Assembly (NCBI RefSeq): GCF_958295425.1
Contig: NC_081136.1
Coordinates: forward strand, 7,561,594 to 7,625,593
DNA length: 64,000 bases
Source: Solea solea
Taxonomy: Eukaryota > Chordata > Actinopteri > Pleuronectiformes > Soleidae
Direction of reading: 5' to 3'
Position numbers and translations under genes: made by a program. Under the pieces are notes generated by a model, which worked only from the letters and a program-made list of their open reading frames with translations, had not been told where the DNA came from and searched no databases. This document shows positions 1 through 64,000 of this stretch, piece after piece (positions within the stretch are counted from its first letter, which is position 1; every line of letters begins with the position of its first letter).

Positions 1-43
1 CTGTCTGCTCCAGGCTCTGGGAGAGAGACAGCCTCGTCTGGTA

Positions 44-44
<1 letters not shown>

Positions 45-75
<31 letters not shown>

Positions 76-80
76 GAGAG
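45..80. repeat. (AC)n microsatellite
   Basis: About 15 AC units with one G interruption, ending in AGAGAG. Confidence 0.95.
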
Positions 81-835
81 ATAATATACACATCGTGATA
101 GTCTGAGCCAGGCAAGATAAGAGTCTGGCTCCTGAGCATGTGTTTGTGTTAGTGTGAACAGATCCAGAGTTTTGAAAGGCGCATGCATGATTGATCGACA
201 TCTGCCTCTCGACTTCTGCCAAACTCTTTGCTGACGTCGCTAAAAACATTGAAATAAAATTGGTGAATTTATACATACAAATGGACGTTAGTTCATGTAT
301 GTGTGTAAAACACACATATACATATGTGACTGGGCTTTTTCATGCCCAGTATTAAAGCTGCAGTGCGTAATTTTGAAATATAAAGTGCCGTGTGACTCAC
401 TTTGTGTTTTTTCAGTGTTTTAAATCTCAGAAAATATATATTTTTTTATCCGTTTCATGGCACAATTGACGGAAACCAGAAACCAGATGGCACTAAAAGT
501 GGTTTGATTATTATTTTTTTTTCATATTATTACCACATAATAAAATGTGATAATAACCACACAGATGGGCTATACGATGTCAGTAACTGTGTGTAAAACA
601 TAGAAAGAAAACTAAAGGACACAGAAACATAACCATAAAATGACGTATTAAAAAAGTCTGTATCTGTGTGTTTTGATGCAACTTAACACCGGAAAAGTAC
701 GAAGAAAACGGAAAAAAGCGGTTAAGAGATTATTAGCGCCAATGGCTAGCTATGTGAACGTTTGTGTCTGCTAGCTTACTCAGTGGTGGAGCTCCCTCTG
801 CTATGTCATTTGCCACATAAATGCTAAAAATTTTT
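81..835. other. unassigned intronic stretch
   Basis: Mostly AT-rich sequence without a gene. A small hairpin (CTGGGC...GCCCAG) lies at about 331-350, followed at 352-385 by AAAGCTGCAGTGCGTAA, the end of a dispersed fish-type repeat. Relatives occur at about 41716 (minus), 59876 (plus) and 60990 (minus). Confidence 0.5.
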
Positions 836-1108
836 AAGATTAATCTGTCGATTATTTTCTTAATTAATCGTTTGGTCCATAAACTGTCAGAAAACTTTTA
901 AAAATGTCGATCAGTGTTCGTCAAACGACGAGGTTCTCAAATGCAATTCTTTGTAATATGGAGCAAAGGAACCAGAAATGATTCACATTTAAGAAACTGA
1001 AACAATCAGAAATCGTTTTAATCATGAAAAAAAGCTTCAAACCGATTAATCGATTATCAAAATAGTTGACGATTAATTAGTAATCGAGTAATTGTTTCAG
1101 CTCCAAAT
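836..1108 (+). repeat. dispersed repeat, GATTAATCGATTA family, copy 1
   Basis: Starts GATTAATCTGTCGATTATTT and ends near GTAATTGTTTCAGCTCC. The internal block (CCAGAAATGATTCACATTT, then AAGAAACTGAAACAATCAG) recurs at 6890-7085 and 20262-20495, and a terminal fragment recurs at 24598-24637. The AATCGATTA-rich ends and TTGCAGC terminus resemble hAT-type MITEs common in fish; the class is an inference. Confidence 0.7.
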
Positions 1109-2099
1109 CAGTAATGGCTCCCTCTTTCTTTGACTGGATGCTACAAAGTGGTTCAATTTGAAAGTGATGAACAGTAAAAAAACCAACAAAACAGATATTC
1201 AACTCTGGAATGCATAAAATGTTGTTTTAACAGGACCTTGTAATGTTTCATTCAGTAAAAGTGAGTGTTCCTCTTGAGGTCACGAACAGATTCTCCCACT
1301 AAGTGGCGAAGGCAAGAACAAAAAGGAGACGGGAGTCTTATACACTGGATTCCATAATAGAACCATAATGCACTTTGTCATTCGCCGCGGCCTCCCGAAC
1401 CGACGAGAGCCTTTTAGCCGGAGCCACAAATTAACATAGCCGAGCGCAAATACGGAGTCGCACTCTGTGTCCGTGCGACGGGGGAAAATTGGCAATTTCC
1501 AAGGCCAAGATTGTGCAGACAGAGTGATGCATGTGTGCTGCGGAAGTGTTTATTTAAATGCAGATGAGGATGGATAGCGAGGAATAATCACAGAAATCAT
1601 TTTCAGAGCGTGTACAGTTGTGCTGCAATAATACATCATATTGTCTGGGATAGCACGACGAAACCGCAGTCGACTGTTTCCACTTTAAAATACATTGAAA
1701 TGACATATTTCTAAAAAAAAAACATTAAAAAATAAACGTGGCATCTGCTTGGTGCTCTGCAGTAAAGCAGGTTTACAGTCAGTAATCTGTCAGCAATCAC
1801 CTGTTCGACGGGAAACAGAAACTCGCTTGGCAAATGAGTGACGGCTCGTGTTTTGTGCCGTCAGAGCAAAGTTTCCCTTTAGAATCTCTTCGAGTTTCAC
1901 TTTGGAGCCAATTAAATGCAGATGGGATTAAAAGTTGCCTTTGATCCGTTTACCCGGTGTGTGCCTGACAGAGAACCTCTCAAACACAAGGTAGTTTCAC
2001 TGCGAGAGGAAATTAAAGCTGAAAATGGAATCCATAAAATAGTTTTCGGAGAAATATTCATCGTAAATGCTTCCGAGATTTGGATCTCTGGATTATTAC
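1109..2099. other. unassigned intronic stretch
   Basis: No gene or clear repeat. The GC-richer part at 1380-1480 contains CCGCGGCC and several CpGs. Short chance ORFs only. Confidence 0.4.
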
Positions 2100-2372
2100 A
2101 GCAGATAAGAATGTCACATCTTGATCGCCCCCTTGTGGCTGACTGGCTGTATGGCTCTGCAGAAAGACGACGAATCTGCGTCTTTGTCAAGAGAGAGGAG
2201 AGAGTTGGAGAAACGCCTGGGTAAAGTTTCCATTATTTGGCCTGTTTTTGGACTTCGAGACAAACGTTATTTTAAATATGTTATATACTGTTCACATTTC
2301 AAATTAAACACGCACAATCTGGCGTTCATGTACAACTACAGCACTTGGTGGTGATAAAAGCAAAGTGTCAGA
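2100..2372 (+). repeat. dispersed repeat, GAGAGAGTTGGA family, copy 1
   Basis: Contains GCGTCTTTGTCAAGAG, GAGAGAGTTGGAGAAACGCC and TTTCAAATTAAACACGCACA. These correspond block by block to 5490-5680 and, more loosely, to 10885-11030. Diverged copy of a non-coding mobile repeat. Confidence 0.7.
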
Positions 2373-3073
2373 ACTTACAGGACGTCCTCTGACTCCGACT
2401 CTGGCATTTCATTAACCTTGTTTATATTTTTGCCTCCAGTCTTTCTAACGGTTTCCTCTCCAATTTCCTCCTGTCCTTCATGAGGTTGGATAGTGTCAGT
2501 ACACAGACGCTCTAATCCAGGGGGCGCTGTCAGCTTGTTTTGCATCTACCCTTCAGGCGTCACAGTGAGAACACTCTGGCAAATTTATAATTTATATTCA
2601 ATGCCGTTTGCAGTCAAAAGGAGGCCCTGAAGAAAATGATCAATTTTCCAGTTTTAGATCCTGGCTTCCATCACATCTCTCTCTCTCTTTCCTCCACTCC
2701 ATCTCTACCTCCCACTCTCTTTCTTTTTCAGCCTGAACCACACCCCCGACTCCTGTTGCACGAAACTGGGAAAAGATGACGTGAGACAGGAAGACGGTAA
2801 GAGAGGGAGCAGAGAATAGAAACCGTAAATGACAGCTTGTGAGTCTATACCGAGAGAGAATAACAGAATCACGATGGTGACTCTCAGCTTGTTGTTTCCC
2901 CTTTTGTTGCAGAAAAGCTCATTTGCGCTCTCAGCTGCTTTTGTGGACAATACAGACGGACTGTAAAGACACACTGAGTGGATTCAGAGTGACAAGAGAA
3001 GAAGTCATATTTCCAGCAAGGAGACGTGAAGGAGAACACTTCAGCTGCTCCAAAACTCAGAGAAGGCTACGTT
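2373..3073. other. unassigned intronic stretch
   Basis: TC-rich at 2675-2730 (CTCTCTCTCTTTCC). Nothing else recognised. Confidence 0.4.
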
Positions 3074-3552
3074 ACGGTGGCCTGGAAGTTCCCAAAACAA
3101 GTTAACAAAAGCCACAGAAAATGAATGCAGCATTTGGTACAAGTGAGTTTCTGACCGTAAGACAAATTCATTTATTTTACAGAATTAACTAATACAGTGA
3201 AGGTTGTGGCACATGTTTGATATAAGAAGTAGTAAAAAGTTAGTGGCTCTTATTTTGAAAGCCAGGTTAAAAGGAAGTGGGGCTAGACTAATTGCTTGAC
3301 TATTGTGTATGAAGAAAAAATAGCTGGTAATTGGTTAGTGTCTGTTTTGTTTATAGCGGAACAGTAGCGGTGCAATTTTTGGGGGGAATTTTAAGTGTTT
3401 TCATTTTCAAAATGTACATTTTCTTTTGTTCAGAATCGTGACTTTTGTTCCAGAATTTTTTGTACATTTATTTTCTAAAAATGTTAATTATTTAAACTTT
3501 TGTTCATTTGTTTCACGTTTTGGAATAATGGTTGGCACTTCCAGGCCACCGT
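3074..3552. mobile_element. MITE-like element with 16-bp inverted ends
   Basis: ACGGTGGCCTGGAAGT at 3074-3089 is repeated exactly in reverse complement at 3537-3552, and similarity continues outward (GTTACGG / GGTACGG) and inward (CCAAAAC near both arms). The roughly 450-bp interior has no coding capacity. The terminal sequence resembles a repeat common in fish genomes; the superfamily is not determined. Confidence 0.6.
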
Positions 3553-3774
3553 ACCGTCCTAAGTGGATATCAACAACCAACCAAAACAAAACAACAACGT
3601 ACAAACGCAGAGTCCGCTCTCGATTAAATCCGCAGGGTCCGACTTGTGGTTTCTCATCAACTGTTACCAAGGACGTGGAGGAATTTGGAAGAAAAAGGAA
3701 GCGAGTGAGAAGCAGAAAAGTCGTACTTTAGTCACGTTTGAAACTCCAGCGTTTTCTCTGGCCATGTGTTTCTG

Positions 3775-4010
3775 CTTTTTGGAACTGCACTGAATCAAAA
3801 CCCCCACCGAAAAAAAGTTAAGCAGCTGCAGTGATTGTCTCAACACTTGGCACCGCAAACTCCCAAGCTCCTTAGCAACCTGAAGGCACCTGGAGCAGCG
3901 CGGCAGAGGATGACGACGACGACGGGGCTAAATTTAGGCGAGGGGAATGTTGGAACGAGATGAACAAGGCAAAGAAAGCATGAGGAAAACGAGACGTGGA
4001 AGGATATATG
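3775..4010 (+). repeat. diverged duplicate segment, copy 1
   Basis: Shares ordered blocks with 4500-4800: CTGAATCAAA, GCAAACT(C/T)CC(A/G)AGCTC, GGCACC(T/C)GGAGC, GACGACGACG, CTAAATTTAGGC and AATGTTGGAAC. Direct orientation, offset about 720-740 bases, with length differences. Confidence 0.6.
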
Positions 4011-4499
4011 TGTGCGTGCAGATGTGAAACCACTGCAGCTCACAGCTGCATTCACTCCAGCATCTTCATCCTCCTCCCGCTTCCATCCGCTGGACTCTCT
4101 GCCTTTTCTTCTTCTCCTGCCTGCCTTTTCATTTGTCTTGGGTCTTTTGTTCTCCGATTAAATATGCCGGCTTCACACAACTACATCTTATTTTTAATTT
4201 GATTTTAATTTTTTAAAATGATATCACTCCTCCTTTGATCACATCTGCTCTCCACAGTTCTGTGGCAGATATATTGACTTATTACAAATACCAATGCCAA
4301 TATTTACTTCAATAAATGGCATTTTTAGCAGTGACATAAAGTAGCCATAATTAAAATGAGACCATTTTTCTATATTTTTACTGTAGTGTAGTGTAAAGTG
4401 TGCTAGCATGGATTTTCATTATTATCCCTGATCCCTGAGGTGAACTACTTATACAGAAACAGATCAGTTTCACCGCGTTTTATAGTTGTGCATTTCTGC

Positions 4500-4800
4500 T
4501 TCGGAGCGGCGCTGAATCAAACCGGAAACTTTCTGCCGCCACAGGGGGAGGGATTGTGTTCCGACAAGCGAGCGAAACATTTTAGCTCCTGCAAACTTCC
4601 GAGCTCGCGAGGCACCCGGAGCGGGAAGTTTGTTTTTCTGTATCCAAGAACGACGACGGAGGGAGGGAAGGAGGAACTAAATTTAGGCCTTGATTCCTCC
4701 TCAACACCCTGAGGTCCCTGAACATCCTGGTGCCGGTTTCCAGGTAACAAAGACCCTGTGGAGAAATGTTGGAACACGGCAAACACAGAGAGACAGAGAG
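4500..4800 (+). repeat. diverged duplicate segment, copy 2
   Basis: Partner of 3775-4010 (same blocks in the same order). Includes a CpG-richer part at about 4550-4660. No coding frame is shared between the copies, which argues for duplicated non-coding or repeat DNA. Confidence 0.6.
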
Positions 4801-5065
4801 CGCTATAATGAATGGATGCATGACGGATGGAGAGATAGTTTAAGACGGGGTGGACGAGGACTAAAGTTACACATGGATGAATGCTGTCCTTGTGCCCTCG
4901 TGCTGATTTTTATTTACTTCCGCTCACAGCACTGCGTCTCGGAGTCAACACTGTCTCCTGGAAACTGTATTCACATCCTCATGATGAAAAACCAGACGTC
5001 GGGCGGCGCGCCTGCGTGACGTGGAGCTAAACTTGGCTCACTTTAATCAGAGGAGAACATTACAT

Positions 5066-5098
5066 GGGGGGGAGGGGGGGGGGGAGCGAGAGAGAGAG
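5066..5098. repeat. poly-G and GA tract
   Basis: G6-A-G11 run followed by GCGAGAGAGAGAG. Simple low-complexity sequence, length probably polymorphic. Confidence 0.9.
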
Positions 5099-5428
5099 TG
5101 ACAGTCGCGTTTATTTTTAGACGCCACGTTCAAAACAATCGGGGCCGGTTAACGTGCTACGTCAAAGCTGATGTGTCTTTGCTTTTGGCAGTTTCTGCTT
5201 CTTACACAAAGTACAAAATCTAATTCAAGACATCCTTATAGGGAAGACATGTGTTATGTTAAAATCATAAAAGGACCATTATGTGTTCTCAGAGAAGACA
5301 GACAGACAAAAGAGAGACATGTTCAACATAAAAACTGGCTTGGTCGATTACACTTCTTGTGTTTCAACTGTGAATTTGTAACCATGTCGAGTGGTGCTGC
5401 CTGTCTTGGCCAGGACTCAGTTTGTGAT

Positions 5429-5952
5429 TGCACGTCAAAGCCATCATGTGGTTATTACGGTAATTTCACTCGAGTTGTTGCAGGAAGCCGGAGAATTAGC
5501 GCCTTTGTCGACCAGCGAGGAGAGAGTTGGAAGAACGCCTGTATATGGTTTCCATTCTTTTGAGACACATTGAGACAAAAACCTAAACAAACCTAAACAA
5601 ATGTTATTTTAAATATAACATTTTTATAATGCTCAAATTTCAAATTGAACACACACAATCTGGTGTTTAATGGTACAGTGTTTTTCTACCTTTTTTTTTT
5701 TTTTTTAATAAAACACTTAATACACTATTTTGAAATGTAGTAAATTGTAAATAACTGCCAGATATTGAAAGTTATTCTGGAAAATTGGGCAAAAGCACTC
5801 ACTCACAGGACACTTTCTGGCCCTTTGTGGTTAAAATAAGCAAAAAAAAAATAAAAAAAAAATGGACAAACTATGCACAGGTGTTTTTCCAGGTTCCTGC
5901 AACACCCCGAGTGAAATTACCGTAATAACCACATGTTGGCTTTGACGTGCAA
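5429..5952. mobile_element. foldback MITE with inverted arms of about 58 bp
   Basis: The left arm begins TTGCACGTCAAAGCC and runs through TGTGGTTATTACGG to GTTGCAGGAA (about 5429-5486). The right arm (about 5892-5952) is its reverse complement with only a few mismatches. The interior includes poly-T and poly-A tracts and the block ATAACTGCCAGATATTGAAAG. The interior block is shared with 11083-11112, and the right end with 44887-44990. No transposase, so a non-autonomous element. Confidence 0.75.
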
Positions 5953-6889
5953 CTTCCCGATTCTTTTCCCGAGAGCACAAACCGTCGCGTAATTACGTGA
6001 ATGCAAAGTGCGTGTCGTCTGCATTAACGGTTGCTGTCCCATTTTATGACAGCTAATAAAAATCTGAAAAACTTGCTGATTTCAGAGTCTCATCCTCCTG
6101 TTTCTTTTCCACTTTTCCTATTTGACGCGACTTCAGCAGCACTGAAATATTAACTGAGCCTCATTAAACCCCACACTGCATTCACATCCCTGCAAAAAAA
6201 ACGAGATTCGTTGAGTGAGCCGGCAGATAGCGGTGTGACTCAGAGGCTCTGGCTCGCTGCCTATTGATCCAAATTGGTGGATCCAGGTCAGGTCAATCCA
6301 TTTAGGCCCTGGCAAGTGAAGGGGCTGAGAGCAGCAGCGCTGATCCCAGCGGGGCACCGTCGCGGCGAAGCACAGGAGCCCAGATGGATGGAGCATATGG
6401 GTCAATAGCTGCGATCAAAGCGAGGTCAGAGATGATCGCGGCTAATGCCACGCCATAATCTGAATGGACTGTGGCCATGTGATGTATCGCGCTCTGGAGG
6501 GACGCGGTGTGGAAAAGTAAAGCTTGGAGAAACGCGGCGAACACAGGTCGTGTCAATATAGAGACAGAGCTGAGGTGCAAGCCGAGGCGTTGACCCTCTT
6601 TTCCCTCCCCTCACATCGCTGTGTAAATATGTTCCCGGTGACCTTCAAATACCCATCATGCACGGCGCACACAACAGGGACGGCCCGCGGCCGGGGTGAG
6701 TGTCATTTGTCCAGACCCTCGAAGAGACTAATTCATGTTTTCACACCGGCAACGTGCCAAAAGACTGTGTGAGGTGGAAGTAGTGTCTCATCGTCACAAG
6801 CCATCAGCAATCCGTCCTGTCGCTTGATAATTACTATTATGGTTTGTTTAATTTTAATGGTTTGATGTGCTGCTTTTAATGTATATGTT
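5953..6889. other. unassigned intronic stretch
   Basis: The first 60 bases (AAACCGTCGCGTAATTACG...) still match sequence beyond the related element at 44955, so the repeat extends to about 6015. 6130-6700 is GC-richer unique-looking sequence with no recognised gene. Confidence 0.4.
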
Positions 6890-7085
6890 TATGGGTAATC
6901 CGTCCTTTATTTCCTCGAGTAATAAATTAGTTGTTTGGTCCATTAATGTCCAAAAAAATAGGTTTAAAAACAAATGTTTTGTTACTTCTATAACCAAACT
7001 GACTGAGTTTTAATCATGAAACCAGAGAATATTCACATTCAAGAAGCTGAAAAATCAGGAAGGTAGTTTTAATGAGATATAAAGT
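6890..7085 (+). repeat. dispersed repeat, GATTAATCGATTA family, copy 2
   Basis: Contains GTTTGGTCCATTAATGTC, TTTTAATCATGAA and ATTCACATTCAAGAAGCTGA, matching the copies at 836-1108 and 20262-20495. Confidence 0.6.
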
Positions 7086-7875
7086 ATAAAAAAAATTCTC
7101 CCAATGGTTGATTATTATCATATCACGCTGATTTGTGTCCTCTTGTGTGGTTTTCCATCCAATTGTACCATATATATATACTGTATTGTATACTATTGTT
7201 TTGTTTTCATGTCCTAAATAAATAACACGATATTCCATCGTGGTACTGTAATAACGATATTCACGATATTTCATTTTTACAGAAATTGAAAGTAGGCATA
7301 TGGAATGATGTAGAGTTGAGGCTAAAGAAACCAAGCATCCAGAATCCAAAATGAAGTGAATAATAACATAACATGGACAACTGTCATTGAAACCCCAAAC
7401 CTGAGAAAACAAATGGTTTAGAAATCTTTAAAATGTTATTGTTGTTTATTTGCCAAATAACAAACTAAATGAATCCTTTTTTCTACCCAAATTTGAGTCG
7501 TCTCACTTGGGCTTCCTTCTCTGAGAAGTCAGAAATGAATCAATCGTAACATTCAACCGCTCTATTCAGGAAGGCAAGTGAATAATAACTATAATTAATC
7601 CAGAAATAATCATGTGCTTCATGATTTTCCTTATATTATTATTATATTTTAGCACTGAAAATATCATTTCAGTTAGAGATCTTCAACATACTGGTGTATT
7701 AACCGGTAAATAAACATAAGAAATGGTTTGCTGCCAATTTAGGGCAGCTGTGGCTTTGATTGGTGGTCTAATAAATGTGCTAATGATTTCATGTATTCAT
7801 TGACTTGACAAATACAACCAACTGTACTGTAATTAAAACAAATACATTACTTACATTTAGTATTCTGTCTTTATA
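7086..7875. other. unassigned AT-rich stretch
   Basis: Contains GATATTC/ACGATATTTC strings at 7230-7270 like those in fish hAT-type repeats, otherwise AT-rich unique-looking sequence without genes. Confidence 0.4.
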
Positions 7876-8276
7876 CTAATCAAACTCAAAATGACCTGGG
7901 GGCCAGTGAAATTCTAGTCTGGTCAGGAGGGGCCGGGTCCAGTGAAAAAAGTCCAGTTCAGTGATTAGAAATGAAAACGACATCTAGATAATCCATCATC
8001 ATGTTGCAATTTCAAATATTTAGGATGAGGTTGCACACCATTTCAAAGTAAATGCTTTTGTTTTGACATATAGTTCACAACAACTACAAAAAAACACGTC
8101 TATGACGCAAAATGAATCTGTAGATAACAAAAACAGAATCGAAACGTTGACTGAAAATATACATGTAGACATAATTAAACGTTGAATTGAATCATTTCAA
8201 AATGAGTGTAGGGCCGTAAGACGTCGACTGGTGGGTCACACGTGGCCCGTGGGCCGCACGTTTGTGACCCCTGCTT
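7876..8276 (-). mobile_element. hAT-like MITE, CAGGGGTCACAAAC ends
   Basis: The right end GTTTGTGACCCCTG, preceded by GGCCCGTGGGCCGCACG, and the left part CAAACTCAAAATGACCTG with GGGGGCCAG form degenerate inverted ends. This is typical of hAT non-autonomous elements in fish (established pattern, not searched). A shorter relative with GTTTGAGACCCCTG lies at 49780-49969. Confidence 0.65.
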
Positions 8277-9371
8277 TATACGATTTCATCGTATCACTTA
8301 GCTCTGCCAGTTCCCGGCTTCAGCATCTGTGAAAATAGCTGTTTTGGTTTAAGAGCACACAGACTTTTCCCTTTTCTTTGCTCGGTGTCACCGCTCTTCA
8401 TCATCCTAACTGCCTGCTCAGTGTGAATCAGCCCTGAGCAGCTAAAGAGCCACATATTTCCTTCAGATTTACGCTCCCGGTGATTGGAGCCCGACTCACA
8501 CCGACGCCAACACTGTGCGGGAATGCTAATATTGAAATATCCTAACCGTTGTTGTGGGTTACAACAACACATTTGTGTGGGAAAAGAGTGCCGAGCATCT
8601 TACTGCTGCTGCTCAGCTGCAAAAAAAAAAAAAGCACTACAGGGACTCTACAGTCTAAATACCACTTATATGTTGAGAAACCCTTTCCTTAACTCGTCCC
8701 AAGCATCCAAGTAATAAAGCATTGATCTCAGGGAATGAACATAGACGGAATAATGTGTTCTAACAGCATTCAAAGACAGTTGTGCTGATCAAAATGCCAT
8801 TCCACTCGGACTGAAATACGTCACGGCGCGGCCTGCGCGGTGCCTTCTCACCGCAACACCCTTCATTACCCATAATCCCTACATCCTGTTACAACCAGAA
8901 ATAGTCTGTCATATATACTCCAGAGATAATATGGTAATGAAATGCCATCCCCACTTCACTTAAAACCCCATGATGGTGGTGGTTTTTTCCCTTTTTTCTC
9001 ATCCCCCTGTGGCTATAATGCCTCTTCATATAGTTACTTTGTACGTCCTGAACGAGAGATGAAACCATCGCCTGTTCTTCTTTGTGTGTTCTTCTGTTCG
9101 TAGACGGCTGATACAAGGAAGACGCGATGAGCACAGAAGGGGAAACAAGCGGGCGCAGCTTCTGTTGTGTCAGAACATGTAGGAAATCTAATTCTGCCAT
9201 GCGACGTCGTGCCTGCTGCTTCACATGGTTTGTGCAAAACAAAACAATCGAGAAAAGAAAATCGAACTCCTCTGTGATTTAGAAAAGAAGAGTTCACTCT
9301 ACAGTGACCTGGTATCTATGGAAGAGTATAGAGTATTTTCAAAAGAATTGAAAGAAAGATACAAAACAGCA
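8277..9371. other. unassigned intronic stretch
   Basis: Contains a 13-A run at about 8620 and unique-looking sequence. No gene recognised. Confidence 0.4.
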
Positions 9372-9750
9372 TGAACTCTGAGGAAAAGTCAGAATTTGAA
9401 AAACATTCTGAGATTAAAGAAAAAAAAATCTGAATTCTGAGATTTAAGAAAAAGTCAGAATTCTGAGATTAAAGTCAGAATTCTGATATCAAAGAAAAAG
9501 TCAGGATTCTGAGATTAAAGTCAGAATTCTGAGATCAAAGAAAAAGTCGGGATTCTGAGTTTAAAGAAATAAATCTGAATTCTGAGATTAAAGGAAAAGT
9601 CAGAATTGTAAAATTAAAACCTGGATTCTGAGATCTAAGAAAAAAATCTGAATACCGAGATTAAAATCTGAATACCGAGATTAAAATCTGAATTCTAAAA
9701 TTAAAGAAAAGTCTGAATTGTGAGATTAAAGGAACAGTCATTCTTTAATC
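9372..9750. repeat. minisatellite, unit about 24-26 bp
   Basis: Degenerate tandem units of the form AAGTCAGAATTCTGAGATTA followed by AAGAAA, about 15 copies, some truncated to the shorter form ATCTGAATACCGAGATTAAA. EcoRI-type GAATTC recurs in most units. No coding potential. Confidence 0.9.
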
Positions 9751-10856
9751 TCAGAATTCCTGCTGTTTTATTTTTTCTTCTTTTCTCTTTTGTTACATGT
9801 GTCTCTCATACTCTATTCTATCTATTCTCTGCTCTCACACATGGATCGCGTCTCCCTCTCGCTGTGTTGATTGAAAACGAGCCAGAGAAAGTGCACAAAC
9901 CCTCGCAGTCGTGGGTTTATGTTTGAGCGCGACACAAAACTCAGCTTTTTCTTTTCTCTCCGTGGCACATGGTGACCCAAATTCTGCCGAGTCATGACTC
10001 TCCGACTGAGCACCGCGGCCTACCAGCTCTCTCCCCGACGCTTCGCTGAAACCCCCGTAAACCCAGAAGTGGAACGCCGTTGCCAGCCCGAGCGTGTGGG
10101 AGGACTTGAGCTCTGAAGTGGAACCATGACTCCTGCCCTCCAGCGTGTAATGGCACCAGCTTCTGTCCTCGGTTCGCGCTTGCACCGCGCCATCCAGGCT
10201 CCTTATCAGCCTTTGCACAGGTCTCATATCAGTGCATGAGCAGAGGATAAAAGGAGAGGCTGCGGCGTCTCTCTGCAATACAGATGACATGGCTGCAGGG
10301 ATGGAAAGACGGGAGCAGAGGAATGGCTGCGTTTCATGCGGGCGCACTGTGGTTTCAGCCCTGGAACGCATTCCTCCCTGTGACGAGCCGCAAGGAAAGG
10401 TCGCTTTGCATGGCTTTTATTTTTGTTTTAAGAAGAACATTTGCCCCTCAGCATAACTCTGTCGCTCATGCAGAAATCCGTTATGGCAAGCTTAGCTTTT
10501 GGATCTGAGTGTGGTCACGGCCAGTTTTTCAAAGAGAGGACGAAGAAACATGGAGAGAAAAGTTGTATTTGGTGAAGGGGGCGGGACAACCCCATAAATA
10601 ATGACGATTGGCTACGATAGCGCCACATTTCCTGGGACGCCAATCAGAGGCAGAGTTGGGCGGACGTTCACACACGTGCAGCGTTTCAAACACAATAATG
10701 AAATAATTATTAAATTTGACAGGTCTCACACTGTATCACAGCAACATAGTGTAGATGAACAATGCACAATGTTTTCTGTTTATAATTTGTGTCCCTTTTA
10801 TTTATTAAACATGATGCATTTTTCAATTTTTTTTCCCGTATAATTGAAATTAATTG
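9751..10856. other. unassigned GC-richer stretch
   Basis: 9960-10400 is GC-richer, with a 178-codon minus-strand open frame (10371-9835) that has no recognisable domain, no splice-site framing and odd composition. I treat that frame as chance. This is possibly conserved or regulatory DNA, but nothing in the sequence proves it. Confidence 0.4.
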
Positions 10857-11160
10857 AATTCACTCACGCTATTGCAGGAAGCCGGCGAATCAGCGCCTTT
10901 GTCACCAGAGACCAGAGAAAGTTGGAAAAAACGCCTGTACATAGTTTCCTTTTTTTTTTAGATGAAAACTCAAACAAATGTTATTTTAAATGTATTTTAC
11001 ACTGTTCAAAATGTCAAATTTAACATGTTTTTTTTCCCTTTTAAATTGATAATACAATAATACATGCAGTAAATTGTAAATAACTGCCAGATATTGAGCG
11101 TTATTAGACTTTTTATGGTCCATTTATGGTAAAATAAGCAAAGAAAAAAAGAAAAAAGTC
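10857..11160 (+). repeat. dispersed repeat, GAGAGAGTTGGA family, copy 3
   Basis: Contains TTGCAGGAAGCCGGCGAAT, CAGCGCCTTTGTC, AACGCCTGTACATAGTTTCC and, downstream, TAACTGCCAGATATTGAG. These are the same blocks in the same order as 5478-5790. Confidence 0.75.
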
Positions 11161-12780
11161 CAGACGGACATTTTGAGGCTTAGGTGTTAGGTTAATATTT
11201 AGTAACTAACTTTAGTAAGTAACTAGTAACTATAACTAATTATTAAGTAAGGTGACAGTGTCTTACACACCTTTTAAAAGTCAGCAGCACTGAAATGATC
11301 CTGAAAGGAGGGAAAGGAGCAACATGATAACACGTCTATATACTATATAATAGTCTGGATTCATTCACCCATTCACTCACACGTTCATGCCACCAAAAGC
11401 AAACCACTGAGCCACCGGTGCCCACACAATACCATGGTAACCGTATGACAACATTGTTATTACCAAGCTGGACTTTGCATTGCAATATCACCCTAATGTT
11501 ACCTCTTTATTACAAAACTATGACCCATACTATTCCCGTGTCGTTACTGTGCTGCAATTGAAGTTTTCATCTTTTGGACAAATTCATAGCAGCGACGGAC
11601 ACATAGACAGACACACAAACAGGCTTTGTTTGTTTGTTGTTCACAGACCAGAATTGCATTGTCCCACGTAGAACTTGACTATGCGGCTTATGAATAATAT
11701 CTCAATATTTCTAGGGCTGTGTCGCGATATATGAGATATAATATACTGTAGCTCTATATCTCTTGTGATGTGAAAGTGAACACAGGCGCTTTCTTTTTTG
11801 TGCTTCAGGACAGTGGAGATACAGTATAAATACTGCAATATAATAATAATAATAATAAAAAAAACTACCCTGAAGAAACACAATAATGTCTGTTTTTCTT
11901 GCCGTTTATGATCTCTATCTTATTACCTTCCATTTTTGATGATAGTCGGGGCACTTCTTTGGCTTTTTAATGTTTAATAAAGCACATTAACATGTGTAAA
12001 AACAATTCAATCGCCTACAAATATGGTGCAATTCTGCTGTAACACAAGCTTAAAATGACGATTCCACGGTATTTATCATAAATATGACAATATTTTACAT
12101 TAAATGAGCACTCTTTTGCCCCCAACTTAAACAAACTATGTATTATGATGTGCAGTCGATAAGGGTTAAATCCAGTATTAACTTCATTGGTTCTTTGGAG
12201 GGTTTTCCACATGATGTCCTGTATAAATGGCAACAAACTGGGGGAAAGAAAAGTTTCCCGTCTTTGCTTATTCATTTTCCTTAATGCCAATTTCCATTAG
12301 CTAAGTGGCCTCTGTTAGTGCTTTCACCACCGTTTTTTGCTCATTATTACCTTCTCTTTGGGAGATAACGCAGGACAAAGACAGCGACTTTGCCTCGGAT
12401 AACATTATCCGGTTATTATTCCGCGCTTCCCTTTCTCCCCGCGTTAAGGCAGAGGACACAGTTGACAGTCAGAAGGAGATCACAGGCGGGCGAGCAGACG
12501 GCGATTTGGCTGTCAGTCACGGCGGAGAAAAGGATAGTCTTGTTGAAATTACAAAGATTGTCCTTCATCACAGTGATATTAAAATGTGGACACATCTGAA
12601 TATCTCGCCTTCCTGCGCAAAGCTCTTTGAACTGCCAATCACCGGCGTGCTGAATATGAATCTGCAGCATCGCCATTGCTCTTTTCCCAATTGCTCTTTC
12701 CCTTTGTCATTTAAAAAAAAAACAATATATGACTGCTAGACGTCCGGACAGACCGGTATACGATTGGCATGCTGGAGAGA
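11161..12780. other. unassigned intronic stretch
   Basis: TAGGGCTGTGTCGCGATAT at 11712 is a remnant of a fish-type MITE end. A short (TAA)n run lies at 11840-11858. 12300-12700 looks like unique sequence with GATAA and TTAC motifs and could hold a regulatory element; nothing shows this directly. Confidence 0.35.
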
Positions 12781-12784
12781 CTGT

Positions 12785-12970
12785 GGAGAGCTCATGGCTG
12801 ATCAAGCCCATGTTTTTTTGGTCCTGCCCCTCAATTCAGATTTTCTGGAAGGAAGTGGCAAAAACCATCTCAACGGTTCTTTGTTTCAGTATCAGTGTCA
12901 TCTTTCCTTTCCTTTACCTTGAAAACATTCCGGTTGGATTGTGTAAAAACGATATTAATCTTTTGAGGGT
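12785..12970 (+). mobile_element. L1/Tx1-like LINE ORF2 C-terminal fragment
   Basis: The translation contains MFFWSCPSIQIFWKEVAKTI followed by a hydrophobic stretch ending FLYLENIP. The pattern F/H-x-FW-x-CP-x-I-x-x-FW-x-E with a following F-L-G/E-x-IP is the zinc-knuckle-like C-terminal region of L1-type LINE ORF2 proteins. It is only about 60 residues, lacks the reverse transcriptase and endonuclease, and the sequence after about 12970 no longer resembles the family. A dead 5'-truncated copy. Confidence 0.55.
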
Positions 12971-13099
12971 CCAAGCAAGCTTTCAAGGCGATACTATGCA
13001 TGACGTCGCCAGACTTGGCCACCGATTGGTCGGAGACATCCGACTCAAAAAATCAGTCAGTTTAAAAGACTTAACAATCCCAAAACACTTGGGTTAATC

Positions 13100-15035
13100 T
13101 CCAATAATTACCAGGGAAATGTCTAAAATCTCAATATTTAATAGTACTGAACAAATAGATTTAATGAACTGATTCTAATGATTCCGTTACTCTGAAATCA
13201 ACTGCTTTACAAAGTCACGATAGTCACTCGTTTGTGTCGCACGTCAAACAAAGTCGCAGCAGTTTCATGCAGCCGCGCAGTGGTGACTCCGCCCACGTTG
13301 AGTAGGTACTATTTTGTCGTGGAAAACCAACCTAAACCATGGTGGAGAAGGGGCTTTACATGCCCTAGAGCAAATGACTTATTCAATACGGCTCCAAAAA
13401 GATATGGGTGGTAAAGTGTTTATTTAACTAATGAGACTTAACTTTTTTTTTTCTTTTCCAGTTTTTGTGACAAAATGTGAAAAACCTCTATAAATAAAAT
13501 GTATAAAAATATACGTGCGACCTCTATATCATTATATTACAGACACACCCACAGAAAGCCGCACCCACATTTTGCAGAGACCAAATCTCTGGGTCAGTAC
13601 ATTAGCTTCCCCCCCCCAACACTGCAGCCTTTACAATCGCTCTACATTTGCATTCGGGGTGCTTTAACTTGGCTCAGAGACTGATAAAGACTTGAAACAC
13701 ATCAGGATGACACTACAAGAGCAGAGGAGATAAAGGGAGAGGAGAGCCTTAAGCTCGTTTGTTATGTTCTTATCTCAATTTCTGACCTTCCTGCTCCACG
13801 AATGAAGAAATATTTAAAGTCTCCTATCTTTCACGCAGATTCCATCACCTGTGGGTGAAATATCTCTACTCTTGCAGTGATGTTTGTCAGACTCAAGGTG
13901 CTGCACTCACGTAGTTTCTCCTGCAGATCAAATCCCACCTGAACTTTTTTTCCTTCTGTCAGCTGCCCGACACGTCTTATTATTCTAATAAAAGAAAAAG
14001 CTAAAAACAAATGGGGGCATAAAGCGTCTTAGCTTGTTTGTGTGATACTTTATTTGTGGTTACACAGTGACATAAACAATGGCTAATTTAAATATTTATG
14101 TCCCAGAATCCCCTTGGATTTCCTTTTAACTGCGGTGACTCACATTTTATTACATACTCAAATATATCATAAAAATACTCCAACAGAGTGTCACTAATTA
14201 TGTAGGAGTTACACAGCTCTGAGAATAATCAATCCAGCACCGACGAGGCCTCTGGTCTAAAACTTTTGACACAACAATTCTGACCTCAAATCTGACCTCA
14301 TACGGCGGCAGAAAACCCCTCGCTGCTCTGCCCTGATCTACGGGAAAAGAAAATCAACGGCAGCGCTTCCTGCCCTGGTGCCGTGTAATCAAGTGGCCAA
14401 AGACATATTTCAAGGCGCTCGGTTCCTGTGATGCTGCTGCTGAAAGAACTGCTGAGTTGGTTATTTTACTGCACTTTTATAGAAGCCCTAAATGAGTCAT
14501 GCTGCGGTGACTACATGCAAAGACAGAGGTGAAAAACAAAAAGGCCTTCCCCCCGTGTAAGAGTGTAAGTCATTAAAAAATAAACTCAATTACGAGGAGG
14601 ATTAGTAGCTCAATGAAGAGCAGGGTTGGAAAGACCTTTGACTTTACTTTATTTGAGTCACTGGACTGGATGCCACAGATGCTTCTACACAAATATGCTG
14701 CATTAGTGTACTTCCATACCATTCCACTGTCTTCCCATTATCCAGGATTATCTTAACACTAACCCTAACCCTTAGCAAGGTAACCTAGACCTTGCCAACT
14801 ACTTCACTTCCACTAGCTCCTCCCCAAAGCATTCTCAGGCTTCTCATCTGCACGCACACCAACAAACAAATCATTCCTAAAACATGTAACACAAACGTCT
14901 ATATAGTTGGGATTTTTTTGTGTGATAGTTGAAGAGCCGTGAGCTGCTGCACATATCCCACCTGTGTGCACACTTTTGGATTAGCACAAGCTCGACTGCT
15001 GTTGCCAATGATGATTCAGAACATATTCATAATCC

Positions 15036-15038
<3 letters not shown>
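13100..15038. other. unassigned intronic stretch with repeat remnants
   Basis: 13255-13345 (GTGACTCCGCCCACG...ATTTTGTCGTGGAAAACCAA) resembles a short fish MITE end. The remainder, 13400-15030, looks unique with no gene. A short C-run lies at 13610. Confidence 0.4.
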
Positions 15039-15066
<28 letters not shown>

Positions 15067-15067
15067 A
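15039..15067. repeat. (TG)n microsatellite
   Basis: About 14 uninterrupted TG units. Confidence 0.95.
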
Positions 15068-15658
15068 GAGTGTGAACATCCCTGTTGTCAAGCTATCAGC
15101 AGAACAAGGTTTCACTAACCCCTTCCTGTAGCCTCAGTGTTGGTGCTGAATTACCATTAGAAAGGAATCATTTCAATATTAATATTAATATTAACATACT
15201 TGATCGTTCATTTAGTCCACACACACGCGATCGGCACTTAACGCCAAGAAAACGGACACGCGTTTGCCGACAGCTCACTGGAGACTAGTGTTAGAGAAAA
15301 TTGCTGAGAGAGAGCAGCGCTGAGCCTCCGGTCTCAAAGTTTATTTACGATTCTATTGGCACTGAAGTGTGCCAAGGGTCCTTGGGAGCTTCTACTGCAA
15401 AGGGTCTTGAGCGAATGTTTAATGGAGCTCTCAATGAAGTTGAAGGGGGGAGAGAAAGAGCCGGTGACATTGTCTCCGTCTGAACACTCACCTCTCTCTC
15501 TAATTGCCTCAAGTCCTATTGATTACCCGAGGCCCCTCACACCTTTCTGTGTGATCCTTTTGCACTGAGCGTAATCCCCTCACAGAGCTTACAGCCACGC
15601 TCGTCTGGCTGTTTTCTCTGATGTGATTAGCTGCACTGATCAAAGTGCACTCACATAT
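15068..15658. other. unassigned intronic stretch
   Basis: Includes AATATTAATATTAATATTAA at 15175-15195 and otherwise unique-looking sequence. No gene. Confidence 0.4.

Positions 15659-15720
<62 letters not shown>
15659..15720. repeat. (GT)n microsatellite
   Basis: About 30 GT units with one A interruption near the start. Confidence 0.95.
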
Positions 15721-15722
<2 letters not shown>

Positions 15723-16905
15723 AGGGGTACCTCATGAACGTGATCGCTCATAATTTGGACACCCGAGGAAAGGAAGGTAAACACTCGGATATTTGTTTGG
15801 ACGGATCAAAGTGTTTGGGGAACAACTGTGGACACACAAAGTCCACACGCACGACCCACACCCGCTGCTGCCTGCCATGGAGAGGCAACGCACAAATCCT
15901 CGCTCGCGCAACAGCGACGGCAAACACGCACGCCTACGCGAATCAATTCCAGCAAGCGTCGCTGAGCCTGAGCATCCATCACACCCTATACTGCAAGACC
16001 TGGAGGTGTATTTAAGTAGAAGTTTGATCCCCACCTCATATTACCAGACGTCTCCACTGTCACATCCGCTCCCTCACTCTCCCTTTCTGTCCCTAAGGGA
16101 AATTAAGATGAACTTCCACTCCTGTGCAATTAAAAGCCTACTCTCTGTGTGGCCCTTGTCTATTCCGTGCGCACGTGTGGGCACGGGAGTGATGACATGA
16201 GACGGCAGATCCCACACAGACATTTGGATTGGAGACCGGAGCGGAAAGCAAGAGAAGTGACTTCATTGAATCTCACTCTATCTCTACATCGATTGGTAGA
16301 AGCCCGGACCACGGTGATGGTGCCTGCCAACATGACAGGCTGACACAGTCGGTAGTCCAACCTTATCTCAGCTTAAGTCACCTACTGAACCTCTGGGCTG
16401 TTTTCTGTTATTTTTTAAAAAATAAAATCACCAGACGCTGCAAAGATCACCGATCTGGATGAGGAATACCAACAAAATACATGTACAATGTGCCTCTCAA
16501 TGTGACATTCTGTACTAATGTGTGTTAATGCAACTGTGCTGTCTTTGTAGTTCTGAGCTGTCAAGGGACTGCAGATTAACTAAACTATAATCTGGTAGAG
16601 TGCATAAAAGGCATAACATACATGTCATAACTGTGCAATGAATAATATATGTACAGCCAAGCGGAAAAATGAAAACCTTCGAAAAGAAGGAGAGCCTTTC
16701 ATCTTTCACATGAATATTTGCTGCTGTGATAAAAGCCCCATAATCTGTAAGGGATAATAGCATATTTTAGATTATATGTGATGGTTTTTCTCTTGACTTT
16801 TGTATAAAATTAATAAAAAATTGGTGCAGTCTATGTGTCACGGTCAGTCCATCTATTCTGTGTCTCTGTCAAACCCATTTTGTTACCAATCCTGTCGTCG
16901 CTGGA
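15721..16905. other. unassigned intronic stretch
   Basis: CpG-richer around 15840-15960, AT-rich from 16400. Only short chance frames on both strands. Confidence 0.4.
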
Positions 16906-17000
16906 GTTAGCATTCAGGCACAACCTGATGTTTGGTCCACCTTTCGCCCCCCCCCCGTCCTCATGAGGAGGATAAAGCGGTAGAAGAGGGATGGATGGAT
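16906..17000 (+). repeat. L2-like LINE 3' tail with (GGAT)n
   Basis: CCTCATGAGGAGGATAAAGC GGTAGAAG followed by GGATGGATGGATGG is the usual 3' end of fish L2-type elements and their dependent SINEs. A poly-C run precedes it. Related tails occur at 27880-27943, 36688-36722 (minus) and 58560-58650. Confidence 0.7.
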
Positions 17001-17127
17001 GGACACCATAAAGCAGAGAAATAGAGCTTTGCACCCATATACTTGTCATTATGTTAGCGCTCAGGACTTCCGCACAACATGGAACCGTCCAATCACAGGC
17101 AAGATTCACCAGATGTCAGCTTCTCAG

Positions 17128-17225
17128 TACCGTATTCCTAAACGGTTGAATAACTGCCAAATATCGAAAGTGAAACCTATCTTGGAAAAAGGGCGCGATC
17201 ATTGAACATTTTTTTGACAAATTTT
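17128..17225 (+). repeat. dispersed repeat, AATAACTGCCAAATAT block
   Basis: ACGGTTGAATAACTGCC through CTATCTTGGAAAAAG and TTTTTTGAC aligns end to end with the reverse complement of 36545-36630 and partly with 5750-5790 and 11083-11112. Confidence 0.7.
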
Positions 17226-18245
17226 GGAATGATTTGCTGTTACACATCATTGGGGGCCAGGCCTCGTCACTTCCTTTAGGTCTGTCCCAAAAACATACCT
17301 TTTCTCCCTGGCATTGCATTTGTGCTGCGTAGGTCCTGTGCTTTTACCTCTTACTTGGAATTTTTGTTGTGTTTAATCAACTATATTATATTTTCTTGAC
17401 AACTAAATTGGATTGGATTGTAGATTGCACTTGCGTGCACTTTGGAGCATGTGGCTCCTGTGGTGCCATTGCAGGAAGTCATGTGTGTGTTCTTCGTGAA
17501 GCACATGGGAACGTGTGGAGATGCGTTGGGGGGGGCATGCACAAATTTCACACAGGGGACTGGAGTTAGCATTCTGGCACAACCTAATGCTTGATGTTAA
17601 TCGGAACCACAACCACCCCATAATCTTGGGCGGATTAGGGGGGCAATCGACCAATTTTCCACATGTGGTTCAGTTTACCTCTAATGAGGATTCCAATACA
17701 GCCTGTGAAACTGTTAAATAACGTCTTCTGTGGCTCCACAGAAACTTTCACAAGTCTGAACAAGAAGAGGAAAAAGTGGCCAAACACTGGGCGCGATGTG
17801 ACAAAACTAACAGGGTGCATAGAGTTTGAAAAATGTTGGTGTTTACCAGGCAGAGGGATTCTAATAAAACATCATCAGCCAGCTGCATCATGGGAACAAT
17901 TGGATACAGGGATGACTCATACAAGAGCTTAAATAACAATATACTTTGGCATGTCTAGTTTAAATTTCAACCACAGAAAAATCTTTCTTTTGGAAAGTCT
18001 CTAATTTTTCTGTCCCATTAAAGTCACCCCATGTTGTTTTCTTGTAAACAGAGCAAAGTTGTTTACATCTTTTTTTATAACCAGCGCAATTGGAGCCGAC
18101 ATTCCTCTCTCTGCCTTTCGTTGCCGGCACATTGCCTGCATTTTATTAACCATACAGTAACTGCCCTACGGGATATCAGTGACGCACCAGGCCATCGTAG
18201 AATCAACAGACCAATCAGTGTTTGCATAATCTGGTTGCAGTAGCT
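17226..18245. other. unassigned intronic stretch
   Basis: GGAGTTAGCATTCTGGCACA at 17562 repeats a block at 16904 (one mismatch), so parts of this stretch are a duplicated repeat. No gene. Confidence 0.4.
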
Positions 18246-18345
18246 TTGAAAAGGTCCAGTGTGTAATATGTAGGAGGGTTAATGGCAGAAATGAATGTAT
18301 GGTTGCTTTAAAACAAAAAACAATTTCATATTTGCAGCCTTCTAT
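18246..18345 (+). repeat. dispersed repeat end, CCAGTGTGTAA family
   Basis: AAAGGTCCAGTGTGTAATAT, then AATGGCAGAAATGAATGTAT, resembles a short repeat seen throughout percomorph fish genomes (recalled, not searched). A relative starts at 55674 (AAAGTCCAGTGGGTAAG, GTGACATCTAATGGTG). It ends 200 bases before exon B. Confidence 0.55.
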
Positions 18346-18542
18346 ACAGCGTTGAGCCATTTCACACATTTTTTACAACAGCCTGAACGGACAAATCTTC
18401 CAGATTGTGCATGACAAAATGGAAGCTGATGACAAACACAGCAGTGAGGGTTGGAAAATCGGCAGTCTCAACACTCAAGGTGACTAATTTTCTACTAAGT
18501 TTCTGAAGCAGCATAGTTGTTTTAATGATCAATGCGTCCTAC

Positions 18543-18642
18543 CTTTTTCTTGTTGGTTGGGCAGATGTAGAAACTGGTCACCACAATGGTTGTGCCTGGC
18601 ATCAGGTTGAGTTTAGTGTAGGTGGTTCCGTAGTCTGAAGAC
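18543..18642 (-). CDS. sorcs2: sorcs2-like internal exon B (VPS10 Asp-box)
   Basis: Internal coding exon, 100 nt on the minus strand: one G that completes Arg, then 33 codons ending in phase 0. The peptide begins SSDYGTTYTKLNLMPG and ends FYICPTNKKK. SSDYGTTY fits the Asp-box (S-x-D-x-G-x-x-aromatic) found in blades of the VPS10 ten-bladed propeller. Acceptor: a long pyrimidine run, then CTGCCATTCAG, with a textbook CTAAC branch-point candidate about 35 nt upstream. Donor: AAG|GTAGGA at 18542-18537. SorCS2 carries TKLN-x-x-PG followed by FYICPTNK at this place, whereas SorCS1/3 carry a YLYVNPTNKRK version (family knowledge, recalled), so SorCS2 is the best call. The next downstream exon, expected to start with a hydrophobic ILVSS-like strand, was not found below 18543. 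Confidence 0.92.
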
Positions 18643-19279
18643 CTGAATGGCAGACAGGAAAAAAAAAAGGCAGACAGTTAGTCTGGAAATTTTTTTAAAT
18701 GAGAAGATAGTTCCTGCTCATTTCCCTTTTGCAATGGTCTCCCGAATCGCCCAATATCAGTGTGGAAGTGCATTATGGTAATGGCTTAGAGAATAGGACC
18801 TGTTCACAGTTCATTAGATTTTACAACTATTGTGGATTCTATTTCACCAAAGCTCAAATTGAAGTGACAGCAGCTACACGAGGAACCTTCACGCTGACAG
18901 AAACAGATTAAATCTGCAAAAACGCTGAGGAAGGGCAACCTGCTTCTTTTCCTAACCTGCCCAGAAGGCCTTATATCAGCTCTGTGTTCACTATATTACC
19001 ACTTTGTGGTCTGAGTTTGGTGACAAATCAAAAATGGCTGGACAACCTGTCATTGCCACAACGATGCAAAAACAGCCTCAGGCCAGCAATGAAGTACTGG
19101 CCAGTGCTGAAATCTGTCAACTTTAGGAGCAGGTACCAAGTGCTGTGTTTGTCTGAGATTGATAACTCGCTGCTGGACTGTTTCAGCAGCCCGTCACAAT
19201 CTCTGTCTCACTCAGGAGGAAGAGTGAGGGTGACAGGTTTCCACAGGTTTCCAAGAGCGTAAATGAATCACCATTTTTG

Positions 19280-19692
19280 AGCTGGTCACCAGCATAGACC
19301 AGCATTTTGTTGTGTTTTGGTGCTGGTCCAGCATTATGCTGGTCTATGCTGGTCTTTGCTGGTCTATGCTGGTCCATATTGATCCAGCAGCATCATTATG
19401 CTGGTCTACGCTGGTTCATGCAGGTCTATGTTGGTCTATGTTGGTCTTTGCTGGTCTATGCTGGTCCATATTGATCTATGCTTGTCTATGCTGGTCCATG
19501 CAGGTCTATGCTGGTCTATGCTGGTCTATGCTGGTCCATATTGATCTATGCTGGTCTATGCTGGACCAGCAGCATCATTATGCTGGGCCATGCAGGTCTA
19601 TGTTGGTCTATGCTGGTGTATGCTGGTCTATATTGATCTATGCTGGTCTATGCTAGACCACCAGCATCATTATGCTGGTCTTTGCTGGTCCA
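19280..19692. repeat. minisatellite, 10-bp unit TATGCTGGTC
   Basis: About 35-40 degenerate copies of TATGCTGGTC (variants TTTGCTGGTC, CATATTGATC, CATGCAGGTC), with three higher-order interruptions containing CCAGCAGCATCATTATGCTG. GCTGGTCACCAGC at the left edge is a perfect palindrome, and GACCAGCA in the interruptions can pair with the units. It lies 640 bp from the exon B acceptor inside the large intron. One plus-strand frame stays open through the array only because the unit lacks stops. Confidence 0.95.
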
Positions 19693-20261
19693 AAGTAAAT
19701 TGAACAAGCTCAGAAGAGGTTGTATTTTGAAGTTTCCACTGTGCAGTTTTCTTTCTTAGAGTTAATTTTAAAATCAATCTCAAAGCTCACAAGAAACTAA
19801 ATGCAGCAGCATTTAGTCAGACGGTTGAGGGTTCAACAGGAGGGATCCAAGAAGCAGAGGTGTTGATGAAATAGAATGACAGGACAGCACGTCAGATTGG
19901 TTAAGGACGAGAGGATTTACTCCTTCGCACAGTGGGGGCATCAACCACAATGAGACACAGACACAGCTAAAGCCCCTGCCAGGCCATTCAACACACCAAG
20001 AGTGCTCGATTAAAGCTGGAAAAATTGGAGTGGCATAGCAGGGGTTAGCTACTTCTCTGCGCTGCGATGACAAGTGTTTTCATCTTTCAGCTTGCTGGTT
20101 TAGATGCATCGTTTCACCGCGGATCACTTGGAGGACACGGGCTGATGTAGAGCTGATGCTTTTGTTACCTACTGGAGCTCAGCGCCGGTCTTAAAACCAC
20201 AGAGGACTGGGACCTGGTCCAAGGATGGTAATAAACATGACATATTTCTGCCTATCTCTGT
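19693..20261. other. unassigned intronic stretch
   Basis: No gene or clear repeat. Confidence 0.4.
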
Positions 20262-20495
20262 CAACCAATGATTACCTTCATGACCGATTAATCTTTTGAT
20301 TAATGATTGACCATAATATGTAAAAAAAAAATAATAATTGAAAGAAGAAAAATGTTAATCCGTGTTTTCCCAAGCCTCAAGACAAGATTAATGTCATAGA
20401 GGAGCAAAAAAAAAGTACACCATATTCATATTTAAGAAGCTGCAATCAGACAAACAGACAAATACTCATCAGTTAATAAATGAATTGTTGCAGTA
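20262..20495 (+). repeat. dispersed repeat, GATTAATCGATTA family, copy 3
   Basis: Starts TCAACCAATGATTACC / GACCGATTAATCTTTTG and contains ATATTCATATTTAAGAAGCT, then GCAATCAGA. It ends GAATTGTTGCAGT. Same order as 836-1108. Confidence 0.65.
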
Positions 20496-23400
20496 TGTAA
20501 ACGCTGTATGTTAAAGGGTCAAAGTGGCTATCATGGCATAGCATAACTGCATGCAATAAATGTATTACTTACTGCAAATGTTTGAAGTTGCATTTGTTTC
20601 CTGTTTTAATTGTTTTATTGACGATGATCAAAATCAGCATGCATTTGGACCTTCATTGCAAAGTGTGCTCTGGTTTTAGCTTCGCTTTGGTCACCGCCAA
20701 CCATCCAGCACGGATAATATGAGGCACTTAAGCATTCAGACACTAAATGCTGCCGTTAACTTTGTCAAATGTTGGACATTCTGGGAGTTTATCAGCTGTT
20801 GATGATGTAAAGTGAGTTATATTTTTCACGTAACTATTAGTGCAGCTTTAACGGTGTCAGAAGTGAAACCAGTGGCTTCCCAGGATGGAACAAAACAGTC
20901 ACAAACACTCTCCTATGGAGGCTGAAATGACTTTACCCCTCAGATATAGACAAACGGTTGAATATTCTTTTAACTAATAAAAGTATAATAGATACATACG
21001 GATAAATCATCACATGATTTCACTTTCATACAAAGCACGGTAGGCGCATGTGTACTTTCACTGCTGTATTGCTGGATTATGTGGTAGAAACCAATGATAA
21101 TCTCCGCTTGACACAGATGTCGGCAAAGCCTTCCTGCCATTTACATGTTCACAGTCGTTCATTAGCTGTAGTCTAATCACTGGCCATGGTTGGAGTGGGC
21201 CTTTTGCCCAGAAAGACGTTTCAACACCTGGATGCAGAGTATTCACCCTTCATGTCTCGTCTGTACTCGATACCTTCACGACCCTGCTAACTCCCCATGA
21301 CTAAAAAAAAAATACAAAACGTGTTAGTTTTTGTAAAAATATTAAAACCCTAGTGACTCTTTTAGGCTGTGGTGGTAAATCATGTGGAAAAAACTAAGTG
21401 AAAGATGTTGGGGAATCACCGAGAGAAGTTGGGTAGTTGAGTAATGGAAGGATGTAATGCCACTAATAAGGCTAATTTGAGGTTTGGATGGAGGTTACGG
21501 CAGAGAGTCGGCAGCCCGAGCACCTTCTATGGCAAGAATAATGATGTGGAGTTAAATGGAGAGCCCGTTTTTGCAATGCAGACTTTTGGATTAATAGACT
21601 GCTAAGGAGTTATTGTAGATTAATGAGAAATAATTAGTGGTTAAATGGCAGGAGTTGGATGAAAAGGTGAATCAAAAGTATTCTATTAAACTCAACGTAG
21701 CCCTCAATCAGGTAATATAGTGTTTGGCTGTAGAAGGAAATGTTATACTGCTTCTGTGTGGAAGTGGAATGGAGCTAAAGTGAAAACCTATAATATCTTC
21801 TACATACATACCCTCAGTATCGAATAAATGAGTGATTCTGATACCAACAACTGAAACTGAGAGCATAAATCATGAACGATAAGGTTAAAAAATAGGAGAG
21901 GAACAACGAGACAATGGAACGGGAGGGTGGAGAATGTGGACACGGAGGCGTCTGTGAGAGCAGATGTGACAGAGGCGAGAACTGCGCGGGTGAAATTGCA
22001 TTTTCCGTGATGTGCTTGAGAACACAAAGAAATGTGGAGGCACTTTAGGGCAGCGACAGGTGCTGATACAGATTTAATGTCCTAATATGTCAGGGTAGCT
22101 CCCAGTGTCTGACGCCTGAAAGGAAGACAAAGCTCGAGAGGTCGGGGGAACATGTGATGAGGTATACAGAAATACAGAGAAGTGGAGGGATGGGATTTGA
22201 GTAAAAATGTTATAAATCGTTAAATTGGACTAAATCAATAGCATGTATGTATTATAGGTTTGTTGTTGATGATGCTTGAGTTAGGAAAACTCAAGATACT
22301 ATGTGTAGATGGGCTGACTGAGTATTTATATGCGTAAATTGAGTGGTACGTTTATTGTACATTAGAAACAATGGATAATAATGGATAAACAATGGATCAT
22401 CATACAGGCTCAAATGCAACCGACAGCAAACGCGAGGTGAATGTGTCTCGACATGTCCATTTCAGCTGGAAGTCAAACACTTGACAGACAGCGTCAGTCT
22501 GAATCAGGGCAAGTCAGGTAGACGGCGAGACGGTTGTGCCTGCCCGCGGAGACTCGCACAAATGCCCCCGGGGGCCCGACTAGAAATTGGAAGGCCAATA
22601 AGATGGAGGATCGAGCTTCAACCGCCTGTGGTGAATATGTCAGAGCTCTCGATTATCCGCGCCTGTGTTAGCGCCGCCACAGAAAAATGATTTATTATAC
22701 ATGACACTGACAATCCTGATGAGAGTGACACTCAGCGGGGTTATTAGCTGCGCACCACACAAAAAAAAAATCTGTGTTGAGTGGGTGAACCTCGGGTCAC
22801 AGTAATCTAAGCTTTTCACATTTTTCTTTTTTGAAAGAGTAGGGGAATTATCACAAGACGGGAGTGTTTGATTTATGACCGTACAGGTAATTGCCGTGAC
22901 TAGTGTTAAAAATGACTGCGGAGAGTGGGCCACCGTCGCCGTTAAAGCTTATTCACAGTTGTTAAAAGCAAAACATCGTAAATACCACCTGCTCCACAAC
23001 TGTAAACCAGAGGAAAACACTTTAATGACAGAGATCGGAGATGAGGTATGATGCTAAGAAAAGAAAGGCATGTGCATCCATCTGCCTCCCACATGGACAG
23101 GTCATCAATGTTGACCTCTGTCTGGCTCGCATCTTTTCTTTTAAAAAAATGACCATTCTGCTTGACTGCATCTGTTTTGCACAGACCTTGGTCTGAACCA
23201 CCCGTTTATTTTTTTCCTTCTCCTTGCAGCTGAGCGTTGGTTACAGTTGACAAAGCTCAGAGAGTCTCAGGTGGGCCCTGGACAAAGGCTTTATGGCCAT
23301 CTGCTGTGGGCTGATTGTGTCGAAGCCCAACTTTATTGACAACGTAATGAACTGTAAAATGATACAACATGGCTTCCAGAGAGACTGACCACACGCTGCC

Positions 23401-23997
23401 AAGAGAGAAGCTGCAGGAAAGTTGAGCGAAAACAAGTGCTCTTGCTAGACACTGTCCTTTTAAAGACTTCTGTGGCCCTTTGATGACAGCCACAATGTCA
23501 GACGACTGATTATTAACACAAAGCCTGAAAGTGTGAATGCGCCTCAGCTGTGAAAGCCTCTAAAAAAAAGAAAAAGGCAGCTTGGCAGAATGAGGTGTGA
23601 ATAAAGTGTCGATGGGGAAAAGGCAAAAGGACAAATGGTCAACTTCTCTCGCCCTCCGGGTGACAGTAGCAGAGGTGTCTGCCACGTCTCAGGGAAGACG
23701 TCACAATTCACAGTGTCTACAGAAAGGTGTTGAGGTTGAGACGCTAATGGCACAACTATAGACCAAAGAGAGAGTGGACGCTAGGCATTCAATCTTCACC
23801 CCAAGTCCAACCAGTTGACAAGATGTGAGGTCAGATGAGATTCGTTATCCCCATGGTGTTTTATTTATTAAAATCCAGACACAGAAAGAACTTTCCTTTT
23901 CCCACAGCATTGTTTAATGTTTAATTTACTGTTTGTGGCGCTGTAACACAAGCACAGAAATACACCTAAAACTGAGATAAAGATGTGGAAGTTGACT
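20496..23997. other. unassigned intronic stretch
   Basis: 3.5 kb with little repeat content: unique-looking sequence with ordinary AT content and only short chance frames. It includes several TAAT-rich blocks (21540-21640, 22380) and a T-run at 23205. Possible regulatory content cannot be shown from one sequence. Confidence 0.4.
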
Positions 23998-24167
23998 AGG
24001 GATGGGAATTGGATCGGATATCGGACGGATAAAATATGATACAATCCAAAAATCGTATTTGTTGCATGCTCCACTATGCATAGGCCTTAAAAGTGTAAAT
24101 AAATGCTCTAAAATGACTGTATCAGACCAATGTTGGTATCAGTAGTGGTATTGTCCCATCCCTACTG
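23998..24167. mobile_element. MITE with TAGGGATGGGA inverted ends
   Basis: TAGGGATGGGA at the left and TCCCATCCCTA at the right are inverted ends about 11 bp long. The interior has GGATCGGATATCGGACGG and GGTATCAGTAGTGG, a layout familiar from short hAT-type elements in fish. 170 bp, no coding capacity. Confidence 0.75.
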
Positions 24168-24950
24168 TTTACAAACTCCAAACGAAAGAAGACGATGATG
24201 CATATGAATGTCCTCCAGGACCCGTTTGTCAAAAACAGCATGTTAAGGACATCCAAACCACCGAATAGAAAAGCCAATATGATACCAAACGTTTGGGGAT
24301 GATCCTAAAGATGGTCTTTAAAAGAGCTGCAGTTATAGTCCAACTTTCTCGTGGATGACTGAACTACTTGATATGAACATCCAGACACCCCACCAAGGAG
24401 ACAATTTCTTTAATTAGTGTTTACGAGACCTCAAAATGATGTCCTCAAAAGTCTCTTTTGTCCACGAGCCCAGAATATTCAGTTGACCGTCATATAGGGA
24501 ACACATTCGAGGCTAAATCAAAGAACTTGTTTCATTTTCTTTTCAATATAACTTAAAAACAGTTGTCAAAAACTTTGGGGCGATAGTTTTAGCGCTCCAT
24601 CACTGATCGATTAATCATTAAGTGTTGCAGCCCTCGGCTTCACTAAATCATTCTTTTAATGTGAACATCAGAGACTCCCCACTGCTCATCAGCATTCCCC
24701 GTCCTCTCTCTCTTTCTCTCACACACATCTGTCACTTCCGGACAATTGCAGGGCACACTGTGGATCGTGAGCCCCGTCTGTCCCTTTACCACTCCATCAA
24801 CATGCCATTTGCGACGCCAAAGGACCTTGTAGGAATCGGCAGATAATTCACTGTACGGTCTTTTTAAAAGTAGCTCTGATCAGAGGTGTCAGTCATGCAC
24901 ACTTACACCCACTTCTTCAACACCTACAAAAACAAAAATAGAAATCCTGT
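24168..24950. other. unassigned intronic stretch
   Basis: 24598-24637 (ATCGATTAATCATTAAGTGTTGCAGCCC split over the block) is a terminal fragment of the GATTAATCGATTA repeat family. Otherwise nothing recognised. Confidence 0.45.

Positions 24951-24981
<31 letters not shown>
24951..24981. repeat. (AC)n(AT)n microsatellite
   Basis: ACACACACAT followed by about 10 TA units. Confidence 0.95.
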
Positions 24982-25846
24982 AAACACAAGTACCAGGAGA
25001 AATAACCACAGTCCCTGGATCTCAGCAACAAAACAATATGGCTCTCCCAGTGAGCATAATTAGCAGAAGCGGAAACTGGAATCCTTGAAGAGAACTCAAT
25101 CCTGCTGCACACAACTAAGACCCGTCAGTGTGAACAAAGAGGACCTGCATATATTAATAATCAATTCCAAGTCATTTAGCTTGCATTGGAAATAAAGCAA
25201 TACTTGGCCTTTGTTCTGAATAACCACCACATTTAACGAGGCACGGGAAAGCCGGGTGGTGGCACTGATGACTACAACTGCACAAAAATCACTATGTAAT
25301 AATAAAAAAAAAAAAAATAGGAAGGTACTTGTTAAGAAGTGGCATTATAAGGATAAGCCACAGCTGTTATGATAAGTATCTTTCTATTACGTTGATCACT
25401 GTTTCCCAAAACTCAAAAGGATAACGTTCCTATTCTCAGTACAAAGTTCCACATTTTCAAATGTATTAGTCAACAGACTACATATATTCCGTTAACTGTC
25501 ACAGAAGAGCCAAAGAAGCCGATCATTACTTTGTTTGACTACTTGTTTGACTCATCACATTGAATCAGTCAGTGTGTTTTTAAGACAAAATTTACTTGTT
25601 TTAAAATGTGTTTACTATTTTACACTCTCTCATGGAACGCGTTGTTACTTTCTGTCACGAACATGAAAGGAAGTCGCGTTCCGCTCCGATAAAAACTTTG
25701 AACTGTCTTTGATAGCTTTGAATTGCCTTGGGATAACAAGAGGAGGATACTGAGGAGATGAAGAGTTGGAAAGAGGTACCTGGAACTGCGATAAAGAACA
25801 TCGATGTGTGGATTGAGAACTTTGAATTGCAGTGAGGAGCTAGTGG
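24982..25846. other. upstream region of the CXADR-like gene
   Basis: AT-rich, with a 13-A run at about 25304. 25640-25846 could be part of a 5' exon if the donor at 25933 is used. No TATA box in a convincing position was identified. Confidence 0.35.
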
Positions 25847-25933
25847 ATGGCAGCATTGCACTTCTCAGTGTGCAGCCCGCCTGGAAATTTTGAGAAGACG
25901 ACGTCGTGTCACTCAACTTCCCTAAGAGCTAGG

Positions 25934-26208
25934 GTGAGATTCATCTTTCCACAGATGGATGTGGTGTTGATTTTGGTCAATTGCTTGAGTTACAAAGTCA
26001 TTTTCCTCAAAAGTGCAAAATAGATTTATGGTGTCCTGGGGTAGCAAACTCTACATGCTCGTGTCTTCTAATAATAGTTCAAGTAGGCTGTATACCAAGT
26101 GAATGTAGATGGTAATCCGCAAACTGTCTTTGAACTTTAAACTTTCTCCACATTAAAGTCAAGATTCTTAACTGTTAATGTGTTAACTGACCAATGCTTT
26201 ACTTGTAG
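25934..26208 (+). other. possible 5' intron of the CXADR-like gene
   Basis: The sequence reads GCTAGG|GTGAGA at 25933/25934, a strong donor. At the other end CTTTACTTGTAG finishes at 26208, directly before the ATG, with TTAAC/CTGAC branch-point candidates about 20-25 nt upstream. Removing these 275 nt places A at -3 of the ATG, a better initiation context than the unspliced TAG. It also joins an open frame that begins at an ATG at 25847 in phase with the main ORF (29 extra codons). RNA evidence would be needed; this is inference. Confidence 0.4.
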
Positions 26209-27126
26209 ATGCCGATCCCCAGAACCTATTGCTTCAGGAAGCGTCATCAAAGACCCCTCATCACCGGGCAGAGGCTATGCTATTTCTGGATTATTGTTGC
26301 TGTGTTGCTTTTAACCTCACAGCCTTCCTACGGAGTACGGATTCTCTCAAACTCATCTACAACCAAATATGCAGCTGTGGGAGACAGTGTGACCCTCAGC
26401 TGTCACTTCGGGCTTGCTCCTGAGGGCTTGGGACACCTCGACATTGAATGGAGTATCAAGCCTTTGAATATCAGCGAAGAGGAAACCACTGTAGCCATGT
26501 GCGTTGATAATCGCACATATGAAGATTATTATCCATTCAAGGACAGAGCCAAGTTTGTGTCTCCTGATCCCGCGAGCGGCGACGCTTCGATTGTCATCAA
26601 AGAGCTGAGACCTACAGACTCGGCCGTCTACCAATGCAAGGTTCGAAAACTCAACAGATTGAGCAGCATTCGCATTAACCTGACGGTAAAGGCGAGGCCA
26701 GCTAAACCCAAATGCTACGTGAAGTCTAAATCGTTGGAGCCTTGTGAGGTGGTACTTGGGTGTACGACAACAGAAGCCAGCACCCCCATACTGTACAGCT
26801 GGGTCAAAGAAAACACAGAGAATCTCCTTCCAGTTGGTGCCTTCGCGGATTCACACAACGGTGACCTGCTCTTAAACCAAGACATCCAGGGAACGTTCGT
26901 CTGTACAGTTCATGGCTCTGTCGGGGTGGAGACGTGTGCAATTGAGCTGGAGTCATGTAACACTGAAGCAAACACAGTGACATTACTCGCTGTGCTCGCC
27001 ATGTTCCTAACCTTTCCCACCGTAGCCATCGTCGTAGCCTGCTGCTATAAAAGAAATGATACGCATTTTGGAAACGAGATCCTGGAAGACTGCTCTCCTC
27101 CCAACAAACGGCTGCTGATGGAGTGA
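26209..27126 (+). CDS. CXADR-like two-Ig-domain membrane protein, intronless
   Basis: Intact single-exon ORF of 305 residues, related to the coxsackievirus and adenovirus receptor (CAR) of the CTX cell-adhesion family. Residues 1-42: basic N-terminus, then a hydrophobic signal segment (about 24-40). Residues 43-160: V-set Ig domain with C65, W81 and C143 in DSAVYQC; LDIEW and DYYP...GDASI are CAR hallmarks. Residues 165-250: C2-set domain with C169, C185, C232 and C243. Their spacings (16, 47, 11) match the two disulfides of CAR domain 2 (16, 50, 11). N-glycosylation sequons at N48, N87, N101 and N157. One membrane span, about 255-277, then a 28-residue tail where CAR has about 107. The expected role is homophilic or heterophilic cell adhesion at the surface; this is inferred. 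CAR is normally split over several exons, so the absence of introns suggests a retrogene. It lies antisense inside the sorcs2 intron. The start is uncertain because TAG immediately precedes ATG and resembles a splice acceptor. Confidence 0.88.
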   Translation: MPIPRTYCFRKRHQRPLITGQRLCYFWIIVAVLLLTSQPSYGVRILSNSSTTKYAAVGDSVTLSCHFGLAPEGLGHLDIEWSIKPLNISEEETTVAMCVDNRTYEDYYPFKDRAKFVSPDPASGDASIVIKELRPTDSAVYQCKVRKLNRLSSIRINLTVKARPAKPKCYVKSKSLEPCEVVLGCTTTEASTPILYSWVKENTENLLPVGAFADSHNGDLLLNQDIQGTFVCTVHGSVGVETCAIELESCNTEANTVTLLAVLAMFLTFPTVAIVVACCYKRNDTHFGNEILEDCSPPNKRLLME

Positions 27127-27130
27127 CTAG

Positions 27131-27879
27131 AATGTGCCGCAATACAATAGAAGTCAGTATATGTAAAAGTAGAAGTCAGTAAATGGAAATATGGAAGTCA
27201 TCACATTTAAAAAGCCAAAATGATGTAATTGTGAATGTTGAAAAAAGTTGAATGTTCTTTTTGTCAATTACTATAAAGCAGGAAAGCAAGATCCTTGAGG
27301 ATAGTGTGTTCGTGAAAACGAGAGATGAAACACTTGCTGTGTCGATGAGGAAGCAGGTTAAAAGTTAAATAATTACTGCACATACACTGACACTGTCAAA
27401 TTGTGCATTTATGTCTTGTTATGTTGTCCATATGACATTTAGGGGCAGGTGAATTTAGTTAACTGAAGCAGATAGTGTGTAAAAAGATAATATTTGTACA
27501 TGTATATGAGTACTTTAGACGTGGGCAAAGATGAGAAAACAGGTACAAAGTTAACAGAATCATGAAGCTCATACTGACGTTATCAAACTGCACTGCTCTT
27601 GTTATTTTCCATTCAATATTGTTTAATAAAATGACATTTGGTTGTTCAGAGGAGACTTGTGTTTCTGTTTTTTTTGGGAAATAGTGATGAAAATAATATG
27701 CAACCGCTTAGTGTCACTGGAGATATATTTTTATTCCCATGAAAGACATGGTCACTGTTATTGTTTTATTAAAGGTTCTGTGTTTTACTTCTCAAATCTT
27801 TGAGTCATGCACAAATCTTTTTTTTTTTATATTACATATAATGGTGAGTTATCAAGCCATAAAGTAGTTCCATATTCTG
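27131..27879. other. 3' UTR of the CXADR-like gene and spacer
   Basis: 27127-27650 is the predicted 3' UTR, with a short AGAAGTCAGTA(T/A)ATG duplication at 27149-27187. Beyond it lies AT-rich spacer with a T10 run at 27819. Confidence 0.45.
27625..27630 (+). terminator. polyadenylation signal AATAAA of the CXADR-like gene
   Basis: Canonical AATAAA about 500 nt after the stop codon, followed 27-50 nt downstream by a GT/T-rich stretch (TTGTGTTTCTG then T8). This predicts a 3' UTR of roughly 0.5 kb. No poly-A tract of the kind left by a recent processed insertion follows it, so the copy is either old or a normal gene. Confidence 0.55.
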
Positions 27880-27994
27880 ACTGGCGACCTGTCCAGGGTG
27901 TACTCCACCTTTCACCCTGTGCCACCCAGGATTGCCTACAGTGACATATATATATACACACATATATACACGTGTATATGTATATATATATACT
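27880..27994 (+). repeat. L2-like tail plus (TA)n array
   Basis: CTGGCGACCTGTCCAGGGTG TACTCCACC...CACCCTGTGCC is the conserved 3' region of fish L2-type elements. It is followed at 27944-27994 by a TA/CA array with a quasi-palindromic centre (ACACGTGT). Confidence 0.75.
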
Positions 27995-28314
27995 GTAAAT
28001 CTTTCCAAATTTCAATAACTAATTCCAATACTTAAAAAATCTGTTCAAAGGCGATTGATGACATAATGACATCATCTGGTGTCAATGAACTTAAAAGCTT
28101 CCAGCAGCAGAAACATTATGGATGCAGACTGCCGTGAAACACCCGAGTAGTAGAAAAAGAAGGAAAGCGCAAGAATAAAAGGAAAAAGACATTCGTACAG
28201 CTTGCTGTAAATGATCATTCTTAGAAGATAACCACTTTGCGAAGCACTTCAACCCAGCTCAGACACAGACTTTACATAAAGTGAGTTCAACACTATTTGT
28301 ACCATTAAAAAGAA
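27995..28314. other. upstream region of the coiled-coil ORF
   Basis: Probably 5' UTR or promoter. It contains a short upstream ORF beginning ATGGATGCAGAC at about 28119 that stops after 11 codons. No TATA box certain. Confidence 0.35.
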
Positions 28315-29133
28315 ATGGAAGACTCTACATACATGCACCTGAATACATGGGCTACAAGACAGCCCAGAGGTTTAAGAAAGGACCACTACATGCAAGGACA
28401 GGCACAACGTCAAGAAAATAGGAATCACAACAGGAAGCCGCCCAAATACCTCGAGGAACTACACTGGAGAATCCGACTTTGCCAAGAGTTGAGGGAGACA
28501 AGGCGACAACTGGCCAAAGAGAAGTCCTTAAAAGAAATTTACAAGAAAAAGGAAAAAGAAACGCGACAGGAGCTCGAGAGGCTGCAGAAGTACAGCAGCA
28601 CGGAAACTCTTCATGCCACAAAGACTGCCGATATTCTGGTGAGCAAAACCACCAAGAGGAAGAATTCAGACCTTTATAAAAATTGCAAAATCAGCGTGGA
28701 CAACTTGAAGTCTGAGCTCCAACAAGAAAAGGAGAAAAACATAGATCTCCAAAAACAACTGGACACACTGTTTCTGCCAATATACGCTAAATACCCAGAG
28801 GTCATGCTGCATGCCAGTGACCTCCAGGATGACATAGGCGAGGTAGATGTGGCTGATGCAGACATACTGGCCAGAAACTTGCAACTGGTCCAGAACTTGA
28901 GGTCCAGTAAGGAGATCCAATATCAAAAGATGGAGGAGGAGCTGAAGTCTAAGAGGGAGAGAAACAAATGTTTCCAAGAAGATATGGAGGGGCTGAGAGC
29001 TTCATACCAAAGGATCCTCACAATCAGTGAGCCTGCAGACAGACTTGAGTCTGAGCCAGAGGAACAAGCCATGTCTGATGCAGAACTTAATCCAACACTT
29101 GAGAATGAAGCAGGAAGCTCTCCATTAGTCTGA
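28315..29133 (+). CDS. unrecognised coiled-coil protein, single exon
   Basis: Intact 272-residue ORF that I do not recognise. The start ATG has a strong context (AGAAATGG; A at -3, G at +4). Residues 1-45 are polar and basic. Residues 45-95 (EELHWRIRL to LERLQK), 117-152 and 184-235 are rich in Glu, Lys, Leu and Gln with heptad-like spacing, which suggests three coiled-coil segments separated by short breaks. Residues 152-183 form a less charged, then acidic linker (LFLPIYAKYPE, DDIGEVDVADAD). The last 35 residues are acidic and disordered-looking. No signal peptide or membrane span, so probably cytosolic or nuclear. It lies 1.2 kb downstream of the CXADR-like ORF on the same strand, inside the sorcs2 intron. 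An ORF of 819 nt with a highly biased composition in AT-rich DNA is unlikely to be chance. It could be a retrocopy of a multi-exon coiled-coil gene; the parent is unknown. Confidence 0.7.
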   Translation: MEDSTYMHLNTWATRQPRGLRKDHYMQGQAQRQENRNHNRKPPKYLEELHWRIRLCQELRETRRQLAKEKSLKEIYKKKEKETRQELERLQKYSSTETLHATKTADILVSKTTKRKNSDLYKNCKISVDNLKSELQQEKEKNIDLQKQLDTLFLPIYAKYPEVMLHASDLQDDIGEVDVADADILARNLQLVQNLRSSKEIQYQKMEEELKSKRERNKCFQEDMEGLRASYQRILTISEPADRLESEPEEQAMSDAELNPTLENEAGSSPLV

Positions 29134-29701
29134 TCCCCCCCAAGACCATAATACCAGTGTTTCCCCAACATGTTATTTAAGGACCCACAAACTATTGAAA
29201 CTATTCTGGCCCAGTTCACAATGAAAATGTTTCATATTAATCTGACTGTTACCGCAAAAATAACACCTAAATATGAATATTATTTTTGAATAGATAACCC
29301 AATCATAAAATAATTTTATGCATGACATTAAATACATCTAAATGAAAGGCCCCTAAATAGAATACAACCAAATACTAATATATAGAAATGTAAAATAATT
29401 ATACCGTGTGTACAGTATATACTATATATATTTTATATAACATGTGAAAAAGTACAAAAAGGCTATAATACCATTGTAAAAGTTAGGCCAGAATCATACT
29501 TTCTGTGTCTGTGAGTCTGCAGAGGTACGTTAAGGTAAATGTTGTCAACCTCTCGCAGCAGTGTGTGCATGTATGCTATACAAACGTACGCAAGCATCCG
29601 TTCTCTTTGTGATATATGGCCAAGTACTCAACTGACTCCACATGTGGCACTTTCCACTCCAGTTATTTCTCTTCTGGCCAGAAAAGAGACTACAAAGAAG
29701 G
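29134..29701. other. AT-rich spacer after the coiled-coil ORF
   Basis: AT-rich to 29460 (TATATATTTTATATAA at 29425), then sequence of ordinary composition with no recognised gene. Confidence 0.4.
29327..29332 (+). terminator. possible ATTAAA polyadenylation signal of the coiled-coil gene
   Basis: Variant hexamer ATTAAA about 195 nt after the stop codon at 29133. No AATAAA occurs until about 30175. The surrounding sequence is AT-rich, so chance occurrence is quite possible. Confidence 0.25.
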
Positions 29702-29747
29702 AGGCAATCACGGACACTTGGCGAGGTCCAAGTGTCCGTGATTGCCT
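29702..29747. repeat. perfect 20-bp inverted repeat, 6-nt loop
   Basis: Arms 29702-29721 and 29728-29747 are exact reverse complements (starting AGGCAATCACGG and ending CCGTGATTGCCT), with loop CGAGGT. Pairing does not extend past the arms. Too short for an ordinary miRNA precursor; could be a hairpin-forming inverted duplication. Confidence 0.95.
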
Positions 29748-30363
29748 GAAGAAGACTTTAATTTGTATTATGAACAGAACTGCAGCCACTTACACGTAGG
29801 CCTCAGTGAGAGGCTAAAAATGACAAGCGACATCAAACAGCCACAGGGTCACAGATATTTGTCACCTGTACAGATGTTAGCTGACAACCTGCTTACAACA
29901 CTGTTCATTTTCTATTTTCTTTGGGGTTAATCTTGGTAAACTCTCACTCCTGTGTTACAATAAGGTTTAGCTTCACATAGACACACAGTCTACCTGAAAT
30001 GAAACAATTAAGTGCCAAAATAATAATCATTCAAACATCAAAGCCCAATCCATTTCTAGGTCAACTGGGGTTAACAGGCGACTACTTGATGATTTTTCTT
30101 CATAGTTTAAATCGACTTTATTCAATCGCTTCTAAACAAACAAACCAGGCATATTTCAGTCAATTTAAATAGTAAATAAACAAATGACCATAATAACAGT
30201 ACAAACTGGAACATTTCATCGGTGTCCTCAGTTGTCTGACTTTTATGTCAGTGTTCAGCAACATAATATGTCTTTCATATCATGACACCAAAGCCACAGA
30301 GAATGATCCGTCTCCACAGAACTGACCAAAAAGGACGCTCGGCAGCCTCAATCCAGCTGCTAA
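29748..30363. other. unassigned intronic stretch
   Basis: AT-rich. AATAAA at about 30175. No gene recognised. Confidence 0.4.
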
Positions 30364-30602
30364 GGGGAACATAGAAGGCCAATTGGCAATGGGTACAGAG
30401 ACTCAGCAAGCGAAGGCAAAACAGGAAGACCAACAAACAAGTGGAACACATGAAGACCAGAAAGGGAGGCTAAAAGGGACACGCAACGCTCAGCAAGAAC
30501 CACGGAGTGTGCCGGACACAGCAAGACCGACAAAAATGGGGGATGGAGGACATGGAAAGTTCAGCAGGTGAAGGGGACATGGGAGATCCAGCAAGTGAAA
30601 AA
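30364..30602 (+). repeat. purine-rich degenerate tandem array
   Basis: Repeating blocks of the form GGGACA(T/C)GGRAGNTCAGCAAG with spacing about 24-50 bases (for example ACTCAGCAAGCGAAGG, CGCTCAGCAAGAACC, GAAAGTTCAGCAGGTGAAGG, GAGATCCAGCAAGTG). The plus strand is strongly purine-biased. One frame is open for 62 codons, without a recognised product. Confidence 0.6.
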
Positions 30603-30984
30603 ATGGATAGGCTTCATGTTGGCGATTGTTGCACTTCAAGTTCAGGCATGGCATGGCTTCTGGTTGATTAATCCACACTATCCTTTTTCTATATTTATTA
30701 TTTCCCATATTATTTATTATTTCCCAATTCCACAGACTGACAGTGCATGGGTTTTCAAGGGACAAAAGATCCAGACGGGTGGGTAGAGGAAAACAGTATC
30801 TGAGTATTTATAATGGAAGTGGAAACAGCAGTAGGGACAGACAGACTTCAACAGCCAACGTTTTCTCTAGAGTCTGTGCAAAGGACAGACAGGATGAGGC
30901 ACTACAGAGAAGAAGCAAAGAACAAGACGAAAGAAGTTGGTATCATCAACATCGAACTAGAGCCCAAGATTAGGCTGCAAGTTG

Positions 30985-31050
30985 TATTCATTTTATTTAA
31001 CCTTTGACTTACTAGGAAGTCACATTGAGATAAAAATACCTTATACAGGT
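30985..31050 (+). repeat. dispersed fish repeat, TTTATTTAACCTTT type
   Basis: CATTTTATTTAACCTTTGAC, then AGGAAGTCACATTGAGATAA, resembles an abundant fish interspersed repeat (ATTTAACCTTTATTT...CCATTGAGAT). Recalled, not searched. Confidence 0.5.
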
Positions 31051-31605
31051 TGCCAATAAAAGCAGTAGCATCATATGTATGATTGGACAACAAACTGCAT
31101 TAGAAAGCAAGTATGATGTAATATCCTATAGATAGACATAGCACAAGGAAGTAATAATTAGGCAATCATCTGTCTGCAACACTGAGGAAGTCATCAGAAA
31201 AAAAACAACTAGGTTGAGTGTCATAAAATAAAACATTTAAACAAAAAGAAGTTGTGGGCTGTTCAATGCTCTTTTTATGAGAGTAGAATATCTGTTATAT
31301 TGTGTTTATTGCTGCTATGACGAGTGGTGTAATCTACGGGATATGCAGGTACACGCCGTATACCCACTTAAAAATGTGCAATTTTTTGCAATTAAAATTT
31401 GGGGATGTTGGGCTCAACACACTTGACCGTCACACCTAACAAAGTACTGCACGTTAATGCATCACAGTTATAAGTTATTTTGGTATTGTTCCCTAATGGA
31501 AACGCATACAAACAATACAATAGACCACACTATGGTGCAGTAGACCACACTACACAACTGTTTTGGACCAACAGTTAAGAGACAAATGTCTAAATGCAGA
31601 CAGTG
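31051..31605. other. unassigned intronic stretch
   Basis: AT-rich. ATAGACCACACTA occurs twice at 31520-31552. No gene. Confidence 0.4.
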
Positions 31606-31760
31606 ACTGGCTGAGAAGAAAGGAATTAGGCTTATAACCCGGAAGGTCGCTGGTTCAATCCCCGGACAGTGCTGCCTACTATGGTGTGTAATAAGTATTG
31701 GGTTTAATGCAGAGGACTAATTCACTTTCACTAATCGTTATGGGCACAGAAATGAATAAT
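31606..31760 (+). mobile_element. tRNA-derived SINE, copy 1
   Basis: A Pol III B-box is seen as GGTCGCTGGTTCAATCCCC, preceded by a degenerate A-box region, followed by GGGTTTAATGCAGAGGACTA, a body motif common in fish SINEs. Diverged and without a clear tail. Confidence 0.7.
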
Positions 31761-34680
31761 TCTAATTCGATCACATTGTGGGACAAAATATGACAATGTG
31801 TGGCATGAGAGGACTGTTTTCTTGCTTGCTCAACATTTCAAAGTGTTGCGAGATGGAGTTCAAAGCCGGTTTTACTCGGTCTCTTTCTCCTGACTGAGAT
31901 TAAACACTTCTTAGAAGCTTCTCCTCAGTCTTCCAGCTGTAATTTGGTTAAGCCGTGACTCAACCTTCCGTACAAAGACGCCCTAAACCCCCCCCCCCCA
32001 CTCATGCACTTCCATGCAGCATCCACGCTGAAATCCTCCGTCCATCCATGTCCCAGCTGAATCGAAGGAGAGCGGGCAGTAAATGGGAGACATTTATCTC
32101 GATGGCATCCCAATCTGTATCTTTGATGACATGCTCCCTGAACACACACACACTCCTGGACATGAGGCAATAGTGTGCTTGTGTGCAGTCGAGTCTGTTA
32201 GATTTTGTATTTTATGTGTCAGAGTTAGAGTGAGCAGCAAGAAGCAGACAAAAGGAGCAAATCTGCCCACTGAACTTGGCTGTGAATTCCTAAACAGGCG
32301 AAGCTGTTCACAGCCAGGATAGCAGCTACAGCCTCTTCTCTCTCTCCCTCTATGTCTTTGCCATTTCAATCAATCTATTCTACAGATGATCCCATCACCC
32401 TCTCCACACGTTGTTTGATGTCTACATAACCTCACATAGACAGGGACGCACGCACGCACAACAAGTACAAAGACAAAGGGATGCTGTTTAGCTTAATTGC
32501 ATTTATTGCGACAGATGTCTCTCTCTTCCTTTTCCTCAGGCTTATGGAAAATGCTCATCACTCTCGGGCGGCAAAATTCCACGACTGATCTCATACGGAT
32601 GATTAAAAAGAGACAACATGCTCGTAAATTAGAGCTCTAATGCTAATGCTCTAAGAAGGGTTTCGCTGTTTTTCCTGCTTTAAAGGCAAGTTACTGGCAT
32701 GAAGCTAAGTCAAGAGGAGTAAGTGAAGACGAGTACAGAACCTATATGATCATTTTCAAAGGCAAACCCTATGTTTTACATTGAAGACAACGCTCCCCGC
32801 GTGAATAACAGCCATGACGCACTGCACACGCAACCAAGTGTGGCCCGGGCTCATCAGTTTGATTAAAGGCAACGGATCCGAACCCCTCTCCATCACCCGA
32901 TTCCCCCCCCCCCTGCGGCTCCTGACATCAAAGAGCGGCAGGCTGCTGCGGTCCCACCTGGCGTGGAACCGTGCGCGGCTCCATGCTGAGAGCGCGCTCG
33001 CCAAGTGCCGCGGGGCATCGCCGCGGAGAGGCCAACACCGCTGCCTCGCTCTCAGTGATCAAGAGCACAGACGTGGATGTTTAAAGACAATGACACGTCT
33101 CATCACCAGAGACCTTCACTAATGAGTGGGATATGATGCCATGCGGAAACAGGGGGCTCAGCAGTTTTCTTTTTTTTTAAGGATTCAGACTCAAACACTA
33201 ATTGAATTAATTATGAATTTATGATACTAATAAAAAACAGCCTTTATAGGTATTTTTGCCGCATAGGTTCAGGTCTGTTCGGGGCTTTAATGTCCCTCAA
33301 GGGGAAATTTGTCTTGTGTCGGTGCAAAAACATCTGCAAAATAACAATTGTGGTTGCTTGTCGCCATAAAATTAAAGAAAAAACCCTTACCTTAACTCTA
33401 AATCCCTACGGATTTTATAAGAATAACTACTATAACTATATATAGCGGCGTAGTAAACGAGTAACAGCTTCTTCTTCTTCTGCGATAAACCAAACCTTTA
33501 CTCTTAAACTCCAGCATTTTGACCTTTGTCTTCAAGAAGGAGAGGCCTGACGGGATTATCATACGCCCACACATGCCTGGAGGTCAGAGGTCATCCCTCA
33601 CGGGAGAGACGCCACGCGCCAAAGTCAGGCAGACCAATTCATCACAGTAAGCGACTGTGACAAGATCCAGAGACTAATCAGCCGTTACGGATTGCCGTTA
33701 GTTTGACTGTCCCATAATCTGGAGTTTACGGCGATGTGGTCAATAAGGACTGGAATCTGAAATCTCAGTGTGATTGGAAGATTTTTATGAATGTTTTGAT
33801 AGTGGTGTGTATCATTAGATAGTAAATCAATGTAAATTGACAGCTTTTTTTTTAGAATAATTTCACAGAAATGATGCCTTTACTGCACAAATAATGTAAT
33901 TGACTTTGCATTTATGTCATATATTGATTGGTTTCAAGGAAAACAAAAACAAACAACAGGAGACGATAGATCATTTACATAATTTTGCACCAATCCATAT
34001 CATCAAACAAACACTGGAAATGTTTCACGTTGCCTACCTCACACGGAGAGCGAGGCAGATGGCGGCTTCAGTAAGTGAGCTGATAACACCAGTGAGAAGC
34101 GAGCGGCTTCCCAGGAGGCCGAGCGGCACACTGCTGCGCGTTCTCATCTCCTAATCATCTGTCACCCCCCACACTCACACACTCACTCCTACACTCTTGT
34201 GTACATTAAATTCCGTTCTACACTTCAGATATCGGTTGCAATCAGTCACATTTACTGTAAATCAACACAAGACTGAGCGGTCGTGTGATTTGATCGGGTT
34301 CACCCCAGGTTTTTCCAGCACATCCATCTATGCTTTTCTGAGGCGCTGACACCTCCATGCATCACGATAAAGCACATACATCTTTTTGATAAATAAAATG
34401 CAACCGGAACGGCTCCTAAATGTCTAAATGTCACACTGCAATGAACGTGTTTACAGGCCAATAAAGCAATCCCAACTCACGGGGCGATCTTTATTGCATG
34501 GCGCCTGCGTTCAGTGGGAGCAGATTGTGTGGTTGTGAGGGTGCTGGAATCCACGAAGCCCGGCTATTAATATCTCTCCGAGTTGAGATGCCATTAAAAC
34601 ACTGCTGGAAGGATTTGACCTAACGCTGGCAGGGGGCGCTAGTGGCAGAACAGCAGAAAAGAGACATTTTCATATGGACT
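31761..34680. other. unassigned intronic stretch
   Basis: Contains C-runs at 31987-31999 and 32903-32913 and, at 33285-33322, TTTAATGTCCCTCAAGGGGA AATTTGTCTTG, which resembles a fish repeat. 32800-33060 is CpG-rich with chance frames on both strands. 34000-34150 and 34480-34640 look unique. No gene. Confidence 0.4.
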
Positions 34681-34695
34681 GTGTGTGTGTGTGTG
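34681..34695. repeat. (GT)n short microsatellite
   Basis: Seven GT units. Confidence 0.85.
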
Positions 34696-35112
34696 GTTGA
34701 TAAGACACAGTGACTGCAGTGGAGTGAGACTGGAGCGGCCAGGCTCATACATAAGTCAAGGTCCCAGCGTGGGAAGCAAAACGTCTTCTATCGTTTGCTT
34801 CACTTTGACATACAAGGCTGTGATGCAAGACTTTCCCTCTCTATCCTCACAGAACAGTGACTTTCATTTTTATATTTCTGGAGAAAATTGTCCTGTTGAG
34901 GACACATATCCATTTTTATTTTTTGTTTTATTACTATTATTATTATTGTTTTTATTGTTTCTCTTTGTCACCTGCAACCAGGTATGATATCAGCTGTCAG
35001 TCACACTGGTGTCGACTCGTCCTCTTCATGGGAACACCATTTTAACTAAGTGACATAAATGTTCCATATGAAGTGACTGAGACCATCAACTGCACAGGAA
35101 AATGCTCACTGA

Positions 35113-35240
35113 TGTTATAACTAGGGCTGTCAAAGTTACCGCGATAAAAAGTTGGTTAACTTCTGGTGAAATGCACCCTGTCATTAGAAGAGTCACTAGA
35201 AGGAAAGCAACATTTTTAATCGTGATTAATCTAGATGAAC
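35113..35240 (+). repeat. MITE remnant, TAGGGCTGTCAAAGTTA
   Basis: TAGGGCTGTCAAAGTTACCG CGATAA...GTTGGTTAAC and AATCGTGATTAAT match the end of a short hAT-like element common in fish. The other end is not clear. Confidence 0.55.
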
Positions 35241-35329
35241 GAATTTCAAAATGTGACATGAATTATTAGTCGTCAAGTGAGAATAGGCTCATATATCCAT
35301 AGACGTTCCATTCAAGTTCTTTTTTTTCC

Positions 35330-35460
35330 AACCAACAGAGTCGCCCCCTGCTGGCTATGCACTACATTCTTACTTCCTGACTGTCTTCATCAAGGAAATT
35401 GGAAGATTCCATACATTGTATGTTGTTCCTCCCCTCATTACTGCCAGTTAAGGCTTAACG
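35330..35460. repeat. possible fish repeat with CGCCCCCTGCTGGC
   Basis: CAGAGTCGCCCCCTGCTGGC followed by TATGCA resembles an interspersed repeat frequent in fish. Short and uncertain. Confidence 0.35.
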
Positions 35461-35557
35461 TGGAGCTGTCCATGGTGCTGAGGATTTCCCTCCACTGCTG
35501 CCAGCAGTGCAGATCTTGGTGGTAGTAGCAAATATTCAAACGAGAACTTTAAAACGA

Positions 35558-35559
<2 letters not shown>

Positions 35560-35591
<32 letters not shown>
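35560..35591. repeat. (TA)n microsatellite
   Basis: 15 uninterrupted TA units. Confidence 0.95.
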
Positions 35592-35595
<4 letters not shown>

Positions 35596-36544
35596 CATTT
35601 AAATTCAAATGTGTCCACGTTTGCTCGCCCTTGGCTAAATGTGCCGCTGCTGTTCACCGGACCCAAAAAGAGGCGGCGATCTCATTTGTGTAATTGCATT
35701 TAAAAGCGCACTTGCCTCCTCATCGGACTCGCGGACATATAATGCCCTAATTTGCCGACAGCAAAGTTTCTGCTGTGTGAAGTAATAAGATAAAGAGAGT
35801 TGTTGGCACGGGATCAAAAGTGACATCAACTGATGGGACAAGACGCATCCATCCCGGGAAGTATAAATCAGACGGGAGAGTGCGGCATGTGAAACTACGC
35901 CGGCGAGGAGGAAGAGAGAGGAGGTCAAGAACCTCGAGACAGAAAAGCGCTAAAAGTGAAGACATGGATCATCACAGAGCAGGAAGAGAGAGACACGGCC
36001 CACGGGGGAGAACCTGCGGTGAGGATGTGAGCGTGGGCAGGGAGGTCAAACAAACACGTTAGCACACTAAAAACTTATGTCCAGATAGAGAGAAGGAGAT
36101 CAAACGCAGCTGCAGTTGTCTCATCGCGCTGTAATGTACTGGTAAATTTGTGCAGGTTCAACAAACAGTCAACCAAAACTAACATCTACTTTCATCCAAA
36201 AACAGTCATTTGCAATTACAGCAATGTATTCCTGCTTTAAAAATGGGATTTTTATAAAAAAATACATAATTAAAATCCCCAAAAAACAGCTCGATCATCT
36301 CCACTATGTCTATATTTTATGTCTAGAAGCTCATTATCACGATACATAAGTGTCAAGCGGGTCGATAATGAACTATCAAATGATAATATTCCAGAAAGTT
36401 GAAGATCGATGTTTGGTTGAAGGATCTAAAAGTATATAATTCGCAGAGTTCCGCCATATGGATTACCATATATTCAACCCTCTTATGACCGTCAAGATAA
36501 TGAGGATTTGGATTTATATTGATTTTATGGCTGTAGAATTGTCA
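35592..36544. other. unassigned intronic stretch
   Basis: Purine-rich plus strand at 35880-36050, with short chance frames. No gene. Confidence 0.4.
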
Positions 36545-36630
36545 AATAAATGTTGATGATTGAGTGCTTTTTTTCCAAGATAAAAATAGTCACTTTTGAT
36601 ATCTGGCAGTTATTCAACCGTTGAGGAATT
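36545..36630 (-). repeat. dispersed repeat, AATAACTGCC block, minus copy
   Basis: The reverse complement aligns with 17128-17225 (CCTCAACGGTTGAATAACTG, then CCAGATATCAAAAGTGA, ATCTTGGAAAAA). Confidence 0.7.
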
Positions 36631-36687
36631 AAGGCACTAAGAAGGTGACGTCACAAACAAACAAGTATTCCTTGCTTTCTGGTATCC

Positions 36688-36722
36688 ATCCATCCATCTC
36701 CTACCGCCTTATCCTCACAATA
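36688..36722 (-). repeat. L2-like tail, minus orientation
   Basis: ATCCATCCATCCATCTCCTA, then CCGCCTTATCCTCAC, is the reverse complement of the GTGAGGATAAGGCGG / GGATGGATGG tail. Confidence 0.65.
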
Positions 36723-37004
36723 GTCCATAGTTTTTGAATTTTCTTGACATCACAAATGGTCCAGGAGTTACGGTAATGAGAAGCGTGCATGTCCCAATGC
36801 ATGTAGACGATTCTGAATGAAATCATGAGGGAAAACAGAATTCAAAGAGATTCATACAGTTTACTCGCTCACCTGCGTGTATCTGTTTATTAAACATGGC
36901 AGGTTCTCTTAGTCCGTCACTTCACTTCTTTTTAATGACTCGCTGCTTGAATCAACACAGCAGACCACAGCAAAACCACTGATGGCAGGGTTAACACAAC
37001 ACAA

Positions 37005-37215
37005 ACACACACACACACACACACACACACTGCTGCACAGTCAACTGTAAATAAGCCAATTAATGCATCGCTGTGGGCCTGCAGGGAAAAGGACAGTCAG
37101 TACCACCTGTGAATATGTGGCCTGTATATGTGTGTGTGTGTGTGTGTGTTTGGTCCTTACAACTGCTTGACTGCTCTTGACTCCAGGAAGACAAGAAAGC
37201 ATGTGTGTGTGTGTG
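37005..37215. repeat. cluster of CA/GT microsatellites
   Basis: (CA)13 at 37005-37030, (TG)10 at 37129-37149 and (GT)7 at 37202-37215, with non-repetitive sequence between. Confidence 0.9.
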
Positions 37216-37445
37216 AGTTTGTGTTTTGTGCATGTGCGTCTTCACCTTGTGTTCCCTCTGACCTCTAAATCATCCGAGGTGTTGAATCAAGCCACAGGAG
37301 GCCTCGGCTGTGCGCATGTTAATGTGTGACTTTACATTCGTCATATATGCAAAATTTTATTTTAACACGTACAGTGTTCATGGATTGTGGATCAATGACA
37401 GGCAGGGTCTCCTTTAAGGTCCACAAACGTGTGTCTGTCTATGAC

Positions 37446-37810
37446 TACCTGGATAATGCGATTCATAGTCTGATTACTCCTGCATGTAGACGCTTAGTCG
37501 GACTAACAATAACTTGGTTTTCTCAATGTCACGTGAACACATTAGTCCGACTAAAATCAAGCTAGTCTTAGTCGGACTAACATACCTGGATAATGCGATT
37601 CATAGTCCGTTTACTCCTGCATGTATACGCTTAGTCGGACTGGTGTTGGACTTGGCGTTCTGCACGTGCACCAACATTTCCACCCCGGTCTTGGATCCAG
37701 AAGGAGACAACAAATAAACTGATACAGTGATTTTCTCCTCCCCATGTACTGTATACTCGGACTCACGAGTTGTCCGGTTGCCTGTCTTAGTCGGACTATG
37801 GTTTTAGTTT
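37446..37810. mobile_element. TTAGTCGGACT element with internal 59-bp duplication
   Basis: TACCTGGATAATGCGATTCA through CGCTTAGTCGGACT (59 bp) is present at 37446-37504 and again at 37583-37641, with three mismatches and an offset of 137. TTAGTCGGACTA or its complement AGTCCGACTAA occurs six times between 37490 and 37800. This layout suggests a MITE-like element with subterminal repeats. No coding frame. Confidence 0.7.
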
Positions 37811-38699
37811 GATTAAAGACACTTATACAGTCTCCTCAAGCCACCAAAATACGGATTACAAGAAGTTTCACAAAAAATGAACTTTTGCTATTGCACCCTC
37901 ACTTTTTTCAAAAGCAGGTCCCGTCAACAAAATGACATTATTTTGTTGCTGCCTGTCTCCCGAGCCTGTGATGTGGCTAAAGTGGCAGCTAATCAAATCA
38001 GCCAATCTGCTTCCTGCCGGGCGGCTGCTTCCAGAAACTAATGGAGACGCACCTTGATTTCATTTAAAAGCTGTTGCTCCTCATTTCTCAACACAAGGGC
38101 GGACCGAATAACAAGGAGAGCCAACATCCACTGCCACTGTGTCACATTCAATCACAATTTAAATAAAAGAAAAGTGTGTGACTAATTGTGCGAACAAAAT
38201 GTTTAAGCCTGGATTCTTGCTATAATTGAGGCTTCAGTACAGCAGGGGTGTGTTTTCAGCAATAGCTCCTGATTACCTTCCTCAGATTATAATGTTCACT
38301 TGACCAGCACATTTAATTGTTCCATTAGCGGTGACTCTAACTTCTCAAAAGGGATTTTGATTAACACGGCCGTAAAAAAAAAGTGCACCATAACGTATGA
38401 GTCCATAAACTCCTAATAAAGCAGGTATAGGCGACTCATTTTTGGTCATCTATCACTATAATGTTTAAGCACAATGTAATTCAAGTCATGTGAGAGAAGC
38501 CTCTGTAGTGAGTGACAGAGACGCAAAAACACGACTCAATGCCACTGGTTTATGTTAACGACACGTTTTGCACCGTCGCGATTCGTCCTTGTGACACAAA
38601 ATTGGTCCATCTGTCTCGATTTGTGTGAAGGTCTTTTTCAGAAACTGGGATCCAGCTCAACCGTATGCGCGGGTCGTGAAATGCTGACTGCACCACCAA

Positions 38700-39235
38700 A
38701 AAAAACATCCAATCCCAATCCAACATTATTTATAAAGCACCTTGAAAACAACAACAGCTGAAACAAAGGGGCCGTACAGAAGAGATAAATACACACCTAA
38801 GAACAAACAATAAAACCAATGTCTCCTACTGGGTCGAAAGCCAAAGAGTAAAAATGGGTTTTAAGATGCGATATTCAAGTGGACAGTGAAGGGGCCTGTC
38901 TAACAGCAGCTGATCAGCTGACCTCAGAGGTAAGGATGAAGCGGCTCAGAGACGTACGGTGGGGCAAGACCTTTTAAGGATTTAAAAAAACAAATACAAT
39001 CATTTTAAAGTGAACTCTAAAGTGCACGGGCAGCCAGTGGAGTGAGGCTAAAATAGGTGTTATGTGTTCCCTCTTACGTGCTCCAGTTAAAAGACGCGCA
39101 GCAGCATTCTGGACGTCTGACTGACTCCAGGCGAGACGTAGTAAAGGCATGGATTACTGTCTCAAAATGCTATTCGCAAAGGATAGATTTTTACCTTTGC
39201 CAACTGTCTTAAGTAAAACCAAAAAAAGCTGGACT
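38700..39235 (+). repeat. fish interspersed repeat (LINE-like or MITE-like)
   Basis: AACATTATTTATAAAGCACC at the start, GGGCAGCCAGTGGAGTGAGG in the middle and GGCATGGATTACTGTCTCAA near the end form a consensus I recognise as a very common interspersed repeat of fish genomes. The class is not certain. Diverged and non-coding. Confidence 0.6.
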
Positions 39236-39447
39236 TGTGACTGTAGGCTTAACACGCGGTGCCAAAGGGCCCAGGTCAGGAGATACAATATGCACACAGT
39301 CTTGCCCTCGCACACACTGTAAATGGCTGGAGTGATTCGGTGGTGAGGTTTGACCTACTGTATCACACGTGTTTATGTGAACGGCGCTTGTGTTTGCAGA
39401 CGCTCCGCACAACACTTTCAAACCACACAGGAAAACACACACAGATG

Positions 39448-39467
39448 CTCTCTCTCTCTCTCTCTCT
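39448..39467. repeat. (CT)n microsatellite
   Basis: Ten CT units inside a long chance minus-strand frame. Confidence 0.9.
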
Positions 39468-40728
39468 GTGTCTCTGAGTACCCTCTCCATCGCGCTGCCT
39501 CTCTCAGTTAAGGCTGAAGAGGCTTTTTGTAGCCTTGAAATAAGCAGCCTTTCACAGAGTGTCAGACAGAGAGCACCCACGAGGGACAGGCTGGATGGGT
39601 CCCGGGCTGAGTGCAAGGTGAGAGGGCTTGGGGTCCAAGTGTCTGACTGGATTAGGCTCCGGTTGAAAGAGTGTTTCGCGGAGGTCACGGCGAGGTGAAA
39701 CCTCTGGCTCTGGGGACAGCGCGGATACACAGGGCCAGCCTGGCATGCTGCCACGATGTCCAGACATGGAGAGGGTAAAGGGACAAGGAGGGGTTAGACG
39801 TGGGTAGATGAAGGTTGGTGAGTGTTTAAGAGTGTGTGACCAGGTAGATATTATAGATTGAGCCACGTTATTTTTATTTTATTTTGGTAAGGACTTCTAA
39901 TAGTAGGAAAGATGCTCAACCTCTACTTCTATTGGTCCAGTCAGGAAAAGCAGATTTGTGACTGGAGGGAGTGTAACATCGGATAGATACAGTCAAAGTT
40001 CAATACGGTTATCTGCAACCGAGGGGGGAATTTTATGGATCGGATTTGTGGCGAGTGAGAGAAGGAGAGTCACAGATCAGTGTGCCAGGAGTGAGCTGCT
40101 TTTGGACGTGTCTCGGCTAGGTTTTTGAGATTCCCTGGATTTAAAAAATTGGAATGCTCCCTGACGAAGGAGATGGCGAGCCACCTGTGAACCCATCACC
40201 TCCTCACCACAAGGAAGTGGATGAAGGCTTTAACCCCCGTCCATCTTCACCTAGACTACAACTAATTGAGCAGAAACTGACCTGAAGGAACATAAGGATC
40301 CTGAGACGTTTAACTAGTTTTGCACAAGGGGTTACACTGTTAAAAATTGTTGCACTAATGCATTAATCGCATATGCTAATTGTTTCTCATACCTTGAGTT
40401 ACATGTTTGTGTCCTTTTCCTAACCCCTCCTCTGAATCTAGACAAGCTAATCTTCAGGTGAAGGATTTCTATACCATCCACTCCAACATGGGTTTTTTAC
40501 TGTATACGATTTACAACTTGCAATTGAACGAGTTCTTTAAACACAAATTACAGAGCAGGATGAATATGTCACCACCTGGATTCCCATCTTTGATCTTTCC
40601 GTGTCTTTAATTCTAGTGTGTGTGTGCGCGGCGGCTGTCTCTCCTTAAAACTCTCTCTCTAAAAACCTACTTCCTCCCCCTTCTCTCTCATCCCCGGCTT
40701 GTTTTTATTGGATTCTCTAATCTTTTAT
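39468..40728. other. unassigned intronic stretch
   Basis: Unique-looking. A 181-codon minus-strand frame (39754-39209) runs through the CT array and has no recognisable domain. Confidence 0.4.
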
Positions 40729-40751
40729 CCCCCCCCCCCACACACACACAC
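40729..40751. repeat. poly-C and (AC)n
   Basis: Eleven C followed by six AC units. Confidence 0.9.
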
Positions 40752-43700
40752 TTGACCCCCTTACTGCCTCTATGTCTTGAAGCCATCAGGAGGCTCGGTC
40801 TGGTCATCAAGGGCAGGGACTGTGTCGCGGTTAGAGGCCAGACAAACTGGAGAATATTAGGGAAAGTGGAGATTTATGGGCCAAGGTGCAGTTGCTGAAG
40901 GCTTAATAGAGTGCAGATGTAGTGAGGCAGGGGACGACTGCTTCACTCAGTACACACACACACAGTGACCTGAACTTTTGCTTAATAACGTCAGGCAGAG
41001 GTGGATTGTTCATACTGAGATTATGTCATTTTACATGCTAGGGTACAAAACTGTAGCTGGATTAGTCAGCGATGGAGCCATGATGTCGATCAAAGGTTTC
41101 TGGAGGATTAATGGTATTCTCCACCCCAAAAGTTTTCGGACCTTTGTGACTGTGTGCGTCGACTACACGCGCAGCAGGTTCTGTATATATAAATGTCCAG
41201 TCTAGTTGGTCTCGTGTGCCTTTGCATTGCGTGCAAATCGACAACCGAAGGCGAGGACGACGGCAAACTCGGGTGCCCGTTTCAAAGCTTTAAAAAATAA
41301 ACAAACGTCTGTTTCTTGTCAAATAATTTCACACAATGCTGCTTCCAGCCCCACACGACTCTCCCTCGTGTTTCTCAGGATAACTGTGTTTAAGTGTTCT
41401 GTTGCCTAGCGACATTCCCGTGCCGCACATGGGAAGTGATTTGTTTCATGTCGAGACAAAAGACGGGGTTGGAGTGCGACTGAAAACGCAATCAGGTGAC
41501 CAAGAAAAGTTTCAGAAGTGAATTCTGCTGCTCTAACAAACCCGGGCGCCATGTAGTTCAAATGGATGAATGCTTCTTGGCCTCTCTAGCCTTGTCCTGC
41601 TGCTGTATACACACAAACAATCCCTCAGTCAGATCTCATATTATTGCTTGACAGAGCCCATTTTCAGAAGAAGGATCCAGCGCACAAATAATGTCCACGG
41701 AGACCGAACAGAGGCAACAATCACGTTACAAAAAGTTACACACTGCAGCCTTCAATTGACAAACAGCCTTATTTGGATGGAGTGGAACTGGAGTGTGGTA
41801 TCACTGAGGCTTGTTTTTGATGTGGACCCTCATTTTCATATGAATGGAACGGCCCAAACTCTCAGCAGTGACAGTGAAACACACAATTATCACAGTTGAA
41901 TCAAGTCGACCGTGCTTGTTTTGAACTTCACTGGCCAACGTCAGTGTCCTGCACACTACACAGGCAAAAATATCTAAGTTAAAAAAGGGTTCTGTTGGAT
42001 CACATGGAACCAGATTTAAAAGGATTTGGAGCATGTAAAAGAGAAAGCGCGGCACGCTGAGCTGCCTCAGTGTGGAGAGCTTTGTCATGTCTGAGGTCAA
42101 AGCTGGAGGCTCTAACAGAAAACACACTGAGAGGCGTCATTTGTCATGTGATTTCATTTGTTTTTGGCCATTCTGGCCACTGTGCTGTTCGCCTCTGGTA
42201 CTTCAGAACAGGAAAATATGAAGACTAACAACCGACTGGTCGTCTAACAGCGGTGGGCACAGGAACAAAATCATTAGCGAGTGTTCAACGTTGAAGGTTA
42301 GGAACGCTCTTGAGTAGTTGGGAGGTCCCGGGTTAACCGCTCTGAAGTGTCATTGTACAATCTGTCCTTGCGTGGTGGAGGACGAACGTCGCACAAAAGA
42401 GCTAAGAAAGACGACAAATTTCTAAGAAAAATACATTAACATTAACTCTGCCATTCATTCATCCTGCACAATCATTCACAAGTGCAACTTAGTTGACTTT
42501 GTACCATCAGGACCTCCATCTGCTTTCACTGCCAATAAAGGGTCAAGGTTTAATATCCTCTTCTATAATGAAAAATGAAGAAAGTGTTAAGTGTTTGTAC
42601 AGGAGCCCAGAATGGACAAATCAGACACCGGATTTAAGGAGGGAGATTTTCATGTTTTTATGCTTCCAGAAGGCCATCATAGTTTGGATAGGGTTGTTCA
42701 GTCTGATGACGTCTCCCAATAACGCCACTTAATACGACACACTGGTCCTTCAAACTAATCTGTCCCTTTCCACAGTAGTCCCCTGAGATGTTATTGACTC
42801 ATGGTACGAGAGTGAGTGTCATTTAAAAGCAGCTCCTTTGAAAAGATCACATCTTTTCGTCCACTACGAGAGCAAAGAGATGAAGAGGTTTTCGATATTT
42901 TTAAGAACAAAGCGTGTTGAAATCGGGGGGTTGTTTGTGCAAAGCTTGGCTAAAAACAGCAACAGGAAGTTGAGCGGCAGTAGTGACTAAGTGGGCAGCT
43001 TGTGATCACTTTCACTCAGTGGGTGGTGGCCTTGGCCTGGACCTTGGCCCTCGGGTGGGATCTCTAACCCGACATGCTGGTAGCAACAGAGCAGAGGCCA
43101 CACGAGTCACCAGGAAGCCATCTCTGCACCTTTCACAATGAAAATATAATGAGGGCGAGCTGGACTCGGCTCTGTCAGGAGGTCCAAATGCCTGAGCTTG
43201 TTTTCGTCTTACAGTCAGCACGGGGAGGGAGAGCGATGGGCTGAGAGGATTAGTCAAAATCCTCGCTGATTTTCTGTTTTCTGCTGGTTAAAAGAGGAGC
43301 CAAATCAGAGCCAAATGTCCCAGCCGGCCGCCAAATGAGCATTATGCAATGTCTCCCTGACTGACTGAGGTTTTCAGGGGCTTTTTGTTTCCCAGAAAGG
43401 CTTCCAGTTTGGAGATGTAATCCGAAATGATACAGGGGCAGCAATGATGCGCTCCGAATCACTTTAGCCCCCCACAGATCAGTGCTTTCAATGTAAATCT
43501 TAAGTTCCTCCGATATGAGCCTCTCCATGACAGATGATGATCAAACCGTTCCGTGCTCCGGAGTCAGTGAGCAGATGCCTGTGGCAAATCAGCAGAGCCC
43601 ATGCCTCTCATCCCCCATCAGCTCCCGTCCACTTAGACGTGAACAAGCTGTCCTCCCTCTGTACTTTGCTTTTCCTTCCTTCTCTAAAGCATGAGAGGGG

Positions 43701-44169
43701 ATGCATTAACCTTGATTCCGGAGTTTTTTTGCAGAACAACAGGCCGTCGGAGGGAGGACAACAAGTATTGCACAACAGGCAGATCTTATCCAAGGAGAAT
43801 CAAAGAAATTACCTTTATAGCTATTAAGAAATTAAGTAAATAGTAGTAATAGTAAATAGGTTGCACTGTGGGCCTGACCTTTCCAATTTTTTAATCATCA
43901 ACACTGGCCAATTGCCTTGATAAATGCTACATAGAGCGCTAAAACTTTATTTTTTCCACCCATTCCTCTTTAGATGACCTGTTTTGTAACCTTTGAACAT
44001 AAATGGAAGTCCTTTACAATCAAACATTGTCAAATGAGTTCACACTAAGTGTTTTCTTTTGTTGCGGGCCGGGACGATGACGTGATTTTACATCGACGGC
44101 GTAATCGCTAAGCTAGTAAACGAGACCGCAGTGAACTTTGTTCTCTGAAACACGAATGAGGTGAGACCC
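40752..44169. other. unassigned intronic stretch
   Basis: 41716-41756 carries the reverse complement of the AAAGCTGCAGTG repeat end (TTACACACTGCAGCCTTCAA). 43010-43560 is GC-richer, unique-looking sequence. No exon with splice-site framing was recognised. Confidence 0.4.
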
Positions 44170-44429
44170 TTAAAGGAATACTTCACCGATTTTCATTTAG
44201 CTTTGTATTACTAGAATAGGGATAGAATGTTTGAAAAATTGTGCTCCACAACCGCAGTTTCCCCCCAGTTGAGACCAAGTGTCACTGGTGGGCACGTAAC
44301 AAAAAAAGAATGAAGATATTTCTCAACTCAGGGGAAACTGCGGTTTGGAAGCACAATTTTTCAAAAAACAAAAAAAACCCTATTCTTGTAATACAAAGCT
44401 AAATGCAAATCAGGGAAGTATTCCTTTAA
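44170..44429. mobile_element. 260-bp foldback MITE flanked by TTAA
   Basis: Left end TTAAAGGAATACTTC, right end its complement ending TATTCCTTTAA. Arms of about 105 bp pair (CATTTAGCTTTGTATTAC, AGAATAGGG, AAAAATTGTGCT, CCGCAGTTTCCCC on the left; complements in reverse order on the right), leaving a loop of about 50 bp. The terminal TTAA suits a piggyBac-type target site, and AAAGGAATA ends are familiar in fish MITEs. Transposase absent. Confidence 0.85.
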
Positions 44430-44879
44430 GTTAATTGATTCTCTGTGTCATTAATTATCAAACTGTTACATTTTTATAAGATTTAAGGGGAAAAATAAGA
44501 CGGCCAAAAGAAATAACCTATATATGGACGTTCTTTCCCATTGTGAACTGTCTATCACAGTCAGACTGACCACAAACAGCACAAGGAAGAATCTGGGAAC
44601 CATAAAAATTCACATTTTTTACAGTTCTTTGCAGTGAGGCAGCATTCAGCTCATCAGTAGATACTGTACTGATTTCCCCGTGCACGTTCTCTCATCAGGC
44701 AGACACACCTGGCCCTCTCTAATGCAGAGTGCTCATTACGCGGAGGTGCCCTTAAACCCCTGCTGCTCGAGTGAATCCGCTCCGTCAGCCAACTGATTAG
44801 TTGCCGGAAGCTCTAGCAGCTCTGAGGCCGTCCCACACTCAACACCTGGACAACAAGCAAACTTAGTAACTAAGTGCTT

Positions 44880-44995
44880 TTGCTCGGCTTCCTGAAACAG
44901 CGCGAGTGAAATTACCGTAATAAACACATGTTCGCTTTGACGTTTTTTTTTCGCCCAAACCGTTGCGTGACTACAGTAATGCAACATGCGCTTGT
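44880..44995 (-). repeat. fragment of the foldback repeat family
   Basis: GGCTTCCTGAAACAGCGCGA, then GTGAAATTACCGTAATAAAC, ACATGTTCGCTTTGACG and CAAACCGTTGCGTGACTAC, matches 5890-6010 in the same orientation as that element's right end. Confidence 0.75.
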
Positions 44996-47291
44996 GCAAA
45001 CGTGACGTCAGCGATGCGCTCGGTTTGAAAGGGTTTAAAACCCCAATTAAGGACTTTTTGGACAAGTTCACTTCTTTTATTTAAAGAGGAAAGAGATGTC
45101 TTTGTGAGAAGAAGATATTTTACTGAATTCTCGTCACAAAAAAAAAAACAGACTGGTTTTACATATTTCATTTGACTTGGGTGTGGGGGAGGTTTATTGG
45201 AGGAAAAAGGTTCTCCAAATGGCCCTCAATCAGCACAAGTATCTCTGATGTGCAGTTTCTTTCTTGCTTGAAAAGCCTCTCTCGCATCAAATTAGTTAGT
45301 GGACTTGAATGTTTTATTAAGGCAGGGAGGTTTTTTTCATTCCGAGCTGCTGCTGCTGCTGCTGTGCAAAAAGAAAAGACTAATGTAGCCGGCGTATGGA
45401 GATGAAGAGGCTGAGAGCTGCCATTGAATGCAGAGGTGAGAGCGACGATGGTAATGTCTCTCCTGTAACAATTATTATTCATATTCAATTTAATATGAGA
45501 GCGGGGAGACACTGCGCCACATTGCACCGCAGCTTTTATTCCACAAGTGAATCACGGGAAAGAGACAAAGAAAGAAGACACCATCAAGTGACGCCATAGA
45601 TCAGAGCATATTAGAGGTTATTAATCTGAACCGAGGCTGGTGACATCATCGCCAGACACAAAGAGTAGAGGCGAGATGGATGGATTTTATTTAAGAATTG
45701 AATGGAGTCTGTACAAGAAACCTTGTGTGTTCTTTGTATGTGCGAAGTGACTGCTTCCTGTCAAAACAGGCAACTTCCTGTCTAATCAATTTCAAGGCAG
45801 TTTGAGGGATTTTTAAATGGGTTAAAAGAATGTTAAATCTTTTGTTCTATTATTCTTATACAACAAAATAGAGTAGGTTAGAATGTGCTATTAAGTTTTT
45901 ATTTATTTTTATTTGTTATTTGCCACAAAATACAAGGCCAACACTGATATCTTGTGTACGACAACCATTACTACTGTGTGGTGTTCGGTTCCTCCCTCAG
46001 ACTTCCAATTCTTGTTTCCGAGACTTCTCAAAAGTTTTGACTTGGCCACAAACCCAAAAGTTTTCAGAGAGAAAAACTGCTGTCGTTGGACAAATAACTT
46101 GCTTCGTATTCCGTTAACAAAGAGTTACTGCAGCCTTAATGCGGAGGCAAACAACTGTGATGCACATCTGCAAGAGCACGACCTCAGCTCCACCTGCCTA
46201 AGGAGATGATTTGGAGCAAAATACAAGGATCCAAGCAGGAAAAAAAGGTATAACTGTGCTCAGCTATATCTACTTTCTTGTGACATTAAATTAGTTATGA
46301 CGGTGGATATTCTTTGCAGTACATGAAGAAATAGTAAAAAAAAAAAATAACAGATAGCGAAGTCACAAAGGGAAGTGGAGCCAAATGCAGCATTAATTAA
46401 AAAACCATTAAATTCTCCCAATAGGAAAAGCTGCTAAGAAGCTCCAGCTTGATTAAGTCTGGACTAAGCTGCCTCCCTTCAGCCTGAAATCTTGTTAAGT
46501 CATCGTAGTCATTTTGTTTAACGGCACGTTTTTTTTTCTTCTTCTCCCCTCCCCTGGTGGGATTTCCACATTCCCCTGGACCACGAATCCAAGCGGTTGT
46601 GTGGTGTAATTCAGCGGAGACGAAGTGAACGAGCGCAAGCAGCGATCATAAGTTTGACTGAAGAAAAAAAAACAAACCCACACACGCCATGATGGCCGAG
46701 CAGTCAGACGTAATTAAATCTCCTGTCAGATACTATTTTGATTCCCGGCTCGGTATTTACTCAGCTGATGGTATTTAAATGAATGTATTACACGCTGGAC
46801 GCCAGTCCTGAGTGCTGTTGGAGCTGCTGCGGGGTTTTTTTTGTTTTTTTTGCTTTTGCAGCTGGTAGTCATGGTGACAGTGAGGGCAACTACAACGATG
46901 AGGAGGGTGTATGTGGAGAAGGTGGAGGAGCAGCTGTAGCCTCCTGGGAAAAGGAGTCATGGTGTGATTAGAGTTTGACTCGGTGTCGGGCCTCTGGCCT
47001 GCTCCGTTGGCTCCTCCGGGCTTTTTTCACCTCACAGCCGGTGGTGCGTGTACGTGTGAGGGGTCAGCAGCGGAGGGAGAGGCAGCGCGCCTCTGGCCTC
47101 TCTGCACTCACCCCTCTCTCTGTGAGCTTTTCTCTTTCCCGCCACCCCCCTCCACTTTCTCACTCGACAATTCGACCTCACTCCGTGCCAAGGCCGTCGA
47201 CTCTATTATTCAACATCCCATCCATCCTTCACGCAGAATTCCCGTCTCCCAAGTGTCACAAGACACAGATGCTCTGATACAGAAGTTTGCT
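44996..47291. other. unassigned intronic stretch
   Basis: Includes a (GCT)5 at 45348-45364, T- and A-runs at 46527 and 46664 and a CpG-rich block at 46980-47130. 45180-45560 looks unique. No gene recognised. Confidence 0.4.
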
Positions 47292-47317
47292 GAATATATA
47301 TTTATATATATATGAAT

Positions 47318-47349
<32 letters not shown>

Positions 47350-47471
47350 ATGTATATATATATATACATATACATATATGTGTATATATATATATATATA
47401 TTTACATATATATGTATGAATATATATATACATATATATACATATATATATATATATATACATATATATAC

Positions 47472-47520
<49 letters not shown>

Positions 47521-47534
47521 CATAAATATATATG
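47292..47534. repeat. 243-bp compound TA / ACATAT array
   Basis: TATATA runs broken by TACATA, TGTATA and GAATATA units, open in several frames on both strands because it lacks TAA/TAG/TGA. Low-complexity DNA, not coding. Confidence 0.97.
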
Positions 47535-48278
47535 ATGATGGATATGAATGAACGTGATCCCGAAAAGGCGGCTCATACATTTAGATAAAGACAAAAAAAC
47601 ACAACGCCAAAACACAATTGTGATGCATCATATTCTCATATTGTAACAAATCAGTTTGATAAAAGTTTCGTTAAAGAGGCTTTTTCCGGGAAGCTTTGCC
47701 GCAGTCAGCATAATATAAAAAAATAACAAACCCCCTCCCTTTACCTTTAAATACAAAAAAAAAGTGAATTTCATGAATAATAAACCGGGGGGGCATTAAA
47801 ATAATGCAGCGCATTCGTAATGTACCTAATTCTGTAGGTCGTGACCATACACCATATTCTTATTTTAAAAAATAACACATGCTTCACGGCAGAACTGAGA
47901 GTATTTGCCTCCAGTCTTTCATAGAAGCTCTGTCTGTATTTTAGGTTTTATAGTAATGTAGTTTTCTCTCTACACAGGTCTGTATCTGTCTGTCATCGCG
48001 TGGTCCCGTGTTAACAAAAAACGTTATGTACATGGAAGCATTTTCTTCGCTAGCAAACTATGAGCCTAGCCTATTTCACAATATCCAGTGTGAAAAGAGC
48101 AAAACGTCATTTCTGACAACACGAGATATAAAGTATATTTGGCAAATTAATTATAAAAACAATGTTATACATGTATTTTAAAAAGGTTTTCACCCTCCCA
48201 AAAATATCCCATCTTTGGGTCCCAACCCAGTCTCTGGAAATGACTGCAGGTTATAATAGCATAATAGCAAAGAGCAAG
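47535..48278. other. unassigned AT-rich stretch
   Basis: No gene. A-run and G-run at 47757 and 47790. Confidence 0.4.
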
Positions 48279-48400
48279 GGGGCGATATGGTGGAGCAGTG
48301 GCTTGTACTGTTGCCTCACAGGAAGAAGGTCAATGGTTTGAATCCCAGTTTGAGCAAGGGCCTTTGTGTATGGAAATTGCATGCTCTGTTTGTTCAGATA
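48279..48400 (+). mobile_element. tRNA-derived SINE, copy 2
   Basis: GGGGCGATATGGTGGAGCAG TGGCTTG is an A-box-like head. TTGCCTCACAGGAAGAAGGT CAATGGTTTGAATCCC carries the B-box, and GGCCTTTGTGTATGGAAATT GCATGC is the conserved body of a fish SINE. Confidence 0.8.
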
Positions 48401-48776
48401 TCTGTTCCTTTTCAGTTCCAAATATACAAACTAGAAGCACTCGGGCATTTTGAAGTTAGTGCCAAGTTAAAAACAAGATAGTTGTCTTCATCGTCCTGGG
48501 AGCTGAATGACAGCTTAACATGCTCATAAATCTTCAATAAATGATTATGCTTGCACTGTCTCGAATCATCACAGAATTAGGTTTTGACACATGTTTTTGT
48601 TTTAACAAACGCACGATCAGACTAAACATGAACACAAAAATGTCTTTTTCTGTGATTTGACAACAATTGTTAACAAATCTGTTGCCACTGATTGCTCTCT
48701 TTCACTCTCTCCACGGCCACATTGTTAAATTGGCTCCTGATAAGAAATCCAGCAGCCAGCTGGGGAGATCACAGTG
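48401..48776. other. unassigned intronic stretch
   Basis: AT-rich; nothing recognised. Confidence 0.4.
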
Positions 48777-48801
48777 ACACACACACACACACACACACAC
48801 C
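48777..48801. repeat. (AC)n microsatellite
   Basis: Twelve AC units. Confidence 0.95.
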
Positions 48802-49779
48802 TATCCTCCATCAGCCATCAGCCCCTGGCTTGCTCCCTGTGTGGGACATGTCACTGCTCTCCTCTTGCCAGATTAGTTAAGCTCTCTATCCTCAGATATG
48901 CTGCTCTTGCCTTCTCTCCTCTTCACCCTTCCTGTCCTGACCCACTCTGGATAACATACATCAGCTTGAATTCACGGTCTGGGCTGGTGCTGTTGGACTT
49001 CTGCCGCCAGTATCTCACCAAATGCCACCTCTCTGGCACCGGAAAAGGGTTGGCTGACATTTTCGTAATGATGCTTTTTCCCCCCTGAAAGCACTTTGTT
49101 GGTGGCATTGCCAGCTCACTGGAACAAACACTGCTCCAGGACTCTGACCTGGACTCCACTAAATCTCCTGAAACGTATAGTCCTTGTCTAAATCAGCTAA
49201 GCACAAGCCTGGTACAACACAAATACACATTTTCTTATATATGTATTGAGTTGAACGTGAGAATTAAAAGATATAGTTCAAGATTTACAGACAGCAGCTG
49301 GATAAAATGAAAAAGGGGGGATAGTACTCTTTTAAAACGGCTGATTGTTGTGCTTCGCAATTCATCTTAACTTCGAGGAAAAAAAAGAAAAAGAGGCTGG
49401 AATCCAAATTGACTTGCAGTTAAAAGACTGTGAGGATCAATCACTCGGTCAGGAAGATAAATAAACAAAGATGGAGTCTGCAGCTGAGGGGCAATAAGAC
49501 AGAATTCTGCTGGTTCACTGAATCAATTTGTCAGTATCAATTTAGACTTTTTGCATATGTTAATGCTGCAGCTGTGCGACTAACTGGGGATAAAAAGTAT
49601 TTTACATTACAGCAGTTATAGCAGCAATAGAATTTGTGAGTGTGTTGCGAGGAGAGGGCGTGGGATCAGGGGAAAACACAACCAACAAATACATCCATAC
49701 GTGTGGATCAGTGTAGATCAACTAGAACAAGAAAACGCAATAATCATCTAGAACAAATGCTATAATATTTTATGCTACA
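48802..49779. other. unassigned intronic stretch
   Basis: No gene or clear repeat; G6 run at 49315. Confidence 0.4.
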
Positions 49780-49969
49780 ATTTGATCTCAAGTGGACCGG
49801 ACCAGTCAAATAATAGCATAATAACCTGTTAAAGACAAGCAATTTCAACAACATTATGACTAAGTTAACAATTTACAGGTGTCTGTAACTGAAAAATCTA
49901 ATATTTCACAATTTCAAATTCAAATTCATCCTAGGGGCCAGATTGGACCCACAGGTTTGAGACCCCTGA
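49780..49969 (-). mobile_element. hAT-like MITE fragment, CAGGGGTCTCAAAC end
   Basis: The right end GGTTTGAGACCCCTG follows GGGGCCAGATTGGACCC. The left part has GATCTCAAGTGGACCGGACC. Related to the longer element at 7876-8276. Confidence 0.65.
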
Positions 49970-50743
49970 TTTACATTGTTTATGTAGAAAATTAAAATGG
50001 GCTATGTCGCTGGAGCAAATAACACACAAGGACCAGCTATCTGTCTACAGACTTCCCTCGCAAAATCAGCCCAGCATCCGCACCCACTCACCGCTCCATG
50101 GACTCCCAGAGAAGCTGAGCTTCCGTGGAGGTGACGTTTTTCCCAACACCGTCGAGCTCACCGCAGTGAAATAATAAACCTAGTCTGTGTCGTCCCACAG
50201 AGAACAGTTGAACACAGTACATGTCTGATGACATTTTAGAGGAAGCTGAGCTTCCCTCAATTCCCTGTCTTATAATATAGCCGCTCTCCATGTCTTTGTC
50301 GGTGGTTTCCTTTTGTTTTCCCTTTCATTTGTGGAAATACGGACTCTGAGAATATGACCTTCAATTATTCATACTTGGAAAAAAGATGATGATGACGACA
50401 TTATTCATCTGCTCAAACCTAAAACACTGTACACAGCTGCTCTCAACCTGTTCTAAAACAAAACATCCACCCACGACCAAGACTTCTTCTTAGTGTCTTG
50501 TCATCACTGTGCGGTTGCAAGGCAACCATCTTAGACTGTGGATGTTTCAGATAAAACACAAAAGAGGCTGCAGAGATGCTGGTCAGTGGATTGTATAATC
50601 TTTGAACCGTTTCTACTGTTTTTAAATCGGTCTTTTTTCTTCCTTGGCATTGCACACTGAGTTTGTGCTGTGTATGTTTTTGCTTCACACTTTAAATGTG
50701 CGTGTTGTGCTCTGTTTTGTCTTTTATCTTTTTTAAACGTTTG

Positions 50744-50747
<4 letters not shown>
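49970..50747. other. unassigned intronic stretch
   Basis: GAAGCTGAGCTTCC occurs twice (50111, 50243) in otherwise unremarkable sequence. No gene. Confidence 0.4.
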
Positions 50748-50782
<35 letters not shown>

Positions 50783-50850
50783 ACATACATATATATATAC
50801 ATACATATATATATATATACATATATATGTATATACACACATGTATGTAC
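50748..50850. repeat. (TA)n / ACATA array
   Basis: About 100 bp of TA units with TACATACA interruptions, ending ACACACATGTATG. Confidence 0.95.
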
Positions 50851-50869
50851 TTCTCTTTGTACATCACCT

Positions 50870-51025
50870 CATATCAGAAAACGTGACCTCTCCGCTCCGA
50901 CTGCTAATAAAAGATCATAAACCTAAGACAAACAGAAAACCTCTCCTCCGACTTCACCTCATCAGCTCATCTGATGGTCCCACTGCGCACAATCTTAACG
51001 ACGTCATTAACGCCATAATGGCCAT
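50870..51025 (+). mobile_element. Penelope-like reverse transcriptase fragment (tentative)
   Basis: The plus-strand frame reads SPLRLLIKDHKP, then LRLHLISSSDGP and LNDVINAI. LRLLIKDHK followed by an R-x-x-x-S-x-x-G-P block is the pattern of the conserved N-terminal RT motifs in Penelope-like retroelements. Only about 50 residues remain; no catalytic YxDD motif or GIY-YIG endonuclease is present. Dead fragment next to a TA array, which may be where it inserted. Confidence 0.5.
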
Positions 51026-51545
51026 TGTTTTATGGTAATTATCCGCGCCGTGCTATTGAAAGGGCTCCTTGTTCTGATGTGTGCCGAGCTCATAAATAAA
51101 GGAGCAATAAGACTTTATGAAGAGCTCTCTGTGGCCACTAAAGTGTTTGTGTTGATGGAGCCACGGAAGCTGCCAGGTCTATTCCGACAGTGTGTGTATC
51201 TGTGTGTGTGTGTATTAACGGCCCAGTTCAAACCTGCTATTCACATCGGTGATCTGATCACATGTGAAGGACTGTTCACACCTGCCTCTTCCTCGCACCA
51301 CATGAGACCAGATTTGGTGTACACACCCTTTATTCAAATGAAACACTTGTGTATCTTTTTGCCAGAATAAAAATTCCGTCAGAAAGGAAGAGAGAGAGAA
51401 AATAAGTGATGAAACGAGACCAAGGTGAATCAAAGCCCTACTCGTGCTGCTGTAACATGAAAATAGTTTAAACTATTAAAACTCCTTCGACAGTCAGTGT
51501 TCATGTTGTGGCAGAGGCTGTACATACATTAAGTGCTGATTAGTG
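51026..51545. other. unassigned intronic stretch
   Basis: A short (GT)n lies at 51190-51212. No gene. Confidence 0.4.
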
Positions 51546-51700
51546 GGCAGCCCATGGCCAAGTGGAAAGGGAACTTGGCCGGTAGGTTGCCGGTTTAAGT
51601 CCCAGGTCAAGGGCTGGGTGACCCAATCCCCATTGTTTATTGTTACTTGGATGCTCAAAATTGACCCTAGTGGGTTGCGTCAGGAATCTCCAAATCATGT
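51546..51700 (+). mobile_element. tRNA-derived SINE, copy 3
   Basis: GGGCAGCCCATGGCCAAGTG GAAAGGGAACTTGG is the A-box head and GGTTGCCGGTTTAAGTCCC the B-box. The body continues to about 51700. A typical fish SINE head with moderate divergence. Confidence 0.8.
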
Positions 51701-53143
51701 GTGCAAATTAGACGTCAGCTGAGAACCCGGTCCCTAATTCATCCTGAGGAGAGATTACATTCATGCAGTTTAGGAACAACACCTACATGCATTCAGGACG
51801 AATTAGACTGAAGACAAGTCAGTCAGCATGTCCAACTGAGGACAAAAGCTGCGTCTACATTGAGTAAAAAATCGGAATTTTTGGGTGGGTCCGCAGCTGC
51901 AGGAAGGAAATGACTTTTAAGTCCATGTAATCTGCCCAAAAGTGACATTCAACATCAAGGTGGATTGGTGTTACTGGCACAGTGTGACAATCAATGAGCC
52001 TCCTGTTCAGTGACAAACTCTATTAGCACCTGAGAGCAGAGGAGGTTTAGAAAAACCCTTCGCTGCTCTCTTTAGCAGCTCGTCCTTCCTTCAGTGCTAG
52101 GTTAAACTTAATTGAGCTGCGAGGTGGAAAGGGTCATCTGAGAAGTCCACTGTTGCCAAAGTAAAAAATCTTTTTTTTTCTCTTTTCAGCATGGACAGCG
52201 TTCAATGGAGCAAGTGCAACGCATTCTTTAGAACAAAAGATGAGCAACTTTTTTTTGGGATTTTTAAGTACTCAATGCTTCAAGTAATGTTTTGTATAAA
52301 AAGAGTTTAATATTAACTATTGGTCAGTCGATTGAAGCTTGTAGCTTTTAGCCCTGTCCAGATCAGAACAATCCATAAGTAAATAAGAAGCAATGTTTTG
52401 GGAAAACATGACGTAAGTGGTTATTATTTGATAGTTGACAAGTTGTTGATTATTTTAGTGAGTAATATTTCGCATCGTGCCCTTTGCATCTATCTCGCTG
52501 GAGGACATTTTGTGACGCGATGGACGCAAGTTGCCGTATTTTAAAATCTTCGCCAAACTCGAGCGACAGACAGACTCTATCGCAGACATCGCGCCGCTTG
52601 GCCCGGCCAACACGGAAGTCGTGTCTCTGCATCGACTTTGTGTGTGAACTTGTCAACATGTGCGACATATTTGCACCAAGTCCGGTGTGAACGCAGCATG
52701 AGAAGCGCATCGGGGCTATCTGAAGTAGATATGAAGTCGTCCAGCAGAGGGGGCTGTGGGCTGTAACCTGCAGAGTTAGCGCACACAAACACCTGTCGCT
52801 TACATTTGTCTCCTCACAGCAGTAATCAGCAGGAAGTGGGATGATTTACGATGCAGTTCAGCTCCACGGTGACAAAAACACGACGCTCTCAGCAGTTGAT
52901 TTTGTCGTCAATTTTTGTACAAAGGTCAAACTCGGCCTCTTGGCTGTAGAACACAGACTTTCGCTATCTAGAACTTTCAATACTGTCCTTACCTCTTACT
53001 GTAATTGAACTGTTTATGCTCTCAAACCTTAGTGGAGCCTGTGGGGAAACCTCGACGGTCAAAACTGCTTAGTCATGATGCTGAGCTGGCCACGAGCCTC
53101 AGCTGTACGATCAAAGCCTGTCCAAACACATTGGTAGTACATT
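51701..53143. other. unassigned intronic stretch
   Basis: 52480-52705 ends in AAGTCCGGTGTGAACGCAGC ATGAG, a phrase found in a fish dispersed repeat. The remainder looks unique. No gene. Confidence 0.4.
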
Positions 53144-53388
53144 CACACACACACACACACACAGACACAGAGTGTGTTTGTTGTTTTGGCAGTATATCAA
53201 ACCAAAGAATGATGATCTTGTATGCTACTGGGTTTCTGTGTGTGTGTGTGTGTGTGTGTGTATTCCTTGTCAGGTAAAGAGGAAACGTGCTGCAGTTACC
53301 AACAATAGGATTAGTCCCACTTTCCCTTTGTTTCCTCTGTACATGCAAACACACAGCATGGGCTGTGTGTGTGTGTGTGCGTGTGTGT
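53144..53388. repeat. three AC/GT microsatellites
   Basis: (AC)10 at 53144-53163, (TG)12 at 53237-53261 and (TG)n at 53363-53388. Confidence 0.93.
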
Positions 53389-54871
53389 TTTAAAGTGTGT
53401 ACTTCCAAGTAACATCCTCACCACGCACTGATCCTTCAAAACAGAAGTTTTCATTGACAGAGCCAGGAAAGTTTGGCTGCCCACAATCCCCCGGATTTCC
53501 CGTTTAATTGAGGGGAAAACTTTCTTCCTGGCTAAATTTAAGTGTGCGGCATTAAAGAAATCAGAGAGCGGTCCAAAAAAATACAAATAAAAACACGGAA
53601 AAGGAACATTTCGGAAACACCTAATGGCGCCACGTATTACAGCCTGTTGTAAGTGAACCGACGAGCCAGTTTCCCAGTGTCTTATCTGTGGGAATATGAA
53701 CTGTTGTTCTAAAGGGCAATGAACACTTCACACCACGTTAAAAGCCCAATTTCTCCACTTTATATCCGTCCTTCATCTCAGTCTCCACAGGGGAGGTGTA
53801 GAGTGGAGGTTAAAGCACTGATGAATGTCCAATAATGAAAGTTCCTTTCCTAACTTCCTTTTCTCTCATTTCTCATTCAGTCCTTTTCATTACCTGGTCT
53901 CTGTTTGTTGCTGCAATACCCATTTTGGCCACAAGATGATAAAGTGACCCTTTTTCCTGTCTAAAAAAATCGAAATCACTTGTTTTCAACCGGGCTATTT
54001 TGATTCCTATACACAAAACACTTTCACCCGGAACTAGGATATCGTTGAGATTACATTTTATTTCATTTTTATTTGTCTGAATTTTGATTTTTCTCACTTT
54101 CTGACATCTTCTCTTCTCATGACATAATAGATATTGATTTTTTCTTGACGTCTTGATGTTTTTTCTCCAATACTTTATGCAAACCTCTGCTGTTTTTCCT
54201 CGTCTTTGTATTGCACTGTGCAGTCCAGAAACCAGAGTGACCATGTGGGAAGTAGTGAGGCCATGGAATTGGGATAAAGAAAAAGACGAAGCAGAAAAGC
54301 GAAAGGAGGACATCGTGTTTGTTGGTGAGGACACTTTTGTCTGGTCCTCACATCTTTAAAGGCCTTTTTGGGGGGGTTAAGACCTGATTTTAGGGTTAAA
54401 ATTGGGTTAAGGTTAAGGGGTTAGTGTATGCATTACGTCTATGAGTGTCCTGAGTAAGAATGCCGCGTGATAATGTGTGTGTGGACGGATTTAGATAGTA
54501 GGACAACCTTCTCCAGGTCTGAAATCTCTGCCAACTATTGTTTCCTGGGGGGATACGTTCAGAGTTTAGACAGAAGTGAGTCTAGAAGGAACGCTCAATC
54601 TCTCACCATCATCCTCTCCCTCCCTCCCTCACTCTCACTTTTTCCCTCTCTCCTTCTCCTTTTCCTCCAGCTGTGTGCAGTTGTGGATTTGTGTTCCTCC
54701 TCACAGGAACAATGTTTGAGGAAGTGGGAAACGTCTTCCAGATGGCCCGAGCACATGGGCCTGTTAAGCTGCTGTGTGAAAGCGATCTGGCTTCCGTATA
54801 CATGGAGCCGTGCCTAAAACACACCTGGATGTGTTCTGCGTTGAATGCTATCTATGCAGCAGATTGTGCAC
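53389..54871. other. unassigned intronic stretch
   Basis: A 153-codon minus-strand frame (54334-53873) has no recognisable domain. TTAGGGTTAAAATTGGGTTA AGG at about 54390 is a short repeat-like phrase. No gene. Confidence 0.4.
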
Positions 54872-54900
54872 GTATGTATAAATGTATATATATGTGTATA

Positions 54901-54938
<38 letters not shown>
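54872..54938. repeat. (TA)n array
   Basis: TATG/TATA units ending in about 15 TA repeats. Confidence 0.95.
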
Positions 54939-54940
<2 letters not shown>

Positions 54941-55673
54941 CACATGCTGGCACGGCCGTCTCGTTTTCCAGTTCATTTCAGGTCTAATCAGATCGTAAGC
55001 CGAGTTTCTTGCACATCTCCATCCTACTCACATTAATATTGGCAATCGTGCTGTTATTGGACGGTGTGCAAACTTTCCATGTCTGGCTCATCAGTGGTAC
55101 TGGCCATCAACGTGTAAAATGATACTTCATAATCCCGTTTTGTCGGCCATTTCTGGTTGCGATACTGCATACCGGCTTTTAATGTAAAATCAAGAAGATG
55201 AAAAAAAAAAAAAACCCGCTGTAAAATAGGGTTATATTTATTTCCCCCCACTGCATTTTTGGTCTCTTTGATGTCTATCTTATAGTCTGCTTTGCAAATC
55301 AACTGTTTTATGAATTTACTTTATTAAAACTTCAGGAATAGGAATACATTTAATTTAGGAAAAACAATTTGGAGGCTAATAAAGTGACCTTAAAGTGAGT
55401 TATGATGGAAATGTTAACAGCGGTGCACTTTTTCATTTTTAATAGTGTAAATACAACATCTGTGTGTCCTCACAGAAACTAGGAGAGCGCTACAAGAACA
55501 AGGTCAACGTCGTCTGTGAGAAATTATCATAAATGTTTTGTCTTTATATGAAAACCACGGACTAAATAAAAGTGGCTTTCTGACTACGAGTCATTTGGCC
55601 TGATTCAGAATTCTATACAAACTAACGTAATTACTGGTAATCTTGCTTATTTCATTTCAAATGTACTCGGATT
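54939..55673. other. unassigned intronic stretch
   Basis: A15 run at 55200. No gene. Confidence 0.4.
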
Positions 55674-55870
55674 AAAAGTCCAGTGGGTAAGAAACAGTGA
55701 CATCTAATGGTGAAACAGTGGATTGTAGCAAATAGAGGACTCACTACACTCACTCCTCTCTTTTCTTTATGTCATTAGCCCCTTTTCCACCAACAATTCC
55801 AGTAACTTTTATTACAAGGAACTTATTTACTCGGGCAAAGTAATGACTGGTAATTCTCTCATGAGAGGGT
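55674..55870 (+). repeat. dispersed repeat pieces (CCAGTGGGTAAG; CCCCTTTTCCACC)
   Basis: AAAGTCCAGTGGGTAAGAAA CAGTGACATCTAATGGTG resembles the family at 18246. From 55778, AGCCCCTTTTCCACCAACAA TTCCAG resembles the end of a second fish MITE. Confidence 0.5.
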
Positions 55871-56512
55871 GCATCGTAATTTGCATCCAAATTACTCACA
55901 CTTTCATTCCGTCTGGGGCGCAAAGACATTTAGAAAGAATGATGCGCGCTTTCACGACAGCGTCTCTACAAGTCTCTAATAACACCAGAAAAAGTCGCCT
56001 CTAGAGTTCCTGGTTAATCTGAAAAGTCCCTCGTTGCGAGTAGATGTTTCTTTCGAGGGAAAGTTTTTCCTCGGATAATTACAGTGGACGCTTCAAAATG
56101 CAAATCAAACTCTCCGAGTACGTTTGTCCATTCAGGCTCCTGTAGAAACATGGCGGTGCAAGATGGCGCCCTCTGTGAAGCAAGACCCTTGCGTAAAGTA
56201 CATACAAAATGCTTATACCAAGGCCAAACTACAATTTATGCCAATAAACCCTCCTGTTACACCAATGACGTATAAATGTGAAGTCAATTTATTCTTCTTT
56301 GCTAAAAACGAAACGATGCAAACGGTCCTCAGTCAGGATTCGGGTCTACAAAATGTCGCCACTTCCCTTTGCATCCTTTTGTAAATGTTCCACCGAGATC
56401 TCTGGCAGAACCCTGCAGGCCTGTAGTCTGGTTCCACATCGGTCCACTTGTGTTTGGAGAGCACACTCACTTCCTGCCATCTCAGGCAGCAAGCAACGCT
56501 CTCTTGGGTGCT
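55871..56512. other. unassigned intronic stretch
   Basis: No gene recognised. Confidence 0.4.
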
Positions 56513-56700
56513 GCCTCTCTCTCTCTCCCTCTCTCTCTCCCCCCCCCCCCCCCTCCCTCCATCTCTCTCTGTCTCCAGGCTGTGAAATATGCATGCATGA
56601 GGGAAGCGATGAGGTGGTGCAGTTTGGTTGTGCAGGCATGAAGGGAAGATGATGCTCTGGATTAAGTATTTAGAGCACGCCCCCCCCCCCCCCCCCCCCC
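56513..56700. repeat. (CT)n with two poly-C tracts
   Basis: CT/CCCT-rich 56513-56576 with a 15-C run at about 56539, and a 21-C run at 56680-56700. The minus strand here is G-rich and could form quadruplex structures; run lengths are error-prone in sequencing. Confidence 0.95.
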
Positions 56701-58559
56701 TCCAGATCATCTGGACTGAGGTAGAGGTGCCGGCAGGACCGCGTGATAAGGGAGAAAAACAGACAGAATCAACCTGTGAGATGGGAAATAAACGGGTGGA
56801 AGTGAGGTGAAGAGGAGAGGCAGCGAGGGAATGAGGCACACTGACCTGATTAGGCCCAAAAGCACATGTTTCTACTCTGTGGCTCTCTCACTCTCCTGCT
56901 TTATTTTGAGGAAATGTGATCTGGACTCCAGGGAAGGCTAATCATCAACACATTTGTAATGGTGGCATAACATGTGCACACTCACCCACTTCTGAAATAA
57001 AGTAATTAAGGCGTCATCTATGTGGGAAGTGAGCTGTGCTACTGCTGCAGCCAATTAACCTAAAACAAAAAAGAAAGAAGAAAGAAATAAAAACCAGCCT
57101 CGATACAGTGAAGCAAACTAAAACAGAGAAGTCGCGCAGGTTAATGAGCAAAGTTTCTCTCCTGGCGTGCATTGAAGTTTCACACCGTGGATAAATCCAC
57201 TCGTGTACTCGAGGATTCCTGTATATATTAAGTCACAGCTCAGTACGCGACGAACCTTAGGGCAAAAACTTCACGCGGTGAAATTTACATAAGTCGGTGC
57301 ACAGATGCAAATAGAGACAAGGGCGTGAATTCCAAATCACTGAAATATTTAATTAACTGTATCCTCGTTGTGCATCAATTTCCAAAGTGTCAGTTTACGC
57401 TTCATCAGTGATAAATGTCAGCAACACCGGATACTATCTATTATAACCCGTCAGAATTTTAACTGAAGACATTTGCTGCTTTTAAAATATCTTTGATAAT
57501 AATAATGAGTCAATATGCTGATGACAATGCCGTGTATTCCTCAGCAGCTCGTTTTACAGTAAATTGTAAACACAACCAGACTGATGTCGTTTTTCAAAGT
57601 AAAAGACAAAGCATGGGACTCGAAATGTGGGCTGAATCACTATTCTCATTTGAATAACGGGATTACTGTGTGCTATTTGTGCCGTATACTGTGTTTCCTT
57701 CAGACTGTAGAATATGATGTGTATTTTACATGAGCTCTATTACTTTTAAGTTATTTACTGTCTATTCTTTTTGCATGTTTGACAATTATGGTTGTTATTT
57801 TAATGTCCTCGCCTGTAACTTGTAAATTGTGCTGCTGCCCGTCTTGGCCACTCTTACAATGAATAATAATACAATTGGTGGTCATTAGCAATTAGTGTAA
57901 ATAGCAGTAGCACGTCAGCCAAAGAAAAAAAACATCTGAGGCAACATCAGCCGCTTCTGGTGCAACCTGTGTGAATACTCCACCTCTGACTGAACCTTTG
58001 GTTGTTTTATTTGCATTCTGGGTAATGAGATGCATGGATACAGTCAGTGTGGCAGGCTGCAGACTGAATGTGAAGCAGCTCAGACTCCTCCCTCACGTTG
58101 CCGCACGGAGGATAAGAATCCAAACATCTCGGCACAGAGCTGGAGACACACGGGAGGCCCTCCGAGTGACACGGAGTGCATTTTCCCGTTGAATAAATGC
58201 ATGAATTGAAAAATTCCCTTCCCCCGTTTGCGTCTTCTGACTGAGTCGCTGCCGAATCTGTTTTGCCGTCCCGCCGGTTGATACGCGTGTGGTTTCAAAG
58301 AGAACTCACCAGTAACAACACGCACTGCAGAGTCAGCAAGGAAGAGCTCAGGGTTAAATGCTATTATTCTTTTTAACCGCTTATTGTCATTTGAATCTTT
58401 TTGTAGAATTTTGGTGAAATATCCAACTGCAATTTCTCTTAAATCCAAGCGTTAGAACAAGATTGACTCTGTTTATTGTGGATTTAAAGAAGAATAGTCT
58501 ACCGTGTTTGCATGCATGTAGTTAACTGAACACTGCCCGTAGGTGTGAACGTGCGAGTG
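56701..58559. other. unassigned intronic stretch
   Basis: Unique-looking, AT-rich from 57300 to 57900. No gene. Confidence 0.4.
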
Positions 58560-58650
58560 ATGGACAGGGGGCGACCTGTCAGCTGGGATTGGCTCCACTG
58601 ATCCGTGACCCTCATGTGGAGGATAAAGCGGTAAACAAAGGGTGAATGAG
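58560..58650 (+). repeat. L2-like LINE 3' tail
   Basis: GGGGCGACCTGTCAGCTGGG ATTGGCTCC, then CCTCATGTGGAGGATAAAGC GGTAAAC, is the typical tail of fish L2-type elements. Confidence 0.8.
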
Positions 58651-59394
58651 TGTGTGTTTGTGTGTGTGTTGCATGTAGGACACTTCCAGTTGCAGGATTT
58701 TTCATCATCAGTTACTTTATAATTCAGTTGACCCCCAAAGTCTGCTTAAACGAGGATGATTGGCCGTTTCCAGTAAAAAAATCTATTTAAAAAAAAAATA
58801 TATATATATATTGTTATGAGAAATATGTGTTCTCTTCTCTTATATCAATTACTGCTTTGCTGTTATTATGACCCACTTTTCCCCCCAAAAGAATCATCAA
58901 AGGCTCGACAATCTCTGTGATCACTTATCATCTCTGTGATTGCTCTGCTTCTTGAGCTTCAGCTTTAAAAGAGCCGCTTTGTTGGGGGGGGGGGGGATAA
59001 AAAAAGGACAGACTAGAAGAGAGAGACACAGAGAGAGAGAGAGAGCAAGGAGATGAGGATTTTGGAAGGGCTGATGAATCTGTGTGAAGTGTGATGCCCC
59101 CTACTGTTCAGTGTGCAAAGAAGCCCTGGAGGCTTTTTTCTGATTCACTCCACTCCCCGCGATTTCTACCCCCTCTGCTCTTGCCTCTATTCGGCCGACT
59201 TCTCGCTGATGCACCGAATCCCACAGACAATGTACAATCACACTTAAGTGCAATAAAAACACAAACACACAGACACGGGTATCCACCGTAAACACGAGCT
59301 CTAGAGCGGGCCGAAGTAACACGTGCAGACACAATTATACGCAGCCAGATGTATTTAAAAAAATGCTAATTTTCCCTCATACATAGGAAACATG
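58651..59394. other. unassigned stretch with simple repeats
   Basis: (TA)n at 58799-58811, a 13-G run at 58984-58996, GA repeats at 59028-59045. No gene. Confidence 0.5.
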
Positions 59395-59414
59395 TACACA
59401 CACACACACACACA
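59395..59414. repeat. (CA)n microsatellite
   Basis: Ten CA units followed by an A-run. Confidence 0.93.
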
Positions 59415-60764
59415 GAAAAAAAAATATTTTCACACAGCCCTGTTCCAGTTTTCCCCTCTTTTTGGCATTGGAGGCGAGTGAATATCAATCAAACTGGGCG
59501 CGCGGTTATGGTTGATTGGGTAGCTTAGCATATCCGACAGTCGAACATATGCGGCGCATACATCAGCCGCATTTGTGGAGGTGCGGCGCCGATGATCCCC
59601 CGCGCGTACACGTACTGGCCTGTCAGACGATCGCCAGACGGTCTCCTCGTCTATGAGAGAGCAGTGAAGCCCCCAACACCACCACCCCACCACCCCACCA
59701 CCCCGAGTGTGATAGTTTTCAGCCGTTGATGTCTCTTAAAAACATGTGTGAAGATGGCATGAATTATAAATACCTCCCTGACTGTCACATCAGCATCCTC
59801 AGTGTGTGTGTGTGTGTGCGTGTGATTACTGCAGGAGTAAACGGACCACGTGCGGCGTATCAGTCGGGGAATTTTTAAAGCTGTAGTGCGGAACATTTAA
59901 ATATTAATGGCCGTTGGATTCCCGAGCGCTGCCAGACGAGTTCACGGAATGCTGCTGAAGACTATAAGCCCCGCACAACTCTCTCACTGTGTGTGTGTGT
60001 GTGTAGCAAACACACTTCCAAGACAATCACTTCCTACGAAATCCTGTCTGAGAGTCCATTCTGAAAACCAGTTGCCAAGACTTTACAGATAAGATCTATC
60101 AAAAGAACATATAGACAATATTAGATGCAATATTCATGAGCCATAAATGTGACCTCAAACAATTCTCGAGTGCATCTCATCTGCAGCACATCAAAAAAGG
60201 ACGCTGGGCGATAGACGGTAAGACAAATCTCTCTTGGCAGCGCAAGACGTGCATTTTTCAGGAATGAGAAGCCTCAAAGACGCGGATTTCTCTTCGCTGA
60301 CATTGAAAGTCGCCGTAAATCAAACTATTATCCATCACATCACAAACTGATGCCACAGACTCCCTGATATGCGGAGCTCTGTGCATCAAGCAGAGAATAA
60401 GAAACACATGTACGTGAGCATTCGCTGCCAAAAAGAAGAATCAAAAAAGGTCCTGAAGTATTTCTGAGGCTCGAGTTCTCATGGTCGTTAGTCCTCAACA
60501 CGGTTTGGTAATGCAGTGGAAAATCCCTACATCTCTGCCTGATCTAAAAAGCACCCGTTTATTCAGGTGCAATATCCATATTTGACCTTTATTAAGAAGT
60601 TGGCGACGATATAAGGTTTGGCAAATATCTTATTCAAGCGGAGAGAATATTATCCTCATCCGTCGACATCACGGCTGAGCGGTCGAGGCTAGTGAAGAGA
60701 AATATGGCCGAAAGCGCCAAATAAAAATGGGCCAATGAAAAGTTTGAGAAGTGGATTCCTATGT
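59415..60764. other. unassigned stretch with short GT arrays
   Basis: (CACCACCCC)n at 59678-59704, (GT)n at 59801-59824 and 59988-60004, and the repeat end AAAGCTGTAGTGCGGAACAT at 59876. No gene. Confidence 0.5.
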
Positions 60765-60794
60765 GATATATACATATATACATATATATGTGTG

Positions 60795-60830
<36 letters not shown>

Positions 60831-60899
60831 CATACACACACATATATGTATATATATATATATAGATATATATATATACACATATATACATATATATAT
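60765..60899. repeat. TA/CATA array with inverted flanks
   Basis: 135-bp TA-rich array beginning GTGATATATA and ending TATATATATCAC, so its edges are inverted copies of each other. Not coding despite open frames. Confidence 0.95.
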
Positions 60900-60963
60900 C
60901 ACAAAGTGAGAAAAAACTAGGTCATAGAACACAACGTCCGCGAGTTTTGGTGATTACTCAGAA

Positions 60964-61036
60964 ATCCACAGGGGGCGATAGAGGCTCTGCACTGCAGCTT
61001 TAAACAGATATGCAACTACAACACACACACACACAC
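60964..61036 (-). repeat. AAAGCTGCAGTG repeat end plus (CA)n
   Basis: CCACAGGGGGCGATAGAGGC TCTGCACTGCAGCTTTAAAC is the reverse complement of the repeat end seen at 352. (CA)9 follows. Confidence 0.6.
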
Positions 61037-61359
61037 GTACACAGTGGGACATCAGAAGTGTTGTGCTCGAGGTATTTCTTCTTACTCCGGAGCGCAAGTC
61101 TGTTTTCTTTCTGTACTTCTTGTCAGCCAAAGCACAGCAAAGCAACACCGTTATTGACCAGTGGCTGAACACACGGAGACTACAGAGAGCAGCGCACAAA
61201 CGAAGTATGACCTGTTGCCAACAGGCAGTTTCACATGGATGAGTCCCTTCCCAGAAAGCCTCAGGTACTCCACAGGTTGTCTCCCACGTCTTCCCTCCCC
61301 TCCCTTCACAGAGAACGCTACCATCACAGGACGAATGTGGGGCGCAAGGGGAAGAGAAA

Positions 61360-61382
61360 GGGGGGGGGGGGGGGGGGGGGGG
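61360..61382. repeat. poly-G run of 23
   Basis: Uninterrupted G run. Long homopolymer, likely length-variable. Confidence 0.95.
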
Positions 61383-61791
61383 TTGTTTGGCTCGCTTTCA
61401 TTAGCTGTGTTATAGCGCCGGACCTTGGGCCAGCCATAACAGACTGAGGGACAGACATGATGGTGTATCAAACAGCGATAATAATAAAAGAGCCAGCGCT
61501 GACGCCAAAGCCTGGGGACAGACAAAACTCCCCACAGCATGCTGGGAAAACACAGACATAGCACGGAGTGCGGTTATGGTTTTTACGATTTAAAAGGTAC
61601 AAGCTGGAAAACTATACATGGACGAGCCGGTGTTGTGCTTTGAAGTAAACACAGGATGTTTAAACTTTGGACACACATGGTATGGTTTGGGCTGGACTGA
61701 CATTCTTGACCAATGGGGGTTTTTAACAAATTGTCAAAATTCCAATACTCCATGTTCCAGGTAGATAGGTAGAGAGAGAGGTAGAGAGAGC
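61383..61791. other. unassigned intronic stretch
   Basis: No gene; the last 40 bases are AGAGAG/GTAGA sequence leading into the GATA array. Confidence 0.4.

Positions 61792-61882
<91 letters not shown>
61792..61882. repeat. (GATA)n microsatellite
   Basis: About 22 uninterrupted GATA units, preceded by degenerate GTAGATAGGTAGAGAGAG. Confidence 0.97.
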
Positions 61883-62231
61883 TAATCTCCAACATTTTAG
61901 CAAAGACTTCACTTGAAATGAGGTTTGAACCATTTGAAAATATATAAATCATGTGTTAATCAGTGTTAATATTTTGGCAGCGACTGCGAACAAATAAATG
62001 TTCAGGGCTCCGATTGTGAAACTGCAGTGAGTCAGAGAAGGTGGTTTCTAATCTGTCCTGGGGATGGATTGCATTCATGCATCATCAGGAATGTGACCAC
62101 ATGCATCTCCTCTGAGGGTGGTTTTTATCATCAAATTTGAGAATGCATTTAAGATTGATTTGGTGCGTTCAGACTCCACATCTGATGGAATCGCTATGGA
62201 AGAAGAACGGATGGTTGAACAGGTTTGATGT

Positions 62232-62370
62232 AGGTTTCTCAATCCTGGTCCCCGGGACCTACTGCCCCTGCATGTTTTAGACATTTCCCTGCTCCAACAC
62301 ATCTGATTCATAGACATCAAAAACGTGCAGTGCAGTGGGTACCAAGGACCAGGGCTGAGAAACACTGCTA
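62232..62370. mobile_element. short MITE, TTTCTCAA(T/C)CCTGGTCC ends
   Basis: Left end GTTTCTCAATCCTGGTCCCC and right end GGACCAGGGCTGAGAAACAC are inverted. The interior has CCCTGCATGTTTTAGACATT TCCCTGCTCC, which I recognise as a very common short non-autonomous element of fish. About 139 bp. Confidence 0.85.
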
Positions 62371-63708
62371 TAGACTACAGGTGATCTAAAAGCTTCTCAG
62401 TTCAGTTACTGAGCTGCCCTGAGAATCTTTACTTCTCTCTTTGCTGTTAACTTTCCCCCCTTGTGTGAAACCTGGCATCTTGATCTACGCCACCTGACAG
62501 GGCAAGGCGGCAAACTATTCATCTTCCCTCCATCTCCTCCTCCTTTGATCCTGCAGCCTTGGGACTTCAAAAACCTATAGTCCAGCGGATTGTGGCAGTC
62601 CACAGCGCACCAAAGTACAGAGGTATATGTTTAAGACCCATCATCACATAGGCAGCGATATGCCATATGGGCCCCCCGAATGGAAACTTGCTAATTTCAT
62701 GGTAATGTTTTCCGTTGGGACAACAATGCAAACAGACAGTTCTTCTGCCTCGGACACTTTAAAGTCAATTCTGATTAAATTCAACCGTTTCCTCGTGTTT
62801 TTCTTTGCGTCTCGAGCGGCGTGTCCAGCCGTGAGTGCGAAGCATATAATTCACAGACTGCCAACAATTAAAACATCAACAAGGGCAGGATGAAAAATAT
62901 GTGCATTATTCATATCTGTCCTCTAGGGAGACATGCAGTCAGTGCTAATGAGAGGCTGAAGCTTTGAAGTCGTGGAGTCCTCAGTGTGGTGGTGAATGGC
63001 ATGAATTAAGTGACGCCATCAGACCCGTTTTGCTCCCGGCAAACGTCGTCGAGACGGATCATTTTAGCCAGTGTTACGAACCCTGTTATGAGTTTTGTTT
63101 TTTTTCTACTCTGTGGTTTAATTACAAAAATTGGACGATAATTAACTCCACCTTCAAAATGACAAAGTCAGGCTCAGCTACATAACAGCATCCCGGGAGG
63201 TGGTACGGGGAGATGTAAAATAAAGCGGGCTATTAATAATCCATGAGGATATATGCACAAAAAAAACAAGACACAGTTGTTGTTTGATGCGGTAAACTGG
63301 AAGCTCTGCTCACTCTCATGTTGAAGAGCAGCGGAAAGTGTTATGGCAAAGAGCGGATTAGCTAAATAGAAGAAACTCTGCCAGCCAGACTTGACCCCGT
63401 TCCCTGGCACGACGTTGGCCCGTGCCGGCTTTCACTGTGCCCTGCTGATACACTATCTGCTCAAACAGATGCACGCGGCGGTCTCGCAACGCCGCACTAC
63501 GGTCCCCCTCCACTTTACTCATAGCTGCCTGCTGATGTTTTGTCCGTCCTAGCACTGCGCATCACCCTTGTCTCCTTGAAGGAGCACAGCGGAACCAGCG
63601 CTGGCTCTGACCTCGGCGATAAACGGAAAGCTTGCGTGACTCTGAGGCCAGACAGGACATTTAGACATCCCCAGCGAGAGCGAACGTCGTGCAAAACATT
63701 TGGCCTAC
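62371..63708. other. unassigned stretch next to exon A
   Basis: Unique-looking sequence without recognised repeats. Includes TAATTA-type motifs near 62850 and 63120. No exon besides exon A. Confidence 0.4.
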
Positions 63709-63776
63709 CTCCACAGCGAGCTCTCCAGCACCTTGGTGGAGTCAGCATGGTAATACTTGGTCAGGATCAGGATGAC
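63709..63776 (-). CDS. sorcs2: sorcs2-like internal exon A (VPS10 domain)
   Basis: Internal coding exon of a VPS10-domain sorting receptor, a type I membrane protein involved in neurotrophin receptor binding and trafficking (family knowledge). Read on the minus strand it is 68 nt: 22 full codons plus AG of a split codon. The peptide starts VILILTKYYH and ends ESSLW, with Arg completed by the next exon. The acceptor is a pyrimidine tract ending TTTTTTTGTAG just above 63776; the donor is AG|GTAGGC at 63708-63703. The split codon joins exactly to the exon at 18543-18642, giving ESSLWR-SSDYGTTY, a junction I recall from SorCS2-type propeller sequences. No other exon of the gene was recognised within the 224 bases above it. 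The assignment to SorCS2 rather than SorCS1/3 rests on the neighbouring TKLNLMPG and FYICPTN motifs. The exon number cannot be given. Confidence 0.88.
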
Positions 63777-64000
63777 CTACAAAAAAAGAAGGCGAGACAT
63801 TAGTTATACATTCACACACGTGTTGGGGATGCGATGAGAGCATCCGCCGTACTTTAAGCAGAAGCAGCGGGCGTTTCTTTTCACCCTCAAGCAAAGTGTT
63901 GTTGAAGAAACCACCCTTTATGTGCGATTTAGGTGTCGCGTTATGTGCGATTGACGTGCGACGTGTGTCTTGGTCCCTGCAGCATAAGGGTTCGAAAGCT
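63777..64000 (-). other. sorcs2 intron upstream of exon A (partial)
   Basis: Sequence above the exon A acceptor. It contains the pyrimidine tract and a CTAAT branch-point candidate, then unremarkable sequence. The string TTATGTGCGATT occurs twice within about 25 bases near 63919-63952. No exon seen. Confidence 0.7.

What the first reader, a model, noticed from the sequence alone, without database searches (positions are those of the whole stretch)
26209..27126. Intact intronless CXADR-like receptor gene nested antisense in a sorcs2 intron
The ORF encodes signal segment, V-set, C2-set, membrane span and short tail without a single intron, whereas CAR-family genes are split over several exons. 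CAR-specific features are retained (LDIEW, DYYP, GDASI, and cysteine spacings 16/47/11 in domain 2). An undamaged 305-codon frame after loss of introns implies selection, so this may be a functional retrogene with its own role.
Basis: partly seen in the sequence, partly recalled or inferred. Interest (0 to 1): 0.8.

Follow-up and report, generated by a model that had tools for sequence, protein, structure and literature searches.

The report
Single-exon CAR-like gene inside sorcs2
The common sole carries, inside a large intron of another gene, an intact relative of a well-known cell-adhesion receptor gene whose coding body has no introns; it belongs to a little-noticed family of such genes in spiny-rayed fishes and is probably an old, working retrocopy.

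Summary
The ORF at 26209-27126 (+) is real: 305 codons with signal segment, V-set, C2-set, membrane span and 24-residue tail in one exon. It is 100% identical to an NCBI protein of Solea solea named coxsackievirus and adenovirus receptor homolog. It lies antisense in a 45-kb sorcs2 intron; both flanking sorcs2 exons were found. "Without a single intron" needs correction: the NCBI protein adds 29 residues encoded upstream of a 275-bp gap with GT..AG ends, so the gene probably has one 5' intron. It is not the sole's CXADR, a separate protein (36% identical) on a contig of chromosome 4's length. Two trees put it in a clade of CXADR-like proteins of spiny-rayed fishes, outside CXADR (100/99; 100/100). 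Neutral drift would have put stops into the frame (0 of 300 simulations clean at 46% identity), so selection for a protein is likely. Best reading: an old CXADR-derived retrogene (or cDNA-mediated intron-loss copy) encoding a CAR-like surface protein without the PDZ-binding tail. dN/dS and expression could not be tested.

The parts
26209..27126 (+). CXADR-like coding exon, 305 codons plus TGA
   Evidence: 100% identical to NCBI protein of Solea solea P0002
25847..25933 (+). upstream exon: its 29 in-frame codons (MAALHF...LRAR) are in the NCBI protein; possibly really 5' UTR
   Evidence: in-frame stop TAG at 25841-25843 two codons before its ATG
25934..26208 (+). 275-bp 5' intron implied by the NCBI protein, GTGAGA...TTGTAG
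   Evidence: tblastn aligns the MSCLQ-VPIPRS start of a Scatophagus relative across the intron end; splicing itself not observed
26209..26334 (+). N-terminal basic extension and signal segment, residues 1-42
   Evidence: helix 20-36 in model; MPIPR/MPIS-type start shared with P0003, P0017, P0020
26335..26694 (+). V-set domain 1, residues 43-162
   Evidence: domain limits set by me
26695..26952 (+). C2-set domain 2, residues 163-248
   Evidence: conserved cysteines 169, 185, 232, 243
26965..27051 (+). membrane span, residues 253-281
   Evidence: helix 253-282 in model
27052..27123 (+). cytoplasmic tail of 24 residues, NEILEDCSPPNKR then LLME end; no GSIV-type PDZ ligand, no YxxM
27625..27630 (+). 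possible polyadenylation signal AATAAA about 500 bp after the stop
63709..63776 (-). sorcs2 exon upstream of the host intron
18543..18642 (-). sorcs2 exon downstream of the host intron; joins the previous one as AG|G (Arg)
18643..63708 (-). sorcs2 intron (45,066 bp) that holds the CXADR-like gene on the opposite strand

Best explanation
This is a working protein-coding gene, descended from CXADR by an RNA-mediated copy (or cDNA-mediated loss of the inner introns) in an ancestor of spiny-rayed fishes, now nested antisense in a sorcs2 intron and probably transcribed with one short 5' intron. Its product is most likely a type I membrane glycoprotein at the cell surface that binds itself or another IgSF protein through its V domain, as CAR does. 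Unlike CAR it lacks the long PDZ-binding tail, so it would adhere or compete for ligand without tying to PDZ scaffolds. Shown: frame, domains, predicted fold, nesting, separate CXADR on another contig, clade membership. Inferred: selection, retro-origin, use of the 5' intron, translation start at MPIPR, surface location, adhesion, and the decoy-like role of the short tail.
For: One exon holds V, C2, membrane span and tail where human CXADR uses exons 2-3 and 4-5 for the two Ig domains (PMC6182664, passages). The sole's own CXADR P0078 is a different protein on a contig of 26,891,628 bases, this gene on one of 37,300,131; these lengths fit chromosomes 4 and 3 of the published assembly (PMC11829150, passages). 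Clade of 21 rows, support 100/99, apart from 33 CXADR rows; without the VSIG8b outgroup and the longest row, 20 rows at 100/100. Four relatives on short contigs of 1.4-4.3 kb (P0003, P0007, P0012, P0017) carry the Ig domains in one frame, and P0007 and P0012 then run into the same donor-like stretch (RQ|VCNVNVE). 0 of 300 neutral replicates stay stop-free at 46% identity, 3 of 300 at 70%. Two V and four C2 cysteines kept. AATAAA about 500 bp downstream. Best Foldseek hit in the PDB is mouse CAR 3jz7, E 7.7e-17.
Against: No target-site duplication in the flanks searched (0 shared 9-mers against a shuffle mean of 2.4). The tail does not match CXADR's beyond NEIxEDxxPP, odd for a full-length retrocopy. 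Both trees put the clade outside teleost CXADR, although AU tests do not reject an origin inside acanthomorph (p 0.46) or teleost CXADR (p 0.53). The sole branch from the clade base is 0.96 changes per site, against about 0.28 for Solea CXADR summed from the acanthomorph CXADR node of the same tree, and 34 of 88 residues conserved in CXADR have changed, so constraint may be weak. No expression or dN/dS data.
Confidence: 0.62

Rival explanations
1. A DNA-level duplicate of CXADR (or of an older related gene) that lost its inner introns, for example by gene conversion with cDNA, and kept or regained 5' and 3' introns. It works like the best explanation but was not born as a retrocopy.
For: Relatives seem to have further tail exons (donor-like read-through after RQ in P0007 and P0012) and the sole has a 5' intron in the NCBI model; a CXADR tail is missing; the clade falls outside teleost CXADR in the free trees.
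Against: Location on a different contig from CXADR and absence of introns across V, C2 and membrane span favour a single RNA-mediated step; the 5' intron lies upstream of the start MPIPR, which is not where I recall a CXADR intron.
Confidence: 0.22
2. A decaying copy: still open by luck or only lately released from selection, with a truncated tail and no function in sole.
For: Tail cut to 24 residues, loss of 34 of 88 CXADR-conserved positions, extra cysteines, 3-residue deletion in domain 2, long branch.
Against: No stop or frameshift in 305 codons, structural cysteines kept, confident CAR-like fold; drift would have put about 4 stops in at 70% identity.
Confidence: 0.13
3. The ORF is the sole's CXADR itself, or an assembly artefact such as a spliced cDNA placed in the genome.
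For: It carries a CXADR name in NCBI.
Against: A 375-residue CXADR of Solea exists on another contig at 36% identity; the window gene lies in another clade.
Confidence: 0.01

Closest known systems
CXADR (CAR), canonical, vertebrates
   Same: V-set plus C2-set ectodomain with four C2 cysteines, single span, juxtamembrane NEIxEDxPP, LDIEW and GDASI motifs
   Different: One coding exon for the body instead of several in human; 36% identity to the sole's own CXADR; no GSIV end; basic N-terminal extension of about 20 residues; faster change; another contig
Unnamed CXADR-like clade of spiny-rayed fishes (Mastacembelus, Scatophagus, Seriola, Trachinotus, Labrus, Mola, Myripristis)
   Same: Same clade, MPIPR/MPIS-type start in several, Ig body in a single frame in those on short contigs
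   Different: Several relatives have longer, mutually different tails, four with YxxM motifs; sole has none and branches first in both trees, though on a long branch
Intron-less teleost rhodopsin
   Same: Old functional teleost gene presumed to come from retroduplication (PMC6650399, abstract start in search listing)
   Different: Another protein family; there the copy took over the parent's retinal role (recalled), here CXADR is kept
Rodent CAR-like soluble proteins (P0061, P0101)
   Same: A CXADR-related side branch with CAR-type V domains
   Different: By my reading of the sequences three V domains and no membrane span, mammalian; relation to the fish clade not tested, independent origin assumed

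Membership tests
CAR-type IgSF adhesion receptor | V-set followed by C2-set with four C2 cysteines, signal segment and one membrane span | tested here: met
CAR-type IgSF adhesion receptor | homophilic or heterophilic adhesion at cell contacts | not testable with these tools
   needs cell-aggregation or binding assay
CXADR orthologue | falls within the CXADR clade | tested here: not met
   separate clade 100/99 and 100/100; the sole has its own CXADR P0078. Constrained placement of the whole clade inside acanthomorph CXADR is not rejected
CXADR orthologue | long tail ending in PDZ ligand (GSIV type) | tested here: not met
   tail ends LLME after 24 residues
Functional retrogene | parental introns absent from the copied part | tested here: met
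   one exon for V, C2, span against human exons 2-5 for the two Ig domains; exons of fish CXADR not seen
Functional retrogene | copy on another chromosome than the parent | tested here: met
   contigs of 37,300,131 and 26,891,628 bases, matching chromosomes 3 and 4 by length; assumes CXADR is the parent
Functional retrogene | target-site duplication or poly-A remnant | tested here: inconclusive
   no shared 9-mer between 25301-26209 and 27561-27950; expected to be erased at this age; poly-A remnant not tested by count
Functional retrogene | nested within the parent's clade in a tree | tested here: inconclusive
   free trees put it outside teleost CXADR; inside-teleost and inside-acanthomorph placements not rejected, p 0.53 and 0.46
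Functional retrogene | purifying selection (dN/dS below 1) | not testable with these tools
   no DNA of fish relatives available here; only the stop-free simulation
Functional retrogene | expression | not testable with these tools
   no RNA-seq held; the NCBI protein implies a spliced 5' exon but its read support is unknown

The most novel reading that the evidence does not exclude
The gene is one member of a family of CXADR-derived, single-Ig-exon receptors peculiar to spiny-rayed fishes that has diversified like paired immune receptors: the ligand-binding part is kept on one portable exon while tails are swapped, from tails with PI3K-type YxxM motifs (three in a Mastacembelus protein, one each in three Scatophagus proteins) through other C-termini to the nearly tail-less sole form, which would act as a non-signalling or decoy partner.
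Probability: 0.22. Interest if true: 0.65.

Novelty: new variant of a known kind. Interest (0 to 1): 0.4.

Why it matters
If right, spiny-rayed fishes carry an extra, fast-changing branch of a receptor family that in mammals is both a junction protein and a virus receptor, with the whole ectodomain on one exon and exchangeable tails. It gives a natural experiment on what a CAR ectodomain does without its scaffold-binding tail, and it shows that databases label such copies 'CXADR homolog', which can mislead orthology calls. I found no description of it in the listings of searches of the PMC open-access library (one search listed 15 of 163 papers).

Tried and rejected
Orphan-gene and false-ORF readings were dropped after the 100% NCBI match and the CAR fold. 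A second family copy or tail exon in the window: tblastn of 19 proteins gave nothing convincing outside the main ORF in the output shown (its middle was cut); the lowest E-values elsewhere (down to 2.8e-4) are CVCVC-type microsatellite matches, and the recurrent hit near 37.9-38.05 kb has E 0.06-7.2. A tail exon with a YxxM or xxEV end downstream: only weak pattern matches. The sigma-70 promoter scan is bacterial and says nothing here. Rfam: none at gathering scores. Viral relatives: one scan of viral contigs found none; the viral structure matches (50 of 1375 listed) are 9-19% identical and I take them as the common Ig fold. NCBIfam, a prokaryote library, gave nothing meaningful. Pfam on seven other window ORFs gave one sub-threshold hit, DUF2647, E 0.0016. 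In one search the column headed 'Y motifs' has a position error in my script; only its YxxM column is used. The first tree warned that long branches meet (VSIG8b and the sole row); a second tree without VSIG8b and without the Mola row kept the clade and the first branching of the sole row (98/95), but still warns about the sole row.

Rows dropped: the first tree used 55 of the 123 proteins held (P0001-P0123); left out were P0002 (contains the query), P0011 and P0026 (isoform, fragment), the rodent proteins P0027, P0061 and P0101, and the rest, CXADR-type entries, for economy. The second tree used 44. The list shows 120 of 452 hits. The 95 'CXADR-type' proteins were grouped by rank and name; 33 were in the first tree. 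The highest identity in the trees is 46%; the 152-residue fragment P0026 is 55% identical over 45% of the query.

Full report
What is there. The + strand ORF 26209-27126 encodes 305 residues. It is longer than chance gives: 40 first-order Markov sequences of window size had a longest ATG ORF of at most 211 codons, mean 150. Pfam finds V-set and further Ig matches. By sequence the best solved structures are CAR ectodomains, E 9.3e-32. An AlphaFold model from 54 sequences has mean pLDDT 85.9, with helix 20-36, two Ig domains and a membrane helix 253-282; Foldseek's first PDB hit is mouse CAR 3jz7, E 7.7e-17, TM-score 0.67 by the target.

Which organism and what it is called. The protein search returns a 100% match to an NCBI entry 'coxsackievirus and adenovirus receptor homolog [Solea solea]', 334 residues, on a contig of 37,300,131 bases. 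The Solea assembly paper lists chromosome 3 at 37.3 Mb and chromosome 4 at 26.89 Mb (PMC11829150, passages). The sole's ordinary CXADR, P0078, 375 residues, sits on a contig of 26,891,628 bases and is 36% identical over 86% of the query.

The intron question. The 29 extra residues of the NCBI protein are encoded exactly by 25847-25933, followed by AGG|GTGAGA and 275 bp ending TTGTAG just before ATG CCG. An in-frame stop lies two codons upstream of that first ATG, so the exon may be largely 5' UTR with an accidental in-frame start; nine of 19 relatives have sequence over the N-terminal extension, and P0003, P0017 and P0020 start MPIPR, MPISK and MPISR like the window ORF. Two Scatophagus models (P0006, P0011) read MSCLQ just before VPIPRS; tblastn aligns this to the sole's intron end, and it would fit a pyrimidine tract and CAG acceptor. 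That last step is my inference from protein letters. The gene is therefore single-exon in its coding body, not proven intronless.

Nesting. A splice-site scan and a search for the matching donor located two minus-strand exons, 63709-63776 and 18543-18642. Joined in phase (AG|G) they give a 56-residue peptide matching SorCS2 (6ffy) residues 47-102 without a gap, E 3.5e-25; the best non-SorCS2 hit has E 3.6e-05. The exons are consecutive in the protein, so the 45,066-bp stretch between them is one intron, and the CXADR-like gene lies in it on the opposite strand.

Family. A second search with a 10-row profile brought 452 hits at E up to 1e-10, 120 listed. A maximum-likelihood tree of 55 proteins puts the window protein and 20 others in one clade (100/99) apart from 33 CXADR rows, with the sole row branching first (99/92 for the rest). 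The program warned that the long sole row and the VSIG8b outgroup may attract each other; without VSIG8b and the Mola row (44 proteins) the clade has 100/100, the sole still branches first (98/95), and the clade falls on the ray-finned side, beside all 20 ray-finned CXADR rows (98/93, rooted on four lobe-finned rows). Named species in the clade are Solea solea, Mastacembelus armatus, Scatophagus argus, Labrus bergylta, Mola mola, Seriola lalandi, Seriola dumerili, Trachinotus anak and Myripristis murdjan. NCBI taxonomy, looked up for three of them, places Solea and Mastacembelus in Percomorphaceae and Myripristis in Holocentrimorphaceae, all Euacanthomorphacea; that the other six are acanthomorphs is recalled. 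The clade is at least as old as that group if it is one lineage. Mastacembelus, Scatophagus and Seriola have more than one distinct protein, which suggests several copies. AU tests, with groups named after the tree was seen, do not reject an origin inside acanthomorph CXADR (p 0.46), teleost CXADR (p 0.53) or ray-finned CXADR (p 0.38); a union with Solea CXADR alone is disfavoured but not rejected (p 0.10). Long branches leave the exact parent uncertain.

Single exon in relatives. P0003, P0007, P0012 and P0017 come from contigs of 1.4-4.3 kb. P0007 and P0012 end with the same odd stretch RQVCNVNVE where the Scatophagus proteins read RQELKV. I read this as run-on into a shared intron (GTNTGYAAY, donor-like), which would mean that the Ig body is one uninterrupted frame there too and that tail exons follow. 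P0003 shows LGKV, consistent with a GGTAAG donor. This is inference from protein letters; the DNA of these contigs was not available.

Selection. Starting from the sole CDS, neutral substitution down to 70% identity gave on average 4.1 stops and 3 stop-free of 300 replicates; at 60% 0 of 300; at 46%, the best identity in the trees, 0 of 300 with 8.1 stops on average. Indels were not modelled, so this is lenient; but the 46% is shared between two lineages, so 70% is the fairer single-branch figure. GC at third positions is 0.56 against 0.385 in the 1 kb upstream. Two V and four C2 cysteines remain. Against strong constraint: 34 of 88 positions conserved in at least 90% of 33 CXADR rows differ. 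The sole end branch is 0.96 changes per site; the end branch of Solea CXADR is 0.16 but starts much later, and its path summed from the acanthomorph CXADR node is about 0.28 (my sum from the tree).

LDIEW is in 94 of 95 CXADR-type proteins and 10 of 20 clade relatives; GDASI in 70 of 95 and 0 of 20; DYYP in 18 of 95 and 0 of 20. The sole copy thus has two motifs that none of the other clade members examined has, in line with early branching. The 16/47/11 spacing is 16/50/11 in the seven others checked.

Tail. After the span, 15 of the 20 clade proteins share a NEIxEDxPP-like stretch with CXADR and then diverge. Three YxxM motifs occur in the tail of Mastacembelus P0005 and one each in Scatophagus P0006, P0009 and P0016; none in the other 16 of the 20, several of which look like incomplete models. 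The three CXADR tails printed end in GSIV; the sole ends LLME. No convincing YxxM-type exon was found downstream in the window.

How it most likely works. A surface protein with a CAR-type V domain and C2 stalk, five N-glycosylation sequons (four outside; one, at 283, on the inner side), membrane span and short inner tail. CAR's D1 domain dimerises and is the part bound in the solved complexes (titles of 1eaj and 1kac, and established knowledge). Without the PDZ-binding end that probably governs where CAR isoforms go (PMC6182664, passages), this protein would be a less tethered adhesion or competitor molecule. That role is inference.

Origin. Human CXADR has eight exons, with D1 on 2-3 and D2 on 4-5 (PMC6182664, passages). 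One exon for all this on another chromosome points to an RNA step. No target-site duplication was found, as expected for something this old. Fish genomes hold 60 to 142 retrogenes judged functional in five species (PMC3136929, passages), and intron-less teleost rhodopsin is a precedent (PMC6650399, search listing), so the mode is ordinary. cDNA-mediated intron loss remains a rival.

Not in print. The listings of searches of the PMC open-access library showed no paper on a CXADR retrogene, an intronless teleost CXADR or a CXADR-like gene nested in sorcs2 (searches found none; one listed 5 of 5, 49 listed 15 of 163, 50 listed 1 of 1); subscription papers are not covered.

Verdict. Real, probably functional, annotated only as a CXADR homolog and apparently undescribed as a clade: a new variant of a known kind, of moderate interest.

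Noticed in passing
window 28315-29133 (+): A second intact intronless ORF, 272 codons, highly charged and coiled-coil-like by eye, same strand, 1.2 kb after the first. 0 of 5000 random sequences of the same length and dinucleotide make-up stay open, yet no homologue at E 1e-3 (a length-limited search), no Pfam family above threshold and no solved structure below E 0.28. It may be an unannotated gene or part of a larger one.
   Followed up: partly
protein P0005 (Mastacembelus armatus), tail: Repeated cytoplasmic unit with EYVDM, EYVDM and GYMDM plus YDIP and YEIS: looks like a tyrosine-based signalling tail on a CAR-like ectodomain.
   Followed up: partly
proteins P0009 and P0011 (Scatophagus argus): An isoform model (P0011, X3) lacks the membrane span and shifts frame after domain 2; it would be a soluble form of the same ectodomain.
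   Followed up: no
window 26500-26502, 26743-26745 and 26956-26958 (+): Extra cysteines 98, 179 and 250: 98 is shared with one of 18 and 179 with one of 17 clade rows, 250 with none of 19, and none with CXADR; an extra disulfide or dimer bond is possible.
   Followed up: no
proteins P0027, P0061, P0101: Rodent CAR-like proteins that by my reading have three CAR-type V domains and no span, another CXADR side branch; the phrase 'CAR-like soluble protein' is in no paper of the library.
   Followed up: no
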